This document shows positions 1 through 64,000 of a stretch of DNA of 64,000 nucleotides, one piece after another; position 1 is the stretch's first letter; each line of letters begins with the position of its first letter. The stretch covers positions 620,001 to 684,000 of the forward strand of contig NZ_BLLN01000003.1 of the NCBI RefSeq assembly GCF_011170125.1, written 5' to 3'. The notes beneath the pieces were generated by a model. That model was not told where the DNA came from. It did not search any database and saw nothing but the letters and a program-made list of their open reading frames with translations. The position numbers and the translations under genes are program-made. This DNA comes from Streptomyces diastaticus subsp. diastaticus. Lineage in GTDB: Bacteria > Actinomycetota > Actinomycetes > Streptomycetales > Streptomycetaceae.

Positions 1-559
1 CTCCGGCGCCGCCGAGCGCCAGGGCATCGTCCACCGCCTCGACGTCGGCACCTCGGGGCTGATGGTGGTCGCCAAGTCCGAGCGGGCCTACACGCTGCTG
101 AAGCAGCAGTTCCGCGAGCGGACCGTCGACAAGCGCTACCACGCGCTCGTCCAGGGCCACCCCGACCCGATGAGCGGCACCATCGACGCCCCCATCGGCC
201 GCCACCCCCAGCACGACTACAAGTGGGCCGTCACCGCCGAGGGCAAGCCCTCGGTGACCCACTACGACCTGATCGAGGCGTACCGCGCCGCCTCCCTGCT
301 CGACATCAAGCTGGAGACCGGCCGCACCCACCAGATCCGCGTCCACATGTCGGCCCACCGCCACCCCTGCGCCGGCGACCTCACCTACGGCGCCGACCCC
401 ACCCTCGCCAAGCGGCTCGGCCTGACCCGGCAGTGGCTGCACGCGGTACGGCTCGGCTTCGAGCACCCCGCCGACGGCGGCTGGGTGGAGTACGCCAGTG
501 AGTACCCGGCCGACCTCCGGCACGCACTGGACACGGTGCGCGCGGAGAGCGGTGCCTGA
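1..559 (+). CDS. RluA-family pseudouridine synthase (5' truncated)
   Basis: Only the C-terminal part is present; the reading frame is open from base 2, so the start lies left of the window. The first visible residues contain [10 protein letters not shown], the RluA/RluD catalytic motif with the Asp that attacks the uracil ring. [11 protein letters not shown] (about bases 315-348) is the second conserved block of the family. The enzyme converts specific uridines in 23S rRNA (RluD type) or other RNAs to pseudouridine in the cytoplasm. Which RNA is modified cannot be told because the N-terminal S4-like region is missing. It ends 34 bases before the next gene on the same strand. The family is certain; the rluD identity is only likely. 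Confidence 0.93.
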
Positions 560-593
560 CCGCCCCCGCCTTGCGTCCGAAGGAGGTCCGCGC

Positions 594-1100
594 ATGAGCC
601 GGCCCGCCCCCTCCGGCGTGCGCGTCCGCACCGCCGAGGGCCCCGCCGACCGCGAGGCGTGCTTCGCGGTCCGCAAGGAGGTCTTCGTCGCCGAGCAGGG
701 CGTCGACGAGGCCATCGAGTACGACACCTTCGACGCCACGGACAGCGACACCGTGCACGTCCTCGCCGAGGGCCCCGACGGACCGCTCGGCACCGGCCGG
801 CTGCTGCACGGACCCGCGGCGGCCGGGGTGACCGGCGGCGACCCGGGCACGGGTTCCCTCGGGCGGCTCGCCGTCCGCCGGGCCGCGCGGGGACTCGGCG
901 TCGGCGTGGCCCTGGTGCGGGGACTGGAGCGGGCGGCGGCGGGGCTCGGGCTGCGCGCGGTCGACCTGCACGCCCAGACCCACGCCCTCGGCTTCTACGA
1001 GCGGCTGGGATACCAGGCGTACGGACCGGAGTTCGAGGACGCGGGTATCCCGCACCGGGCGATGCGCCGGGAGCTGGAGGCGCCCGCTCCGCGGCTCTGA
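594..1100 (+). CDS. GNAT family N-acetyltransferase (ElaA-like)
   Basis: A 168-residue single-domain GNAT protein. The ATG at 594 is preferred because AGGAGG lies at 581-586, eight bases upstream; an earlier in-frame start would run into the pseudouridine synthase. An N-terminal block (CFAVRKEVFVAEQGV) matches the ElaA-like subgroup, and LGRLAVRRAARGLGVG gives the acetyl-CoA pyrophosphate-binding loop (R/Q-x-x-G-x-G/A type). HALGFYERLGY is the usual C-terminal GNAT motif. It would transfer an acetyl group from acetyl-CoA to an unknown amine. It sits downstream of the pseudouridine synthase with its own ribosome binding site. The substrate cannot be inferred. Confidence 0.88.
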   Translation: MSRPAPSGVRVRTAEGPADREACFAVRKEVFVAEQGVDEAIEYDTFDATDSDTVHVLAEGPDGPLGTGRLLHGPAAAGVTGGDPGTGSLGRLAVRRAARGLGVGVALVRGLERAAAGLGLRAVDLHAQTHALGFYERLGYQAYGPEFEDAGIPHRAMRRELEAPAPRL

Positions 1101-1207
1101 CCAGCGGCGGACCCTCTCCGGGCAGGGGGTCGCGCGGTGCGGCGGGGCGGCGGCGTGGCAGAGTGGGGTCGTTTTCCTGACGTACCGACCTTGCCGGAGG
1201 CCACCCT

Positions 1208-2794
1208 GTGGACCAGTTGGCGCTGCTGCTCCTGCTCCTGCTCGGCGCCGTGATCACGGTGCCGCTGGGGGATCGGCTGGGGCTGCCCGCCCCCGTGCTG
1301 ATGACCCTCGGCGGGATCGTCCTCGCGCTGCTGCCGTTCGTCCCCAACGTCAACGTGCCACCGCAGTACATCCTCCCGCTGGTCCTGCCACCCCTGCTGT
1401 ACGCGGCGGTGCAACGGACCTCCTGGCGGCAGTTCACCGCCAACTACCGGCCCATCCTGCTGCTGGCCGTCGCGCTGGTCTTCGTCACCACCGCCGCCGT
1501 GGCGGGCGTCGCCAACGCCATTGTCCCGGGGCTGCCGCTGGCCGCCGCCGTGGCGCTCGGCGCGCTGGTCGCGCCGCCCGACCCGGTCGCCGCGACCGCC
1601 GTCGCCGGACAGCTCGGGCTGCCCCGGCGCCTGGTCTCCGTGCTGGAGGGCGAGGGGCTGTTCAACGACGTCACCGCCATCGTGCTCTACCACGTGGCCA
1701 TCGCCGCGGCGATCACCGGGAGCTTCTCCTGGGGCGGGGCCGTCGCCCAGTTCTTCCTGTCGGCGGCCGTCGCCGTCGCGGTCGGCCTGGCACTCGGCTG
1801 GATCAGCAAGAAGGCCATGTCGATGCTGGGCGACGCCACGCTCCAGACCGGGCTCACCCTGCTCGTGCCGTTCGCCAGCTACATCCTCGCCGAGGAGCTG
1901 CACGGCTCCGGCGTCCTCGCCGTCCTCACCACCGCGCTCCTGCTGGCGGGGACCGCCCTCGACGCCGACGACGTGCTGGGGCGCATCACCGGGCAGACCT
2001 TCTGGCACGTGGTCGACACCCTCGTCACCGGCATCGCCTTCGGCCTCATCGGCCTGGAGCTGCACACGGTCATCCGGGCCGCCGAGGGCCGCGAGGGGCA
2101 GATGATCGGCTGGGGCGTGGTCATCGTCGCCGTCGTCGTCGGCGTGCGGCTGCTCTGGCTGCTGCCGACCACCTGGCTCGCCCAGAAGATGCACGGCCTG
2201 CGCGACGAGAACGAGGAGATCCCCACCTCCTGGCGCGAGACCGTCGTCATGTGGTGGTCGGGGATGCGCGGGGTGGCCTCCGTCGCGCTGGCCCTCGCCA
2301 TCCCGCTCACCACCGACGACGGGAAGCCGTTCCCGGCCCGCGACGAGATCATCTTCATCGCCTTCTGCGTGATCATGGCGACCCTGCTGGTGCAGGGGCT
2401 GACCCTGCCGTGGCTGGTGCGCAGGCTCGGGGTCAAGGCCGACACCGACGCCGAGCACAAGCTGGAGCACGACCTGGCGGTCCGGGCCGCCAAGGCCGCC
2501 CGACGGCGGCTCAAGGAGATCGAGGCCACCGAGGAACTGCCCGAGGACATCAGCGAGCGGCTGCAACGCGGCGCCCTGGACATCGGGGTCCGGATCAGCC
2601 CGGACCTGCTCGACGAGGAGCGGCGCGAGTGGTGGGTGCAGCGCGCCGAGCGGGTGGCCGCGATGTCGCGGGTCCAGCGGGAGATGATGTCCGCCGCGCG
2701 GCACGAGGTGTTGTCGGCGCGCAACGAGCCCGGGGCCGACCCCGAGGTGGTCGACCGGGTGCTGCGGCAGCTCGACGTACGGAGCCTTCGCTGA
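1208..2794 (+). CDS. Na+/H+ antiporter, CPA1 family
   Basis: A 528-residue integral membrane protein starting at GTG 1208, with GGAGG at 1196-1200 seven bases upstream. The first 400 residues hold about twelve hydrophobic segments. Near residues 150-157 the EGEGLFNDVTA block carries the Asp typical of CPA1 sodium-proton exchangers, and PPDPVAATAV lies just before it. The last 130 residues are hydrophilic, charged and probably helical, forming a cytoplasmic tail. It should extrude Na+ in exchange for protons and help set internal pH and salt balance. No partner genes are visible, so it appears monocistronic. The exact ion preference is unproven. Confidence 0.92.
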   Translation: MDQLALLLLLLLGAVITVPLGDRLGLPAPVLMTLGGIVLALLPFVPNVNVPPQYILPLVLPPLLYAAVQRTSWRQFTANYRPILLLAVALVFVTTAAVAGVANAIVPGLPLAAAVALGALVAPPDPVAATAVAGQLGLPRRLVSVLEGEGLFNDVTAIVLYHVAIAAAITGSFSWGGAVAQFFLSAAVAVAVGLALGWISKKAMSMLGDATLQTGLTLLVPFASYILAEELHGSGVLAVLTTALLLAGTALDADDVLGRITGQTFWHVVDTLVTGIAFGLIGLELHTVIRAAEGREGQMIGWGVVIVAVVVGVRLLWLLPTTWLAQKMHGLRDENEEIPTSWRETVVMWWSGMRGVASVALALAIPLTTDDGKPFPARDEIIFIAFCVIMATLLVQGLTLPWLVRRLGVKADTDAEHKLEHDLAVRAAKAARRRLKEIEATEELPEDISERLQRGALDIGVRISPDLLDEERREWWVQRAERVAAMSRVQREMMSAARHEVLSARNEPGADPEVVDRVLRQLDVRSLR

Positions 2795-2803
2795 GCCGGG
2801 CGG

Positions 2804-2823
2804 CCGGGCCGGGCCCGGCCCGG
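2804..2823. terminator. GC-only palindrome after the antiporter gene
   Basis: A 20-base perfect palindrome of alternating CCGGG/GGCCC blocks begins nine bases after the antiporter stop. It can fold into a hairpin at the transcript end but has no U tract. The rest of the 245-base gap to the next gene is GC-rich with no other recognisable signal. Confidence 0.35.
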
Positions 2824-3039
2824 GCCTCGCGCCGGGTACGGCCCTGACCGGGCTGCCGTTGGGGGCCTCCAGCGCCGGCCGGGCGGGGCACGGCGGGCTG
2901 ACGCGGGGACTCCGGCCTGCCGCTGACGGCTCGGCGTGCCCTGCCGGGGCGCGAGTCGCCGGCCGGGAGGGGGCGACCGGCCGTCGGGCGGGGCGCCGCC
3001 CGGTGGGGTCGGGGCCGGCGGGGTGGGAGGATGACGGGT

Positions 3040-3609
3040 ATGGAGATTTTGCTGATCCACTCCGTGTACGGGGTGCGGCCTGCGCTGGAGCAGGCGGCTG
3101 AGCGGCTGCGGGAAGCCGGGCACCAGGTGCATGTGCCCGACCTGTTCGAGGGCCTGAGCCCCGCGGACATGGAGGAGGGGCTGGCGCTGCGGGACGAGAT
3201 CGGTACGGACGAGCTGCTGAAGCGGGCCGTGCGGGCCGCGGCACCGCACTCGGACAAGGGCCTGGTCTACGCCGGGTTCTCGCTGGGCGGCGCCATCGCG
3301 CAGAACCTCGCCCTCGCCGACGAGAAGGCGCGCGGCCTGGTCCTGTTCTCCGGCACCTCCGACCTGGCGGACGACGCCGACGCCGAGGACCTGCCCGTCC
3401 AGTTGCACGTCACCGAGAACGACCCCTTCGAGCCGCACGACTGGCTCAACGCGTGGTACCTGCGGATGCGGCGGGCCGGAGCCGACGTGGAGGTCTACCG
3501 CTATCCGGGCGCCGGGCACCTGTACACCGACCCGGACCTTCCGGACCACGACCCCGAGGCGGCCGAGGCCACCTGGCGGACGGTCCAGGGGTTCCTCGAC
3601 TCGCTCTGA
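3040..3609 (+). CDS. Dienelactone hydrolase family protein
   Basis: A 189-residue alpha/beta hydrolase. Two ATG codons lie in frame (3031 and 3040); GGGAGG at 3025-3030 abuts the first but is nine bases before the second, so 3040 is chosen. The pattern GFSLGGAIAQNLA, near residue 83, is a nucleophile-elbow-like turn with Ser in place of the Cys of true dienelactone hydrolases. An Asp (ENDPFEPHD) and a late His (GAGHLYTDPD) complete a plausible triad. The soluble enzyme probably hydrolyses an ester or lactone; the substrate is unknown. It is convergent with the kinase gene on the other strand. Confidence 0.87.
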   Translation: MEILLIHSVYGVRPALEQAAERLREAGHQVHVPDLFEGLSPADMEEGLALRDEIGTDELLKRAVRAAAPHSDKGLVYAGFSLGGAIAQNLALADEKARGLVLFSGTSDLADDADAEDLPVQLHVTENDPFEPHDWLNAWYLRMRRAGADVEVYRYPGAGHLYTDPDLPDHDPEAAEATWRTVQGFLDSL

Positions 3610-3619
3610 CCCCAGCCGG

Positions 3620-5236
3620 TCACGACCGTGTGCACCGTCCCTTCGCAGAGCCCGCCGGAGGATGGCAGATGGCGTCGGCGTCGCCCCGGTCGTCGCTGAG
3701 GTAGCGGCCCACGCACTCGTTCCCGCTGGTCCGGCCCTTCTCGGCGCAGAACCGCAGGGCCGCGCGGCCGTCCTCGAACGGGCCGGGGACGTAGAAGACC
3801 CAGTAGCCGGGGCGGAGCGAGGCGTAGTCGTCGCTGCGCAGGTAGCGCGCCTCGGGCACCTCGGCGCGTACGGCGGCCAGGCGGCGGTCGCGGGTGGCGG
3901 TGCCGGTGGAGACCGGTTCGGAGAAGAGCTGGGCGATCCACGAGCCGGCGGACGGGGGCCGGGAGGCGGCCGAGGGCGACGGGCCGGCTCCGGGGTCCTC
4001 GTCGGTCCCGCCGGTGCCGTCCTCCCCGTCGTCGTCGGGGTCCGTGCCGGTGCTGCGGCCCGCGTCGGGGGAGGGCTTGCCGGCTCCGTCGCCGGCCGGG
4101 TCCCCGGTGGCGGTCGGTGCGGGGCCCGGGCCGGGCTCGGCCAGGTCGTCGTTGCGCCAGGGGCCGAGGAGCAGGGCGGTGGCGGCGACCGCCACCGCGA
4201 CCAGCGCCGCGGCGGCCGCGACCAGAGCCCCCGTGGGGCGGCGGGGCGGAACGACCGCGGTGGTGGGCGTGGGGTGCGGCGGCCGGTACGGCGCGGGCGC
4301 CGGGGCGCCCGGCGGGGGAGTGCCCGGGGCGCCGGCGGGTGCGGGCGGGGCCGGACGCGCACCGGAGACGGTCGGCTCGGCCCAGGAGGGCGCGTTGCCC
4401 GAGGCGGCCTCGGCGAGGAGGCGGTCCAGGGTGGCGGCGTCGGGGCGGGCCTCGGGGTCGCGGACCAGCAGAGCGCCGAGGACGGCGGCCAGCGGGCCGG
4501 AGCGGACCGGGGGCGGCACCGGCTCGTCGAGCACGGCGGCCAGGGTGGCGAGCGTGGTGGCCCGGCGCAGCGGGCTGTGCCCCTCCACGGCGACGTAGAG
4601 GACCAGGCCCAGGGACCACAGGTCGGAGGCGGGGGCGTCGCGGCCGCGGACGCGTTCGGGGGCGATGTACTCGGGTGAGCCGATGAGGTCGCCGGTGGCG
4701 GTCAGCGCGGTGGAGCCCTGGAGCGCGGCGATGCCGAAGTCGGTGAGGACGGCGCTGGGCGGCCCGGGCACGCCGGGGTCGGCGCGGAGCAGGATGTTGG
4801 CGGGCTTCACGTCCCGGTGCTGGATGCCCGCGGCGTGCGCGGCCCGCAGCGCGGCCAGGATCTGCCGGCCGAGCACGGCCGCCTCCCGGGGGAGGAGCGG
4901 GCCGCGCTGGAGCCGGTCGGCGAGGCTCTCGCCGGGGACCAGCTCCATCACGATCCACGGGTGCGTCCCCGCCCCGGCGTCCACGGTCTGGTGGACGGTG
5001 ACGACGTGCGGGTGGCTGAGCCGGGCCAGCGCGCGGGCCTCGCGCAGCACGCGCTCGCGCAGGGTGGCGGCGGCCTCGGGTCCGGTGAGCGCCGGGTCGG
5101 GCGGCCGGACCTCCTTGAGGGCCACCTCGCGGTGGAGCACCTCGTCCCGGGCCCGCCAGACCGTCCCCATGCCGCCGCTGCCGAGCGGGCCCAGCAAGGT
5201 GAAACGGCCGCCGATCATCTCCCCCGGTGCACTCAT
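3620..5236 (-). CDS. Membrane-anchored serine/threonine protein kinase
   Basis: A 538-residue Hanks-type kinase. The start at 5236 (MSAPGEM) places the glycine loop GSGGMGTVW at residues 19-27. Catalytic residues are in place: Lys41 in ALKEV, HRDVKPAN at 140-147, DFG at 166-168 and SPEYIAPER before the substrate groove. After the kinase domain (to about 275) come a Pro/Ala-rich linker and one membrane segment at about 336-357. The outer part is Asp/Gly/Pro-rich and ends in a compact C-terminal domain with four cysteines, not PASTA repeats. This suggests a receptor kinase with an extracytoplasmic sensor, possibly disulfide-bonded. The ligand and targets are unknown. No phosphatase gene adjoins it. 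Confidence 0.93.
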   Translation of the reverse strand: MSAPGEMIGGRFTLLGPLGSGGMGTVWRARDEVLHREVALKEVRPPDPALTGPEAAATLRERVLREARALARLSHPHVVTVHQTVDAGAGTHPWIVMELVPGESLADRLQRGPLLPREAAVLGRQILAALRAAHAAGIQHRDVKPANILLRADPGVPGPPSAVLTDFGIAALQGSTALTATGDLIGSPEYIAPERVRGRDAPASDLWSLGLVLYVAVEGHSPLRRATTLATLAAVLDEPVPPPVRSGPLAAVLGALLVRDPEARPDAATLDRLLAEAASGNAPSWAEPTVSGARPAPPAPAGAPGTPPPGAPAPAPYRPPHPTPTTAVVPPRRPTGALVAAAAALVAVAVAATALLLGPWRNDDLAEPGPGPAPTATGDPAGDGAGKPSPDAGRSTGTDPDDDGEDGTGGTDEDPGAGPSPSAASRPPSAGSWIAQLFSEPVSTGTATRDRRLAAVRAEVPEARYLRSDDYASLRPGYWVFYVPGPFEDGRAALRFCAEKGRTSGNECVGRYLSDDRGDADAICHPPAGSAKGRCTRS

Positions 5237-5274
5237 GGGCACAGCGTATAGAGCACGGGGAACGGCGGTACCGG

Positions 5275-5307
5275 CCCCCTTACGGAACGTCACATTCCGT
5301 AAGGGGG
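5275..5307 (-). terminator. Hairpin downstream of phoD
   Basis: A perfect 13-base-pair stem (CCCCCTTACGGAA at 5275-5287 with its complement at 5295-5307) and a 7-base loop lies 23 bases after the phoD stop. It also precedes the kinase start, so it separates two genes on the same strand. No U run follows, as is common in Streptomyces. Confidence 0.7.
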
Positions 5308-5329
5308 CGGGAACCGGCGGGCCCGCCGG

Positions 5330-6976
5330 TCAGGCGACCGGTGCGTCCGCCCGCTCCACCCGCTGGGTGCCGCGCCGGGTGCGGTACGAGCGGAGCCAGG
5401 AGACGGTGGCGTCCTGGTCGGACCGGTCGGAGAGCAGGTAGTAGTCCATCTGGGAGCGTTCGGCCGTCACGTCGAGGACGCCGAACCCGTGCCCGTCCAT
5501 GTCGAGCCACCTCACGTGCCGGTTGGCGGCCTTCACCGCGCCCTCCGCCACCGTGGAGAGGGTGCCCGGAGCGACGTGGAGCAGGTCGTCGAGGTTGTCG
5601 GAGGTGACCGAGGTGACGACGAACTCGGTGGCCGCCGACTCCGAGAGCGGGTACGTCGCCGCGGTCACCGGCACGTCGTTGGCCCACGCCATGTGGATGT
5701 CGCCGGTGAGGAAGACGGTGTCGCGGATGCCGGCGGCGCGCAGGTGCCGGATCAGTTCGGTGCGGTCGGCGGTGTAGCCGTCCCACTGGTCGACGTTGAC
5801 GGCCAGGCCCTGGGAGGGCAGGCCGAGGAGTTCGGCGAGCGGCTTCAGCAGATGGGCCGGGACGGAGCCGAAGGCGACCGGCGAGATCATCACCGAGGTG
5901 CCGACCAGCTGCCAGGCGGCCCGCGAACCGGAGAGCCCTGCCTTCAGCCAGTCGAGCTGGGCGCGCCCGGTGATGGTGCGGTCCGGCGAGTCGACCGCGC
6001 CGTCGCCGAGGGAGACCTGCTCGGAACGGAAGGAACGCAGGTCCAGCAGGTGCAGGTCGGCGAGGTCGCCGAAGCGCAGCCGCCGGAAGACGGTGCCCTC
6101 GGTGGAGGCGCGGACCGGCATCCACTCGAAGTACGCCTGCCGGGCGGCCGCCGCCCGCGCACTCCACGCGCCCTCGGCGCCGGGCGTGTGGTTCTCCGCC
6201 CCGCCCGACCACGCGTCGTTGGCGAACTCGTGGTCGTCCCAGATGGCGATGACCGGGTGCCGGGCGTGCAGCGCGGCCAGGTCGGGGTCGGTCTTGTAGG
6301 TGGCGTGGCGCAGCCGGTAGTCGGCGAGGGTGGTGATCTCGTGCGCCGGGCGGTGCGGGCGGACGGGGCGCGCCGGGTAGACGCCGGTCGCGTACTCGTA
6401 GAGGTAGTCGCCCAGGTGCAGGACGGCGTCCAGGTCGCCGCGGGCCGCGAGGTGGCGGTAGGCGGAGAACCAGCCCGCCTCCCAGTTGGCGCAGGAGACG
6501 ACACCGAACCGCAGCCCGGCGGGGGTGGCGCCGGCGGCGGGGGCGGTGCGGGTGCGGCCGGCCGGGGAGACGGCCGGGCCGGCGGTGAAGCGGAACCAGT
6601 AACCGGTGGCGGGGGCCAGGCCGCGCACGTCGGCCTTGACCGTGTGGTCGGTGGCGGCGCGGGCCGTGACGGTGCCGCGCGCCACGACCGAGGAGAAGGC
6701 GGCGTCGGCGGCGACCTCCCAGCCGACCTCGGTGTCCGGGCCCGCGCCGGAGCCGGGCCGCGCCTCCTCGGTCGGGGTGACCCGGGTCCACAGCAGGACG
6801 CCGTCGGGCAGCGGGTCGCCGGAGGCCACGCCGTGCAGGAACCGCGGGGTCGCCGCCGCGGTGGCGGTGGTGGCCGCGGCCAGCGGCAGCAGGGCGCCCG
6901 TGGCCGCCGCGGCCTTGACGACGGTGCGGCGGCTGGGGGCGCCGGGGGTCTGGTGGTGCTCGCTTCGACTGGTCAC
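5330..6976 (-). CDS. phoD: Alkaline phosphatase D (Tat-exported phosphodiesterase)
   Basis: A 548-residue PhoD-family enzyme starting at GTG 6976. Residues 15-21 read SRRTVVK, a twin-arginine motif, followed by a hydrophobic stretch and an Ala-rich cleavage region. The protein therefore leaves the cell folded by the Tat pathway. Metal-site motifs of the family are present: [23 protein letters not shown] and [10 protein letters not shown]. PhoD enzymes use Ca2+/Fe3+ to release phosphate from phosphate mono- and diesters, including teichoic acids. A TACGGT hexamer lies eight bases before the GTG with no ribosome binding site, which suggests a leaderless transcript. I did not find convincing PhoP-box repeats in the short upstream region. 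Confidence 0.95.
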
Positions 6977-6984
6977 GGCTGAGT

Positions 6985-6990
6985 ACCGTA
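6985..6990 (-). promoter_or_regulatory. Putative -10 box of phoD
   Basis: TACGGT on the minus strand, eight bases upstream of the GTG start, fits the TANNNT -10 pattern. Transcription would begin at or very near the start codon. Confidence 0.4.
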
Positions 6991-7063
6991 GACGTGCTTC
7001 GCTGTCCCGTACACGCCAAGACCAGCCGCGTGGGGAGAGTTCGCCCGCTCGTCGGCCGGAAGT

Positions 7064-7106
7064 CGCCTGCGCGCCGGGGGCGGGCCCCGCCCCCGGCGCG
7101 CAGGCG
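7064..7106 (-). terminator. Near-perfect 43-base palindrome, transcription terminator
   Basis: A 21-base-pair perfect stem (7064-7084 with 7086-7106) around a single central base begins seven bases after the stop of the thioredoxin-fold gene. It is one of the most stable hairpins in the window. It should terminate transcription coming from 7931 before it enters the phoD promoter. Confidence 0.8.
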
Positions 7107-7112
7107 GCCGGA

Positions 7113-7931
7113 TCAGCCCTTCAGCGCCTTGTCGACGGCGGCGTTGAACTGCTCGGGGGTCTGCGGCGCGTTGTCGCTGCCCTCGGCGGTGATCTTCTTT
7201 CCGTCCATGACCAGCGACGGGGTGCCCTTGACGTCGTCCTTGTTGTCGTCGAAGACCTTCGACATCTCCAGCGCCCACTTGTCGTAGGTGCCGTCCTCCA
7301 CGTCCTTCTTGAAGGCGCTGTTGCCCTTCAGCTCCGGCACCTGGTTGGCGATCTCCAGCAGCCGGCTGTCCTTGGCGAACTCGTCCTTCGACTCCTCGGG
7401 GTGGTTCTCCACCGAGAAGAGCGCGGCCTTGTACGCCATGAACGCCTCGTCGCTGACGTTCAGCGCGGCGCCCAGCGCGCTCAGGGCGTTCTTGGACCCC
7501 TCCCCGCCGAGACCCCGGTCGAGGAAGGAGGCGCCCACGAACTGGAGCTTGTACTTGCCGTCCTTGAGGTCCTGGTCGATGGTCTCGCCGATGTTCTGCT
7601 CGAAGGAGGCGCAGACGGGGCAGCGCGGGTCCTCGTAGATCTTCAGCGTCTTGGGGGCGTCGTCCTTGCCGATGACGACGGTGGTGCCCCGGGCGCCGGC
7701 GGTGTTGGCGGGCTTGACCAGCTTCTGGTCGGCCGCCTTCTCCCAGGGGCCCGGCTCGTTGGCCTTGACCACGGCGAAACCGACGCCGCCGGCTATCGCC
7801 AGGACACCGACGACCGAACCGGCGACGATCAACTGGCGCCGCATCTTGTCCCTCTTGGCCTGCTTCTCGCGCTCGATCCGCAGCCGCTCGCGCGCCGCGC
7901 TCTTCGCCGCCTGGCTGTTCCGCTTGCTCAT
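7113..7931 (-). CDS. Membrane-anchored DsbA-like thioredoxin-fold protein (CPVC)
   Basis: A 272-residue protein starting at ATG 7931, with GGAGAG seven bases upstream. A basic, Lys/Arg-rich cytoplasmic tail (1-32) is followed by one membrane segment (33-53). Outside is a thioredoxin_4/DsbA-like domain. The active-site motif CPVC lies at residues 104-107 in [13 protein letters not shown], and the cis-Pro loop is seen as [11 protein letters not shown]. It probably makes or repairs disulfides in exported proteins. A close paralogue with CPAC lies at 37638-38414 with the same tail, anchor and domain order. It ends in a strong hairpin and is likely monocistronic. Confidence 0.92.
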
Positions 7932-8022
7932 GGGTGTGCTCTCCGTGTGGGACGTGGCTATGGGGGTGACCGGATCATGGCCGGTGGGAGCCCCGTCGCG
8001 CCATGGCCCGGAAGGGCCGGCG

Positions 8023-8706
8023 TCAGACGGGGAGGGGACCGGCCGGAGGGCCCCGGCGGCCCACGCAGTGCGCGATGAGCAGCGCCGGGCGTCCGGCCGG
8101 GCCCGTCTCGGGCCCCACCCGGCCGGAACCGGGCGCCGGCGGCGCCGGGACCCGCGCCACGGCCAGCCCGAGCGGGCGGAACGCCTGCGCGGCGGCGGCC
8201 CGCAGCACCTGGGCCAGGGCCCGCTCGCCGTACCGCAGCCAGGCGGCGGCCAGCAGGCCGACGCCGACGTGTGCCCCGAGCAGCAGCCAGGCCAGCTCGG
8301 GCCGGGGGTGTGCGGAGGGCGCCTCGGCGGGCGCTCCCAGCAGCCTGGCCAAGGGCGCGCCGAGGGCGCCGCCACCGCAGAGCAGGTCGACGCCGACGGT
8401 GCGCAGGGGGCCCGCGACCGGGCCGCCCGTCGTGCCGTAGCAGACGTGCTGGCCCGCGGTGAAGACGGTGTCGGCGGCCAGCTCCAGGGGCACCAGCAGG
8501 GCCGCGATCCGGCCGAACCCGCGCTCGCGGGACGCCAGGGACCAGGCCAGGGCGAAGACGGTCGCCCCCACCAGGGCCACGGTGACCAGCGGGAGCGGGG
8601 CTCCGGAGAGAAGGACGTGGGAGGTGGTGGACAGGGTGACCGCGAGCACGGTGAACAGCGCCGCGCGCACGAGGCGCGGCGCTGTCTGGGCTATCGGGGT
8701 GTCCAC
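8023..8706 (-). CDS. Hypothetical integral membrane protein
   Basis: A 227-residue protein with about five hydrophobic segments, at roughly residues 12-32, 38-56, 65-83 and two more in the second half. The C-terminal part is Pro/Gly-rich. I do not recognise a domain. It lies upstream of the thioredoxin-fold gene on the same strand with a 91-base gap, so it could share a transcript with it. Its start faces dnaE across a 510-base divergent gap. Its coding statistics look normal for the genome, so I treat it as a real gene of unknown function. Confidence 0.7.
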   Translation of the reverse strand: MDTPIAQTAPRLVRAALFTVLAVTLSTTSHVLLSGAPLPLVTVALVGATVFALAWSLASRERGFGRIAALLVPLELAADTVFTAGQHVCYGTTGGPVAGPLRTVGVDLLCGGGALGAPLARLLGAPAEAPSAHPRPELAWLLLGAHVGVGLLAAAWLRYGERALAQVLRAAAAQAFRPLGLAVARVPAPPAPGSGRVGPETGPAGRPALLIAHCVGRRGPPAGPLPV

Positions 8707-9169
8707 CTGGGGGTCGTTTCCGTCCGGAGGGGGCGCGCCGGGGCGCGCGGGTACTCAGGCCATTGTGCCGTCGAGTGTGCCACGGCCGCCGGTAAGGGGC
8801 GCCTAAACGTCCCTCGTTCCGGGGGCCGGGCCGGTTCCCGGCGGGGCTCTCCCCGGCCGTCCCTCCCGGGGGCCGTGCCGTACCCGGTGGCCTCGGGCGC
8901 CGGCCCGGCGGCCGTTCGGCCGCGGTCCCTCCCGACCGTGCGGCCGCCGATGGCCCCGGACGCCGGCCGGGCCGGGGTGTGGCTGGGCCGCGTCCCGGTC
9001 CGGCCGACCCTGACCGCGCCGGTCAGAGTCGGCCCAGCGCCTGCCGGGCGGCGGGGTCCCGGTGTCCGAGGCCGGCCGGGTCAGGCCGGGTTCCGCGGGC
9101 AAGGCGGCGAGGCCGCGGCCGGGGGCGGCGAGGGGGTGGACGGGGCCCCGGGGTGTCGGCGGCCCCACG

Positions 9170-9175
9170 TAGACT
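9170..9175 (+). promoter_or_regulatory. Candidate -10 box for dnaE, in the 8707-9216 gap
   Basis: TAGACT lies 41 bases before the dnaE start. The 510-base gap between the divergent membrane-protein gene and dnaE is very GC-rich. Besides this hexamer and a CACAAT hexamer on the minus strand near 8764, I see no gene, repeat or RNA motif in it. Long open frames reading through the gap lack plausible coding character. Confidence 0.35.
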
Positions 9176-9216
9176 CCGGAGCCGAACCCGTATCCCGCCG
9201 ACGCCCCGGAGGCCAC

Positions 9217-12200
9217 GTGTCCGCCACGTCCAAGCCGCCCTTCACGCACCTGCACGTCCACACCCAGTACTCGCTGCTGGACGGTGCCGCGCGGCTCAAG
9301 GACATGTTCGACGCGTGCAACGAGATGGGCATGACGCACATCGCCATGTCCGACCACGGCAACCTCCACGGCGCCTACGACTTCTTCCACAGCGCCCAGA
9401 AGGCCGGGGTCATCCCGATCATCGGCATCGAGGCGTACGTGGCGCCCGAGTCGCGGCGGACCAAGCGGAAGATCCAGTGGGGCCAGCCGCACCAGAAGCG
9501 GGACGACGTCTCGGGTTCCGGTGGTTACACCCACAAGACGATCTGGGCGGCCGACTCCACCGGTCTGCACAACCTCTTCAGGCTCTCCTCCGACGCGTAC
9601 TCCGAGGGCTGGCTCCAGAAGTGGCCCCGGATGGACAAGGAGTCGATCTCGCAGTGGTCGCAGGGGCTGATCGCCTCCACCGGCTGCCCCTCCGGCGAGG
9701 TGCAGACCCGGCTGCGGCTGGGGCAGGAGGAGGAGGCGCTGCGGGCCGCCGCCGAGTACCAGGAGATCTTCGGCAAGGACCGGTACTTCCTGGAGCTGAT
9801 GGACCACGGCATCGAGATCGAGCGCCGGGTCCGCCAGGGCCTGCTGGACATCGGCAAGAAGCTCGGCATCCCCCCGCTGGTCACCAACGACTCGCACTAC
9901 ACGTACTCCCACGAGTCGGTCGCCCACGACGCCCTGCTCTGCATCCAGACCGGCAAGAACCTCTCCGACCCGGACCGCTTCCGCTTCGACGGCACGGGCT
10001 ACTACCTGAAGTCGACGGAGGAGATGTACGCCATCGACTCCTCCGACGCCTGGCAGGAGGGGTGCCGCAACACGCTGCTGGTCGCCGAGCAGATCGACAC
10101 CACCGGCATGTTCGAGAAGCGCGACCTGATGCCGAGGTTCGACATCCCGGACGGCTTCACCGAGGTCACCTGGTTCCAGGAGGAGGTCCGTCGCGGCATG
10201 GCGCGCCGCTTCCCGGCCGGCGTCCCCGAGGACCGCCAGCGGCAGGCCGAGTACGAGATGGACGTCATCATCCAGATGGGGTTCCCGGGGTACTTCCTCG
10301 TCGTCGCCGACTTCATCATGTGGGCCAAGAACAACGGCATCGCGGTCGGCCCCGGCCGAGGCTCCGCCGCAGGTTCGATCGTCGCGTACGCCATGGGCAT
10401 CACCGACCTCGACCCGATCGAGCACGGCCTGATCTTCGAGCGCTTCCTCAACCCGGAGCGCGTCTCCATGCCCGACGTCGACATCGACTTCGACGAGCGC
10501 AGGCGCGTCGAGGTCATCCGGTACGTCACGGAGAAGTACGGCGCCGACAAGGTCGCCATGATCGGCACGTACGGCAAGATCAAGGCGAAGAACGCCATCA
10601 AGGACTCGGCCCGCGTCCTCGGGTACCCGTACGCGATGGGCGACCGGCTCACCAAGGCGATGCCCGCCGACGTCCTCGGCAAGGGCATCGACCTCGACGG
10701 CATCACCAACCCGAAGCACCCGCGCTACAGCGAGGCGGGCGAGATCCGGGGGATGTACGAGAACGAGCCGGACGTGAAGAAGGTCATCGACACCGCCAAG
10801 GGCGTCGAGGGCCTGGTCCGGCAGATGGGTGTGCACGCGGCCGGCGTGATCATGTCCAGCGAGCCGATCGTCGACCACGCCCCGCTGTGGACCCGGCACA
10901 CCGACGGCGTCACCATCACGCAGTGGGACTACCCGCAGTGCGAGTCGCTCGGCCTGCTGAAGATGGACTTCCTCGGCCTGCGCAACCTCACCATCATGGA
11001 CGACGCGCGGAAGATGGTGGAGGCCAACAAGGGCATCGACCTCGACCTGCTCGCCCTGCCGCTGGACGACCCGAAGACCTTCGAACTCCTCTGCCGCGGT
11101 GACACCCTGGGCGTCTTCCAGTTCGACGGCGGACCCATGCGGTCCCTGCTGCGGCTGATGAAGCCCGACAACTTCGAGGACATTTCCGCCGTCTCGGCCC
11201 TGTACCGGCCGGGCCCGATGGGCATGAACTCGCACACCAACTACGCCCTGCGCAAGAACGGCCAGCAGGAGATCACCCCGATCCACCCGGAGCTGGAGGA
11301 GCCTCTCAAGGAGGTCCTGGGGCTCACCTACGGCCTCATCGTGTACCAGGAGCAGGTGCAGAAGGCCGCGCAGATCGTCGCCGGGTACTCGCTCGGCGAG
11401 GCCGACATCCTGCGCCGCGTGATGGGCAAGAAGAAGCCCGAGGAGCTGGAGAAGAACTTCGTCCTCTTCCAGGCCGGCGCCCGCAAGAACGGCTTCTCCG
11501 ACGAGGCGATCCAGGCCCTCTGGGACGTGCTGGTGCCCTTCGCCGGCTACGCCTTCAACAAGGCGCACTCCTCCGCGTACGGCCTGGTCACCTACTGGAC
11601 CGCCTACCTCAAGGCCAACTACCCGGCCGAGTACATGGCGGCGCTGCTCACCTCGGTCAAGGACGACAAGGACAAGTCGGCCGTCTACCTGAACGAGTGC
11701 CGGCGCATGAAGATCAAGGTGCTGCCGCCGGACGTCAACGAGTCGGTGCACAACTTCGCCGCCCAGAGCGACGACGTGATCCTCTTCGGCCTCGAAGCGG
11801 TCCGCAACGTCGGCACCAACGTGGTCGAGTCGATCATCCGCGCCCGCAAGGCGAAGGGGAAGTTCTCCTCCTTCCCCGACTACCTCGACAAGATCGAGGC
11901 CCAGGCGTGCAACAAGCGGACCACCGAGTCGCTGATCAAGGCCGGCGCCTTCGACGCGCTCGGCCACACCCGCAAGGGCCTCACCGCGCACTACGAGCCG
12001 ATGATCGACAACGTGGTCCAGGTCAAGCGCAAGGAGGCCGAGGGGCAGTTCGACCTCTTCGGCGGCATGGGTGACGAGAGCGCCGACGAACCCGGTTTCG
12101 GGCTCGACGTCGAGTTCACCGAAGAGGAGTGGGACAAGACCTACCTCCTCGCCCAGGAGCGCGAGATGCTCGGCCTCTACGTCTCCGACCACCCGCTCTT

Positions 12201-12765
12201 CGGTCTGGAGCACGTCCTCTCCGACAAGGCCGACGCCGGGATCGGGCAGCTCACCGGCGGCGACTTCGGGGACGGCGCGGTCGTCACGGTCGGCGGCATC
12301 ATCTCCGGCCTCCAGCGCAAGATGACCAAGCAGGGCAACGCCTGGGCCATCGCCACCGTCGAGGACCTCGCCGGTTCCATCGAGTGCATGTTCTTCCCCG
12401 CCACCTACCAGCTCGTCTCCACCCAACTCGTCGAGGACGCCGTCGTCTTCGTCAAGGGGCGGCTGGACAAGCGGGAGGACATCCCGCGGCTGGTCGCGAT
12501 GGAGCTCCAGGTCCCCGACCTGTCCAACGCGGGCACCAACGCCCCGGTGGTCATCACCATCCCCGCCGTCAAGGTGACCCCGCCGATGGTCAGCCGCCTC
12601 GGCGAGGTGCTCGACTCCCACCGCGGCAACTCCGAGGTGCGGATCAAGCTCCAGGGTCCGCGCAAGACCACCGTCCTCCGGCTCGACCGGCACCGGGTCC
12701 AGCCCGACCCCTCGCTCTTCGGTGACCTGAAGGTGCTCCTCGGCGCCTCCTGCCTGGCCGGCTGA
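9217..12765 (+). CDS. dnaE: DNA polymerase III alpha subunit
   Basis: A 1182-residue replicative polymerase, the usual length for actinobacterial DnaE1. The start is GTG 9217 with GGAGG at 9208-9212. The N-terminal PHP domain keeps its metal ligands (His13, His15, Asp22, His47, Glu72 and a later NDSHYT block), so it may carry an intrinsic proofreading exonuclease, as shown for mycobacterial DnaE1. The palm has PDVDIDF with Asp420 and Asp422, and Asp584 in KMDFLGLRNL, the catalytic triad. A beta-clamp-binding region and OB fold (about 1000-1090) follow. It elongates both strands at the fork. A strong terminator follows 30 bases downstream. Confidence 0.98.
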   Translation: MSATSKPPFTHLHVHTQYSLLDGAARLKDMFDACNEMGMTHIAMSDHGNLHGAYDFFHSAQKAGVIPIIGIEAYVAPESRRTKRKIQWGQPHQKRDDVSGSGGYTHKTIWAADSTGLHNLFRLSSDAYSEGWLQKWPRMDKESISQWSQGLIASTGCPSGEVQTRLRLGQEEEALRAAAEYQEIFGKDRYFLELMDHGIEIERRVRQGLLDIGKKLGIPPLVTNDSHYTYSHESVAHDALLCIQTGKNLSDPDRFRFDGTGYYLKSTEEMYAIDSSDAWQEGCRNTLLVAEQIDTTGMFEKRDLMPRFDIPDGFTEVTWFQEEVRRGMARRFPAGVPEDRQRQAEYEMDVIIQMGFPGYFLVVADFIMWAKNNGIAVGPGRGSAAGSIVAYAMGITDLDPIEHGLIFERFLNPERVSMPDVDIDFDERRRVEVIRYVTEKYGADKVAMIGTYGKIKAKNAIKDSARVLGYPYAMGDRLTKAMPADVLGKGIDLDGITNPKHPRYSEAGEIRGMYENEPDVKKVIDTAKGVEGLVRQMGVHAAGVIMSSEPIVDHAPLWTRHTDGVTITQWDYPQCESLGLLKMDFLGLRNLTIMDDARKMVEANKGIDLDLLALPLDDPKTFELLCRGDTLGVFQFDGGPMRSLLRLMKPDNFEDISAVSALYRPGPMGMNSHTNYALRKNGQQEITPIHPELEEPLKEVLGLTYGLIVYQEQVQKAAQIVAGYSLGEADILRRVMGKKKPEELEKNFVLFQAGARKNGFSDEAIQALWDVLVPFAGYAFNKAHSSAYGLVTYWTAYLKANYPAEYMAALLTSVKDDKDKSAVYLNECRRMKIKVLPPDVNESVHNFAAQSDDVILFGLEAVRNVGTNVVESIIRARKAKGKFSSFPDYLDKIEAQACNKRTTESLIKAGAFDALGHTRKGLTAHYEPMIDNVVQVKRKEAEGQFDLFGGMGDESADEPGFGLDVEFTEEEWDKTYLLAQEREMLGLYVSDHPLFGLEHVLSDKADAGIGQLTGGDFGDGAVVTVGGIISGLQRKMTKQGNAWAIATVEDLAGSIECMFFPATYQLVSTQLVEDAVVFVKGRLDKREDIPRLVAMELQVPDLSNAGTNAPVVITIPAVKVTPPMVSRLGEVLDSHRGNSEVRIKLQGPRKTTVLRLDRHRVQPDPSLFGDLKVLLGASCLAG

Positions 12766-12794
12766 GTCCGGGCGGCCAGGAGCCGCGGCACCAC

Positions 12795-12831
12795 GAGAGG
12801 GGCACACCCGCCCGGCGGGTGTGCCCCTCTC
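12795..12831. terminator. Bidirectional terminator after dnaE
   Basis: A perfect 17-base-pair stem (12795-12811 with 12815-12831) and a 3-base loop sits between the convergent dnaE and the small basic protein gene. It can serve both strands. Confidence 0.85.
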
Positions 12832-12877
12832 CTGTGTCGTGCTCGTCAGCTCGGCCCCAGGGGCCGTGGCCGCCGGA

Positions 12878-13054
12878 TCAGTTGTGGCCGAACTTGCGCT
12901 GGTGCTTGCGCGCCACGTCCGCAGGGCTGCCCTGCGCCGAGGACTGGATCGAGGAGATCGCCTCGGACGACTTCTCCTTCGTCTGCTGCGAAGCGGTGTC
13001 CGCCGCCTCGCGGGTCCTACTGCCGCCCTGCTTGCGATTCTTGTTCTTGGCCAT
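12878..13054 (-). CDS. Small basic hypothetical protein
   Basis: A 58-residue, highly charged protein starting at ATG 13054, with GGGAGG eight to nine bases upstream. It begins MAKNKNRKQGG and ends ADVARKHQRKFGHN, with a Ser/Gln/Glu-rich middle. There is no hydrophobic segment or Cys. Similar short KNKNRKQ...RKFGHN proteins are common in Streptomyces near dnaE, but no function is established that I know of. The composition (Lys/Arg ends, disordered middle) would fit nucleic-acid or spore association; this is inference only. Confidence 0.75.
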   Translation of the reverse strand: MAKNKNRKQGGSRTREAADTASQQTKEKSSEAISSIQSSAQGSPADVARKHQRKFGHN

Positions 13055-13293
13055 GGGGATCTGCCTCCCGAAAAGGTGTGGGTCCGGGGCCGACTCCAGA
13101 TTCACACGGCGCGACACTCTGCGCATCTCGGGCAATTACCGTCCGTGAGTGGGGCGGTGCTCCCACCCGGTCCCGATGCGCCACGCCGAAGATCGAGTTC
13201 GGGCCGTTAACGCTCACCGGGTCGGGCAGACTCGAAGGAAACCCGGCACCGGGCCCCCGCCCGCCCCGGGACCGACGGAATGAGGTGGTACGC

Positions 13294-14532
13294 GTGGACC
13301 GCTGCGTCGTCCTGGTGGACGCCGGATACTTGCTTGGCGCCGCCGCCAGCCTGCTCGCCGGGGACCCCTCCCGCTCCCGTATCGCCGTCGACCACGCCAC
13401 CCTCGTCCGGCAACTGCGCGAGCGCGCCGAGGTCGAGACGGCCCAGCCGCTGCTGCGCATCTACTGGTTCGACGGCGCCCCCGACCGCGTCCCCCAGCCC
13501 GAGCACCGCCGGCTGCGCGTCATGCCCCGCGTCACCGTCCGCCTCGGCGCCCTGACCCGCAGTGACGGGCGGTGGGCCCAGAAGGGCGTGGACGCCGCCA
13601 TGCACGCCGAACTCACCGAACTCGCCCGCAACAAGGCCTGCTCCGACATCGTCCTGGTCACCGGCGACGGCGACCTGCTGCCCGGTATGACCGCCGCGAA
13701 GGAGCACGGCGTCGCCGTCCACCTCTGGGCCGTGCAGGCGGCCGGTGGCGACTACAACCAGTCCGAGGACCTGGTGGCCGAGGCCGACGAGCGCCGCCTG
13801 CTCGACCGCGCCTGGATCACCCGCGCCATCCGCGCCCGCGACACCGCCGGGAGCTGCGCCCCCCAGCCCGCCCCCGGCCCCGAGATCGCCGCCATCCTCT
13901 CCGCGCCGCTGCCCGACACCGCCACCCGCCCCGCCCGCGACTCCGAGCCCGAGCAGCCCCCGGCCCCCGCCGGGACCAACGGCACCGCGCCGGCGAGCGC
14001 ACCTCACCCCCGGGCCGTCCCCACCCCCAAGGACCTGGCCGCCCTGCGCGCCGCCGACCGGGCCGTCCCCGCCAGGGAGCAGCCCGCCACCGCCACCCTG
14101 CGCTGGTCCTCCGACAAGGGCCTCGTCGAACGCCCCGGTGCCGCCGACTCGCCCGACGACACCGTACTGCCCACCCTCGCCCAGCTCACCACCGCCGAGC
14201 AGCGGTGGGCCGACCGCGAGGAGGACATCACCACCGTCGGCGGCGACCCCTTCGAGGTCGGCCAGGTCTTCGCCCGCCGCTGGCTCGGCCGCCTCGGCGA
14301 CCGTTCCCTGCTGCCGCGCCTCGCCGCCCTCTACCCGCGCATCCCGCACCGCGTCGACGGCGAGCTGCTGCGCTACGCGGCCCGGTTCGGGCTCCTCGCC
14401 CACAAGGACGACCAGATCGACGAACACGACCGGTACGCGATCCGGGCCGGGTTCTGGCGCGAGATCGACCTTCCCGCCAACGGCGAACCGGCCGCCCAGC
14501 AGCCCCTCGACCACGCCCGCCCGCCGACCTGA
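13294..14532 (+). CDS. NYN (PIN-like) domain protein, putative ribonuclease
   Basis: A 412-residue protein. The GTG at 13294 follows a TGAGGTGG ribosome binding site (13281-13288). Residues 1-170 form a NYN domain: VDAGYLL with Asp9, KGVDAAMHAEL and VTGDGDLLPGM supply the acidic residues that bind Mg2+ in PIN-like nucleases. A Pro/Ala-rich linker (about 185-270) joins a C-terminal helical domain rich in Arg and Leu, perhaps a winged-helix RNA-binding unit. The protein should be a cytoplasmic endoribonuclease; its substrate is unknown. The 239-base divergent gap upstream (13055-13293) holds no other recognisable feature. Confidence 0.85.
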   Translation: MDRCVVLVDAGYLLGAAASLLAGDPSRSRIAVDHATLVRQLRERAEVETAQPLLRIYWFDGAPDRVPQPEHRRLRVMPRVTVRLGALTRSDGRWAQKGVDAAMHAELTELARNKACSDIVLVTGDGDLLPGMTAAKEHGVAVHLWAVQAAGGDYNQSEDLVAEADERRLLDRAWITRAIRARDTAGSCAPQPAPGPEIAAILSAPLPDTATRPARDSEPEQPPAPAGTNGTAPASAPHPRAVPTPKDLAALRAADRAVPAREQPATATLRWSSDKGLVERPGAADSPDDTVLPTLAQLTTAEQRWADREEDITTVGGDPFEVGQVFARRWLGRLGDRSLLPRLAALYPRIPHRVDGELLRYAARFGLLAHKDDQIDEHDRYAIRAGFWREIDLPANGEPAAQQPLDHARPPT

Positions 14533-14654
14533 CGGCACCGCCGCGCCGGTCAGCGCCGCGCACCGCCGCCGAGCCCCGTCCGGGGCCGCCGGACAGCGCT
14601 CGCCGCCCGACACGGCAGCCCGGACCCGGGCACAAAGCAGGCAACGCGACCCCG

Positions 14655-14660
14655 TAGGCT
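14655..14660 (+). promoter_or_regulatory. -10 box of the ABC exporter operon
   Basis: TAGGCT lies eight bases before the GTG at 14669. No ribosome binding site is present, so the transcript is probably leaderless. Confidence 0.5.
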
Positions 14661-14668
14661 CGTCCCTC

Positions 14669-15688
14669 GTGAGCATGGACCGCACGGACTCCGCACCCGC
14701 CCCCGAGGGGGAAGCCGTCTGCGTCGTGCGGGACCTCGTGAAGACGTATCCGGCGACCCGGGGCAGACGCGGCGCCCCCGCGAACCCGGAGGTGCGCGCC
14801 ACCGACCACATCGACCTCGACGTGCGGGGCGGTGAGATCTTCGGCCTGCTCGGGCCCAACGGCGCGGGCAAGTCCACCCTCGTCCGGCAGCTCACCGGGC
14901 TCATGCGCCCCGACTCCGGCACGGTCCGCATCCTCGGCCACGACGTCGTCCGCCACCCCGAGCGGGCCGCCCGGCTCCTCGCCTACCTCGGCCAGGAGTC
15001 CACCGCCCTGGACGAGCTGACCGTCGCCCTCGCCGCCGAGACCACCGCCCGGCTGCGCGGCCTCGACGCCGCCTCCGCCCGCGCCCAGCGTGACGCCGTC
15101 CTCGACGAACTCGGCCTCGGCCCGCTCGCCTCCCGGCCGCTGAAGAAGCTCTCCGGCGGACAGCGCCGGCTCGCCTGCTTCGCCACCGCCCTGGTCGGCA
15201 GCAGGCCCCTGCTGGTCCTGGACGAGCCCACCACCGGCATGGACCCGGTCGCCCGCCGCGCCGTCTGGGCCGCCGTCGACCGGCGCCGGGCCGAGGAGGG
15301 CACCACGGTGCTGCTCGTCACCCACAACGTCATCGAGGCCGAGACGGTCCTCGACCGGGTCGCCGTCCTCGAACAGGGCCGCGTCATCGCCTGCGACACC
15401 CCTTCCGGGCTCAAGAGCCGGGTCGCCCACGAGGTCCGGCTCGACCTGTTGTGGCGCGAGCGGCCGCCGCTCGACGTCCCCGAGGTGGCCGCCCTGCGGG
15501 ACTCGGCCGCCGAGTCCGGCCGCCGCTGGGTGCTGCGCCTGGCGCCCGACGAGGCACGCGCCGCCGTGGCCGCTGTGACCGGCGGCTCGGCCTTCGCGGC
15601 ACTGGACGACTTCACCCTGGCCACGCCGAGCCTGGAAGACGTCTACCTGGCACTCGGCGGCAGCGGAACGGGACTGGTGAAGACATGA
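14669..15688 (+). CDS. ABC exporter ATP-binding protein
   Basis: A 339-residue ATPase of the DrrA/multidrug-export type. The GTG at 14669 is chosen because a TAGGCT -10 box lies eight bases upstream, giving a leaderless start; ATG 14675 is the alternative. Walker A is GPNGAGKST, the signature is LSGGQRR, Walker B is LLVLDEPTTGMDP, and the switch His is in LLVTHNV. A C-terminal extension of about 100 residues follows, as in exporters of this class. Its stop overlaps the permease start by four bases (ATGA at 15685-15688), so the two are translationally coupled. The exported compound is unknown. Confidence 0.95.
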   Translation: MSMDRTDSAPAPEGEAVCVVRDLVKTYPATRGRRGAPANPEVRATDHIDLDVRGGEIFGLLGPNGAGKSTLVRQLTGLMRPDSGTVRILGHDVVRHPERAARLLAYLGQESTALDELTVALAAETTARLRGLDAASARAQRDAVLDELGLGPLASRPLKKLSGGQRRLACFATALVGSRPLLVLDEPTTGMDPVARRAVWAAVDRRRAEEGTTVLLVTHNVIEAETVLDRVAVLEQGRVIACDTPSGLKSRVAHEVRLDLLWRERPPLDVPEVAALRDSAAESGRRWVLRLAPDEARAAVAAVTGGSAFAALDDFTLATPSLEDVYLALGGSGTGLVKT

Positions 15689-16566
15689 CAGGCGGCCCCG
15701 CGACCCCCACGACCGACCGCCGGGCCGCCGCGCCCGGCCGCGCCGCCCACGGAACGGGACCCGGCATGAGCACCACCGCCCCCACGGCCGCCCCCCGGGC
15801 CGTCGCCGCCCCCGCCACGCTCGCCCCCCGGGCCCGGCTGCTGCCCTCCCTCTCCGCCGTCTACCGGGCGCAGCTCTCCCGGGCCCGGGTCGCCCGCATT
15901 CCGCTGCTCTTCGTCGCGACCTTCCAGTCCGTCGGCATCATGATCCTCATGCGCGGCGTCGTCGACGGCGGCACCGAGGCGCACGCCGTCGTGGCCGGTT
16001 CCAGTGTCCTCGTCGTCGCCTTCGTCGCCCTCAACCTGCTCGCCCAGTACTTCGGGCAGCTGCGCGCCGGCGGCGGCCTCGACCACTACGCGACGCTGCC
16101 GGTGCCGCCCGCCGCCGTCGTCCTCGGAGCCGCCGGGGCGTATGCCTCCTTCACCGTGCCCGGGACCCTGGTCACCGCGCTGGTCGGCTGCGTCCTCTTC
16201 CAGTTGCCGCTGGCCCAGCTGTGGGTGCTGATCGCGGTCATCCCGCTCGCCGGCGCCGCCCTCTCCGGCCTCGGCGCCGCCCTCGGCCTGCTCGCCCCGC
16301 GCCCGGAGCTGGCCACCCTCCTCGGCCAGCTCGGCATGTCCGCCGCGCTGCTGCTCGGCGTGCTCCCGCCCGAGCGGCTGCCCGCCCTGCTGGTCCTCGC
16401 CCGCGACCTGCTGCCCTCCACCTACGGCGTGGAGGCCTTCGCGCGGACGTTCGCGCCGCACCCCGACTGGGCGGCGGTCCTCGTCGACCTCGGGGTCTGC
16501 GCGGGCGTCGGCGCGGTCTCGCTGACCCTCGCCACGTGGGCGTACCGCCGGGCCGCCGTCCGCTGA
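15685..16566 (+). CDS. ABC exporter permease
   Basis: A 293-residue membrane protein of the ABC-2 type. After a hydrophilic N-terminal stretch of about 60 residues it has six hydrophobic segments. The PLLFVATFQSVGIM segment comes first and YGVEAFARTF precedes the last helix, as is usual for drug or antibiotic exporters. The start ATG overlaps the ATPase stop in ATGA. Together they form a complete exporter of two ATPase and two permease chains. A later ATG (MSTTAPTAAPR, 15766) is possible, but the overlap makes 15685 more likely. Confidence 0.92.
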   Translation: MTGGPATPTTDRRAAAPGRAAHGTGPGMSTTAPTAAPRAVAAPATLAPRARLLPSLSAVYRAQLSRARVARIPLLFVATFQSVGIMILMRGVVDGGTEAHAVVAGSSVLVVAFVALNLLAQYFGQLRAGGGLDHYATLPVPPAAVVLGAAGAYASFTVPGTLVTALVGCVLFQLPLAQLWVLIAVIPLAGAALSGLGAALGLLAPRPELATLLGQLGMSAALLLGVLPPERLPALLVLARDLLPSTYGVEAFARTFAPHPDWAAVLVDLGVCAGVGAVSLTLATWAYRRAAVR

Positions 16567-16622
16567 GCGCCCGCCGCCCCACGATCGGACCTCCCGGCCC
16601 GCGCCCGCCCGGCCGGGCCTGG

Positions 16623-16628
16623 CACGAT
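16623..16628 (+). promoter_or_regulatory. -10 box of the 16635 gene
   Basis: CACGAT is six bases before the GTG at 16635, with no ribosome binding site; probably leaderless. Confidence 0.4.
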
Positions 16629-16634
16629 GTCCGG

Positions 16635-17267
16635 GTGACCGCACCGCTGAACCAGCCCCCGCCGCCGCACGGACGCCCCGGGTACGACCCGTGGCAGCTC
16701 CCCGAGGGGGCGTACCCGGCCCACCCCGGTCCGGTCCGGGACGAACCGCTGAGCCATGAGATCCGCCGGGCCGCGCTGACCGCCCTCGCCGTGGCCCTCC
16801 TCGGTCTGCTGCTCGGCTTCCTCTGGTCCCGGCTGGCCCCGCACGTCCCGCTGGTCTCCGACGGCGAGGCCGTCTACCTCAGGGACACCGAGGGCGAGCA
16901 GGCCATCGGCGCCGACGGCACCTTCGCCCTCCTCGCACTCGCCTTCGGCGCGGTCAGCGGCGTCGCCGCCTTCCTCGTCCACCGCGCGGGCGGCATCCTC
17001 CTGGTCTGCGGCCTCGCCCTCGGCTCCCTCGGTGGTGCCGCCGTGGCCTGGCGGTTCGGCATGGCGCTCGGCCCGGACGGCGACGTCGCCGGCCACGCCC
17101 GGGACGCCGGGCAGGGAGTCCCCTTCGACGCCCCACTGGAACTGGGGGCCCTCGGCGTACTGGTCGCCTGGCCCCTCGCGGCCCTCCTGGTGCACCTGGG
17201 ACTGACCGCGCTGTTCGGTCCCCGGGAGGAGCAGAAGGACGTCCACTGGCAGCAGGCCGAGGGCTGA
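16635..17267 (+). CDS. Membrane protein, DUF2567-like
   Basis: A 210-residue protein. Residues 1-45 are Pro-rich and cytoplasmic; four hydrophobic segments follow at about 52-72, 97-115, 122-140 and 175-197. The loop after the first segment holds SDGEAVYLRDTEGEQAIGADGTF, which resembles the DUF2567 family of actinobacteria. The assignment is from memory of the family and is moderate. It lies downstream of the exporter pair but appears to have its own leaderless promoter. Its 3' end faces ybaK across a 147-base gap with no clear signal. Function unknown. Confidence 0.75.
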   Translation: MTAPLNQPPPPHGRPGYDPWQLPEGAYPAHPGPVRDEPLSHEIRRAALTALAVALLGLLLGFLWSRLAPHVPLVSDGEAVYLRDTEGEQAIGADGTFALLALAFGAVSGVAAFLVHRAGGILLVCGLALGSLGGAAVAWRFGMALGPDGDVAGHARDAGQGVPFDAPLELGALGVLVAWPLAALLVHLGLTALFGPREEQKDVHWQQAEG

Positions 17268-17414
17268 CCGGCTTCGCGCCCCTTGCCTCCGCCCGCCGCG
17301 GGCTGCCTGTCGCGATCACCGGTACCGGCGCCGGGGGCTCGGCGCACCCGGGCCGCCCGGTACGCCCACCGTCGTCTCGGCCGGGTGCCGCCGCGGGCGC
17401 ACGGAGCGCCCCGG

Positions 17415-17915
17415 TCAGGCCGGCCGGGCGATCCGTGCCGTGACCGCGCCGGTCAGGCCGGCCAGGGTCCCCGGTGCCAGTTCCACCTCCAGGCCCCGGC
17501 GGCCCGCCGACACGCAGATCGTGGTGTGGTCGGTGGCTGAGGCGTCCAGCACGGTCGGCAGGGATCTGCGCTGGCCGAGGGGGGAGATGCCGCCGCGCAC
17601 GTAGCCCGTGGCGCGTTCGGCGGCGGCCGGGTCGGCCATGGTGGCGCGTTTGCCGCCGGCGGCGGCGGCGAGGGCCTTCAGGTCGAGGGTGCCGGCGACG
17701 GGGACCACGGCGACGGTGAGGCGCCCGTCGACCTCGGCGAGGAGGGTCTTGAAGACGCGGTCGGGGGAGACGCCCAGGGCCTCGGCGGCCTCCTCTCCGT
17801 AGGAGGGGTGCGCCGGGTCGTGGGCGTAGGCGTGCGTGGTGTACGCGGCGCCGGCGGCCTTCAGGGCGACGGTGGCGGGGGTGCCACCGGACTGCTTCTT
17901 CTGCTTCCTGGCCAT
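17415..17915 (-). CDS. ybaK: Cys-tRNA(Pro) deacylase, YbaK/EbsC family
   Basis: A 166-residue single-domain protein of the YbaK/ProX superfamily. Typical blocks are VFKTLLAEVDGRLTVAVVPVAGTLDLKALAAAAGGKRA and GYVRGGISPLG, the latter being the GGxSP-like substrate loop. These proteins hydrolyse Cys-tRNA(Pro) that prolyl-tRNA synthetase makes by mistake. It starts 20 bases after the stop of the LON-domain gene on the same strand, so the two are likely co-transcribed. The length and motifs fit the family without oddities. Confidence 0.93.
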   Translation of the reverse strand: MARKQKKQSGGTPATVALKAAGAAYTTHAYAHDPAHPSYGEEAAEALGVSPDRVFKTLLAEVDGRLTVAVVPVAGTLDLKALAAAAGGKRATMADPAAAERATGYVRGGISPLGQRRSLPTVLDASATDHTTICVSAGRRGLEVELAPGTLAGLTGAVTARIARPA

Positions 17916-17935
17916 GAGGTGCCTGCTCCGGGCAA

Positions 17936-18691
17936 TCAGTTGAGGCTGGTGGGCGAGCGGGTCAGCTCGGCGGCCGGGAGCGAGGGGAGATGCCGTATCA
18001 CCGCGGTCTCGCGGCGCAGCAGCGCCAGTTCGTCGCGGAGCCGGGACGCCGTGTCGGGGGCCTGGAGCAGGCGCTGGCGGGTGGGGACGTCCAGGACCGT
18101 GGCGGCGGCGACCAGGTAGGAGACGACGGCGGGCTCGTCGGGCAGGTCGGCGTCGGCGGTGAGGGTCAGTTCGCGGGCTCCGGCCAGGCGTTTCTGGTAC
18201 GACCGGAAGGCGCGCAGGACCCCCTCGGCGAGGGCGCCCGCCTCGTCGCCCGGGTCCTCGGGCAACGGCTCCGCCTCGGCGGTCAGGTAGGGCCCGGAGG
18301 TGTCGATGGAGTGGAGGCGGACGCGGGTGGTGCCGGTGGCGAGGACCTCGTAGCCGCCGTCCTCGCGTTCGCGGATGGTGGCGGCGTCGGCGATGCAGCC
18401 GACGGCGTGCAGGGAGCGGGCCGGGTCGTCCCCGAAGCCCGTCATGGGCCCGGCGTCCGGGCGCCCGGCGTCGTCGGGCATGCCCGGCTCGCTCGGCGCC
18501 ACCTCGTGGCCGTCGCGGATGGCGACGACCACGAACTGGCAGGGCTCATCGGCCTCGGGGTCCTCCGGGAGGGAGTCCAGAAGGTCCCGCATCAGGGCGC
18601 GGTAGCGCGCCTCGAAGACATTGAGGGGCAGCACGAGCCCCGGGAAGAGGACCGTGTTCAACGGGAAGAGCGGCAGCCGGACGGTGGTCAC
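17936..18691 (-). CDS. LON peptidase substrate-binding domain protein
   Basis: A 251-residue protein made of a stand-alone Lon N-terminal (LAN) domain. It begins VTTVRLPLFPLNTVLFPGLVLPLNVFEARY, the signature of the family. An Asp/Pro-rich insert lies near residues 50-95, and a helical region follows from about 140. No ATPase or protease domain is present. Such proteins are thought to bind unfolded or modified substrates; the role in Streptomyces is not defined. The GTG at 18691 has a TAGGCT box eight bases upstream and no ribosome binding site. That box overlaps the TAG stop of the preceding gene. Confidence 0.9.
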   Translation of the reverse strand: MTTVRLPLFPLNTVLFPGLVLPLNVFEARYRALMRDLLDSLPEDPEADEPCQFVVVAIRDGHEVAPSEPGMPDDAGRPDAGPMTGFGDDPARSLHAVGCIADAATIREREDGGYEVLATGTTRVRLHSIDTSGPYLTAEAEPLPEDPGDEAGALAEGVLRAFRSYQKRLAGARELTLTADADLPDEPAVVSYLVAAATVLDVPTRQRLLQAPDTASRLRDELALLRRETAVIRHLPSLPAAELTRSPTSLN

Positions 18692-18699
18692 GACGCGCA

Positions 18700-18705
18700 A
18701 GCCTA
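18700..18705 (-). promoter_or_regulatory. -10 box overlapping the upstream stop codon
   Basis: TAGGCT on the minus strand begins with the TAG stop of the 18703-19740 gene and lies eight bases before the GTG of the LON-domain gene. This suggests an internal leaderless promoter. Confidence 0.5.
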
Positions 18706-19740
18706 ATGGTCCCCGGGCCCCTCGCGCCGCCGCGTCCCCCGCAACGGCAATGTCGCGGCCACTTCGATGCGGACCCCGTCGCGCGCCTGGAGGAACTGGC
18801 CGAGCGGATCGTCGCTGATCCGGTCCCACGGGAAGGAGGTGGCGCGGGTGCCGATCAGCCGGGCCTGTTCCAGCGCCTCGCCCCACCGTTCCAGGCGGAT
18901 CAGCACGTAGAAGAGGACGTTGCGGACCTCGGCGGGCCACGGGTCGCCCGCCGGGTACTCGGCGGAGAGGCCGATGGCCGTGTCGGCGGCCGCGTCCAGC
19001 CGCTCGCGCAGAACGGGACCGCCCCGCCCGGGCGCGTCGGGGCCCGCGTGCAGCGCGCCGAACGCGGCCCGCACCGGCAGTCCCCGCACCAGGGAGCCGG
19101 GCAGCGCGTCCTCGGCGGCGCGCTCGGCGAAGGCGAACGACTCGCGGTGCGAGCCGAACCAGGCGGCCGACAGGTACTGGAGCGCCGCCACATGGCAGCC
19201 GTAGTGGTACGAGGAGCGGCGCACCGCCTGCTCCCAGCGCGCCTCGAACTCGGTGTGCGGGGCGCCGGTGCCGCGGGCGTGGTCGAGCGCGATCCGCCAG
19301 GGGACCGGGTCCGCGGGCTCGGCGCGGGCGGCGGCGGCGATGAGCGGGGTGACGTCGTGCAGGAGTTCGGCGCGGGCGGGCGACTCCCAGCCGCGCCGGA
19401 CGGCGAGTTCGGCGCGGATCAGCGCCACGTCGGGGTCGTGCGGCGCCGCGTACTGCCAGGCGTCGAACCACTCGGGCCGGTTGCGGGCGAAGGCGGCGAG
19501 ACGCTGCACCTGCCGGTCGCGGGTCTCCCAGGCGGCGGCCTCGCGGCTGGCGGCGAGGGCGGCGGCGGCCGGACGGTGGTCGCCGAGCCCGGCCGCCGCC
19601 AGCGCCGGAGTGAGCCGGTCGTCGGGCAGGTCGAGGTAGACCTCCTCGTCGGGAGGCAGCCCGGCGGCGAGGCGGGGCGTGTGGGTCACCATCCGGGCCG
19701 TCCGGATCAGCGCTTGCAGCAGGGCCATCGTGCCGACCAT
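18703..19740 (-). CDS. Hypothetical protein, helical-repeat-like
   Basis: A 345-residue soluble protein rich in Ala, Arg and Trp, predicted mostly helical. Phrases such as RPEWFDAWQYAAPHDPDVALIRAELAVRRGWESPARAEL and RWGEALEQARLIG look like TPR-type helix pairs, but no consensus repeat is clear. No catalytic motif, signal peptide or membrane segment is seen. Two starts are possible (19740 and 19728), and neither has a good ribosome binding site. It lies just upstream of the LON-domain gene. Such proteins are conserved in Streptomyces without assigned function as far as I know. The 163-base gap upstream (19741-19903) is slightly AT-richer and probably holds its promoter. Confidence 0.75.
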   Translation of the reverse strand: MVGTMALLQALIRTARMVTHTPRLAAGLPPDEEVYLDLPDDRLTPALAAAGLGDHRPAAAALAASREAAAWETRDRQVQRLAAFARNRPEWFDAWQYAAPHDPDVALIRAELAVRRGWESPARAELLHDVTPLIAAAARAEPADPVPWRIALDHARGTGAPHTEFEARWEQAVRRSSYHYGCHVAALQYLSAAWFGSHRESFAFAERAAEDALPGSLVRGLPVRAAFGALHAGPDAPGRGGPVLRERLDAAADTAIGLSAEYPAGDPWPAEVRNVLFYVLIRLERWGEALEQARLIGTRATSFPWDRISDDPLGQFLQARDGVRIEVAATLPLRGTRRREGPGDH

Positions 19741-19903
19741 TGAAAACCGCAGGTCGGGCCTGGGCCAGAGAGTCCGGGTGACGCTTTCGTATCGGTCGAA
19801 GGGTTGCCTCGGCGATGGTCAAGAGAAGGTAAAGAAGGGTGGTGTGTGGCACGTCGGGGCGCGTCCGGCGCGCGCCGGACGCGCCGTGCCCCGCTTCCGG
19901 GCG

Positions 19904-21475
19904 TCAGCTCCGGCGCAGCAGCCGCGTCGCGCCCGCCGCCACCGTCGTGGCGAGGACCCAGCCCAGCAGGATCAGCAGGGCGGTGACCCACTGCCAGGGG
20001 CCGTCCAGTTGCCAGTAGCCGGTCTGGCCCAGGTCGATGACGGGCAGCAGCAGGTCGAGGGTGAAGAGGGAGGCGCTCCACGGCGGATGCTCGTCGTCCT
20101 TGATCGGAGCGGGGTCGACCTGGGCGAAGGCCAGCGCGCTGACCGCCCAGAGCACCGCCATCCACAGCGCCGCCCGTCCCGGCCGGTAGCCGTAGGCCAC
20201 CGTCCAGTCCTGGAGGTATCCCCACGCCGTCCCCGTCAGCCCCAGCGTCTCGCGGCGCCGGCGCTGCTTGGCGAGGAGCACCTCGCGGGCGTCCGCGTCC
20301 TCCCCGCCGGCCCGCAGCACCGTCGCCAGCAGCTCGTACGGCTCCGGGTTGTACTCCGGGGTGGCCGCCTCCACCCAGGTCAGCCGCTCGGCGAGGGTGA
20401 AGCGGCCGCGCGGCACCAGGTTGTCGTAGGTGAAGCCGCCCATCGCCAGGCCGCCCAGCCCGGGCCAGCTCTGCGTCTGGTCCATCAGGTTGCCGACGCG
20501 GGCCCCCGAGAGCACCACCCGGCCCTGCGCCGGGCGCTCGCAGAGGAACCGCAGCTCCGGCGTCTGCATCCGGCGCATCGACAGCTCCTGGTACTCCTCC
20601 ATCACGAACCGCGCCTGGTCGAGGTCGACGGCGTCGCCCACCCGCCCGTCGTCCAGCCGCACCCCGCCCCGGCACTCGAAGCGCTGCACCCGCGTGCCGC
20701 GCGCCGGGGTCGTCCCGCTGGTCAGCGCCGGGTTCCCGACGCCCGCCGGGGTCAGGTAGAGGGTGCGGCCCACGGTCAGCTGCGGGGCGTTGAGCGCGCG
20801 GCGGCCGTACGGGTTGGACAGGCGGCTGCCGCGCAGGCTCAGCGACACCCCGATCTGGGCGCCGCGCAGGCTCACCTCGCCGTGCGCCTCCATCATCTCG
20901 GCCTGGAAGTCCTGGCCGACCGAGAGTCCGTCGCCCAGCAGTGAGGTGCCGCGCCGGTCCCGGTGCACCACCGCCTGGTTCAGCAGCAGGTCGGTGCCGA
21001 TCTGGGCGTCGGTCAGCCGCACCCCGCGGTGCACCCGGCAGCGGGGCAGGTGCAGGTCGCCCTCGGTGTGCAGGCGGGCCGCCTCCAGGCGGGGCAGCGA
21101 GCAGTCGACCATCCGCAGCGTGGTGAACCGCGTCTCCGGCAGCAGCACCTCCTTCTCGAACCGGCAGTCGATCAGCTCGACGTACGGCTCGACGGTGCCG
21201 CCCGCCAGGTCCAGCACGTCGGTGATCTGCACCCCGGCCAGCTTCAGCGAGGAGACCCGGCCGGGCAGCGGGTCGGGGCCGTGCAGCAGCAGCAGGCTGA
21301 TCACGCGGGCGCGGACCGTGCGCTCCTCGCCCCACGGCAGCCCGCCGTGCGGATCGTCCAGCGCGGCCTCACCGGCCCGCAGGTCGTAGGTGCTGCCGTT
21401 GCGGAACGCCTGCCACATCCCGTACTCGGCGGCCGTCAGGCCCTGTGGCGGCTCACCGCCCTGTTCGGTGGACAC
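19904..21475 (-). CDS. Membrane protein with pentapeptide-like beta-helix domain
   Basis: A 523-residue protein starting at GTG 21475, with GGGAGG seven bases upstream. Residues about 60-390 have short repeating units of the type VRLTDAQIGTDLLLNQ and VSLRGAQIGVSLSLRG, which resemble pentapeptide (A/D)-x-x-L-x-x right-handed beta-helix repeats. The C-terminal 130 residues contain about three hydrophobic segments, ending RLLRRS. Homologues are often labelled oxidoreductase, but I see no cofactor motif to support that. It may be a membrane-tethered scaffold or binding protein. It faces hisD across a divergent gap of 227 bases. Confidence 0.8.
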   Translation of the reverse strand: MSTEQGGEPPQGLTAAEYGMWQAFRNGSTYDLRAGEAALDDPHGGLPWGEERTVRARVISLLLLHGPDPLPGRVSSLKLAGVQITDVLDLAGGTVEPYVELIDCRFEKEVLLPETRFTTLRMVDCSLPRLEAARLHTEGDLHLPRCRVHRGVRLTDAQIGTDLLLNQAVVHRDRRGTSLLGDGLSVGQDFQAEMMEAHGEVSLRGAQIGVSLSLRGSRLSNPYGRRALNAPQLTVGRTLYLTPAGVGNPALTSGTTPARGTRVQRFECRGGVRLDDGRVGDAVDLDQARFVMEEYQELSMRRMQTPELRFLCERPAQGRVVLSGARVGNLMDQTQSWPGLGGLAMGGFTYDNLVPRGRFTLAERLTWVEAATPEYNPEPYELLATVLRAGGEDADAREVLLAKQRRRRETLGLTGTAWGYLQDWTVAYGYRPGRAALWMAVLWAVSALAFAQVDPAPIKDDEHPPWSASLFTLDLLLPVIDLGQTGYWQLDGPWQWVTALLILLGWVLATTVAAGATRLLRRS

Positions 21476-21644
21476 GCGCCTGCCTCCCCGTGCTGTGCCG
21501 CGTACTCCTCGACGGGGCGGGCCCGCCCCGAGCGCGGCGCCGACGGGGACGGGGCCCGTGTGCCCACCGGGGCGGGCTCCCACCCCGGTGATGCCCGCTG
21601 AGTGACGAATTGAACGCCCATCGTCACGGAATGTGTCCGGCGGG

Positions 21645-21663
21645 CGTATCACACGGTGATACG
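21645..21663. promoter_or_regulatory. Palindrome upstream of hisD, possible operator
   Basis: CGTATCAC and GTGATACG form perfect 8-base arms around ACG. The centre is 40 bases before the hisD -10 box and just upstream of the expected -35 position. The location suits a regulator of the his operon or of the divergent gene. The binding protein is unknown. Confidence 0.5.
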
Positions 21664-21690
21664 GGGCGCCGGTGACCTGAGGCGGTCTGA

Positions 21691-21696
21691 GAGAAT
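21691..21696 (+). promoter_or_regulatory. -10 box of the his operon
   Basis: GAGAAT is six bases before the hisD GTG. No ribosome binding site lies between, so hisD is probably translated from a leaderless mRNA. Confidence 0.5.
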
Positions 21697-21702
21697 TGCC
21701 GT

Positions 21703-23025
21703 GTGATCTCTCGTATCGACCTGCGCGGCGAGGCCCTTCCCGAGGGCCCGGCCCTGCGCGCTCTGCTGCCCCGTGCCGACTTCGACGTGACGGCCGCCCT
21801 GGAGAAGGTGCGGCCGATCTGCGAGGACGTGCACCATCGCGGCGACGCGGCGCTGATCGAGTACGCCCAGCGGTTCGACCAGGTCACCCTGGAGCACGTC
21901 CGGGTCCCCGCCGAAGCCCTCACCGAGGCGCTCGCCGGGCTCACCGAGGAGGTCCGCGCGGCCCTGGAGGAGTCGATCCGGCGGGCCCGCACCGTCCACC
22001 GCGCCCAGCGCCGCACCCCGCACACCACCCAGGTCGTCCCCGGCGGCACCGTCACCGAGAAGTGGGTCCCCGTCGACCGCGTCGGGCTGTACGCTCCCGG
22101 CGGCCGCTCGGTCTACCCCTCGTCCGTGATCATGAACGCGGTCCCGGCGCAGGAGGCCGGCGTCCCCTCCGTCGCGCTCGCCTCGCCGCCGCAGGCCGAG
22201 TTCGGCGGCCTGCCGCACCCGACGATCCTCGCCGCCTGCGCCCTGCTCGGCATCGACGAGGTCTACGCCGCGGGCGGCGCCACCGCCGTCGCGATGTTCG
22301 CGTACGGCACCGAGTCCTGCCCCCCGGCCCGCATGGTCACCGGGCCGGGCAACATCTGGGTGGCCGCCGCCAAGCGCTACTTCACCGGCCTCATCGGCAT
22401 CGACACCGAGGCCGGGCCGACCGAGATCGCCGTCCTCGCCGACGACACCGCCGACCCGGCGCACGTCGCCGCCGACCTGATCAGCCAGGCCGAGCACGAC
22501 CCGCTGGCCGCCGCCGTCCTCGTCACCGACTCCGAGGCCCTCGCGGACGCCGTGGAGAAGGAACTGGCCGTCCAGGTCCCCGCGACCCGGCACGTCGAGG
22601 ACCGCATCGCGCCCGCCCTCGCCGGACGCCAGTCCGCGCTGGTCCTCGTCGACGGCCTGGAGGACGGCCTCAAGGTGGTCGACGCCTACGGGGCCGAGCA
22701 CCTCGAGGTCCAGACCGCCGACGCCGCCGCCGTCGCCGACCGGGTCCGCAACGCCGGCGCGGTCTTCGTCGGCCCCTGGGCGCCGGTCTCCCTCGGTGAC
22801 TACTGCGCCGGCTCCAACCACGTGCTGCCCACCGGCGGCTGCGCCTGCCACTCCTCGGGCCTGTCCGTGCAGTCCTTCCTGCGCGGCATCCACGTCGTGG
22901 ACTACAGCCGCGAGGCGCTGGCCGACGTCGCCCGGCACGTCGTCACCCTCGCCGAGGCCGAGGACCTGCCCGCGCACGGCGCGGCGGTGAAGGCCCGGTT
23001 CGACTGGAAGGTCCCCCAGCAGTGA
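21703..23025 (+). CDS. hisD: Histidinol dehydrogenase
   Basis: A 440-residue enzyme starting at GTG 21703. It oxidises L-histidinol to L-histidine in two NAD+-dependent steps, the last of the pathway. [14 protein letters not shown] and the zinc-site regions (LISQAEHDP and the [22 protein letters not shown] block) are intact. It is the first gene of the his operon. Its stop overlaps hisC in GTGA. The likely leaderless start and the palindrome upstream are the only visible control signals; there is no room for a histidine leader peptide or T-box. Confidence 0.97.
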
Positions 23026-24164
23026 GCACCGCCCTGACCCTGGACCAGCTCCCCGTCCGCGAGGAGCTGCGCGGCAAGTCCCCGTACGGCGCCCCCCAGC
23101 TCGACGTGCCGGTCCGGCTCAACACCAACGAGAACCCCTACCCGCTGCCCGAGCCGCTGGTGGCGCGGATCGCCGAGCGGGTCGCCGAGGCCGCCCGCGC
23201 CCTCAACCGCTACCCGGACCGCGACGCCGTCGAGCTGCGCACCGAGCTGGCCCGCTACCTCACCCGTACCGGCGGCCACCCGGTCGCCTTCGAGCAGGTC
23301 TGGGCGGCCAACGGCTCCAACGAGGTGCTCCAGCAGCTCCTCCAGGCGTTCGGCGGGCCCGGCCGCACCGCGCTGGGCTTCGAGCCCTCGTACTCGATGC
23401 ACAGCCTCATCGCGCGCGGGACCAACACCGGCTGGGTCTCCGGGCCGCGTCGTGAGGACTTCACCATCGACGTGGAGGCGGCCCGGCGGGCCATCGCCGA
23501 GCACCGGCCCGACGTGGTCTTCATCACCTCGCCCAACAACCCGACCGGCACCGCCGTCGACCGCGAGACCGTCCTCGCGCTGCACGACGCGGCGCAGGCC
23601 GTGAAGCCGGCCATGGTCGTGGTGGACGAGGCGTACGTCGAGTTCAGCCACGGCGCCTCGCTGCTGCCGCTGCTGGCGGGCCGGCCGCACCTGGTGGTCT
23701 CCCGCACCATGTCGAAGGCGTTCGGCGCCGCCGGACTGCGCCTCGGCTACCTCGCCGCCGACCCGGCCGTGGTCGACGCCCTCCAGCTGGTCCGTCTGCC
23801 GTACCACCTCTCGGCCGTCAACCAGGCCACCGCGCTCGCCGCCCTGGAGTACACCGACACGCTGCTCGGCTACGTCGACCGGCTCAAGGCCGAACGCGAC
23901 CGCGTCGTCGACGGGCTGCGCGCGCTGGGCCTCGAGGTCACCGACTCCGACGCCAACTTCGTCCAGTTCGGCCGTTTCGAGGGCCCCGGCGGCCAGCACG
24001 CCGTCTGGCAGGGCCTCCTCGACCACGGCGTCCTGGTCCGCGACAACGGCGTGCCCGGCCGGCTGCGTGTCAGTACCGGAACCCCCGAAGAGAACACCGC
24101 TTTCCTCGAAGCGGTGCGCGAGGTGGTCGCCGACCACCCCAAGAGCAAGGAGCAGTTGTCATGA
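23022..24164 (+). CDS. hisC: Histidinol-phosphate aminotransferase
   Basis: A 380-residue fold-type I PLP enzyme. It transfers the amino group of glutamate to imidazole-acetol phosphate, giving histidinol phosphate. [17 protein letters not shown] holds the Schiff-base Lys, and SPNNPTG and [10 protein letters not shown] are the usual cofactor-site blocks. The GTG start overlaps the hisD stop, and the stop overlaps hisB in ATGA, so translation is coupled on both sides. The length is normal. Confidence 0.97.
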
Positions 24165-24754
24165 GCCGCGTCGGGCGCGTGGAGCGCACCACCAAGGAGA
24201 CCTCGGTCCTGGTCGAGATCGACCTCGACGGCACCGGGCAGGTCGATGTCGCCACCGGCGTCGGCTTCTACGACCACATGCTCGACCAAATCGGCCGCCA
24301 CGGCCTCTTCGACCTGCGGGTCAAGACCGACGGCGACCTGCACATCGACACCCACCACACCATCGAGGACACCGCGCTGGCCCTCGGTGCCGCCTTCAGG
24401 CAGGCCCTCGGCGACAAGGTCGGCATCTACCGCTTCGGCAACTGCACCGTGCCGCTGGACGAATCCCTCGCCCAGGTCACCGTGGACCTCTCCGGCCGCC
24501 CGTACCTGGTGCACACCGAGCCGGAGAACATGGCGCCGATGATCGGCAGCTACGACACCACGATGACCCGGCACATCCTGGAGTCGTTCGTCGCCCAGGC
24601 GCAGATCGCCCTGCACGTCCACGTCCCGTACGGCCGCAACGCGCACCACATCGTGGAGTGCCAGTTCAAGGCGCTCGCCCGCGCCCTGCGGTACGCCTGC
24701 GAGCGCGACACCCGGGCGGCCGGAATCATTCCCTCCACGAAGGGTGCCCTGTAA
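24161..24754 (+). CDS. hisB: Imidazoleglycerol-phosphate dehydratase
   Basis: A 197-residue monofunctional dehydratase without the HAD phosphatase domain found in E. coli HisB. The two metal-binding blocks are [14 protein letters not shown] and [15 protein letters not shown], each with an HHxxE pattern for the Mn2+ cluster. It forms 24-mers in known homologues. ATG 24161 overlaps the hisC stop. The next ORF begins two bases after its stop. Confidence 0.97.
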
Positions 24755-24756
24755 CC

Positions 24757-24921
24757 GTGAACGGTGTCTCCACCGCGCTGATCGTGCTCGGCCTGTTCTT
24801 CCTCGGCGGCGTCTACTCCTTCTACAAGCAGAAGCTGCCCACCGGCATCCTCGTGGTGCTCGGCATCGGCGCGGCCATGTCCCTCACCGCGGGCGTGCTG
24901 CGCCTGGACGTCTGGGGGTGA
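24757..24921 (+). CDS. Small two-helix membrane protein in the his operon
   Basis: A 54-residue protein starting at GTG 24757, with two hydrophobic helices (about 5-21 and 31-48) joined by a short basic turn (YKQKLP). It lies two bases after hisB and just before hisH, entirely within the operon. A small membrane protein at this place is a regular feature of Streptomyces his clusters. Its function is not known; nothing links it to a step of histidine synthesis. Confidence 0.8.
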
Positions 24922-24925
24922 TGTG

Positions 24926-25564
24926 ATGACCGGCAAGAACGTCGTCGTCCTCGACTACGGCTTCGGCAACGTCCGCTCCGCCGAGCGGGCCCTCGCCCGG
25001 GCCGGCGCCGAGGTCGAGATCACCCGCGACTACGACCGAGCCATGAACGCCGACGGCCTCCTGGTCCCCGGCGTCGGTGCCTTCGCCTCCTGCATGGCGG
25101 GACTCAAGGAGGCCCGCGGCGACTGGATCATCGGCCGCCGGCTCTCCGGCGGCCGCCCCGTCATGGGCATCTGCGTGGGCATGCAGGTCCTCTTCGAGCG
25201 CGGCATCGAGCACGGCACCGAGGCCGAGGGCCTGGACGAGTGGCCCGGCACGGTCGGCCCGCTCAAGGCCGAGGTCGTCCCCCACATGGGGTGGAACACC
25301 GTACGGGCGCCCGCCGGCTCCCGCCTCTTCCAGGGCGTGGACCCCGACGAGCGCTTCTACTTCGTCCACTCCTACGCGGTGCACGACTGGAGCCTGGAGG
25401 TCACCAACCCGGCGATGCGCGCTCCGCACGTCACCTGGTCCACCTACGGCGAGCCGTTCGTCGCAGCCGTGGAGAACGGCGCCCTGTGGGCCACCCAGTT
25501 CCACCCCGAGAAGTCCGGCGACGCCGGAGCCCAGCTCCTCACCAACTGGATCGAGACCCTCTGA
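24926..25564 (+). CDS. hisH: Imidazole glycerol phosphate synthase, glutaminase subunit
   Basis: A 212-residue class I glutamine amidotransferase. The nucleophile Cys is in [11 protein letters not shown], and the His and Glu of the triad are in QFHPEKSG. It supplies ammonia to HisF, which is encoded two genes downstream. ATG 24926 or GTG 24923 may be used; GGGGG at 24914-24918 suits either. It ends two bases before priA. Confidence 0.96.
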
Positions 25565-25566
25565 TC

Positions 25567-26292
25567 ATGGCCAAGCAGCTCGAACTCCTCCCCGCCGTCG
25601 ACGTCCGCGACGGCCAGGCCGTCCGCCTGGTCCACGGTGAGTCCGGCACGGAGACCTCCTACGGCTCGCCGCTGGAGGCCGCCCTCGCCTGGCAGCGTTC
25701 CGGTGCCGAGTGGCTGCACCTCGTCGACCTCGACGCGGCCTTCGGCACCGGCGACAACCGGCAGCTCATCGCCGAGGTCGCCGGCGCCATGGACATCAAG
25801 GTGGAACTCTCCGGCGGCATCCGCGACGACGACACCCTCGCCGCCGCCCTCGCCACCGGCTGCACCCGGGTCAACCTCGGCACCGCCGCCCTGGAGACCC
25901 CCGAGTGGGTCGCCAAGGTCATCGCCGACCACGGCGACCGCGTCGCCGTCGGCCTCGACGTGCGCGGCACCACCCTGCGCGGCCGCGGCTGGACCCGCGA
26001 CGGCGGCGACCTCTACGAGACGCTGGCCCGCCTCGACTCCGAGGGCTGCGCCCGGTACGTCGTCACCGACATCGCCAAGGACGGCACCCTCCAGGGCCCC
26101 AACCTGGAGCTGCTGAGGAACGTCTGCGCCGTTACCGACCGGCCCGTCGTCGCCTCCGGCGGCGTCTCCTCCCTGGACGACCTGCGCGCACTCGCCTCCC
26201 TGGTGGACGAGGGCGTCGAGGGCGCCATCGTCGGCAAGGCCCTCTACGCCGAGGCGTTCACCCTCGAAGAGGCCCTCAAGGCCGTGGCATGA
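25567..26292 (+). CDS. priA: Phosphoribosyl isomerase A (HisA and TrpF activities)
   Basis: A 241-residue (beta-alpha)8 barrel. The first catalytic Asp is in [16 protein letters not shown] and the second acidic residue in [14 protein letters not shown]; phosphate-binding loops are [10 protein letters not shown] and VASGGVSS. In Streptomyces and mycobacteria this family isomerises both ProFAR (histidine) and PRA (tryptophan). No trpF occurs in this window although trpE, trpC, trpB and trpA do, which fits the dual role. Its stop overlaps the next small ORF in ATGA. Confidence 0.95.
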
Positions 26293-26561
26293 CCTTTGCG
26301 GAAGGCGGCCGGGAACCGATCCGCGAGACCGCCTCCGGCGACCCGTGCGAGCAGATCCCGACCGCCTTCCGCGCCGCCCTCGCCGCCCGAGGGGGTGCCC
26401 GGACGTACCTCTGGCGCGCCCGCGGCACCGAGACGGCGGGGCGTGCCCGTCACGCACTGTCCGACGCGGTCCGACCGACCGCGCCCATGATCACCGTCCC
26501 CGGCATCACCGGCCCCCGACCGGTCGTGGTGGCCGGGGCGTACCGAGGAGCTGCCCGATGA
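26289..26561 (+). CDS. Hypothetical 90-residue protein between priA and hisF
   Basis: An ORF fixed by 4-base ATGA overlaps at both ends: its ATG overlaps the priA stop and its TGA overlaps the hisF ATG. That arrangement argues for translation even though the sequence is not recognisable. The product is rich in Ala, Arg, Pro and Thr with no membrane segment, Cys or clear domain. An unnamed ORF occurs at this position in other Streptomyces his operons. It could simply couple translation through to hisF, or act on the isomerase or synthase; both are inference. Confidence 0.6.
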
Positions 26562-27313
26562 CCCTCGCGGTCCGAGTCATCCCCTGCCTGGACGTGGACA
26601 GCGGCCGCGTCGTCAAGGGGGTCAACTTCCAGAACCTGCGGGACGCCGGCGACCCCGTCGAGATGGCCAAGGTCTACGACGCCGAAGGCGCCGACGAACT
26701 GACCTTCCTCGACATCACCGCCTCCTCCGGCAACCGCGAGACCACCTACGACGTGGTCCGCCGCACCGCCGAGCAGGTCTTCATCCCGCTCACCGTCGGC
26801 GGCGGCGTCCGCACCGCCGAGGACGTGGACAAGCTGCTGCGCGCCGGGGCCGACAAGGTGGGCGTCAACACCGCGGCCATCGCCCGCCCGGAGCTGATCC
26901 GCGAGATCGCCGAGCGCTTCGGCCGCCAGGTCCTCGTCCTGTCCGTCGACGCCCGCCGGGCAGAGGGCGGCGGTTTCGAGGTCACCACCCACGGCGGCCG
27001 CCGTGGCACCGGCGTCGACGCCGTCGAGTGGGCCCACCGGGCCGCCGAACTGGGGGCCGGGGAGATCCTGCTCAACTCCATGGACGCCGACGGCACCAAG
27101 GACGGCTACGACCTGGAGATGATCACCCAGGTCCGCCGCCACGTCACCGTGCCCGTCATCGCCTCGGGCGGCGCCGGCCGCGTCAGCGACTTCGCCCCCG
27201 CCGTCGAGGCCGGCGCCGACGCGGTCCTCGCCGCCTCGGTCTTCCACTTCGGCGAACTGCGCATCGGTGAGGTCAAGAGCGCCCTGAAGGACGCGGGCCG
27301 CCCGGTGCGCTGA
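26558..27313 (+). CDS. hisF: Imidazole glycerol phosphate synthase, cyclase subunit
   Basis: A 251-residue (beta-alpha)8 barrel. The catalytic Asp pair is in [14 protein letters not shown] and VLSVDARR; phosphate loops are [10 protein letters not shown] and [10 protein letters not shown]. With HisH it makes imidazoleglycerol phosphate and AICAR. The ATG at 26558 has a GAGGAG ribosome binding site at 26545-26550, seven bases upstream, and also overlaps the preceding ORF. It is the last gene of the main his operon; hisI is separate at 29745, and hisG/hisE are not in the window. A weak one-mismatch hairpin follows at about 27327-27348. Confidence 0.97.
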
Positions 27314-27361
27314 GCACGCCCCACCCCCGGTTCTGGCGGAACGGGGGAGCGGGGGCCCTTG

Positions 27362-27375
27362 TGGGAGCGCTCCCA
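27362..27375. promoter_or_regulatory. Perfect CebR-type operator
   Basis: TGGGAGCGCTCCCA, a 14-base perfect palindrome, is identical to the published consensus for CebR, the LacI-family repressor of cellobiose uptake in Streptomyces. It lies in the -35/-10 spacer region, seven bases before a GAGAAT -10 box, where bound repressor would block transcription of the GNAT gene. Confidence 0.75.
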
Positions 27376-27382
27376 GCCGGCC

Positions 27383-27388
27383 GAGAAT
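27383..27388 (+). promoter_or_regulatory. -10 box of the GNAT gene at 27394
   Basis: GAGAAT is five bases before ATG 27394, with no ribosome binding site; probably leaderless. Confidence 0.45.
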
Positions 27389-27393
27389 CACGT

Positions 27394-28029
27394 ATGGCCA
27401 CTGCGGCAGCGCCACGTCCGTACCGCCCGGCGGACCGGGAGGCGCTCATCGACATCTGCGTACGCACCGGCCACGAAGGCGGTGACGCGCGCCCCTACTA
27501 CCCCGACCACGAACTGCTCCCCAGCATCTTCGCCGAGCCCTACGCCGTCCTCGAACCGGAGCTGGCCTTCGTGGTGGAGAACGGCGGCCGGGCCGTCGGC
27601 TACGTGCTGGGGACGGCGGACACGGCGGCCTTCGCCCGGCGCTTCCGCCAGGAGTGGCTGCCCCGGGTGGCCGCCCGCCACCCGGCGCCCGCCGGGCCCC
27701 CGGCGACCCCCGCCGAGGTGATGCGCGACCTGCTCCACCGCCCCGAGCGGATGGTCCTGGGGGAGCTGGACGCGTACCCCGCCCACCTCCACATCGACCT
27801 GCTCCCCGGCCACCAGCGCCAGGGCCACGGGCGGCGGCTGATGGCGGCGTACCTCGACGCCCTGCGGGCCCGCAGGGTGAGCGGTGTCCACCTGGGTATG
27901 GTCACCGCCAACACCCCGGCCCGCGCCTTCCACGACCGCCTGGGCTTCCACGAGATCCCGGTGGCGGACCCCGGGCCGCTCACCTACCTGGGCCTGCGGC
28001 TGGACCGACCCGGCCCGTCCGTCCGGTAG
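27394..28029 (+). CDS. GNAT acetyltransferase under a CebR-type operator
   Basis: A 211-residue GNAT protein starting at ATG 27394. The acetyl-CoA loop is LPGHQRQGHGRRLM near residue 147, and the C-terminal ANTPARAFHDRLGFHEIP is typical. The layout, with a long insert between strands (about 60-120) and the HLHIDLLPGHQRQGHG block, recalls the GNAT domain attached to eukaryotic O-GlcNAcases and its Streptomyces homologues. That similarity is from memory and needs alignment. The operator at 27362-27375 suggests expression when cello-oligosaccharides are present. Transcription ends at a hairpin shared with the convergent panE-like gene. Confidence 0.88.
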   Translation: MATAAAPRPYRPADREALIDICVRTGHEGGDARPYYPDHELLPSIFAEPYAVLEPELAFVVENGGRAVGYVLGTADTAAFARRFRQEWLPRVAARHPAPAGPPATPAEVMRDLLHRPERMVLGELDAYPAHLHIDLLPGHQRQGHGRRLMAAYLDALRARRVSGVHLGMVTANTPARAFHDRLGFHEIPVADPGPLTYLGLRLDRPGPSVR

Positions 28030-28040
28030 AAGGACGGGCC
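28012..28040. terminator. Bidirectional hairpin between GNAT and PanE-like genes
   Basis: GGCCCGTCC (28012-28020) pairs with GGACGGGCC (28032-28040) around an 11-base loop. The left arm lies within the last codons of the GNAT gene. Confidence 0.6.
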
Positions 28041-28050
28041 CGGGCCGGGT

Positions 28051-28983
28051 TCAGGAGGCGCCGTGCGCCTTCGCCACCGAGGTCACCAGCGCGGTCAGCG
28101 CCGGTACCGGGGTGCCCGAGCGGTCGGCCTGGCGGAGCAGGGCGCGGCCGATGGCCTCGATCTCCACCGGGCGGCCGGCGGCGGCGTCCCGCTGCATGGA
28201 GGAGCGCATCCCCTCCGGAGCGTTGTCGAACCTGTCCAGCAGCGCGGAGGCCTCCGTCGGCACGTCGACGGTGACTGCGAGCCGGGCCAACTCGTCCAGC
28301 ACGGAGATGAGTTCCTCGCGGTGCTCGCTGCGTACGGTGCCGACCGGGGCGGCGTGCCGGGTGGTCAGCAGGGCGAACGGGGCGAGGAAGGTGAGCTTGC
28401 CCCAGAGCAGGGCCGTCTCGTCCTCGCGGACCAGGCCGCCCATGCCGGCGTCCTCCAGGAGCGCGCCGAGCGCCGCGACCCGGGCGGCCGGGGCGGCGGC
28501 ACTGGCCAGCTCGATCCGGCAGAACGGGGTGGTGTGCTCGATGACGCCGGGCGCGGTCCGCGTCGACTCCGCCCAGATCACGGCGGGGACGACCTGCCCG
28601 GCCGGGTAGGTCTCCCGCAACAGGGCGACGTGCTCGAAGCCGTTGAGCAGCGGCAGGACCAGGCCGGAGCCGAGCGCCGCGGCCGGAACCCGCCGGAGCG
28701 CCTCGGCGAGGCCCGTCTCCTTGGTGGCGACCACACACAGGTCGACCGGCTCCGTCAGCTCCGTGACCGCCTCGACGGGCAGGGTGCCGTCCCCGAACTG
28801 GCCGCTGCGCAGGGTCAGCCCCTGCTCGTTCAGCGTCCGGGCGGTCTGCTCGCCCGCCACCACGATCACCCGGTGTCCCCGACGGGCCAGCAGTGAGGCC
28901 ACCAGGCCGCCGATGCCGCCGGGGCCGAGGACGGCCACGGTCCACGGGGCGGGGTTCTGTTCCGTCGTCGCTCGCGTGTTCAT
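28051..28983 (-). CDS. Ketopantoate reductase family protein (PanE/ApbA)
   Basis: A 310-residue NADPH-dependent reductase. The N-terminal Rossmann loop is VLGPGGIGGLVASLL. ALLWGKLTFLAPFALLTT and MRSSMQRDAAAGRPVEIEAI carry the Lys and the late Ser/Glu region conserved in 2-dehydropantoate 2-reductases. It could reduce ketopantoate to pantoate for coenzyme A synthesis or act on a related 2-keto acid; many Streptomyces have several such genes. No other coenzyme A genes adjoin it, so I leave out the panE name. Confidence 0.88.
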   Translation of the reverse strand: MNTRATTEQNPAPWTVAVLGPGGIGGLVASLLARRGHRVIVVAGEQTARTLNEQGLTLRSGQFGDGTLPVEAVTELTEPVDLCVVATKETGLAEALRRVPAAALGSGLVLPLLNGFEHVALLRETYPAGQVVPAVIWAESTRTAPGVIEHTTPFCRIELASAAAPAARVAALGALLEDAGMGGLVREDETALLWGKLTFLAPFALLTTRHAAPVGTVRSEHREELISVLDELARLAVTVDVPTEASALLDRFDNAPEGMRSSMQRDAAAGRPVEIEAIGRALLRQADRSGTPVPALTALVTSVAKAHGAS

Positions 28984-29026
28984 GGGAGCAGGGTGCCAGA
29001 GGCCCCGCCCGCGCCCCTGCCGGGTC

Positions 29027-29662
29027 TCAGAAACCGAGCTCCTTGGTGGCCCGGGCCTTGGCGACGGCGTCCTCCTCGCCGTCCAGCGCCACCTCGGCGT
29101 GGGCCTGGCGGCCCATCGCGAAGAGGGTCAGCTCGCCCGGCTCACCGGTGACCGTGACCACCGGCGTCCCCCGGTGCGCCACCGCCGTCCGGCCGTCGGG
29201 GCGGCGCAGCACCAGCCCCACCGGCGCCTTGCGGCCCAGCCCCCGGGCCATCTTCTCCAGCCGGGACCAGAGCACGTCGGAGAAGACCGGGTCCAGCTCG
29301 CGGCCGGACCACTCGGGCTGGGCCCGGCGGACGTCCTCCGCGTGCACGTAGAACTCGACGGTGTTGGCCGCCTCGTCGACCTGCTTGAGACCGAAGGGCG
29401 AGAAGCGCGGCGGGCCGGTGCGGATGAGCTGGACCAGTTCGTCGTACGGCTTGGCGGTGAACTCGGCCTGGACCCGCTCCAGGCGGCCCGCCAGCGGCTT
29501 GACGAGCATGCCGCCCGCCGCGTCGGGGCGGCGCTCGCGGAGCACCACGTGGGCGGCGAGGTCCTTGGTCCGCCACCCCTCGCAGAGCGTCGGGGCGTCC
29601 GGGCCCGCGGACTCCAACAGATCGGCCAGGAGCAGGCGTTCACGCTTCGCATGAGTCGACAT
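29027..29662 (-). CDS. TIGR03085 family DinB-like metal-binding protein
   Basis: A 211-residue protein of the mycothiol-dependent maleylpyruvate isomerase/DinB superfamily. The N-terminal helix pair includes [33 protein letters not shown], where the W-x-x-x-D-L-x-x-H block supplies the first metal His. [17 protein letters not shown] gives the HAEDV pattern typical of TIGR03085. These four-helix proteins bind a divalent metal and may use mycothiol as cofactor; the reaction is unknown. It is divergent from hisI. Confidence 0.87.
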
Positions 29663-29731
29663 GGGCCAAGCCTACGGCCGCCCCCGCCGCCTGACCACGG
29701 CAGCCGCGCCCGCTCACCCGCATGGGCCCGG

Positions 29732-29737
29732 CACAAT
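29732..29737 (+). promoter_or_regulatory. -10 box of hisI
   Basis: CACAAT lies seven bases before ATG 29745, with no ribosome binding site; probably leaderless. It contains part of an upstream in-frame ATG, which is therefore unlikely to be used. Confidence 0.45.
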
Positions 29738-29744
29738 GGACGCC

Positions 29745-30107
29745 ATGAGCAGCAGCACGCCCGGTCCCTCGGCCGGACTCGACCCGGCCCTCGCCTCCCG
29801 CCTGAAGCGCACCGCCGACGGCCTGGTCCCCGCCATCGCCCAGCAGTACGACACCGGGGAGGTGCTGATGATGGGCTGGATGGACGACGAGGCCCTGCAC
29901 CGGACCCTCACCACCGGCCGTTGCACCTACTGGTCGCGCAGCCGGGGCGAGTACTGGGTCAAGGGGGACACCTCGGGCCACGTGCAGCACGTGAAGTCCG
30001 TGGCGCTCGACTGCGACGGGGACACCCTGCTGGTCAAGGTCGACCAGGTCGGCGCCGCCTGCCACACCGGGGCCCGGACCTGTTTCGACGAGGACGTGCT
30101 GCTCTGA
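29745..30107 (+). CDS. hisI: Phosphoribosyl-AMP cyclohydrolase
   Basis: A 120-residue monofunctional enzyme that opens the adenine ring of PR-AMP in the third step of histidine synthesis. Zinc and magnesium site motifs are intact: [22 protein letters not shown] and TCF at the end. HisE is not fused to it. It lies about 2.4 kb from the main his operon with its own promoter. The start at 29745 is preferred over 29736 because of the -10 spacing. A short gap separates it from a convergent gene. Confidence 0.95.
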
Positions 30108-30135
30108 CCCCGGGCGGCAGGGCCCGGCGGGGCGG

Positions 30136-30687
30136 TCAGCGTGAGGTGTAGCGCAGCGTGATCGTCTCCCCGTCGCGCAGGACGAGGTCGTCGGCCTCGC
30201 CCGCCCACAGCCGCCCGTCCACCCAGGCCAGCGGCGCCCCGAAACGGGTGTCCTCGCGGGGGGCGCCCCACTCGGTGAGGAACTGGCCGAGAGTGAAGTC
30301 ACGCCACTCGGCCGACTCCACGTGGACGGTGCCGGTCTCGTCGTGGGTGTGCAGCGGGCTGTAGAGCGGCTCGGGCCCGGAACGGTCGATGCCGATGTCG
30401 GCGGGGACCGTCACCTGCTCGCCGTCGGCGAACACCTCCAGGGTGGTGTGGATGTGCATGGCCAGCTGCTCCGTGTCGAGCATCGTCAGGCCGGCCTTCT
30501 CCACCTGGGCCGCCGTGTCCCTCGCCGCCGGCCACTCCACACCGCCCGCCGCGGCGGCGGCCGGACCCGCGGCCAGCGCCAGCGCCAGCGAGGCCGCGCA
30601 GAGCGTACGGCGTACCCCCGGCAGTGTGCGGCGGGCACGGGCGGCGGACGGGGTGGCCGGGCGGAGGGAGGAGCGCTGTGCGGTCAT
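30136..30687 (-). CDS. Secreted His-rich hypothetical protein
   Basis: A 183-residue protein with a basic N-terminus and a hydrophobic Ala-rich segment (about 29-47), which fits a signal peptide with cleavage after AAAA. The mature part has [16 protein letters not shown] and [16 protein letters not shown]; these closely spaced histidines look like a metal site. The [10 protein letters not shown] region resembles small extracellular beta-rich proteins. It is not recognised as a named family. The likely role is an exported metal-binding or stress protein; this is inference. It is divergent from trpE across about 90 bases. Confidence 0.78.
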
Positions 30688-30765
30688 GGGTCATGTCCTA
30701 GCGGTCCGCGGGCCCGGAGGCGGTCCGCGACACGGAACGCGCCGTGACCGCTCGCCGTCTGCCCC

Positions 30766-30771
30766 TATCCT
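30766..30771 (+). promoter_or_regulatory. -10 box of trpE
   Basis: TATCCT is seven bases before ATG 30779, with no ribosome binding site. If used, the trpE message is leaderless and cannot carry a classical attenuator. Confidence 0.55.
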
Positions 30772-30778
30772 TCCGCGC

Positions 30779-32263
30779 ATGGACCTCGACACGTTCCGCA
30801 AGCTCGCCCAGGACCGCCGGGTAGTCCCCGTCAGCCGCAAGCTCCTGGTGGACGGTGACACCCCGGTCGGCCTCTACCGCAAGCTCGCCGCCGAACGCCC
30901 CGGCACCTTCCTCCTGGAATCCGCCGAGAACGGCCGGAGCTGGTCGCGGTACTCCTTCGTCGGGGTCCGCAGCGCCGCCACCCTCACCACCCACGACGGA
31001 CAGGCGCACTGGCTGGGCACCCCGCCCACCGGCGTGCCCACCGACGGTGACCCGCTGGCCGCGCTGCGCGCCACCGTCGAGACCCTGCACACCCCCGGCG
31101 AACTCGACGGGGACATGCCGCCGTTCACCGGCGGCATGGTGGGCTACCTCGGCTACGACGTCGTCCGCCGCCTGGAGAAGGTCGGCGACGGGGGCCGCGA
31201 CGACCTGCGGCTGCCGGAGCTGACCATGCTCCTCACCTCCGACCTCGCCGTCCTCGACCACTGGGACGGCTCCGTCCTGCTGATCGCCAACGCCATCAAC
31301 CACAACGACCTCGACACCGGCGTCGACGAGGCGTACGCCGACGCCGTCGCCCGGCTCGACGCGATGGAGGCCGACCTCACCCGGCCCGTGACGGCCCCGC
31401 CGCTGGCGCTGCCCGAGTCCGAGCTCCCCGTGTTCACCGGCGAGTGGGGCGGTGCGGCGTACCGGGCGGCCGTCGAGGACATCAAGGAGCGCATCCGCGC
31501 CGGGGACGCCTTCCAGGTCGTCCCCTCGCAGCGGTTCGAGACGCCCTGCACCGCCTCCGCGCTCGACGTGTACCGGGTGCTGCGCGCCACCAACCCCTCG
31601 CCGTACATGTACCTGTTCCGCCTCGACGGCTTCGACGTCGTCGGCTCCAGCCCGGAGGCGCTGGTCAAGGTCGAGGACGGCCGGGCGATGCTCCACCCCA
31701 TCGCCGGGACCCGGCCGCGCGGCGCCACCCCGCAGGCGGACCAGGCACTCGCCGAGGAACTCCTCGCCGACCCCAAGGAGCGCGCCGAACACCTGATGCT
31801 GGTCGACCTCGGCCGCAACGACCTCGGCCGGGTCTGCACGCCCGGCAGCGTCGAGGTGGTCGACTTCATGTCCGTCGAGAAGTACTCGCACGTCATGCAC
31901 ATCGTCTCGACCGTCACCGGCGACGTCGCCCCCGGCCGCACCGCCTTCGACGTGCTCACCGCCTGCTTCCCCGCGGGCACCCTCTCCGGCGCGCCCAAGC
32001 CGCGCGCCCTCCAGATCATCGACGAGCTGGAGCCCACCCGGCGCGGCCTGTACGGCGGCTGCGTCGGCTACCTCGACTTCGCGGGGAACTCCGACACCGC
32101 CATCGCCATCCGCACCGCCCTGCTCCGCGACGGCACCGCCCACGTCCAGGCCGGGGCCGGGGTCGTCGCCGACTCCGACCCGGCCGCCGAGGACACCGAG
32201 TGCCGCAACAAGGCCGCCGCGGTGCTGCGCGCCGTGCACACCGCCAACCGGCTCGGCGGATGA
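30779..32263 (+). CDS. trpE: Anthranilate synthase component I
   Basis: A 494-residue chorismate-binding enzyme. The N-terminal FLLESAENG holds the LLES motif of the tryptophan feedback site. The C-terminal half has [61 protein letters not shown] and [11 protein letters not shown], all diagnostic. With a glutaminase subunit (not in the window) it converts chorismate and glutamine to anthranilate. A TIGR02234 membrane-protein gene follows 52 bases downstream. Confidence 0.97.
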
Positions 32264-32303
32264 CGCCCCGCCCCCGCCCGGCCCGCCGGGAGCAGCCGTG
32301 AGG

Positions 32304-32309
32304 GATAGT
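32304..32309 (+). promoter_or_regulatory. -10 box of the TIGR02234 gene
   Basis: GATAGT is six bases before GTG 32316. GGAGGG directly abuts the start and is too close to act as a ribosome binding site, so a leaderless start is favoured. Confidence 0.4.
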
Positions 32310-32315
32310 GGAGGG

Positions 32316-32972
32316 GTGACTTCAGCCGTACCCCAGCCCCGAACCGAAGCCGCACCGTCCGGCGGGCCCGGCGGAGCCCGCCGCGGCGCCCGGCGCAGCC
32401 TCGCCCTGGCGCTGCTGCTCGGCGCCGTCGGCGCTGCGGTCTCCCTGCTCGCCACCCGCCAGACCTGGGCGCGCGGCAGCGTCGCGGTGGCCGGCGGCGA
32501 ATTCCCGCTCACCGCCACCGGCAGCGACGTCACCGGCGTACCCGCCGCCCTCGCCGTCGTCGGCCTGGCCGCGCTCGTCGCCGTCTTCGCGGTCCGCCGC
32601 ACCGGCCGCCACCTGGTCTCCGGCCTGCTCGCCCTCAGCGGCGCCGGCACCGTCGCCGCCGCGCTGCTGGGCGTCGGCGACAGCGCCGCCCTGGACGAGA
32701 AGGCCGCCGAGACCAGCGGCGACACCGCCGCCACCGTCACCGGCCTCACTCACACCGGCTGGCCCTACGCGGCCGTCCTCGGCGGTGCCCTGCTGCTCGC
32801 CGCGGGGCTGCTCGCCCTCTGGTTCGGCCGCCGCTGGCCCGCCATGTCCGGCCGCTACGAACGCGACGGCACCCCCCGCGCCCGCAAGGCCGGCCCGGCC
32901 GTCGACCCCGACCGGCCCGAGGACCTGTGGAAGGCCCTGGACCGCGGCGAGGACCCGACCCGGGAGAGTTGA
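32316..32972 (+). CDS. Trp-region conserved membrane protein (TIGR02234)
   Basis: A 218-residue protein with four hydrophobic segments, at about 28-45, 72-88, 98-118 and 151-172. The short extracytoplasmic loops include RQTWARG and an Ala/Thr-rich stretch. The family is found in actinobacteria between trpE and trpC and is named for that position. It has no known catalytic residues. Its stable place in the trp region suggests, but does not show, a link to tryptophan metabolism or transport. Confidence 0.88.
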   Translation: MTSAVPQPRTEAAPSGGPGGARRGARRSLALALLLGAVGAAVSLLATRQTWARGSVAVAGGEFPLTATGSDVTGVPAALAVVGLAALVAVFAVRRTGRHLVSGLLALSGAGTVAAALLGVGDSAALDEKAAETSGDTAATVTGLTHTGWPYAAVLGGALLLAAGLLALWFGRRWPAMSGRYERDGTPRARKAGPAVDPDRPEDLWKALDRGEDPTRES

Positions 32973-33100
32973 CCGGGCCGCGCCGTACCCCGAGCGCGCC
33001 CCACCCGCCGCCGTACGGAACAATGTGCGCCAGGACGGCGTCGTCACGAGGCGGCGCCGGGACCACCCCGTAACCCTTTACAGCAACCGAGGAGCAAGAC

Positions 33101-33337
33101 ATGTCGGGCAGCAGCCACGGCCACACTCTGGCCGCATGGACCGGCGTCATCATCTCCTTCATCGGCTTCTGCGTGGCCGGTGTCTTCATGGTGATGGCCA
33201 ACACCGTCGGTTTCTGGGTCGGCATCGCCGTCGTCCTGGCCGGCGGCGCCGTCGGCGGCATCATGCACCTGATGGGCCTCGGGCAGAAGCGGATGAGCCG
33301 CGCCGCCGTCGAGCAGAAGACCGCCAACGCCGCCTGA
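33101..33337 (+). CDS. HGxxPAAW family small membrane protein
   Basis: A 78-residue protein starting at ATG 33101 after a GAGGAG ribosome binding site. It opens with MSGSSHGHTLAAW, the family motif with one change (HGxxLAAW instead of HGxxPAAW). Two hydrophobic helices (about 14-34 and 39-57) follow, with a basic C-terminus. These small proteins accompany trp genes in Streptomyces. No function is established to my knowledge. Confidence 0.87.
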   Translation: MSGSSHGHTLAAWTGVIISFIGFCVAGVFMVMANTVGFWVGIAVVLAGGAVGGIMHLMGLGQKRMSRAAVEQKTANAA

Positions 33338-33414
33338 CCGGCCGCCGCACCCGACGCGGGGCCCCGCCGGTACGTCCGGCCGGGGCCCCGCGCGCGTTGT
33401 GGCCCGTAGGGCCT

Positions 33415-33565
33415 GTCCGGCGGATCTTCGTGGCACAGCCCGCGGCGTCCGGTGCGTGCTCTCGGCGTGCGCCCGGAGCTCCCTCGTACTGGACGTACTC
33501 GGGTGATGGGGGCGTGCGGCGGAAGTGCGCGCCAGGCGTCGCCGGCCCACGAAGATCCGCCGGAC
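33415..33565. repeat. MITE-like long inverted-repeat element
   Basis: A 151-base noncoding block has perfect 19-base terminal inverted repeats, GTCCGGCGGATCTTCGTGG at 33415-33433 and its complement at 33547-33565. The interior also pairs imperfectly, so the whole block can fold into one long hairpin with its apex near 33490 (GTACTGGACGTAC). It holds no convincing gene. I see no clear target-site duplication in the flanks. It fits a miniature transposable element or a structured intergenic repeat. Confidence 0.7.
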
Positions 33566-33613
33566 GGGTACTGGCCGGGCGCGGCCCGGCGGGCGTCCGG
33601 GCCGGCGCCGGGC

Positions 33614-33619
33614 GACAAT
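33614..33619 (+). promoter_or_regulatory. -10 box of the DUF2752 gene
   Basis: GACAAT lies six bases before GTG 33626 and 49 bases after the inverted-repeat element; no ribosome binding site is seen. Confidence 0.4.
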
Positions 33620-33625
33620 GCCCCC

Positions 33626-34081
33626 GTGAGCGCTCCCGCCGACCCCTCCGCCCCGCCGACCACCGCCGAGGCCCCGCGGCGCCGCGGCCCCGCCCGCCGG
33701 CTCGCCGTACCCGCAGGCGTGCTGGCCGCCACCGTCGCGGCCTTCGCCTACGTCGGCACGGTCGACCCCAACGAACCCGGCCACTACCCGGCCTGCCCGC
33801 TGCTGGCCCACGCCGGGATCTGGTGCCCCGGCTGCGGCGGTCTGCGCAGCGCCCACGCGGTCTGGCACGGGGAGCTGGCCACGGCGCTCCATGCCAACGC
33901 GCTCGCCGTCGCGGGCTACGCGCTGTTCGCCGTCGGCTGGCTGGTGTGGGTGGTCTGCGCGGCCCGCGGGCGGCCCGTCCGCTTCTCGCCCTCGCGGGCC
34001 CACGCCTGGGCCGCCGGGGTGGTCCTCGCCTGCTTCAGCGTGGCCCGAAACATGCCTCAGGGCGGCTGGCTGCACCCCTGA
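33626..34081 (+). CDS. DUF2752 membrane protein
   Basis: A 151-residue protein with three hydrophobic segments (about 28-46, 86-108 and 124-140). The conserved DUF2752 core is CPLLAHAGIWCPGCGGLRSAHAVWHGE, with a CPGCG pattern that could bind metal or sit at the membrane surface. Function unknown. Its probable -10 box is GACAAT at 33614-33619. The 224-base gap to trpC downstream is discussed under the trpC promoter. Confidence 0.88.
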   Translation: MSAPADPSAPPTTAEAPRRRGPARRLAVPAGVLAATVAAFAYVGTVDPNEPGHYPACPLLAHAGIWCPGCGGLRSAHAVWHGELATALHANALAVAGYALFAVGWLVWVVCAARGRPVRFSPSRAHAWAAGVVLACFSVARNMPQGGWLHP

Positions 34082-34194
34082 ACGCCGCTGTCCACCCCCG
34101 CTGAGCTGCGGCGGAGCCCGCCCGCGGGAAAGCGGCACTGTCCACGGGGTGGGACCGCCCCCCACCGGATGCGCCTCCACCGGCTCCCGGCCGC

Positions 34195-34200
34195 TACCAT
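34195..34200 (+). promoter_or_regulatory. Candidate -10 box of the trpCMBA operon
   Basis: TACCAT lies 106 bases before the trpC start, which would give a leader of about 100 bases. The region 34082-34194 shows no other feature. Confidence 0.35.
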
Positions 34201-34231
34201 CGCAAGTGCCTCCCCCTCCGCGGCGTCATGA

Positions 34232-34245
34232 CCGGACGCGTCCGG
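34232..34245. promoter_or_regulatory. Palindrome in the trpC leader
   Basis: CCGGACGCGTCCGG is a perfect 14-base palindrome about 30 bases downstream of the proposed trpC transcription start. It could be an operator or a leader hairpin. A further in-frame ATG at 34228 begins just before it but lacks a ribosome binding site. Confidence 0.4.
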
Positions 34246-34305
34246 ATCGGGGCGGGGGGTCACCGAGACCACCAGCACTACCGTCCGGGAAAGGGGGCCG
34301 CTCGC

Positions 34306-35115
34306 GTGAGTGTGCTCGACGAGATCATCGACGGAGTCCGTGCCGACCTCGCGGAGCGGCAGGCGCGCGTCAGCCTCGACGAGCTCAAGGAGCGCGCGGC
34401 CGCCGCCCCGCAGGTCCGCGACGGCTACGCCGCGCTGCGCGGCGACGGCGTCGGCGTCATCTGCGAGGTCAAGCGGTCCAGCCCCTCCAAGGGCGCGCTG
34501 GCCGCCATCGCCGACCCGGCCGGCCTCGCCGCCGACTACGAGGCGGGCGGCGCCTCCGTCATCTCCGTCCTCACCGAGCAGCGCCGTTTCGGCGGCTCGC
34601 TCGCCGACCTGGAGGCGGTCCGCGCCAAGGTCGACATCCCGGTCCTGCGCAAGGACTTCATCGTCACCGCCTACCAGCTCTGGGAGGCCCGCGCGTACGG
34701 CGCCGACCTCGCCCTGCTGATCGTCGCCGCCCTCGACCAGCCCGCGCTGGTCTCCCTCATCGAGCGCGCCGAGTCCATCGGGCTCACCCCGCTCGTCGAG
34801 GTGCACGACGAGGAGGAGGCCGAGCGCGCCCTGGAGGCCGGGGCCCGCGTCATCGGCGTCAACGCCCGCAACCTCAAGACGCTCAAGGTCGACCGCGACA
34901 CCTTCGAGCGGGTCGCCCCGGAGATCCCGGCCGACCGGGTGCGGATCGCCGAGTCCGGCGTCCGCGGCCCGCACGACCTCATCGCCTACGCCAACGCCGG
35001 CGCCGACGCCGTGCTGGTCGGCGAGTCCCTGGTCACCGGCCGCGACCCGAAGGCCGCGGTGGCCGACCTGGTCGCCGCCGGCGCCCACCCGGCGCTGCGG
35101 CACGGACGGAGCTGA
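34306..35115 (+). CDS. trpC: Indole-3-glycerol phosphate synthase
   Basis: A 269-residue barrel enzyme starting at GTG 34306, with AAGGGGG at 34291-34297. [12 protein letters not shown] and VLRKDFIV carry the catalytic Lys residues, and [11 protein letters not shown] and IAESGVRG the later Glu/Asn/Ser. It closes CdRP to indole-3-glycerol phosphate. It is monofunctional, with no TrpF domain, in agreement with PriA supplying that activity. trpM follows seven bases after its stop. Confidence 0.97.
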
Positions 35116-35122
35116 CCCACCC

Positions 35123-35299
35123 ATGCCCCTGGCCCGACCCCGGCGCGCGACGCCGGCCGCCTGCGGACCGCCGCGCCTGATGCGCGGCTGCCGTCCGAGA
35201 GGCTGCCGCGCGCCCGCCCGCCGGGTCCACGGGCGCCGGGTGCGGTACGTCATCGGGGACGAGCCCGGTCAGGTCAACGGCATGCGATGGTGCCGCTGA
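35123..35299 (+). CDS. trpM: Small trp-operon protein TrpM (TrpX)
   Basis: A 58-residue very basic protein starting at ATG 35123. About a quarter of its residues are Arg. The second half contains CRAPARRVHGRRVRYVIGDE and ends GQVNGMRWCR. A small ORF at this place is called trpX or trpM in S. coelicolor, where TrpM was reported to modulate tryptophan synthesis and development. It has no membrane segment and four Cys. The identity rests on position, size and composition; sequence comparison would confirm it. Confidence 0.75.
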   Translation: MPLARPRRATPAACGPPRLMRGCRPRGCRAPARRVHGRRVRYVIGDEPGQVNGMRWCR

Positions 35300-35434
35300 G
35301 CGACAGCTCAGCGACCGCCTCCCCCTCCCCGGCCCCGGCGCACCCGCGCGCCCCGGCCGCCGGCGCGCCCCGGCGCGTCCGGAGGCGGCCCCACGCATCC
35401 CACCGATCCGTCCGCCTCGCTCAGGAGTTCCGTC

Positions 35435-36697
35435 ATGCCCAGCGAGTTCTTCCTTCCCGACCCCGAGGGGCTCAGCCCCGACGCCCGGGGCTACTTCGGC
35501 CCCTTCGGCGGCAAGTTCATCCCGGAGGCCCTGGTCGCCGCCGTGGACGAGGTCGCCGTCGAGTACGACAAGGCCAAGTCCGACCCGGCCTTCGCCGCCG
35601 AGCTGGACGGCCTGCTCGCCCACTACACCGGCCGCCCCAGCGCCCTCACCGAGGTGCGCCGCTTCGCCGAGCACGCCGGGGGCGCCCGGGTCTTCCTCAA
35701 GCGGGAGGACCTCAACCACACCGGCTCGCACAAGATCAACAACGTGCTGGGGCAGGCGCTGCTGACCCGGCGCATGGGCAAGACCCGGGTGATCGCCGAG
35801 ACCGGCGCCGGACAGCACGGCGTGGCCACCGCCACCGCCTGCGCCCTCTTCGGCCTGGACTGCACCATCTACATGGGCGAGATCGACACCGAGCGCCAGG
35901 CCCTCAACGTCGCCCGGATGCGGATGCTCGGCGCCGAGGTCGTCGCCGTGAAGTCCGGCAGCCGCACCCTCAAGGACGCCATCAACGAGGCGTTCCGCGA
36001 CTGGGTCGCCAACGTCGACTCCACCCACTACCTCTTCGGCACCGTCGCCGGCCCGCACCCCTTCCCCGCCATGGTCCGCGACTTCCACCGGGTCATCGGT
36101 GTCGAGGCCCGGCGCCAGGTCCTGGAGCGCGCCGGGCGGCTGCCCGACGCCGCCGTCGCCTGCGTCGGCGGCGGCTCCAACGCCATCGGCCTCTTCCACG
36201 CCTTCCTGCCCGACACCGGCGTCCGCCTGATCGGCTGCGAGCCCGCCGGGCACGGCGTGGAGAGCGGCGAGCACGCCGCCACCCTCACCGCCGGCGAGCC
36301 CGGCATCCTGCACGGCTCCCGCTCCTACGTCCTCCAGGACGAGGAGGGCCAGATCACCGAGCCCTACTCGATCTCGGCCGGGCTCGACTACCCGGGCATC
36401 GGCCCCGAGCACGCCCACCTCAAGGACACCGGGCGCGGCGAGTACCGGGCCGTCACCGACGCCGACGCCATGGCTGCGCTGCGGCTGCTGTCACGCACCG
36501 AGGGCATCATCCCGGCCATCGAGAGCGCCCACGCCCTCGCCGGGGCGCTCGACGTGGGCCGCGAGCTGGGCCCCGACGGTGTGATCGTCGTCAACCTCTC
36601 CGGACGCGGGGACAAGGACATGGACACCGCGGCCCGCTACTTCGGGCTGTACGACGTGGACGCCGAGGTCGCGGCCGACGAGGAGGGCACCAAGTGA
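35435..36697 (+). CDS. trpB: Tryptophan synthase beta chain
   Basis: A 420-residue PLP enzyme starting at ATG 35435, with CAGGAG at 35422-35427. The cofactor Lys is in [37 protein letters not shown] and the C-terminal NLSGRGDKD are intact. It joins indole and serine to form tryptophan. It is separated from trpM by 135 bases of GC-rich sequence without a clear gene. Its stop overlaps trpA in GTGA. Confidence 0.98.
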
Positions 36698-37512
36698 GCG
36701 GGAACATCGAGCTGCTGGAAGACACCCTGGCCCGGACGCGCGAGGAGGGCCGCGCCGCCCTCATCGCCTACCTGCCCGCCGGGTTCCCCACCGTCGACGG
36801 CTCCATCGAGGCGATCAAGGCCGTCCTCGACGCGGGCGCCGACATCGTGGAGGTCGGGCTGCCGCACAGCGACCCGGTCCTCGACGGGCCCGTCATCCAG
36901 ACCGCCGACGACATCGCCCTGCGCGGCGGCCTGAAGATCGCCGACGTGCTGCGCACCGTCCGCGAGGCCCACCAGGCCACCGGCAAGCCCGTCCTCGTCA
37001 TGACGTACTGGAACCCGGTCGACCGCTACGGCGTCGACCGGTTCGCCCAGGAGCTGGCCGACGCGGGCGGCGCCGGGTGCATCCTGCCCGACCTGCCGGT
37101 GCAGGAGGCGGACCCGTGGCGCGAGCACGCCGCCAAGCACGGCCTCGCCACCGTCTTCGTCGTCGCCCCCAGCAGCCGCGACGCCCGGCTGGCCGAGATC
37201 ACCGCCGCGGGCTCCGGTTTCGTCTACGCGGCCTCCCTGATGGGTGTCACCGGCACCCGCGACTCCGTCGGCGAGCAGGCCCGCGCCCTGGTGGAGCGGA
37301 CCCGCGCCGCCGGGCCGCTGCCGGTCTGCGTCGGCATCGGCGTCTCCGACGCGGCCCAGGCCGCAGAGGTCGCCGAGTTCGCCGACGGCGTCATCGTCGG
37401 CTCCGCCTTCGTCAAGCGGCTGCTCGACGCCCCCGACGCGGCCGCCGGCCTCGACGCCGTCCGCGCCCTCACCGCCGAGCTGGCCGGAGGCGTCCGCCGC
37501 CGCACCGGCTGA
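36694..37512 (+). CDS. trpA: Tryptophan synthase alpha chain
   Basis: A 272-residue barrel protein. The catalytic Glu and Asp are in [21 protein letters not shown], and phosphate-binding loops are in the MGVTGTR and GIGVSD blocks. It cleaves indole-glycerol phosphate and passes indole to TrpB. The GTG start overlaps the trpB stop. It is the last gene before a strong terminator. Confidence 0.97.
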
Positions 37513-37590
37513 ACCGGGCATCCCGGGGGCGCGCCGGACCGTACGGCGTTCGCACGCCCGGCGCGTTCCCTCACCCGAAGGGGTGGACCT

Positions 37591-37626
37591 CGACCCGGAC
37601 CGGCGCATACGCGCCGGTCCGGGTCG
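37591..37626 (+). terminator. Strong terminator of the trpCMBA operon
   Basis: A perfect 16-base-pair stem (37591-37606 with 37611-37626), a 4-base loop ATAC and a short TTTG tail lie 78 bases after trpA and 12 bases before the next start. It is a near-textbook intrinsic terminator. Confidence 0.9.
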
Positions 37627-37637
37627 TTTGTCCGGAC

Positions 37638-38414
37638 GTGAGTGAGAAGAACCGTGAGGGAAAGCGTGCCGCCCGCGAGCGGCTGAAGGCCGAGCGCGCC
37701 AAGGAAGAGGCGCGGAACAAGCGCCGCCGGGGGCTGGTGGTCGGCGGCGCGGTGGTGGGTGTGCTCGCCCTGGCCGCCGCCGTCGGCGTCATCGCGGCCA
37801 ACGCGGGCAGGACCGAGAAGCAGGCGGGACCGGTCGTCGCCCCGAAGGGCGCCGCCGGCGAGGACGGCCTCGCCATCCCCGTCGGTGACGCCTCTGCCAA
37901 GTCCACCCTGGTCATCTGGGAGGACTTCCGCTGCCCGGCCTGCGCCAACTTCGAGAACACCTACCGTTCGACCATCCACGAGCTGACCGAGAAGGGGCTG
38001 CTGAAGGTCGAGTACCACCTCGCCACCCTGATCGACGGCAACATGCGCGGCGAGGGCTCGCACCGCGCCGCCAACGCCGCGGTCTGCGCGCAGGACGCCG
38101 GGAAGTTCCCCGAGTACCACGACGTCCTCTTCGCCAACCAGCCGCTGGAGACCGAGGACGACTTCGGCAGCAACGACCGGCTGCTGGAGCTGGCCGGGAA
38201 GGTCGACGGCCTGGTCACCCCCGCCTTCCGCTCCTGCGTCGAGGACGGTGAGCACGACGCGTGGGTGGCCGAGTCGGACAAGGCCTTCCAGAAGGGCAAC
38301 TTCCCCGGCACCCCGACCGTGCTGCTCAACGGCGAGAGCGTCTTCGGAGACCAGAAGAACCCCCTCACCCCCGCCAAGCTCAGGCAACTGGTGGAGGAGG
38401 AGGCCGGGGCCTGA
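37638..38414 (+). CDS. Membrane-anchored DsbA-like thioredoxin-fold protein (CPAC)
   Basis: A 258-residue protein starting at GTG 37638. It shares its plan with the 7113-7931 protein: a basic tail (1-31), one membrane segment (32-54) and an outer thioredoxin_4 domain. The active site CPAC is at residues 99-102 in IWEDFRCPACANFEN. A cis-Pro loop PGTPTVLLNGE follows near the end, and one further Cys pair is present (CAQD and SCVED). It probably acts in disulfide formation of exported proteins. It directly follows the trp terminator, and lgt is 116 bases downstream. Confidence 0.92.
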   Translation: MSEKNREGKRAARERLKAERAKEEARNKRRRGLVVGGAVVGVLALAAAVGVIAANAGRTEKQAGPVVAPKGAAGEDGLAIPVGDASAKSTLVIWEDFRCPACANFENTYRSTIHELTEKGLLKVEYHLATLIDGNMRGEGSHRAANAAVCAQDAGKFPEYHDVLFANQPLETEDDFGSNDRLLELAGKVDGLVTPAFRSCVEDGEHDAWVAESDKAFQKGNFPGTPTVLLNGESVFGDQKNPLTPAKLRQLVEEEAGA

Positions 38415-38514
38415 CCCGGGGCCGGCAGCCGCCCCCGGCGCCGCACGGGGGAAGCGCCGGCCCCGTTATGGAGCCGTTGCCCGGCCGGGGACCCCGTCCC
38501 CGCGCCGGGCACGG

Positions 38515-38520
38515 TAGCGT
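38515..38520 (+). promoter_or_regulatory. -10 box of lgt
   Basis: TAGCGT lies ten bases before the lgt ATG, with no ribosome binding site; a leaderless or near-leaderless transcript is likely. Confidence 0.4.
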
Positions 38521-38530
38521 CGGGTCTGCC

Positions 38531-39484
38531 ATGGACCTTGCCTATATCCCCAGCCCCTCGCACGGTGTGCTCTACCTGGGCCCCGTACCGTTGCGCGGCT
38601 ACGCGTTCTGCATCATCATCGGCGTCTTCGTGGCCGTCTGGTACGGCAACCGGAGGTGGGTCGCGCGGGGCGGCCGCTCCGGCACCGTCGCCGACATCGC
38701 CGTGTGGGCGGTGCCCTTCGGCCTCGTCGGCGGACGGCTCTACCACGTCATCACCGACTACCAGCTCTACTTCGGTGAGGGCCGCGACTGGGTGGACGCC
38801 TTCAAGATCTGGGAGGGCGGCCTCGGCATCTGGGGCGCCATCGCGCTCGGTGCCGTCGGCGCCTGGATCGGCTGCCGCCGCCGCGGCATCCCGCTCCCGG
38901 CCTACGCCGACGCCCTCGCCCCCGGCATCGCCCTCGCCCAGGCCATCGGCCGTTGGGGCAACTGGTTCAACCAGGAGCTCTACGGCCGCGCCACCGACCT
39001 GCCCTGGGCGGTGAAGATCACCAGCGTCGACGGCGGCCGGGTCCCCGGCACCTACCACCCGACCTTCCTCTACGAGTCGCTGTGGTGCGTCGGCGTCGCC
39101 CTCCTGGTGATCTGGGCCGACCGCCGCTTCAAGCTCGGCCACGGCCGAGCCTTCGCCCTGTACGTCGCCTCCTACTGCGCCGGGCGCGCCTGGATCGAGT
39201 ACATGCGGGTCGACGAGGCCCACCACATCCTCGGCCTGCGGCTCAACGTCTGGACGGCGCTCATCGTCCTCGTCCTGGCCATCGCCTACATCGTGGTCTC
39301 GGCGCGGCTGCGCCCCGGCCGCGAGGAGATCGTCGAGCCGGCCGCGGCCGAGGACGACGGGATCACCGGCTCCGGCGACCAGGACGCCGACTCCGCCGGC
39401 ACCGAGTCCGCCGACACCGCCGCGGCAGGCGCGGGCAGCGGCAAGGGCCCCCGCAAGAGTCCGGGGAAGACCGGCAAGGACTGA
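38531..39484 (+). CDS. lgt: Prolipoprotein diacylglyceryl transferase
   Basis: A 317-residue inner-membrane enzyme with seven hydrophobic segments. It moves diacylglycerol from phosphatidylglycerol to the lipobox Cys of pre-lipoproteins. The signature IGRWGNWFNQELYG and the Lgt blocks GGRLYHVITDY and FLYESLW are intact. The last 60 residues are acidic then basic (Asp/Ala/Lys-rich), a tail usual in Streptomyces Lgt. It ends in a hairpin facing the minus-strand lyase operon. Confidence 0.96.
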   Translation: MDLAYIPSPSHGVLYLGPVPLRGYAFCIIIGVFVAVWYGNRRWVARGGRSGTVADIAVWAVPFGLVGGRLYHVITDYQLYFGEGRDWVDAFKIWEGGLGIWGAIALGAVGAWIGCRRRGIPLPAYADALAPGIALAQAIGRWGNWFNQELYGRATDLPWAVKITSVDGGRVPGTYHPTFLYESLWCVGVALLVIWADRRFKLGHGRAFALYVASYCAGRAWIEYMRVDEAHHILGLRLNVWTALIVLVLAIAYIVVSARLRPGREEIVEPAAAEDDGITGSGDQDADSAGTESADTAAAGAGSGKGPRKSPGKTGKD

Positions 39485-39499
39485 CCCGGACCGACCTGC

Positions 39500-39538
39500 C
39501 GAAGGCCGCCGCCTCCCCCGAGGAAGCGGCGGCCTTCG
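39500..39538. terminator. Bidirectional terminator between lgt and the ARH operon
   Basis: A 13-base-pair perfect stem (39500-39512 with 39526-39538) around a 13-base loop lies 16 bases after lgt and 23 bases after the last gene of the minus-strand operon. Confidence 0.75.
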
Positions 39539-39560
39539 CCGTCGCAGGGGCCCGCGCGGC

Positions 39561-40430
39561 TCAGCCCCGGCGCGCCCCCAGCGCCAGCGTGCGCCGGGCC
39601 GCCGCGACCACCGCCGCGTCCACGAACCGGCCGTCGGGGAGGGCCTGCGCCCCCGCCTCGGCGGCGGCCGCCGCGACGATCTCCTCGGCCGCGGCCACCT
39701 CGGCCGGCCGCGGCAGGTAGGCCCGTTCGATCACCGGGAGCTGGCGCGGGTGGATCGCCGCCCGCCCCAGGAAGCCCAGCGCCCGCCCCCGCGCGCAGGA
39801 GGCCGCGAGCCCCGCCTCGTCCCGGACGTCCGGGTGGACCGACTGCACCGGCGCGTCCAGTCCCGCCGCCCGGCACGCCACCACCACCCGGCCGCGCGCC
39901 CAGTCCAGCCCCGCCTCCTCCCGCATCCCGAGGTCGGCCCGCAGGTCGGCCTCGCCCAGCGCCAGCCCCCGCACCGCCGGATGGGACCGGGCCACCGCGT
40001 AGGCCCGCTCGACGCCGAGCGCCGACTCCAGGAGCGCCCACAGCGGCGGCACCCGGAGACCGGCGCCCGACCCGTCGGCCTCCCGGGGCAGCGCCGCCAG
40101 CTCCGCGTACGCCACCACGTCCTGCGGCGAGGCGACCTTCGGCAGCCGGAGCCCGCCCAGCCCCGGCAGCCCGGCCAGCGCCCGTGCGTCCGCCTGGCCC
40201 CAGGCGCCGGCCAGCGGGTTGACGCGGACGTGGACCGGCACCGGCTGCGGCGCCGAGAGCAGTTCGGCCGTGGCCCGGCGGGCGTACTCCTTGCGGCCGG
40301 GCGCGACGGCGTCCTCCAGGTCGACGAGGACCACGTCCGCGCCCGAGCAGAGCGCCTTCGCGACGGTGTCGGGCCGGTCCCCGGGCGCGTAGAGCCAGGT
40401 CAGCCAAGGTCCGGCCGGGCCGGCGCTCAT
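39561..40430 (-). CDS. CitE-like CoA-ester lyase (HpcH/HpaI family)
   Basis: A 289-residue barrel enzyme. VLVDLEDAVAPGRK holds the Glu/Asp that bind Mg2+, HVRVNPL the Arg, LPKVASPQDV the next strand and PLWALLESALGV the second metal Glu. Relatives cleave or form beta-hydroxyacyl-CoA esters such as citramalyl-, malyl- or HMG-CoA. Its ATG overlaps the CoA-transferase stop (ATGA), so the two are coupled. It is the last gene of a seven-gene operon with ADP-ribosylglycohydrolases. The pair could activate an acid to its CoA ester and then split it. The substrate is unknown. Confidence 0.9.
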   Translation of the reverse strand: MSAGPAGPWLTWLYAPGDRPDTVAKALCSGADVVLVDLEDAVAPGRKEYARRATAELLSAPQPVPVHVRVNPLAGAWGQADARALAGLPGLGGLRLPKVASPQDVVAYAELAALPREADGSGAGLRVPPLWALLESALGVERAYAVARSHPAVRGLALGEADLRADLGMREEAGLDWARGRVVVACRAAGLDAPVQSVHPDVRDEAGLAASCARGRALGFLGRAAIHPRQLPVIERAYLPRPAEVAAAEEIVAAAAAEAGAQALPDGRFVDAAVVAAARRTLALGARRG

Positions 40431-41659
40431 ACCGCGCCCGCCGCCCGCAGTGCCGCCACCTCGGCCGGGGCGTACCCGGCCTCGGTGAGCACCGCGTCGG
40501 TGTCGGCGCCGTGGGCCCGGCCGCTCCAGCGGATCGCGCCGGGGGTGCCGGTCAGCCGGAACAGCACGTTCTGCATCCGCAGCGGCCCGAGGTCGGGGTC
40601 GTCGACCTCGGCGAGGGTGCCGAGCGCCGCGTACTGCGGATCGGTCATCACCTCCCGCACGTCCTGCACGGGCGCCGCCGCCGCCTCCGCCTTGTCGAAG
40701 GCGGCCAGCACGTCCTCCCGGGGGTGCCGGGCGATCCAGGAGCCGACCGCCTCGTCCAGCTCGTCGGCGTGGGCCGCCCGGCCCGCGCCGTCCGCGAACC
40801 ACGCCTCCTCGGCCAGCTCGGGCCGCCCGACCAGCGTCATCACCCGCTCGGCGACGGACTGGGCGGAGGTGGAGACGGCCACCCAGGAACCGTCGGCGGT
40901 CCGGTAGGTGTTGCGGGGCGCGTTGTTGACCGAGCGGTTGCCGGTGCGCGGCTGGACGTGGCCGAGCTGGTCGTACCAGAGAGGGTGCGGGCCGAGCGCG
41001 GTCAGGATCGGCTCGATGAGGGCGAGATCCACCACCTGGCCCTCACCGGTGCGGTCCCGGCCGGCGAGGGCCGCCATGACCGCGTAGGCGGTCGCGATGC
41101 CCGCGATCGAGTCGGCGAGGCCGAACGGCGGCAGCGTCGGCGGCCCGCCCGGCTCCCCGGTGATCGCCGCGAAACCGCTCATCGCCTCCGCCAGCGTCCC
41201 GAACCCCGGCCGGTGCGCGTACGGCCCGAACTGGCCGAAGGCCGTCACCCGGGCCAGCACCAGCCGCGGGTTGGCCGCGCTCAGCTCCTGCCAGCCCAGT
41301 CCCCAGCGCTCCAGGGTGCCCGGCCGGAAGTTCTCCACCACCACGTCGGCGCCGGACACCAGCCGCAGCAGCGCCTCGCGGCCGCCGCCGGTCGACAGGT
41401 CCAGGGTGAGGGTGCGCTTGTTGCGGCCGAGAAGCTTCCACCACAGGCCGTGGCCGTCCCTGGCGGGCCCGTGGCCCCGGGACGGGTCGGGACGGCGCGG
41501 ATGCTCCACCTTCACCACGTCCGCCCCGAAGTCGCCGAGCAGGGTGGCGGCCAGCGGACCGGCGAAGAGCGTGGCGAGGTCCAGCACCCGCAGCCCGGTC
41601 AGCGGACCGTACGCCGTGCCGCCCGCCGGCCGTCCGTCCGCGTCCGGCGCGGTCGTCAC
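40427..41659 (-). CDS. CaiB/BaiF family CoA-transferase
   Basis: A 410-residue class III CoA-transferase. Family blocks are LRVLDLATLFAGPLAATLLGDFGADVVKVEHP at the N-terminus, VVENFRPGTLERWGLG, FGQFGPYAHRPGFGTLAEAMSGF and GEGQVVDLALIEP in the middle. It moves CoA between carboxylic acids. The GTG start overlaps the PfkB kinase stop in GTGA, and its stop overlaps the lyase start. Position between a sugar kinase and a CoA lyase is unusual and suggests one catabolic route. The acid is unknown. Confidence 0.93.
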   Translation of the reverse strand: MTTAPDADGRPAGGTAYGPLTGLRVLDLATLFAGPLAATLLGDFGADVVKVEHPRRPDPSRGHGPARDGHGLWWKLLGRNKRTLTLDLSTGGGREALLRLVSGADVVVENFRPGTLERWGLGWQELSAANPRLVLARVTAFGQFGPYAHRPGFGTLAEAMSGFAAITGEPGGPPTLPPFGLADSIAGIATAYAVMAALAGRDRTGEGQVVDLALIEPILTALGPHPLWYDQLGHVQPRTGNRSVNNAPRNTYRTADGSWVAVSTSAQSVAERVMTLVGRPELAEEAWFADGAGRAAHADELDEAVGSWIARHPREDVLAAFDKAEAAAAPVQDVREVMTDPQYAALGTLAEVDDPDLGPLRMQNVLFRLTGTPGAIRWSGRAHGADTDAVLTEAGYAPAEVAALRAAGAV

Positions 41660-42510
41660 GAGGCCACCGCCGCGCAGCGGGCGTCGATCTCGGCCCGGTA
41701 CGGCGACGAGGCGCCCGCGCCGGGCCGCCCCGCCGACAGAGCGGCCGCCGCCGTGGCCCACTCCAGGGCCGGCGCCATCGGCCGGCCCTCGCCCACGGCC
41801 ACCGTCAGCGCGGCCGCGAAGACGTCGTCTGCGCCCGCCGCGTCCACCACCCTCACCTCGGGCCCCGGCACCACCGTCGGCTCCCCGCCGCGCACCGCCC
41901 ACAGGCAGCCCGCCGTCCCCAGCGTCACGACCGCCTCGGGGACCAGCTCCAGCAGCGCGCGCACCGACCGGTACGGCTCGGCGCGCCCGGACAGCGACGC
42001 CGCCCCGTCCTCGTCCACGACCAGCAGGCCGGTCGCCGCGAGCAGTTCGTCCGGCGGCGGGCACACCGGTGACGGCGCCAGCACCGTCCGCACCCCCCGC
42101 CCGCCCGCGGCCCGGGCGGCCGCGGCCACCCCGGGCAGCGGGGTGTCCGCCGACAGGAGCAGCACGTCGGCGGTGCCGATCAGCGCCGCGTCGGCCGGAT
42201 GGGTGCCGGTCGGCGCCGCGTCCGCGCCCGGCACCACCACGGCGCGGGAGCCCGCCCGGTCCTGGGCGACCCGGGCGGTGCCGCTCGGCCCCGGAACCGT
42301 CCGCAGCAGCTCCACGCCGACGCCCTCACGCACCAGCCCGGCCCGCAGCCGCTCGCCGTACGCACCGGTGCCCACCGCCCCCACCAGCGACACCGCCGCT
42401 CCGGCCCGGGCCGCCGCCACCGCCTGCCGCGCGCCCCGGCCGCCCGGCGACCCGTCGGCGCGGGCGCCGGGCTCCTCCTGCACACTGCCGAACACCACGA
42501 TGTGGGTCAT
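41656..42510 (-). CDS. PfkB/ribokinase-family carbohydrate kinase
   Basis: A 284-residue kinase. The N-terminal GSPGGRGARQAVAAARAGAAVSLVG is the family's substrate-side motif. The catalytic block near residue 220 reads DAAGADDVFAAALTVAVG. In most members this is GAGD; here it is GADD, keeping the catalytic-base Asp but replacing the anion-hole Gly. The kinase would phosphorylate a sugar or nucleoside; ribose released by the ADP-ribosylglycohydrolase paralogues upstream is an attractive idea. Overlaps of four bases join it to genes on both sides. Confidence 0.9.
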   Translation of the reverse strand: MTHIVVFGSVQEEPGARADGSPGGRGARQAVAAARAGAAVSLVGAVGTGAYGERLRAGLVREGVGVELLRTVPGPSGTARVAQDRAGSRAVVVPGADAAPTGTHPADAALIGTADVLLLSADTPLPGVAAAARAAGGRGVRTVLAPSPVCPPPDELLAATGLLVVDEDGAASLSGRAEPYRSVRALLELVPEAVVTLGTAGCLWAVRGGEPTVVPGPEVRVVDAAGADDVFAAALTVAVGEGRPMAPALEWATAAAALSAGRPGAGASSPYRAEIDARCAAVAS

Positions 42511-43883
42511 ACGGTTCTGGCCTCCTGGAGGGTGAGTGCCGCGAGGGTGTCGAAGCCGACGCCGTCGAACCCGGCGACGGCCGTGCTGAGCCGGTTCTTC
42601 AGGGGCGCCGTCCACCGTTCGCCCAGCGCGTCGGGGTGTCCGGCGAGCAGCCCGGCCACCGAACCGGCGGTGGCGCCGTTGGAATCGGTGTCCCAGCCGC
42701 CGGAGACCGCCCGGGTCACCGCCCCGGCGAACGCGCCGCCGGAGTGGGTGAGGGCCGCCGCGACCAGCGCCGCGTTCGGCACCACGTGCACCCAGTGGTA
42801 CCTCCCGTACTCCTCGTGCAGCCGGTCCACCACCGTTGCGAAACCGGCCTCCGCGGAGGCCAGTTCGCGCCCGCGTCGCACCGCCCGGGCCAGCCGCGAG
42901 TCGGGCGGGACCACGCCGAGGCCCGCGTCGAGGCACCCGTGCACGTCGCTGCGGCCACCCGCCGCCTCGGCGATCACCGCCGCCGCGAACATCGCCCCGT
43001 AGACGCCGTTGCCCGTGTGGGTGAGGACCGCGTCGCGGTGCGCCTGCTCGGCCGCGGCCGCCGGGTCCCCCGGCCGGGTCCAGCCGTGCACGTCGGCCCG
43101 GATCAGCGCGCCGATCCACTCCCGGAAGGGGTTGCGCCGCCGGGCGGTCTCCGGCGGCTCCACCCCCGACAGCAGGTTGCGGTAGGCGACCCGCTCGGCG
43201 GTGAAGGTCCGCCCGGCCGGCAGCTCGTCCAGCCAGAGCCGCGCCAGGTCGCCGGTGGTGAACTCCCGTCCGTGGCGCCGGATCAGTTCCAGGGCCAGCA
43301 GGGAGTGGTCGAGGTCGTCGTCGGGCGGCATCCCGTCGATGTTCTCGGCCAGGGAGTTCTCCGCGCTGCGCCGGTTCCACGGGTGGGCGCGGGCCAGCTC
43401 GGACGGCAGCCCGCGCGCGGTGAAGTACCCGGTGAGCGGCCAGTTCCCGGTCGCCCGGGCCAGTTCCCGGATCGCCGCCAGCTCCAGCTTCTCCACCGGC
43501 TTGCCGAGCAGACACCCCGCGGCCCGGCCCAGCCACGCCGCGTGCAGCCGGTCGCCGAGGCCGGGAGCGAGGCGGTCAGGGCCCGGCGGCGCGGGCCAGA
43601 GCGGACAGGCCGCCCGGATCGCGGTGAAGCCGGTCGGCTCCCGGGTCTCGGTCGAGCGGGGCAACGCGTCGAGCTGGTCGAGGAGTTCCTCCGCGAGTTC
43701 CCGCAGCCTGGGCGAGGCGGGCACCGGCGAGGCGCCGCCGCGCCCGGGGGTCTCGGGCCCGCCGGCCGCCAGCCAGCGGGCCCGTGCCTCCGTGGTGTCG
43801 CGGCCCTCCTCGTCGCACTGGCGCAGCTCGTGCCCGATCAGGTCCTCCGGCTGCGTCCAGGTGACGCGCAGCGGCGCGTTCAC
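42507..43883 (-). CDS. ADP-ribosylglycohydrolase family protein, fourth paralogue
   Basis: A 458-residue member of the ARH/DraG superfamily with an extra N-terminal region of about 105 residues. The first metal motif is PDDDLDH (about 187-193) in place of the usual TDDT. The last is GWDTDSNGATAGS near residue 395, fully canonical. GNGVYGAMFAAAV and HVVPNAALVAAAL are further family blocks. The family removes ADP-ribose or a related ribosyl group from N- or O-linked substrates using two Mg2+ ions. The GTG start overlaps the third paralogue's stop, and its own stop overlaps the kinase start. Confidence 0.93.
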   Translation of the reverse strand: MNAPLRVTWTQPEDLIGHELRQCDEEGRDTTEARARWLAAGGPETPGRGGASPVPASPRLRELAEELLDQLDALPRSTETREPTGFTAIRAACPLWPAPPGPDRLAPGLGDRLHAAWLGRAAGCLLGKPVEKLELAAIRELARATGNWPLTGYFTARGLPSELARAHPWNRRSAENSLAENIDGMPPDDDLDHSLLALELIRRHGREFTTGDLARLWLDELPAGRTFTAERVAYRNLLSGVEPPETARRRNPFREWIGALIRADVHGWTRPGDPAAAAEQAHRDAVLTHTGNGVYGAMFAAAVIAEAAGGRSDVHGCLDAGLGVVPPDSRLARAVRRGRELASAEAGFATVVDRLHEEYGRYHWVHVVPNAALVAAALTHSGGAFAGAVTRAVSGGWDTDSNGATAGSVAGLLAGHPDALGERWTAPLKNRLSTAVAGFDGVGFDTLAALTLQEARTV

Positions 43884-45055
43884 GCGCCCGGCCCCGGGTC
43901 CGCGACCGGCCCGCCGGTCAGCGCGGCGAACGCCTCGGCGTGGGACCGGTGCCGGGCCCGGTCCCGGGCGAAGACCTCCCGCGCCACCTCGGCCAGCCGC
44001 AGGGCCGGGCCCTGAAGGTCGAGCCTGCTCGCCTGGGCGACCTGCTCGGCCCACTGCCCGGGCACCGATCCCGCGCCGCCGAGCGCGCCCGCCACGGCGC
44101 CGCCCATGGTGGCGATCGAGTCGCAGTCCCGCCCGTAGTTGACCGCGCCCAGCACGGTCCGCCGGTAGTCACCCTCGCCCACCACCAGCATCCCGAGCGC
44201 CACCGGCAGTTCCTCGATGGCGTGCAGCCGGGAGGGCCGGCGGGCGCCGAGGGAGGGGGCGCGGTAGTCGGGGCCGACCGTGTCGAAGGGGGCGACGGCT
44301 CGCCGCAGCGGTTCCAGCGCCGTCTCGAAGTCCCGGTGCTCCGCGGCCACTTCGCAGACCGCCTCGATCGCGGCGCGGGTGCCGTCCTTGGCCAGCGCAA
44401 GGCAGGTGCCGACCACCGAGGAGACGGTGGCGCCGGGCGCGCAGGCCGCCGCCACCGCCGCCGCGAACACCCCGGCCGCCTCCCGCCCGTACGAGGACTG
44501 GTGCGGTGCCGCCACCTCCAGCGCCTCCGCGTACGCGGCCTCGGGGCGGGCGGCGTTGACCAGGCCGACCGGCGCCATGTACATCGCGGCCCCGCAGTTG
44601 ACGATGTTCCCCGCGCCCGCCTCGCGCGGGTCGACGTGCCCGTAGTGCACCCGGGCCACCAGCCACTTCTCGGCCAGGAAGACCCGCTGGAGCGGCAGCG
44701 CGGACGCCTCCAGCTCCGGGATCCACCGGGGCTCGCCGATCATCCGGGGCACCAGGTGCGTGGCGACGGCGTACGCGTCGAGGTGGTCGCGGACCTCCTC
44801 GTACACCTCGATCAGCAGACGGGTCATCAAGGTGTCGTCGGTGACGTGCCCGTCGCCCTTGTGGTACGGCGCGATGGGACGGGCGGTGCGCCACTGATCG
44901 TGCCAGGGTCCGACGATGCCGCCGACCCGGCCGCCGTGCCGCCGGCTGATCTGCTCGGGCGTCCAGCCTTCGACGGGGCCGCCCAGCGCGTCGCCGACGG
45001 CCGCGCCGACGAGGCTGCCCGTGATCCGGTCGTCCAGGGTCGATGTGAGCGTCAT
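43880..45055 (-). CDS. ADP-ribosylglycohydrolase family protein, third paralogue
   Basis: A 391-residue ARH/DraG protein with all main metal-site motifs: SLVGAAVGDALGGPVEG at 14-30, HVTDDTLM at 70-77 and NYGRDCDSIATMGG near 305-318. These are the classical G-D-A, T-D-D-T and G-x-D-x-D-S/T sequences. It is likely an active magnesium-dependent ribosyl-hydrolase. ATG 45055 lies seven bases after the second paralogue's stop; its own stop overlaps the fourth. The substrate may be ADP-ribosylated protein, nucleic acid or a small ribosyl compound. Confidence 0.94.
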   Translation of the reverse strand: MTLTSTLDDRITGSLVGAAVGDALGGPVEGWTPEQISRRHGGRVGGIVGPWHDQWRTARPIAPYHKGDGHVTDDTLMTRLLIEVYEEVRDHLDAYAVATHLVPRMIGEPRWIPELEASALPLQRVFLAEKWLVARVHYGHVDPREAGAGNIVNCGAAMYMAPVGLVNAARPEAAYAEALEVAAPHQSSYGREAAGVFAAAVAAACAPGATVSSVVGTCLALAKDGTRAAIEAVCEVAAEHRDFETALEPLRRAVAPFDTVGPDYRAPSLGARRPSRLHAIEELPVALGMLVVGEGDYRRTVLGAVNYGRDCDSIATMGGAVAGALGGAGSVPGQWAEQVAQASRLDLQGPALRLAEVAREVFARDRARHRSHAEAFAALTGGPVADPGPGA

Positions 45056-45062
45056 GCCCGAA

Positions 45063-46259
45063 TCATCCCCCCGGAGTGCCTCCGTCCCCCGGTACGAGCC
45101 GCCCGGCGAGTTCCACCAGATCGGTCCCGGCCAGCCAGGGCAGCGCACACCCCGACAACGTCCGGCACGCCTGCCGCCAGCTCTCCGGCAGGGCCGAGGG
45201 GCCCGCGAGCGCGCCGGTGAGCGCGCCGGTCAGCGCGGGCGCCGAGTCGGCCACCCGGGACAGGCAGGCGGCCGCCGGGACCGCGACCGCCGGGGAGCCG
45301 TCCGCCGCCACCGCGAGGGCGAGCGCCACGGGCACCGTCTCGGCGGCGGCGATCCCGTAGCTGTAGACGTGGTCGACGATCCGGTGCTCCAGCAGCGGCA
45401 CCAGCCCGAACGCGCCGCCGGTGTCGCGGGCCCGCCGGGCGAGGCCGAGCGCCTGCCGGGCATTGCGCCCGATCTCGGTGGCGGCGGGCAACTGGGCGAG
45501 GGCGAGCCGGGCCGCCTCCTGGGGCCCGGCGCCTGCGAGCGCACCCGCCAGCGCCGCCGCCATCGCCCGTGCCCCGTGCACGCCGTCACCGTCCTGGGTG
45601 TAGCGGGCGTCGAACTCGGCGAGGTCGGCGGCGGCCGCCGGATCACCCGGACGGGCCAGTGCGAGCACACAGGCCCGGACGCAGGCGGCGTCGTCGAAGT
45701 AGTGCGGGTTGTCGTGGCCGGTGGCGGGCGGGCCGAGGCCCGCCGCGAGGTTGCCGAGCCCCGCGCGGACCGAGATGCGGGCCCGCAGCGGCAGCACCGC
45801 CGACTCGACCTCGGGGGCGTCGGCGGACGCCTCGGCCACCTCGGCGGCCAGCCGCCGCCAGGCGGCGTCGACGGCGGCCCGCACCCCGCCGGCGAGGGCC
45901 GCCCCGGCCACCAGGTTCAGCGCGGTGAAGGCGGCCCACTCGGCGTCGTCGGAGGGGCCGAGCCGCAGCGGTTCGGGCGGCTGGTTGAGGGCGATCGGCA
46001 CCGGCAGGGTCGTGGTCGCGTTCTCCTCGGCGAAGGTGTCCAGCTCCCGGGTGAGCCGCCGGGTCCAGCGTGGCATCCGGGCCGCCCGGTGCCGGGCGGC
46101 GGGCCAGCCCGCGGCGTCCCCCGCGGCGAGGCCCAGCAGCGTCGCCTCGACGCGGGCGGCCAGGTCGGGACCGGCGGCGGCAGGAGCCGGCAGGGGAGCG
46201 GCGGTGACGGCGGGCAGGGCTTCGCCGGGCTCGGGGGCGGGCCCCTCCAGCGGGCTCAC
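45063..46259 (-). CDS. ADP-ribosylglycohydrolase-like protein, divergent second paralogue
   Basis: A 398-residue protein that follows the ARH fold but with weakened motifs. LLGLAAGDAAGWP (41-53) is recognisable. The first metal motif is PSDDAEW at 102-108. The C-terminal motif is SRVADSAPALTG, where the first Gly and first Asp of GxDxDS are lost. It may have altered metal binding, be inactive, or assist the other paralogues. The GTG start overlaps the first paralogue's stop (GTGA). Its length and neighbours argue for retention, not decay: the frame is intact. Confidence 0.87.
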   Translation of the reverse strand: MSPLEGPAPEPGEALPAVTAAPLPAPAAAGPDLAARVEATLLGLAAGDAAGWPAARHRAARMPRWTRRLTRELDTFAEENATTTLPVPIALNQPPEPLRLGPSDDAEWAAFTALNLVAGAALAGGVRAAVDAAWRRLAAEVAEASADAPEVESAVLPLRARISVRAGLGNLAAGLGPPATGHDNPHYFDDAACVRACVLALARPGDPAAAADLAEFDARYTQDGDGVHGARAMAAALAGALAGAGPQEAARLALAQLPAATEIGRNARQALGLARRARDTGGAFGLVPLLEHRIVDHVYSYGIAAAETVPVALALAVAADGSPAVAVPAAACLSRVADSAPALTGALTGALAGPSALPESWRQACRTLSGCALPWLAGTDLVELAGRLVPGDGGTPGG

Positions 46260-47404
46260 GGCCGGGCTCCGGCCGGGGTGCGGCCGGCCGCCGGCTCTGG
46301 GGCGGGCCCGGTCGAAGCGCGCGCGCCGAGCCGCCGCAGCGCCCGGTCGGCGCGGCCCGCGAGCGCCTCCTCGGGCAGGTCGGGGCAGTGTCCGACGGGG
46401 GAGTGGCGGGCCGGTTCCTCCGGGTCGGGGGTGAGGAGGTCGGCGACGTCCAGGACGTGCAGGCCCGCCATGGACGGCAGGCAGGAGCCCCGTACCGGCC
46501 CGATCCGCGCGGCCCACTCGGCGGGGACCGCCGCCGCCCCGCCCAGCGCCCCGGCGAGTGCCCCGGCCACGGCGGCGGTGGTGTCGGCGTCACGGCCCAT
46601 GTTGACGGCGGTCAGCACGGCGGCCGGGAAGACCCCGCGGGCGGCGGCCAGCGCCCCGAAGGCGAGGCCGACCGCCTCGGGGGCGAGGTCGGTCCACGGG
46701 TAGCCGCCGATCACCACGGCCGAGCGGACCGCCCGCTCGCCCCGGTCGGCGGCGGCCACCGCCCGCCTGAGCGAACGGGCCGTCCACGAGTCGTCGGGGA
46801 CCACCGACAGGGCGGCGGTCACCACGCCGTCGGTGCTCGCGCCGCCCATCGCCGCCGCGACCCCGGCGGCGACGGCCTGGCCGCCGTAGATGCCCTCGCC
46901 CTCGTGGCTGACGCCGCCGTCGACGGCGACCAGCCGGGCCGCCTCCTCGGGCCGGCCCGCCGCGAAGACGCCGAACGGGGCCGCGCGCATCGCCAGGCCG
47001 TCGCTCCAGGCGTGCCGGTGCTGGGCGGTGATCGGGGCGGTCAGGCCGCGCCGCAGGTTCTCCAGGGTGCCGCGCTCGCTGAACCCGGCGCCCCGGAACG
47101 GCCCCTCGTCGAGGTCGGCGATCCACCGGTGCCAGGCCGCCTCCACCCGGGCGGTGGTCAGCCCCGAGCCGTACCGGGCGAGGAGCAGCCCGGAGAAGAT
47201 CGCGTACTCGGTGTCGTCGGTCCCGGCCGGGTGCTCGGCGACGTATCCGGTGATGCGGCCCCAGCGGCGGCGGATCTCGGAGGGCTTCAGGTTCTCTGCC
47301 GGGGCGCCCAGCGCGTCGCCGACGGCCAGGCCGAGCAGGGCGCCCCGGCCCCGCTCGCGCAGGGCGGCGGGGAGCGGGAGGGTCGGGCGGGTCGGTGCCA
47401 CCAT
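46256..47404 (-). CDS. ADP-ribosylglycohydrolase family protein, first paralogue
   Basis: A 382-residue ARH/DraG protein and the first gene of the operon. ATG 47404 has GAGAGG seven bases upstream. Motifs are complete: GLAVGDALGAPAENL at 25-39, AGTDDTEYA at 60-68 and NMGRDADTTAAVAG near 268-281. It should hydrolyse a ribosyl bond with two Mg2+. The AENLKP and GRITGY sections recall bacterial members that act on small molecules instead of on nitrogenase reductase. The gene starts a chain of seven genes with 4-base overlaps at five of six junctions. Confidence 0.93.
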   Translation of the reverse strand: MVAPTRPTLPLPAALRERGRGALLGLAVGDALGAPAENLKPSEIRRRWGRITGYVAEHPAGTDDTEYAIFSGLLLARYGSGLTTARVEAAWHRWIADLDEGPFRGAGFSERGTLENLRRGLTAPITAQHRHAWSDGLAMRAAPFGVFAAGRPEEAARLVAVDGGVSHEGEGIYGGQAVAAGVAAAMGGASTDGVVTAALSVVPDDSWTARSLRRAVAAADRGERAVRSAVVIGGYPWTDLAPEAVGLAFGALAAARGVFPAAVLTAVNMGRDADTTAAVAGALAGALGGAAAVPAEWAARIGPVRGSCLPSMAGLHVLDVADLLTPDPEEPARHSPVGHCPDLPEEALAGRADRALRRLGARASTGPAPEPAAGRTPAGARP

Positions 47405-47781
47405 CGCGGGCCTCTCTGGGACGGGCCGCGCGGACCGGGGACCGGGCCGGCGGGCATCGCGGGCTTCGTGGCCTGTCAGGGACGGCCGCCGCGCCCCGGG
47501 TCCTCGCCGGGAGGGCGGGCGTGGCGGCGGGTCCTGGGCGATGTGTGCCACGCGGGCCGCACCCCTGCCGCGCACGGCGCCTGTTTCTCACTCCTTCGGC
47601 ACCTTCCCGGGGTGCGTACGGCCGCCCGCCGCCAGGTGGCCGGCTGGTCACCGTGCGTACGGAAGCGCAGGTAAGTACGGCCTTCCTTGCTGGCAGGCGG
47701 CGATTTTCGAGCGTACTTTCGATCATGTGAGGGCCGGGTGGCACCAGGGACGCCCGGCCGGCGAGAGAGGGGCTCACGGCA
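47405..47781. promoter_or_regulatory. Divergent promoter region, ARH operon and VIT1-like gene
   Basis: This 377-base gap holds no gene. From 47605 to 47730 it is AT-richer than its surroundings. It contains GTGCGTACGG twice (47612-47621 and 47653-47662) and TTTCGA twice (47705-47710 and 47717-47722). These direct repeats are candidate regulator sites. No convincing iron box or other named operator was found. Confidence 0.4.
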
Positions 47782-48513
47782 GTGGCGTTCATCGACAACG
47801 AGGCGGCGCTCCACGGGGCGCACCGGGACAACCACACCCATCGCGACGTCAACGGCGGCTGGCTGCGGCCCGCGGTGTTCGGCGCGATGGACGGCCTGGT
47901 CTCCAACCTCGCGCTGATCACGGGCGTGGCCGGCGGCTCGGTGGCGCAGCAGACGATCGTGCTGACCGGCCTGGCGGGGCTCGCCGCCGGCGCGTTCTCG
48001 ATGGCCGCGGGGGAGTACACCTCGGTCGCCTCCCAGCGGGAGCTGGTCGAGGCGGAGGTCGCCGTGGAGCGCCGTGAGCTGCGCCGGCACCCCCGCGACG
48101 AGGAGGCGGAGCTGGCCGGGCTGTACGTCTCGCGCGGCGTCGAGCCGAAGCTCGCCCGCGAGGTGGCGCGGCAGCTCTCGGCCGACCCGGAGCAGGCGCT
48201 GGAGATCCACGCCCGCGAGGAACTGGGCGTCGACCCGGGTGACCTGCCCTCGCCGACGGTGGCCGCCGTCTCGTCGTTCGGGGCGTTCGCGGTGGGCGCG
48301 CTGCTGCCGGTGCTGCCGTACCTGCTGGGGACGGACGCGCTGTGGCCGTCCGTGGCGCTGGCGCTGGCCGGGCTGTTCGGCTGCGGGGCGCTGGTGGCCC
48401 GGGTGACGGCGCGCCCCTGGTGGTTCAGCGGGCTGCGCCAGCTGGCTCTCGGTGCCGCCGCCGCCGGTGTGACGTACCTCCTGGGCAGCCTTTTCGGCGC
48501 GAGCCTGGGGTGA
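47782..48513 (+). CDS. VIT1/CCC1-family transporter
   Basis: A 243-residue membrane protein starting at GTG 47782 after a GAGAGAGGGG ribosome binding site. The first helix holds RPAVFGAMDGLVSNLALITGVAGG and the second AGAFSMAAGEYTSVASQRE, the diagnostic blocks of the plant/yeast vacuolar iron transporter family. A charged, Glu/Arg-rich loop (about 85-150) forms the cytoplasmic metal-binding region. Three more helices follow. Homologues move Fe2+ or Mn2+, usually out of the cytosol. It is divergent from the ARH operon and 292 bases before gltB. Confidence 0.9.
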   Translation: MAFIDNEAALHGAHRDNHTHRDVNGGWLRPAVFGAMDGLVSNLALITGVAGGSVAQQTIVLTGLAGLAAGAFSMAAGEYTSVASQRELVEAEVAVERRELRRHPRDEEAELAGLYVSRGVEPKLAREVARQLSADPEQALEIHAREELGVDPGDLPSPTVAAVSSFGAFAVGALLPVLPYLLGTDALWPSVALALAGLFGCGALVARVTARPWWFSGLRQLALGAAAAGVTYLLGSLFGASLG

Positions 48514-48543
48514 GCCGGTATGCGGGAGCCCGCATAGTATTTC

Positions 48544-48570
48544 GTTACCCGGCGGTTTCAATTGTTTGAC
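48544..48570 (-). promoter_or_regulatory. Possible GlnR-binding site upstream of gltB
   Basis: Read on the minus strand, the order is GTCAA, 6 bases, GAAAC, 6 bases, GTAAC. This matches the gTnAC-n6-GaAAC spacing of GlnR half-sites known from Streptomyces nitrogen genes. A second weaker pair, GTAAC-n6-AAAAT, lies at 48725-48740, about 66 bases before gltB. The whole 292-base region is AT-richer than the genome, as expected for a promoter. Confidence 0.5.
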
Positions 48571-48805
48571 GACGGGGCATGAGCCGTACGCGCCGCGGGC
48601 AAGGAAGCCCCTCGCGTCCGGACCCGAGGTGTCGAACCGCCGCGCAGGTCCCTCCTGGTCACCCAGCTCCGCGGTGTCCGCATGATGGAACGGGTCATCC
48701 GTTTACCGAGATGCGTCTCATCATGTAACTTGCTGAAAATTTCGCAGAGGGCCAACGTCGTCCCTCGGCACCTTGCATATGCCACTGACGACGACGGGAG
48801 AGCCG

Positions 48806-53408
<4,603 letters not shown>

Positions 53409-53416
<8 letters not shown>

Positions 53417-54869
53417 CCCGAAGGGCTTTCTCACCACCGGCCGCGAGGTCGCGCGGTCCCGCCCCGTCGAGGAGCGGGTCCGCGACTTCAAGGAGGTTCA
53501 CGTCCCCGGCTCCCTGCTGCCGATCATCTCCCAGCAGGCGTCCCGGTGCATGGACTGCGGCATCCCGTTCTGCCACAACGGCTGCCCGCTCGGGAACCTC
53601 ATCCCCGAGTGGAACGACTACGCCTACCGCGAGGACTGGCAGGCCGCCGGCGAGCGGCTGCACGCGACCAACAACTTCCCGGAGTTCACCGGCCGCCTCT
53701 GCCCGGCCCCCTGCGAGTCGGCCTGCGTGCTCGGCATCAACCAGCCGCCCGTCACCATCAAGAACGTCGAAGTCTCGATCATCGACAAGGCGTGGGAGAG
53801 CGGCACCGTCCTCCCGCAGGCCCCCGAGCGCCTCTCCGGCAAGACCGTCGCCGTGATCGGCTCGGGCCCGGCCGGGCTCGCCGCCGCCCAGCAGCTCACC
53901 CGCGCCGGGCACACCGTCGCCGTCTACGAGCGCGCCGACCGTGTCGGAGGCCTCCTGCGGTACGGCATCCCCGAGTTCAAGATGGAGAAGCGGCACATCA
54001 ACCGCCGCATAGAGCAGATGCGCGCGGAGGGCACCAAGTTCCGCACCGGCGTGGAGATCGGCCGCGACATGCCCGCCGACGCGCTGCGCCGCCGCTACGA
54101 CGCCGTGGTCGTCGCCGCCGGCGCCACCACCGCCCGCGACCTGCCCGTCCCCGGCCGCGAACTGAACGGCATCCACCAGGCGATGGAGTACCTGCCGCTC
54201 TCCAACAAGGTGCAGGAGGGCGACTACGTCTCCCCTCCGATCACCGCCGAGGGCAAGCACGTCGTCGTCATCGGCGGCGGCGACACCGGTGCCGACTGCG
54301 TGGGCACCGCCCACCGCCAGGGCGCGGCCTCCGTCACCCAGCTGGAGATCATGCCCCGCCCGGGCGAGGAGCGGAACCCGAACCAGCCCTGGCCGACCTT
54401 CCCCATGCTCTACAAGGTCACCTCCGCCCACGAGGAGGGCGGCGAGCGGGTCTACTCCGTCTCCACCACCCACTTCGAGGGCGACGAGAAGGGCGACGTC
54501 CAGTGGCTCCACCTCGCCGAGGTCGAGTTCAAGGACGGCAAGCCGGCGCGGAAGCCCGGCACCGAGCGGAAGATCCCGGCCCAGCTGGTCACCCTCGCGA
54601 TGGGCTTCACCGGCACCGACCAGGAGAACGGCCTCGTCTCCCAGTTCGGTCTGGAACTGGACGCGCGCGGCAACATCGCCCGCGACGACCACTACGAGAC
54701 CAACGTCCCCGGGGTCTTCGTCGCCGGTGACGCCGGGCGCGGCCAGTCGCTGATCGTCTGGGCCATCGCCGAGGGCCGCTCCGCCGCCCGCGGCGTGGAC
54801 CGTTTCCTCACCGGCGCCAGCACCTTGCACGCCCCCATCCGGCCGACCGACCGGTCCCTGACCGTCTGA
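53409..54869 (+). CDS. gltD: Glutamate synthase small subunit
   Basis: A 486-residue flavoprotein that passes electrons from NADPH to GltB. N-terminal Cys clusters [17 protein letters not shown] and CPAPCESAC hold two 4Fe-4S centres. FAD binds at [15 protein letters not shown] and NADPH at [13 protein letters not shown], and the C-terminal [22 protein letters not shown] closes the FAD site. The ATG lies inside the last codons of gltB (8-base overlap), so the two are coupled. A run of nine C bases and then a hairpin follow. Confidence 0.98.
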
Positions 54870-54977
54870 CCGGACCGGCCCCCCCCCGCCGCCGACCCGG
54901 CGAGGAGGGGCCGGTAGCCTCACCAGGCACCCTCAGCGGTGCCCCCACCTGTTCCGTACAAAGGCGTGCGGATCTGA

Positions 54978-55024
54978 ACGCGGCGCCCGCCCGTCCCCGA
55001 CCGGACACCTGGCGGGCGCCGCGT
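54978..55024. terminator. Bidirectional terminator between gltD and the chitosanase gene
   Basis: ACGCGGCGCCCGCC (54978-54991) pairs with its complement at 55011-55024 around a 19-base loop. It lies between two convergent genes. Confidence 0.7.
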
Positions 55025-55041
55025 GTCTCCCCGGGCCCGGT

Positions 55042-55965
55042 TCATCCGGCGACGTGGAACCGCTCCCCGTAGATCTCCCAGCTCAGCGGCGTCGAGAGCG
55101 TCAGGTTGCCGTTCCGCAGGAAGACCCGCTGGGCGGTGTCGATGCGGGAGGTGTCCCGCTGGAACCGCTTGCCCTCGCGGATCACCGCACGCCGCGCGTC
55201 GAGGAACGCCTCCAGGTACGCCCGCTCGTCGCCGCCCGCCGCCTTCGTCTCCGCCTTCTTCAGAGCCGCCGCACGGACGCCGTAGAAACTGTCGGCGCCC
55301 TTGCCGGGACCGTGCAGCAGCATCGCGTCGTAGTAGACGAACTGGCCCAGCGTCCCCAGGCCGTCGATCTTCGCCATCCGCACCGCCGGCGCGAAGTACC
55401 GCTCGTCGCGCTCCCGCTCCTGTGCCGTCCGGAACGCCGGGACCTCCGCCTCCGCCTCCCACGCCTCGGTGAAGCCCTCCAGCCCCGCCAGGGAGTCCGA
55501 GCCGTCCACCTCGCGCAGCGCCGGCAGGTAGCGGGCGAGGCCGTTGTCCGGGTGGTCCTTCGTGTACCGCTCGACCAGGCCCAGCAGATCGTGGGTGCCG
55601 GTGCAGAAACCGGCGATGCCCGCCGTGTAGCCGCGCCCGTCCTCCAGGTCCTCGATGTAGCCGTAGAGGGTGCGCCACTTCAGCGTCGAGTTGTCGGCGC
55701 TCGCCACCAGCTGGAGGGCCAGCTCCTTCTTGCCGGGCGCGGCGAGGCCGGCGGGCATGGCGGCGATCCGCTCCTCCGTCTCACGGTCCGCCTCGTCGGC
55801 GTCGCCGTCCCCGGCCGCGCCGTCGTCCGCACCGCGCGCCGCGGCCGGCGCCGAGGGGCCCGACTCGCCGGGTACGCGGCCCGCGTCGGGGTCCGGGCTG
55901 AGGAGGAAGACCGCCGCCGTCGCCAGCGGGGCGAGAGCGAGCACCACACAACCAACACGCTTCAT
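55042..55965 (-). CDS. GH46 chitosanase with Asp at the catalytic acid position
   Basis: A 307-residue exported protein starting at ATG 55965. Residues 1-22 are a signal peptide or anchor and an acidic linker follows (about 24-65). The rest aligns along its whole length with Streptomyces GH46 chitosanase (N174 type). YIEDLEDGRGYTAGIAGF holds Asp109, equal to the catalytic base Asp40, and Thr114, equal to Thr45. The acid/base Glu22 of N174 (in SAENSS) is Asp91 here (in SADNST). QFVYYDAMLLHGPG and FLDARRA are conserved. A TACGCT box seven bases upstream suggests a leaderless gene. It may have low activity or a different substrate. Confidence 0.92.
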   Translation of the reverse strand: MKRVGCVVLALAPLATAAVFLLSPDPDAGRVPGESGPSAPAAARGADDGAAGDGDADEADRETEERIAAMPAGLAAPGKKELALQLVASADNSTLKWRTLYGYIEDLEDGRGYTAGIAGFCTGTHDLLGLVERYTKDHPDNGLARYLPALREVDGSDSLAGLEGFTEAWEAEAEVPAFRTAQERERDERYFAPAVRMAKIDGLGTLGQFVYYDAMLLHGPGKGADSFYGVRAAALKKAETKAAGGDERAYLEAFLDARRAVIREGKRFQRDTSRIDTAQRVFLRNGNLTLSTPLSWEIYGERFHVAG

Positions 55966-55972
55966 CCGCCCA

Positions 55973-55978
55973 AGCGTA
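55973..55978 (-). promoter_or_regulatory. -10 box of the chitosanase gene
   Basis: TACGCT on the minus strand lies seven bases before the ATG, with no ribosome binding site. Confidence 0.4.
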
Positions 55979-56103
55979 CGGACCCTCACCCGTCCGGCCG
56001 ACCGCTCCCGGTGATCTTGACCGATCCGGTACGGCGCCCGCGGGCGCCCCGGCCGCGCCGGGCGCCGCTCGCGGCGTCCCGCCGGGAACGGGGCGCACCG
56101 TGT

Positions 56104-56109
56104 TAGGCT
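56104..56109 (+). promoter_or_regulatory. -10 box upstream of the cold-shock gene
   Basis: TAGGCT would start a transcript near 56116. The cold-shock ATG is 183 bases downstream of the box, so any such message has a long leader. No -35 match is obvious. Confidence 0.45.
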
Positions 56110-56115
56110 GGGAGA

Positions 56116-56184
56116 CGTTGCAGTTGTGGTACCCATGATCCTTATGTGCGCCTGACGAGAACTCGCTCAGGCGCATTATTGTTT
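56116..56184 (+). ncRNA. Candidate short leader RNA or sRNA before the cold-shock gene
   Basis: Between the TAGGCT -10 box and a terminator hairpin lies a stretch of about 69 bases with no ribosome binding site and no ORF of note. TGCGCCTGA (56147-56155) pairs with TCAGGCGCA (56167-56175), followed by TTATTGTTT. It could be an independent small RNA or an attenuator controlling the cold-shock gene. The start and end are inferred from sequence only. Confidence 0.45.
56147..56184 (+). terminator. Intrinsic terminator in the cold-shock leader
   Basis: A 9-base-pair perfect stem and an 11-base loop are followed by a U-rich tail (TTATTGTTT). U tracts are rare in this genome, which makes this signal stand out. 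Confidence 0.7.
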
Positions 56185-56292
56185 CCCGGCCCTCCGGCCT
56201 TGCCGGCTCTCCGGTGTGGGGCTCTTTTGTGACACTTCTTCCCGCGGACCCGCGGAAGGAACACCGGCCCCTCAACACCCCAGGGAGTGCAT

Positions 56293-56496
56293 ATGGCCAC
56301 CGGAACCGTGAAGTGGTTCAACGCCGAAAAGGGCTTCGGCTTCATCGAGCAGGACGGCGGCGGCCCCGACGTCTTCGCCCACTACTCCAACATCGCCGGC
56401 CGGGGCTTCCGTGAGCTCCTGGAAGGCCAGAAGGTCACCTTCGACGTCACGCAGGGCCAGAAGGGCCTGCAGGCGGAGAACATCGTCGCCGGCTGA
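56293..56496 (+). CDS. cspA: Cold-shock protein
   Basis: A 67-residue single-domain OB-fold protein. The RNA-binding motifs are KGFGFIEQ (RNP1) and DVFAHYSNI (RNP2), and it begins [16 protein letters not shown] like other Streptomyces Csp proteins. It binds single-stranded RNA or DNA and acts as an RNA chaperone. ATG 56293 follows AGGGAG. The leader has a terminator-like hairpin and a second CCGCGG inverted pair (about 56244-56256). A strong terminator follows at 56522, before the DEAD-box helicase gene, which is a functional partner in many bacteria. Confidence 0.97.
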
Positions 56497-56521
56497 TTCC
56501 AGCCCCGACGCGTACCTCCTG

Positions 56522-56557
56522 ACCGGGGCCCGCACCACGCTCGGTGCGGGCCCCGGT
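56522..56557 (+). terminator. Strong hairpin between cspA and the helicase gene
   Basis: A perfect 15-base-pair stem (56522-56536 with 56543-56557), a 6-base loop ACGCTC and a TTGTG tail lie 25 bases after cspA. It can end the cspA transcript or attenuate read-through into the helicase gene. Confidence 0.85.
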
Positions 56558-56590
56558 TTGTGCTGTCCCCAGGAAGGCAGAGACCGCCCC

Positions 56591-58303
56591 ATGACTCGAT
56601 CCGAACGCCCCGACCGCCAGGCAGCGGGGAACCGCGCGGCCCAGGGGAACCCCCAGGCCCGCACCGGCCGCCGGCCCGGCCAGGACTCCGGCGGCAGCCG
56701 CCCCGGACGCTCCCGAGGGGGCCGACGGACCGGGCGCCCCGCCACCTCCCGCACCCCCGCCGCCCCGCAGGGCGGCGACTTCGCGCTGCCCGAGACGCGC
56801 ACCCCGGCCCTCCCGGCCGTGGCCGCCTTCGCCGAGCTCGACCTGCCGCAGCCCCTGCTGGCCGCGCTGGCCGCCGAGGGCATGGCCGAACCGTTCCCCA
56901 TCCAGGCCGCGACGCTCCCCAACTCGCTGGCCGGACGCGACATCCTCGGCCGGGGCCGCACCGGCTCCGGCAAGACCCTCGCCTTCGGCCTCGCCCTGCT
57001 CGCCCGCACCGCCGGACGCCGCGCCGAGGCGGGGGCGCCGCTCGCCCTGGTCCTCGTCCCCACCCGCGAACTGGCCCAGCAGGTCACCGACGCCCTCACG
57101 CCGTACGCCAAGGCCCTCGGCCTGCGCATGGCCACCGTCGTCGGCGGGCTCTCGCTCAACAAGCAGGCGAACGCGCTGCGCCGGGGCACCGAGGTCGTCG
57201 TCGCCACGCCGGGACGGCTCAAGGACCTCCTGGACCGCGGCGACTGCCGCCTCGACCAGGTCACCGTCAGCGTCCTCGACGAGGCCGACCAGATGACCGA
57301 CATGGGCTTCATGCCGCAGGTCACCGCGCTCCTGGACCGCACCGACCCCGACGGGCAGCGGATGCTCTTCTCCGCCACCCTGGACCGCAACATCGACCGG
57401 CTGGTGCGCGGCTACCTCACCGACCCGGTGGTGCACTCCGTCGACCCCTCGGCGGGCGCCGTCACGACGATGGAGCACCACCTGCTCTACGTCGCCGACG
57501 ACACCGACAAGAAGGCGGTCGCCCTGCGCATCGCCGCCCGCGACGGCCGCGTGATCATGTTCGTGGACACCAAGCGCTCCGCCGACCGGTTCGCCAAGCG
57601 GCTCCTCGCCAACGGAGTGCGCGCCTCCGCGCTGCACGGCGGGCGCTCCCAGCCGCAGCGCAACCGCACCCTGGAGCAGTTCAAGAACGGCCAGGTCACC
57701 GCTCTGGTCGCGACCAACGTGGCGGCCCGCGGCATCCACGTCGACGACCTCGACCTGGTCGTCAACGTCGACCCGCCCACCGACCACAAGGACTACCTGC
57801 ACCGTGGCGGCCGCACCGCCCGCGCGGGGGAGTCCGGCAGCGTCGTCACGCTCGTCCTCCCCGAGGAGAAGCGCGAGATGACCCGCCTGATGTCGGCGGC
57901 CCGGATCACGCCGCAGACCGCCCGGGTCAAGTCCAGCGACGAGGAACTCGCCCGCCTCACCGGCGCCCGTGAGCCCTCCGGCGTGCCCGTGACCGTCGAG
58001 ATCCCGCAGCAGCCCACCGGGCCCAAGGCCAAGTCCGGCGGCCGCTCCCGGCGAGGCCGCTCCGGCGGCCCCCGCTCGGCCACGGCCACCACGACCCGGG
58101 GTGCCCAGCCCGGCACGGCCGCCCGCACCGCGAGCACCGGCCGTACCGGCGGCGGCACCGCCCGTGCCGGGGGCGCGGCCCGGGGCGCGGGGCGCGCCGG
58201 CGGCGGCTCCGGGCGCGGCAACCCCGCCACCAGGGGCGCGGCCACCGGCGGGGGCGCCCGCCGGGCCAGGGGCGGCGGCCGAGGCTCCGGGGCCGCGGCC
58301 TGA
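56591..58303 (+). CDS. DEAD-box RNA helicase
   Basis: A 570-residue RNA helicase. Residues 1-75 are Arg/Gly/Pro-rich. The core has the Q motif FPIQ, motif I GRTGSGKT, Ia PTRELAQQ, TPGR, motif II LDEADQ, motif III SAT, motif V TNVAARGIHVDDLD and motif VI HRGGRTARAG. The C-terminal 120 residues are a low-complexity Arg/Gly/Thr tail that should bind RNA nonspecifically. It unwinds RNA duplexes, probably in ribosome assembly or mRNA turnover in the cold. It follows the cold-shock gene across a terminator. The ribosome binding site (AGGAAGG) is rather far, about 14 bases. Confidence 0.95.
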   Translation: MTRSERPDRQAAGNRAAQGNPQARTGRRPGQDSGGSRPGRSRGGRRTGRPATSRTPAAPQGGDFALPETRTPALPAVAAFAELDLPQPLLAALAAEGMAEPFPIQAATLPNSLAGRDILGRGRTGSGKTLAFGLALLARTAGRRAEAGAPLALVLVPTRELAQQVTDALTPYAKALGLRMATVVGGLSLNKQANALRRGTEVVVATPGRLKDLLDRGDCRLDQVTVSVLDEADQMTDMGFMPQVTALLDRTDPDGQRMLFSATLDRNIDRLVRGYLTDPVVHSVDPSAGAVTTMEHHLLYVADDTDKKAVALRIAARDGRVIMFVDTKRSADRFAKRLLANGVRASALHGGRSQPQRNRTLEQFKNGQVTALVATNVAARGIHVDDLDLVVNVDPPTDHKDYLHRGGRTARAGESGSVVTLVLPEEKREMTRLMSAARITPQTARVKSSDEELARLTGAREPSGVPVTVEIPQQPTGPKAKSGGRSRRGRSGGPRSATATTTRGAQPGTAARTASTGRTGGGTARAGGAARGAGRAGGGSGRGNPATRGAATGGGARRARGGGRGSGAAA

Positions 58304-58748
58304 CCTGACGGGGGAGTGCCGCCGACGCCGCCGGGAGAACCGCCCGGCGGCCGGTCGGAGGCCACTTGCCGCGGCAGCGGCGGGGCCGGTGATCCGGCGC
58401 CGCTCGCCCTGCCGCGTGGGGCGTCGCCCGTGGCAGGGCGGCGCTCCGCGCGAGCGGTCAGGGCCTCGTACGGCGAAGTGGGCGCGCACGGGAACGCGCC
58501 CGGGGCGCGTGCGCGCGCCGGGCGGGCGCGGGACGGCACCGCCTCGCCCAGCCTCGCGCCGCCGCGCTGCCCCCGGGCCGAGGGGCACGGTGACACCCGC
58601 TGCTCCCGCTCGTCATCACCGGTTCGTCGCTCGCCGGGCGGGCCGTCCGCGGGTGCGGGGAACGTCCAGGTCCGCGAGCCGTGGCGGAGCGCCCCGTACC
58701 CGTGCTCGTACCCGTGCGCCGACCCTCCGGCAGCCGGGCCGCGCCCGG
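58304..58748. other. Gene-free gap between the helicase and ankyrin/HEAT genes
   Basis: These 445 bases separate two convergent genes. I see only open frames without codon bias or a ribosome binding site. There is no long hairpin, repeat or RNA motif that I can support. The GC content is typical. Confidence 0.5.
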
Positions 58749-60263
58749 TCAGGTCAGCGGCAGCACCCCCTCCAGCCGTCGCCGTACCGCCGGGTCGGTG
58801 AGCTGCTCCACGGTTTCCTCGGCCCGCTCGCGGACCGCCGAGCCCTCCGGCTCGGTCGTCAGGAGCAGGGCCAGCGCCTCCTCCGCCCGGGTGCCGGCGC
58901 CCCGCCGGACCAGGCCCGCCGCCGCCTCGGCGACCGTCGCCGGATCCTCGTCGGCCAGCCGGGCCGCCAGCGCCTCGCGTACCTCGGTGGTGTCCGAGGC
59001 CAGGGCCGCCAGCGCGGTCACCGCCCACTCCCGCACCCGCGGCCACGCGTCCGCCGACAGTGCCGCGAGGACGCCCGTGCCGCGCGCGTCGCCGGCGGGG
59101 ACCAGCCCGAACAAGGCCCTGGCCGCCGCCTCGCGCACCTCCGCGGCGGGATGTCCGGCCGCGGCGTACAGCTCGGGCAGCGCCCCGGGGTCACCGTGGT
59201 GGCCGAGGCCGGACACCACCGCCGCCAGCAACTGGGCGTCGACCGGCTCGCGCGCCAGCTCCCGCAGCAGCGGCACCACCCGGGGCGTCAGCCGGCCCAC
59301 GCCGAGCCGCCCCAGCACCTCCACCGCGAACAGCGCCTCCGGCGAGCCGGGCGCCTCGCCGAGCCGTGCGGCCGCCGCCGAGAAGGTCTCCTCGTCGCCC
59401 CGCCCGCTCAGCACGCGCGCCGGCTCCCGCCAGTCGTCGTGCCACGGCTCCCCGCGCCCGAGCGCGCGGGCACTCAGCTCCTCGTAGGAGGCCGCCCGGC
59501 CCAGCTCCTCCTCCAGCACCGTGGCGACGGCCGCGTGCGAGGTGAACCGCTCCAGGCCCGCCCCCGGGTCGCCGTCCCGCAGCAGTACCACCGCCAGCAG
59601 CGTCGTCGAGCCGCGCCGCACCTCCCGGACGACCACCTCCACCTCGCCCGCCGGCTCCTCGTCCCCGCCGGCCGCCACCAGTTCCTCCCGCAGCCGGTCC
59701 GCGAGCCGCGCCGACCACCGCAGCGCCTCCTCCAGCGCCTGTTCCCGGCCCTGCGCCCCGTGCTCCAGCAGCACCCGGACCGTCTCCAGCGACCCCTGCC
59801 GGGCCGCCCGCACCAGCGGCGGATCGCCCCGGCCGGCCACCGGGCCGGCCCCCGCCTCCAGCAGCGCGGCCGCCGTGGCGGCGTGCCCGCCCTCGGCCGC
59901 CCGTACCAGCGCGGTGGGACCGGGCTCGTCGGCGCCGCCCGGGTCGGCACCCGCCGTGATCAGTGCCCGCACCACCTCGGTGCGGCCCCAGCAGGCGGCC
60001 CCGCACAGGGGCAGTTCGCCCTCGGCCGTGCGCCGGTCCGGGTCCGCGCCCGCCGCCAGCAGCAGTCGCACGAGCGGGGCGCGTCCGGCCACCGCCGCGC
60101 TGTGCAGCGCCGTACCGCCCCCGCCGTCGTCGGCCTCCGGGCTCACCCCGGCGCCGAGCAGCGCGGCCACCAGGTCCTCGTCGGCCTCGTACAGCGCCGA
60201 GAAGAGTTCCTCGGCGGCGCTGTTCGCCGTGTCCGTGCCGTGTTCCGCGTACGTCTCGCCCAT
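58749..60263 (-). CDS. Ankyrin-repeat and HEAT-repeat protein
   Basis: A 504-residue soluble repeat protein starting at ATG 60263. Residues about 15-180 form four or five ankyrin repeats (GGTALHSAAVAGRAPLVRLLLAAGADPD, PTALVRAAEGGHAATAAALLEAGA and others). The second half, from about 290, is made of HEAT-like helix pairs (PAAEVREAAARALFGLVPAG, WPRVREWAVTALAALASD). The middle is Glu-rich. No enzyme motif is seen. It likely serves as a protein-binding scaffold. It is divergent from chorismate mutase across 131 bases. Confidence 0.9.
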   Translation of the reverse strand: MGETYAEHGTDTANSAAEELFSALYEADEDLVAALLGAGVSPEADDGGGGTALHSAAVAGRAPLVRLLLAAGADPDRRTAEGELPLCGAACWGRTEVVRALITAGADPGGADEPGPTALVRAAEGGHAATAAALLEAGAGPVAGRGDPPLVRAARQGSLETVRVLLEHGAQGREQALEEALRWSARLADRLREELVAAGGDEEPAGEVEVVVREVRRGSTTLLAVVLLRDGDPGAGLERFTSHAAVATVLEEELGRAASYEELSARALGRGEPWHDDWREPARVLSGRGDEETFSAAAARLGEAPGSPEALFAVEVLGRLGVGRLTPRVVPLLRELAREPVDAQLLAAVVSGLGHHGDPGALPELYAAAGHPAAEVREAAARALFGLVPAGDARGTGVLAALSADAWPRVREWAVTALAALASDTTEVREALAARLADEDPATVAEAAAGLVRRGAGTRAEEALALLLTTEPEGSAVRERAEETVEQLTDPAVRRRLEGVLPLT

Positions 60264-60380
60264 GAGCCGACGATCCCCGCAGCGGGCTCGCGCCGCAACG
60301 CCAGTTCCGCGGTCGCGGCCGGTGCGGGCGGGGTGCCGTCCCACTCCTCGGGCAGCCCCTCCGGAGCGGCCCGGCCCGCG

Positions 60381-60386
60381 TAGGCT
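60381..60386 (+). promoter_or_regulatory. -10 box of the chorismate mutase gene
   Basis: TAGGCT is eight bases before ATG 60395, with no ribosome binding site; probably leaderless. Confidence 0.5.
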
Positions 60387-60394
60387 GATGGACC

Positions 60395-60772
60395 ATGACC
60401 CCCAGCAACACCGGAACGGGCCGCTCCGGCGCGGGCGGCACGGCTGTCCTCGCCGAACTCCAGCGGCTTCGCGAGAGCATCGACAACATCGACGCCGCCG
60501 TCGTGCACATGCTCGCCGAGCGGTTCAAGTGCACCCAGCAGGTCGGCCACCTCAAGGCCGAGCACCAGCTCCCCCCGGCCGACCCGGAACGCGAGGCGCA
60601 GCAGATCGCCCGGCTGCGCACCCTCGCCGGGAGCGCCCACCTGGACCCGGCGTTCGCCGAGAAGCTGCTCAACTTCATCGTCGCCGAGGTCATCCGCCAC
60701 CACGAGCGCATCGCGGACGAGGTGGTGGGCGGCGAGGAGGGCCCGGCCGAAGCGGCTCCGACGGCCGGCTGA
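60395..60772 (+). CDS. Chorismate mutase, AroQ type
   Basis: A 125-residue all-helical protein. The AroQ signature is present: LQRLRESIDNIDAAVVHMLAERFKCTQQVGHLKAEHQLPPADPEREAQQIARL, with the substrate-site Arg and Lys residues. The second helix pair ends in FAEKLLNFIVAEVIRHHE. It converts chorismate to prephenate for Phe and Tyr and competes with TrpE for the same substrate. No dehydratase or dehydrogenase is fused to it. Transcription ends at a 15-base-pair hairpin. Confidence 0.93.
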   Translation: MTPSNTGTGRSGAGGTAVLAELQRLRESIDNIDAAVVHMLAERFKCTQQVGHLKAEHQLPPADPEREAQQIARLRTLAGSAHLDPAFAEKLLNFIVAEVIRHHERIADEVVGGEEGPAEAAPTAG

Positions 60773-60792
60773 CCCACCCGGCCCCGGACACC

Positions 60793-60829
60793 GGCGAGGC
60801 CGGTCCCTGCAACGGGGACCGGCCTCGCC
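60793..60829. terminator. Bidirectional terminator after chorismate mutase
   Basis: A perfect 15-base-pair stem (60793-60807 with 60815-60829) and a 7-base loop TGCAACG lie between the convergent chorismate mutase and CsbD-like genes. Confidence 0.85.
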
Positions 60830-60847
60830 TCGGACGCGCCAGGGACG

Positions 60848-61039
60848 TCAGTGGCGGTCGTCGCCCTTCATGGAGTCACCGATGCCCTTGGCACGCTCGC
60901 GGAGCTGGTCCGCGGTGTCCTTGGCGTCGCCCTTGGCCTGGTCCGTCTTGCCCTCGGACTCGGAGCGGCGGTCGCCGGTGACCTTGCCGACGGCCTCCTT
61001 GGCCTTGCCCTTCATCTTGTCCATAGCGGACTCGCCCAT
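60848..61039 (-). CDS. CsbD family stress protein
   Basis: A 63-residue highly charged protein: MDKMKGKAKEAVGKVTGD followed by SESEGKTDQAKGDAKDTADQLRERAKG. The KxKGxAKExxGKxTGD block is typical of CsbD proteins, which are induced by general stress in many bacteria. The molecular function is unknown; the protein is probably disordered. ATG 61039 follows GAGAGGAAG. It could be under sigma-B-like control in Streptomyces, which I cannot verify here. Confidence 0.93.
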   Translation of the reverse strand: MGESAMDKMKGKAKEAVGKVTGDRRSESEGKTDQAKGDAKDTADQLRERAKGIGDSMKGDDRH

Positions 61040-61184
61040 GGCGGACTTCCTCTCGTCAAGCGGGACATTCCACCTCCAGGGTGCGGCCGCCCGGCCCGTG
61101 CCGCACGGCGAGCGGGCCGCCCGTGGGGCACCGCGGCTCCCGCCCGCACCGGGCGCGGCTCCCGGCGGCCCGCCACGCGGCGCC

Positions 61185-61190
61185 TATGCT
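61185..61190 (+). promoter_or_regulatory. -10 box of the HAD hydrolase gene
   Basis: TATGCT lies seven bases before ATG 61198, with no ribosome binding site; probably leaderless. Confidence 0.45.
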
Positions 61191-61197
61191 CGGCCGC

Positions 61198-61893
61198 ATG
61201 ATGCGCGCGGTCGTCCTCGACGTCGGTGAGTGCCTGGTGGACGAGACCCGCCGGTGCGCGGCGTGGGCCGACCGGCTGGGCGTCCCCCCGCACACCTTCT
61301 CGGCCGTCCTCGGCGCCGTGCGCGCCGCCGGTGGCGGGTTCGAGGACGCCTGCGCGGTGGTCCGCCCCGGCTTCGACGCCTCGGCCGGCCGGGCGGCCCG
61401 CGCCGAGGCGGGCGCACCGCAGGACACGTACACCGAGGCGGACCTGTACGCCGACGTGCGCCCCGCGCTGGCCGCGCTGCGCGCCGACGGGCTGATGGTG
61501 GGCGTCGCGGACAACCTGACGGCGCACGGCGCGGACATGCTGCGCGGACTGCTCGCCGAGGAGATCGAGCTGGTCGCCGCGTCGGAGGAGTGGGGCGCGG
61601 CCAAGCCCGACCCGGCCTTCTTCCGGCGGCTGGCGGGAAGCCTGCCGTTCGCGCCGGGGGAGATCCTGTACGTCGGCGACCGGTGGCCGTACGACATCCG
61701 GCCCGCCGCCGAGGCCGGGCTGCGCACCGCGCTGGTGCGGCGCGGTCCGTGGGCGGTGCTCGACTGGGAGTCCGAGGAGGCCCGTACGCTGCCCGACTTC
61801 CGGATCGGCGGCCTGCTGGAGCTCTCCGGCCTGATCCTCAACGCCAACGCTGGGGGCGCCGGGACCTCCGCCCAGTCGTCAACCGAAGGTTGA
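61198..61893 (+). CDS. HAD family hydrolase
   Basis: A 231-residue HAD-superfamily protein. The first motif is VVLDVGECLVD: the nucleophile Asp is kept, but the second Asp is replaced by Glu (DVGE, not DxD). Motif II is GVADN, motif III the AAKPDP Lys, and motif IV YVGDRWPYDIRPA. The missing second Asp suggests weakened phosphatase activity or a dehalogenase-like role. Its stop codon lies inside the first palindrome that precedes the Clp-N gene, so its 3' end and that promoter overlap. Confidence 0.87.
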   Translation: MMRAVVLDVGECLVDETRRCAAWADRLGVPPHTFSAVLGAVRAAGGGFEDACAVVRPGFDASAGRAARAEAGAPQDTYTEADLYADVRPALAALRADGLMVGVADNLTAHGADMLRGLLAEEIELVAASEEWGAAKPDPAFFRRLAGSLPFAPGEILYVGDRWPYDIRPAAEAGLRTALVRRGPWAVLDWESEEARTLPDFRIGGLLELSGLILNANAGGAGTSAQSSTEG

Positions 61894-61895
61894 CG
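61877..61895. promoter_or_regulatory. Operator palindrome 1 with embedded -35 box
   Basis: CGTCAACC and GGTTGACG form perfect 8-base arms around GAA. The right arm contains TTGACG (61890-61895), a good -35 hexamer for the next gene. It overlaps the end of the HAD coding sequence. Confidence 0.7.
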
Positions 61896-61904
61896 ATTCC
61901 CTGC

Positions 61905-61925
61905 GCGTCAACTTAAGGTTGACGC
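61905..61925. promoter_or_regulatory. Operator palindrome 2 with embedded -10 box
   Basis: GCGTCAAC and GTTGACGC form perfect 8-base arms around TTAAG. It contains TAAGGT (61914-61919), 18 bases after the -35 box and six bases before the ATG at 61926. Both palindromes share GTCAAC...GTTGAC half-sites, with centres 29 bases apart. Confidence 0.7.
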
Positions 61926-62669
61926 ATGTCGGAATTCAGCAGGCCCCCGCAGTCCGCACGCCTCGACGACCTCATCGAGGCCATCAAGAGCAGCCACACC
62001 GACCCCCTCGACCGGCTCTCCGGAGCCGTCGTCGTCGCCGAACACCTCGGCGACGTCGCCGACCACCTCATCGGCCACTTCGTCGACCAGGCCCGCCGCT
62101 CCGGCGCCTCCTGGACCGAGATCGGCACCGGACTCGGCGTCACCAAACAGGCCGCCCAGAAGCGATTCGTCCCCAAGGGCAGCGGCGACCTCGACCCCAA
62201 GGACGGCTTCAGCCGCTTCACCCCCCGCGCCCGCAACGCCGTCGTCGCCGCCCAGGAAGCCGCCCGCACCGCCGGCCAGCCCCACATCGGCCCCGGCCAC
62301 CTCGCCCTCGGCCTCCTCGCCGACCCCGACTCCGTCGCCGCCCACCTCCTCGCCGGACAGGGCATCACCACCGAGGCCCTGCGCACCGCCGTCACCGCCG
62401 GCGAACAGCCGCCCGCCGACACCCTCCCCGACCTCATCCCCTACGACGCCGCCGCCCGCAAAGCCCTTGAACTCACCTTCCGCGTCGCCCTGCGCCTCGG
62501 CCACAACTACATCGGCACCGAACACCTCCTCCTCGCCCTCCTCGAACACGAGAACCTCACGGGAGGCGGCCCCCTCACCACCCTCGGCGCCGACCCCGAA
62601 GCCGCCGAGACCGAGATCGTCCGCGCCATCAGCGCCCTGCTCGACACCCCGGCCGACCAGCCCGGCTGA
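61926..62669 (+). CDS. Clp N-terminal-domain protein with HTH, probable autoregulator
   Basis: A 247-residue protein. The N-terminal part (about 20-85) ends in a helix-turn-helix-like stretch, SGASWTEIGTGLGVTKQAAQKRF. The rest holds two Clp-N repeats: FTPRARNAVVAAQEAARTAGQPHIGPGHLALGLL and YDAAARKALELTFRVALRLGHNYIGTEHLLLALL. No AAA+ ATPase domain is present. The Clp-N part may bind an adaptor or substrate, while the HTH may bind the two palindromes that form its own promoter. The ATG directly follows palindrome 2, so the message is probably leaderless. The regulatory role is inferred. Confidence 0.88.
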   Translation: MSEFSRPPQSARLDDLIEAIKSSHTDPLDRLSGAVVVAEHLGDVADHLIGHFVDQARRSGASWTEIGTGLGVTKQAAQKRFVPKGSGDLDPKDGFSRFTPRARNAVVAAQEAARTAGQPHIGPGHLALGLLADPDSVAAHLLAGQGITTEALRTAVTAGEQPPADTLPDLIPYDAAARKALELTFRVALRLGHNYIGTEHLLLALLEHENLTGGGPLTTLGADPEAAETEIVRAISALLDTPADQPG

Positions 62670-62776
62670 CCCACGCCCCACCCACCGCACCACCCCACGC
62701 TCCCGGCGGAGCCACCCACCGGGGGCGCACCCCCGTCCCGGGCCGAACCCCCCTGTGCCCGCCCACCGCCATCGGG

Positions 62777-62782
62777 CAGCAT
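62777..62782 (+). promoter_or_regulatory. -10 box of pepN
   Basis: CAGCAT is seven bases before ATG 62790; there is no ribosome binding site. ATG 62781, partly inside this box, is a less likely start. Confidence 0.35.
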
Positions 62783-62789
62783 GGCCCGC

Positions 62790-64000
62790 ATGTCCCTCCT
62801 GACGCGCGACGAAGCGCAGACCCGATCCCAGCTCCTCGACGTCCACCGCTACGCCGTCGACCTGGACCTCACCACCGGCGACACCACCTTCGCCTCCCGC
62901 ACCCGCGTCCACTTCACCGCGCGCGCCGCCGGGGACACCTTCATCGACCTGAACCCCCACCGCCTGCACACCGCCACGCTCGACGGGACCCCCCTCGACC
63001 CCGCCGCCCTCGACGGCACCCGCCTCCCCCTCACCGGCCTCACCCCCGGCCCCCACGAACTCACCGTCGAGGCCGACATGGCCTACTCCCGCACCGGCGA
63101 AGGCATGCACCGCTTCACCGACCCCGCCGACGGCGAGACGTACCTCTACACCCAGCTCTTCCTCGACGACGCCCGCCGCGTCTTCGCCGCCTTCGACCAG
63201 CCCGACCTCAAAGCCCACTTCGACCTCACCGTCACCGCCCCGCCCCACTGGACCGTCCTCGCCAACGGCACCACCACCGACCACGGCGACGGCCGCTGGA
63301 GCGCCGCCACCACCCCCCTCATCTCCCCCTACCTCGTCGCCGTCGCCGCCGGGCCCTGGCACACCGTCCGCACCGAACACCGCGGCCTGCCCTTCGGCCT
63401 CCACTGCCGCCGCTCCCTCGCCCCCCACCTCGACACCGACGCCACCGAACTCCTCGACACCACCACCGCCCTCTTCGACCGCTACCACGAGAAGTTCGAC
63501 GAGCCCTACCCCTTCGACTCCTACGACCAGGCGTTCGTCCCCGAGTTCAACGCCGGCGCCATGGAGAACCCCGGCCTCGTCACCTTCCGCGACTCCTACG
63601 TCTTCCGCTCCGCCGTCACCGACGCTGAACGCTGCTCACGCGCCGTCACCATCGCCCACGAGATGGCCCACATGTGGTTCGGCGACCTCGTCACCCTCAC
63701 CTGGTGGGACGACATCTGGCTCAACGAGTCCTTCGCCGAGTACATGGGCTACCAGACCGTCGCCGAAGCCACCCGCTGGACGCACGTCTGGACCGACTTC
63801 GCCGCCGGCCGCAAGGACTGGGGCTACGACGCCGACCAGCGCCCCACCACCCACCCCGTCGCCCCCGACCCCGAAGCCGTCCCCGACACCGCCTCCGCCC
63901 TCCTCAACTTCGACGGCATCTCCTACGCCAAGGGCGCCGCCGCCCTGCGCCAGCTCACCGCCTGGCTCGGCGAGAAGGACTTCCTCGCCGGCATCAACCG
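62790..64000 (+). CDS. pepN: Aminopeptidase N, M1 family (3' truncated)
   Basis: The first 403 codons of an M1 zinc aminopeptidase; the gene runs off the right edge. It begins MSLLTRDEAQTRSQLLDVHRYAVDLDLTTG. The exopeptidase motif GAMEN lies at about residues 257-261. The zinc site HEMAH with the distal Glu (NESFAEYMGY) is complete at about 290-313. It removes N-terminal residues from peptides in the cytoplasm. The 120-base gap upstream has a C-rich composition and no other feature than the proposed -10 box. Confidence 0.95.
   Translation, partial: MSLLTRDEAQTRSQLLDVHRYAVDLDLTTGDTTFASRTRVHFTARAAGDTFIDLNPHRLHTATLDGTPLDPAALDGTRLPLTGLTPGPHELTVEADMAYSRTGEGMHRFTDPADGETYLYTQLFLDDARRVFAAFDQPDLKAHFDLTVTAPPHWTVLANGTTTDHGDGRWSAATTPLISPYLVAVAAGPWHTVRTEHRGLPFGLHCRRSLAPHLDTDATELLDTTTALFDRYHEKFDEPYPFDSYDQAFVPEFNAGAMENPGLVTFRDSYVFRSAVTDAERCSRAVTIAHEMAHMWFGDLVTLTWWDDIWLNESFAEYMGYQTVAEATRWTHVWTDFAAGRKDWGYDADQRPTTHPVAPDPEAVPDTASALLNFDGISYAKGAAALRQLTAWLGEKDFLAGIN

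Follow-up and report, generated by a model that had tools for sequence, protein, structure and literature searches.

The four ADP-ribosylglycohydrolase (ARH) paralogues described here belong to a seven-gene block that is an old, conserved actinobacterial operon. Newly seen are the loss of a metal-binding Asp in the second paralogue, the position of the importer and regulator, which in Streptomyces mostly do not lie beside the operon, and the state of the kinase gene, which is repeatedly missing and, in the clade studied here, eroded. We tentatively regard the seven genes, without giving this quite an even chance, as the enzyme-coding half of an ancient operon of actinobacteria for the catabolism of an imported ribose conjugate. 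The ancestral unit looks like a system for the uptake and breakdown of such a compound and not like a set of ADP-ribosylation erasers, and the label 'ADP-ribose remover' may mislead for the four ARHs.

The window is a stretch of 64,000 nucleotides from Streptomyces diastaticus subsp. diastaticus (contig NZ_BLLN01000003.1). On its minus strand, at window positions 39561-47404, we found seven tightly packed ORFs in the order that the original prediction had given (ARH1-ARH2-ARH3-ARH4-PfkB-CaiB-CitE), each matching its Pfam family above the curated cut-off:

46256-47404, minus strand: ARH1; PF03747, 195.1 bits (cut-off 26.2); motifs TDDTEY and GRDADT
45063-46259, minus strand: ARH2; PF03747, 113.4 bits (cut-off 26.2); SRVADS at the second motif
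43880-45055, minus strand: ARH3; PF03747, 174.8 bits (cut-off 26.2); motifs TDDTLM and GRDCDS
42507-43883, minus strand: ARH4; PF03747, 168.1 bits (cut-off 26.2), residues 115-416
41656-42510, minus strand: PfkB kinase; PF00294, 128.7 bits (cut-off 25.8)
40427-41659, minus strand: CaiB/BaiF family III CoA-transferase; PF02515, 413.6 bits (cut-off 23.3)
39561-40430, minus strand: CitE-like/HpcH-HpaI C-C lyase; PF03328, 124.7 bits (cut-off 25)

All four ARHs exceed the PF03747 cut-off and have the ARH fold, and the claim of four ARH/DraG paralogues in one block was borne out; a profile search placed PF03747 at seven sites in the window's genome, four of them inside the operon. The re-read coordinates gave the same junctions as first described, namely 4-base overlaps at ARH1/2, ARH3/4, ARH4/PfkB, PfkB/CaiB and CaiB/CitE and a 7-base gap at ARH2/3; from the overlaps we infer that the seven genes are co-transcribed. 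An Rfam scan of 37000-49500 gave no match at gathering scores. CaiB reached no NCBIfam equivalog cut-off (best SucGlutTfsCaiB, 237.1 against 750), and the CitE-like lyase missed those of its best match, RipC (148.3 against 375), and of citE (130.4 against 443.4); its best solved chain by sequence is 3qll.

The gene-neighbourhood search suggested with the original prediction did not show ARH genes standing without the kinase and the CoA enzymes in the majority of relatives: of the 105 distinct loci that can be read beyond ARH4, 104 have CaiB-CitE adjoining and 86 the kinase (L077 and L163, which come from one genome, have contigs of 270,792 bases each and are the sole identical row pair among 106, are counted once). 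Other families show this gene order too, between different flanking genes, so the association goes beyond chance. In its fullest form the order reads LacI-two ABC permeases-solute-binding protein-ARH1-ARH2-ARH3-ARH4-ribokinase-CaiB-CitE. Some relatives have an extra protein ahead of CaiB, whose C-terminal part in L046-L050 and L054 is FGE/SUMF1-like and whose N-terminal domain there had no match in Pfam (best E 0.11) and none in the PDB below E 0.064. One of the 17 class-level loci, L045, carries ARH1-4 and the importer, and the 1.8 kb that its contig shows after ARH4 contain neither a kinase nor CoA genes. In the 80 named loci, with the start codon taken in frame and as close as possible to the preceding gene's stop (a rule that favours overlaps), the readable cases gave a 4-base overlap at ARH1/2 in 63/77, ARH2/3 in 24/80, ARH3/4 in 49/78, ARH4/PfkB in 63/64, PfkB/CaiB in 47/56 and CaiB/CitE in 74/78.

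A LacI regulator and a sugar-type ABC importer head the operon in all 14 distinct genomes from outside Streptomyces whose upstream sequence is long enough (15 loci, as L077 and L163 share a genome), and these span other genera and families. L163 is from Actinacidiphila paucisporea, and the match to the solute-binding protein of its complete operon lies at 7372-8619. The LacI/ABC set of L052 was confirmed by Pfam; its binding protein is nearest to carbohydrate binders, below cut-offs, and the solute-binding proteins resemble oligosaccharide binders, again below cut-offs. Three operon kinases were scanned against the ribokinase equivalog TIGR02152 (cut-off 299.65 bits): those of L053 (310.0) and L049 (307.7) pass and that of L051 (295.5) just misses. 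It is because the importer heads the operon and two of these three kinases reach ribokinase level that we favour ribose-conjugate catabolism. The importer would take up a ribose conjugate, and the ARH proteins would hydrolyse its ribosyl bond or bonds. ARH1 would work together with ARH2, the latter a one-metal or non-catalytic partner, and ARH3 and ARH4 would take other linkages or intermediates. The ribokinase would convert the released ribose to ribose 5-phosphate and so trap it; CaiB would load CoA onto the acidic remainder and CitE would then split the product. Plain ribosides, not ADP-ribose conjugates, would be the substrates, since free ribose would be the product: from an ADP-ribosylated target an ARH sets free ADP-ribose, which is not a ribokinase substrate. 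Both the substrate and the CoA branch are inferred.

The two-metal site of the ARH proteins ([T/S]DD and D-x-D-[T/S]) is complete in all aligned rows of ARH1, where D63, D64, D272, D274 and T275 are invariant (103/103), and of ARH3, with both Asp pairs invariant (109/109). ARH4 has an N-terminal extension of ~110 residues and DDD in place of TDD, with D-T-D-S intact (D188-D190, D398 and D400 invariant in 106/106 rows); by sequence it had no PDB match at 0.001, and its model matches the folds of DraG and ARH3. The nearest solved relatives of ARH1 by sequence are DraG 2woe and 2woc. ARH2 lacks the first Asp of D-x-D in all 108 aligned rows; the equivalent residue in human ARH3 is Asp-314, an Mg(B) ligand, so that ARH2 keeps the Mg(A) ligands and has lost one Mg(B) ligand. 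The same Asp is again absent from ARH2 in L062 and L063, loci where ARH1-ARH2 alone are accompanied by LacI, two permeases and what by eye looks like a binding protein; rows below fixed bit-score thresholds were left out of the alignments, L062 passing for ARH2 and L063, which did not, being read by eye. Since this Mg(B)-binding Asp of human ARH3 is absent throughout, ARH2 probably serves ARH1 as a one-metal or non-catalytic partner. According to the available text of PMC8141533, the D314A variant of human ARH3 has no Mg(B), its affinity for ADP-ribose is 44-fold lower and it shows no activity on Ser-MAR; it retains some PAR hydrolysis, so ARH2 may be active. The original prediction implied four equal hydrolases, which is not supported, as ARH2 lacks the Asp-314 equivalent. 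The ARH1-ARH2 pair thus offers a natural case, found in more than one family, of an ARH paralogue that keeps one metal site and has lost a ligand of the other.

No NCBIfam equivalog cut-off was reached by any of the four. ARH1 and ARH3 missed the DraG equivalog TIGR02662 (67.8 and 39.5 bits, cut-off 337.05) and Tri1, NF041672 (41.9 and 45.4 bits, cut-off 490), and ARH2 and ARH4 matched neither at E 0.001. One candidate marker of a branch not acting on ADP-ribose, the acidic residue that follows TDDT (TDDTE in ARH1), was dropped, as DraG has the same residue.

The genus Streptomyces departs from this layout. ARH3 is present in 51 of the 71 Streptomyces genomes, the other 20 giving no match at 1e-100, and in most of those examined neither importer nor regulator adjoins the operon. 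In the window, LacI and the sugar ABC importer are not among the flanking genes scanned, and its genome holds no close relative of the importer permease (best 36%). PermA of the importer lies near ARH3 in four of the 51 ARH3-bearing genomes and elsewhere in 36; in G580, G603 and G613 it is found beside ARH3 only. A PermA orthologue occurs in 49/71 Streptomyces genomes and, being present in ten of the 20 without ARH3, is not tied to the ARHs in this genus. Its association with ARH3 is weak (p = 0.045), and none was found with kinase presence among ARH3-bearing genomes (Fisher p = 1.0), the genomes being related and both p values rough. Distant PermA as the operon's own importer, relocated, was rejected because G624 has both kinds and half of the ARH3-less genomes carry PermA; PermA apart from ARH3 may be a related transporter.

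The kinase of the window scored 148.5 bits and missed the ribokinase cut-off. It has GGRGAR for GGKGAN and ADDVF for AGDTF, unique among 89 aligned rows; GGKGAN is absent from the nearest five database proteins, P0241-P0245 (the first of them the window's own), and the protein is 16 residues shorter near the N-terminus than its nearest relative, P0242. Its mean identity to the named Streptomyces is 0.204 below those strains' own mean, against 0.013-0.039 for the other six genes. It looks like a ribokinase-derived protein that has worn out here and in its closest relatives, and the S. albidoflavus-group kinase is predicted to be inactive on ribose. On a tree that excludes L045, which is without CaiB, kinase presence changes at least nine times, and the gene is missing in several separate Streptomyces branches. 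A ribokinase orthologue (at least 70% identity) was found in 41 of the 51 ARH3-bearing Streptomyces genomes versus one of the 20 without ARH3; by listed coordinates, 40 of these 41 lie within ~3 kb of ARH3, so that the co-occurrence is mostly physical linkage.

The route first proposed (cutting a ribosyl bond, phosphorylating the sugar and processing the acid through CoA) is therefore upheld in part: the importer at the operon head outside Streptomyces and the ribokinase-level kinases of relatives speak for it, but GGRGAR, ADDVF and the N-terminal shortening do not support a working kinase step in the window's genome. The full pathway cannot be claimed there, because no close importer-permease relative is present and the kinase is eroded. 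The retained ARH-CaiB-CitE core may act on a substrate that the cell makes itself or that enters through a different transporter, with any ribose phosphorylated elsewhere or not at all. An unlikely alternative is metabolite repair, with the Streptomyces core clearing an endogenous wrongly ribosylated or NAD-derived compound and the ARHs, CaiB and CitE kept under constraint after the loss of importer and kinase. The rarity of PermA near ARH3, the detached regulator, the recurrent changes in kinase presence and the motifs intact in the aligned rows of an ARH3 carried by 51/71 genomes are what it would lead one to expect; however, with PermA elsewhere in 36/51 genomes import may continue, and 20/71 genomes have no ARH3 match.

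It is similarly improbable, in our judgement, that the ARHs are erasers that strip ADP-ribosylation from proteins, nucleic acids or small molecules in the cell, with the kinase and CoA genes serving a separate function on a shared transcript. Membership of all four in PF03747, the alignment of ARH1 with DraG and the Asp pairs of ARH1, ARH3 and ARH4 are compatible with such a role. No ADP-ribosyltransferase (ART) was found among ten flanking proteins scanned or in the VIT protein, and PF01129, the sole ART family searched, had no match genome-wide, in line with the earlier remark that none is seen; this counts against erasers, as do the sugar importer and regulator at the head of the block in relatives and the near-constant linkage to CaiB-CitE (104/105 distinct loci). 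By order and flanks, SCO2028-SCO2031 of S. coelicolor are very likely the same four ARH genes, a match that rests on L094 (S. violaceoruber, without the kinase) and on the SCO numbering of the flanks. An eraser role needs no adjacent ART, since the S. coelicolor ARTs SCO2860, SCO3953 and SCO5461 lie outside this neighbourhood (available text of PMC9411070). The parts of the papers at hand credit S. coelicolor with numerous putative hydrolases as well as some ARTs (PMC5087735, PMC9411070), eight DraG/ARH homologues being given (PMC9411070). SCO2028-SCO2031 appear there as uncharacterised DraG/ARH homologues (PMC9411070; three of them in PMC5087735) assumed to be ADP-ribose removers; in the accessible sections they are treated as single hydrolases, with no mention of the operon, importer or ARH2 defect (PMC5087735, PMC9411070, PMC13036486). 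Also against erasers, purified SCO2028 and SCO2030 had no detectable activity on U-ADPr, according to the available portion of PMC13036486. These negatives concern one ADP-ribosyl substrate. The open-access literature, judged by title and start of abstract, yielded no paper on the operon.

At nine of 12 ARH4-like loci outside the operon, neither the importer nor the kinase reference proteins found a match; sugar-type neighbours are permeases in L061 and L080, a SIS-domain protein in L057, and a PfkB kinase (a 240-residue piece, 179.8 bits against TIGR02152), an Opp-type transporter and a DHDPS-family aldolase in L055. Cleavage of some other pentoside or hexoside by the ARH-fold enzymes, with a kinase of matching specificity, would suit the neighbours in L055 and L057, the resemblance to oligosaccharide binders and the kinases of L051 and the window that miss the ribokinase cut-off, but it is quite improbable given that two relatives' operon kinases exceed that cut-off and that, to our knowledge, the characterised ARH-fold members target ribosyl bonds.

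Extending ribose-conjugate catabolism further, the ARH fold might have a catabolic branch acting on imported plain ribose conjugates, with ARH1 and the Mg(B)-less ARH2 as an obligate pair and a Streptomyces core turned to an internal substrate after the loss of importer and kinase; we consider this possible but lean against it. Streptomyces are cited as unusually rich in ADP-ribose hydrolases (available text of PMC5087735 and PMC13036486). If the proposal is true, several of the 'hydrolases' so counted are unrelated to ADP-ribosylation, and the hydrolase-rich picture changes if half of the eight S. coelicolor homologues (PMC9411070, as available) serve a ribose-conjugate pathway.

Several known systems bear comparison with this operon. 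RipC/CitE with CaiB, in itaconate/citramalate breakdown, likewise pairs a CoA-transferase with a C-C lyase, whereas the operon has no further itaconate gene and its lyase misses the RipC cut-off. The substrates of DraG and of human ARH1 and ARH3 are targets that ARTs or PARPs have ADP-ribosylated. These enzymes have the fold and metal motifs in common with the operon ARHs, which differ in missing the DraG equivalog cut-off and in showing ~13-23% identity to them in structural alignments. In E. coli, yegTUV similarly joins a transporter, the ARH-like YegU and the PfkB-type kinase YegV in one operon; the available text of PMC10819704 gives no clear gene function and links it to ADP-glucose and glycogen. 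Likened here by description, yegTUV differs in its single ARH, nucleoside-symporter-type transporter and GntR regulator and in the absence of CoA enzymes (PMC10819704). Vertebrate ADPRHL1 (Adprhl1), described in the accessible part of PMC7390403 as a pseudoenzyme, resembles ARH2 in being a paralogue with the ARH fold from which metal ligands have been lost. ARH2 differs in that its Mg(A) ligands remain, one Mg(B) ligand is gone, and the operon pairs it with an intact ARH1.

The seven genes occupy the positions, show the junctions and belong to the families originally predicted, with Pfam scores well over the cut-offs. The block and its surroundings are as follows (trpB, gltB and gltD were named by eye from the sequence).

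39561–47404, minus strand: ARH1, ARH2, ARH3 and ARH4 (PF03747), PfkB kinase, CaiB CoA-transferase, CitE-like lyase
Low-side flank: trpC, trpB, trpA, DsbA-like thioredoxin, lgt
High-side flank: VIT-family protein, gltB, gltD

No ADP-ribosyltransferase (ART) gene was found among the flanking proteins scanned. On sequence grounds, the source organism is assigned to the Streptomyces albidoflavus group; its ARH4 is 93% identical to an S. albidoflavus protein and its ARH2 91% identical to a protein of Streptomyces sp. CAI-21. Elsewhere in the window, the minus strand encodes a glycosyl hydrolase family 46 (chitosanase family) protein (55042–56136; Pfam 302.5 bits) and a protein combining ankyrin and HEAT repeats (58749–60344).

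Relatives of the block were sought with ARH4 in overlapping samples of 128 class-level, 396 phylum-level and 81 family-level genomes, from which 46 stretches were fetched. Among the 17 non-window class-level loci with a full-length ARH4 orthologue, CaiB–CitE adjoins in 16 and the kinase in 14; the kinase is the sole absent gene in L038 and L040, and both kinase and CoA genes are absent from the visible part of the L045 contig. Eleven additional orthologous loci (L068–L078) gave 11/11 for CaiB–CitE and 9/11 for the kinase. The best 80 of 301 confirmed ARH2 places in named genomes (by title, 78 Streptomyces, one [Kitasatospora] papulosa and one Actinacidiphila) include two that stop short of CaiB; the other 78 all carry CaiB–CitE and 64 carry the kinase. 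Pooled, the assessable loci give 105/106 for CaiB–CitE and 87/106 for the kinase (104/105 and 86/105 if L077 and L163, from one genome, are merged), counts that are not independent because most loci are close kin. In L076, L077, L078 and L163 the ARH4 match is split into two pieces ∼ 250–280 bases apart, so that the N-terminal extension is either variable or carries an insert at that point. ARH4-like genes are also found with no such operon around them (L055–L061 and L079–L083). Sugar-transport surroundings are seen in L061 (439–7911), which has LacI and permease genes, and in L080 (5935–10586), where binding-protein and permease genes lie close to those for a ROK regulator and for a Gfo/Idh oxidoreductase. 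In L055 (3487–10905), the ARH4-like gene adjoins genes for a DHDPS-family aldolase and for an ABC transporter of the Opp type, and a PfkB kinase gene lies in the vicinity.

Within the 71-genome Streptomyces set, a kinase orthologue (at least 70% identity) is present in 41 of the 51 genomes with ARH3 and in 1 of the 20 without it. By listed coordinates, 40 of these 41 lie within ∼ 3 kb of ARH3; the sole exception is G579, where ARH3 (C1, 8840764) and the ribokinase orthologue (8878054) are ∼ 37 kb apart. On an ARH3+CaiB tree of 106 rows, made by a quick method and with 24 of its 102 internal branches shown as open, kinase presence changes at least nine times by gain or loss, and we read these changes mainly as losses because the outlying families possess the kinase. 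Of the 14 named loci lacking the kinase, 11 have a 4-base ARH4/CaiB overlap and the remaining three have 97–392 bases between the two genes. Operon kinases of L053 (310.0) and L049 (307.7) exceed the NCBIfam ribokinase cut-off of 299.65, L051 (295.5) falls just below it and the window kinase scores 148.5. Alone of 89 aligned rows, the window has K→R and N→R in GGKGAN and G→D in AGDTF. GGKGAN is also lost in its nearest database relatives (P0242–P0245), and AGD is kept in P0242–P0244, which makes the first loss that of the clade and the second that of the window line. In mean identity to named Streptomyces, the window lies 0.204 below their own mean for the kinase and 0.013–0.039 below it for the other six genes.

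Some loci of families f15 and f19 (L046–L050 and L054) encode, between kinase and CaiB, an additional protein of ∼ 650 residues, possibly a further pathway enzyme, for example:

L049, 6187–8226: additional protein

It combines a conserved N-terminal domain, for which no Pfam or PDB match was found, with an FGE/SUMF1-like C-terminal domain.

Outside Streptomyces, the operon is headed by a LacI regulator and a sugar-type importer. In other families (f17 and f19), genes for LacI, two permeases and a solute-binding protein precede ARH1 in all eight loci with enough sequence (L045–L047 and L049–L053; by Pfam, L052 has LacI, SBP_bac_1 and two BPD_transp_1), and L064, from the same genome as L048, supplies the upstream part that L048 misses. 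Within the family of Streptomyces, the same set precedes ARH1 in 7/7 loci (six genomes) from other genera (L070, L073, L074, L076–L078 and L163). An orthologue of its permease PermA occurs in 49 of the 71 Streptomyces genomes and in 39 of the 51 with ARH3, at a place away from ARH3 in 36 and, by coordinates, near it in four (G580, G603, G613 and G624); G580 (L164) has LacI, importer, ARHs and CoA genes and no kinase. None was found in the window's genome (best match 36%). At the stand-alone loci L165–L173, PermA keeps its permease and binding-protein partners, and no ARH gene lies within the fetched stretches. L165–L172 represent a conserved stand-alone sugar-type ABC transporter of several Streptomyces (PermA 74–78% to that of the operon), with a glycosyltransferase-like gene, identified by eye, near five of them.

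A minimal form of the system is seen in L062 (7960–14358) and L063 (412–6833), where ARH1–ARH2 alone accompany LacI, two permeases and a binding protein (by eye). In human ARH3, T76, D77 and D78 are ligands of Mg(A), D314 and T317 are ligands of Mg(B), and D316 binds both metals; the D314A variant lacks Mg(B), its binding of ADP-ribose is 44-fold weaker and it has no Ser-MAR activity, with some PAR activity left (PMC8141533). Alignment of GGDTDT of mouse ARH3 with SRVADS of ARH2 makes V336, D338 and S339 the equivalents of D314, D316 and T317. Position 336 is non-Asp in 108/108 rows, including the window and L062, and D104, D105, D338 and S339 are conserved; residue 103 is Ser save for one Gly and one Thr. 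In L063, read apart from the alignment, the first Asp of D-x-D is likewise absent. The structure model of ARH2 has the ARH fold, with low confidence in loops 80–100 and 181–187. ARH2, with its conserved, putatively one-metal site, accompanies an ARH1 whose motifs are intact, and the two occur as a pair in L062/L063, which suggests that they may form a heteromer.

ADP-ribose would be the product if an ARH cut an ADP-ribosylated target, and a Nudix enzyme, rather than a ribokinase, would then be expected; a downstream ribokinase would be understandable if the ARHs set free ribose. Given this ribokinase, the importer and regulator of the relatives and the lack of an ART gene among the flanking proteins scanned, our preferred reading of the ancestral state is an operon for the catabolism of a ribose conjugate. 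CaiB and the lyase would handle an acid; the lyase is closest to RipC and CitE, below the cut-offs of both. The Streptomyces core keeps its motifs intact with no adjacent importer and frequently with no kinase, and its present substrate may thus be internal.

Judging by gene order and the kinase-less S. violaceoruber locus L094, rather than by the S. coelicolor record itself, SCO2028–2031 should be among the ARH1–4 described here. The four SCO genes are recorded as uncharacterised DraG/ARH homologues (PMC9411070), and a second source gives activity of SCO2028 and SCO2030 on U-alpha-ADPr as not detectable (PMC13036486). The yegTUV genes of Escherichia coli, described as lacking a clear assigned function, likewise combine a transporter, an ARH and a kinase (PMC10819704).
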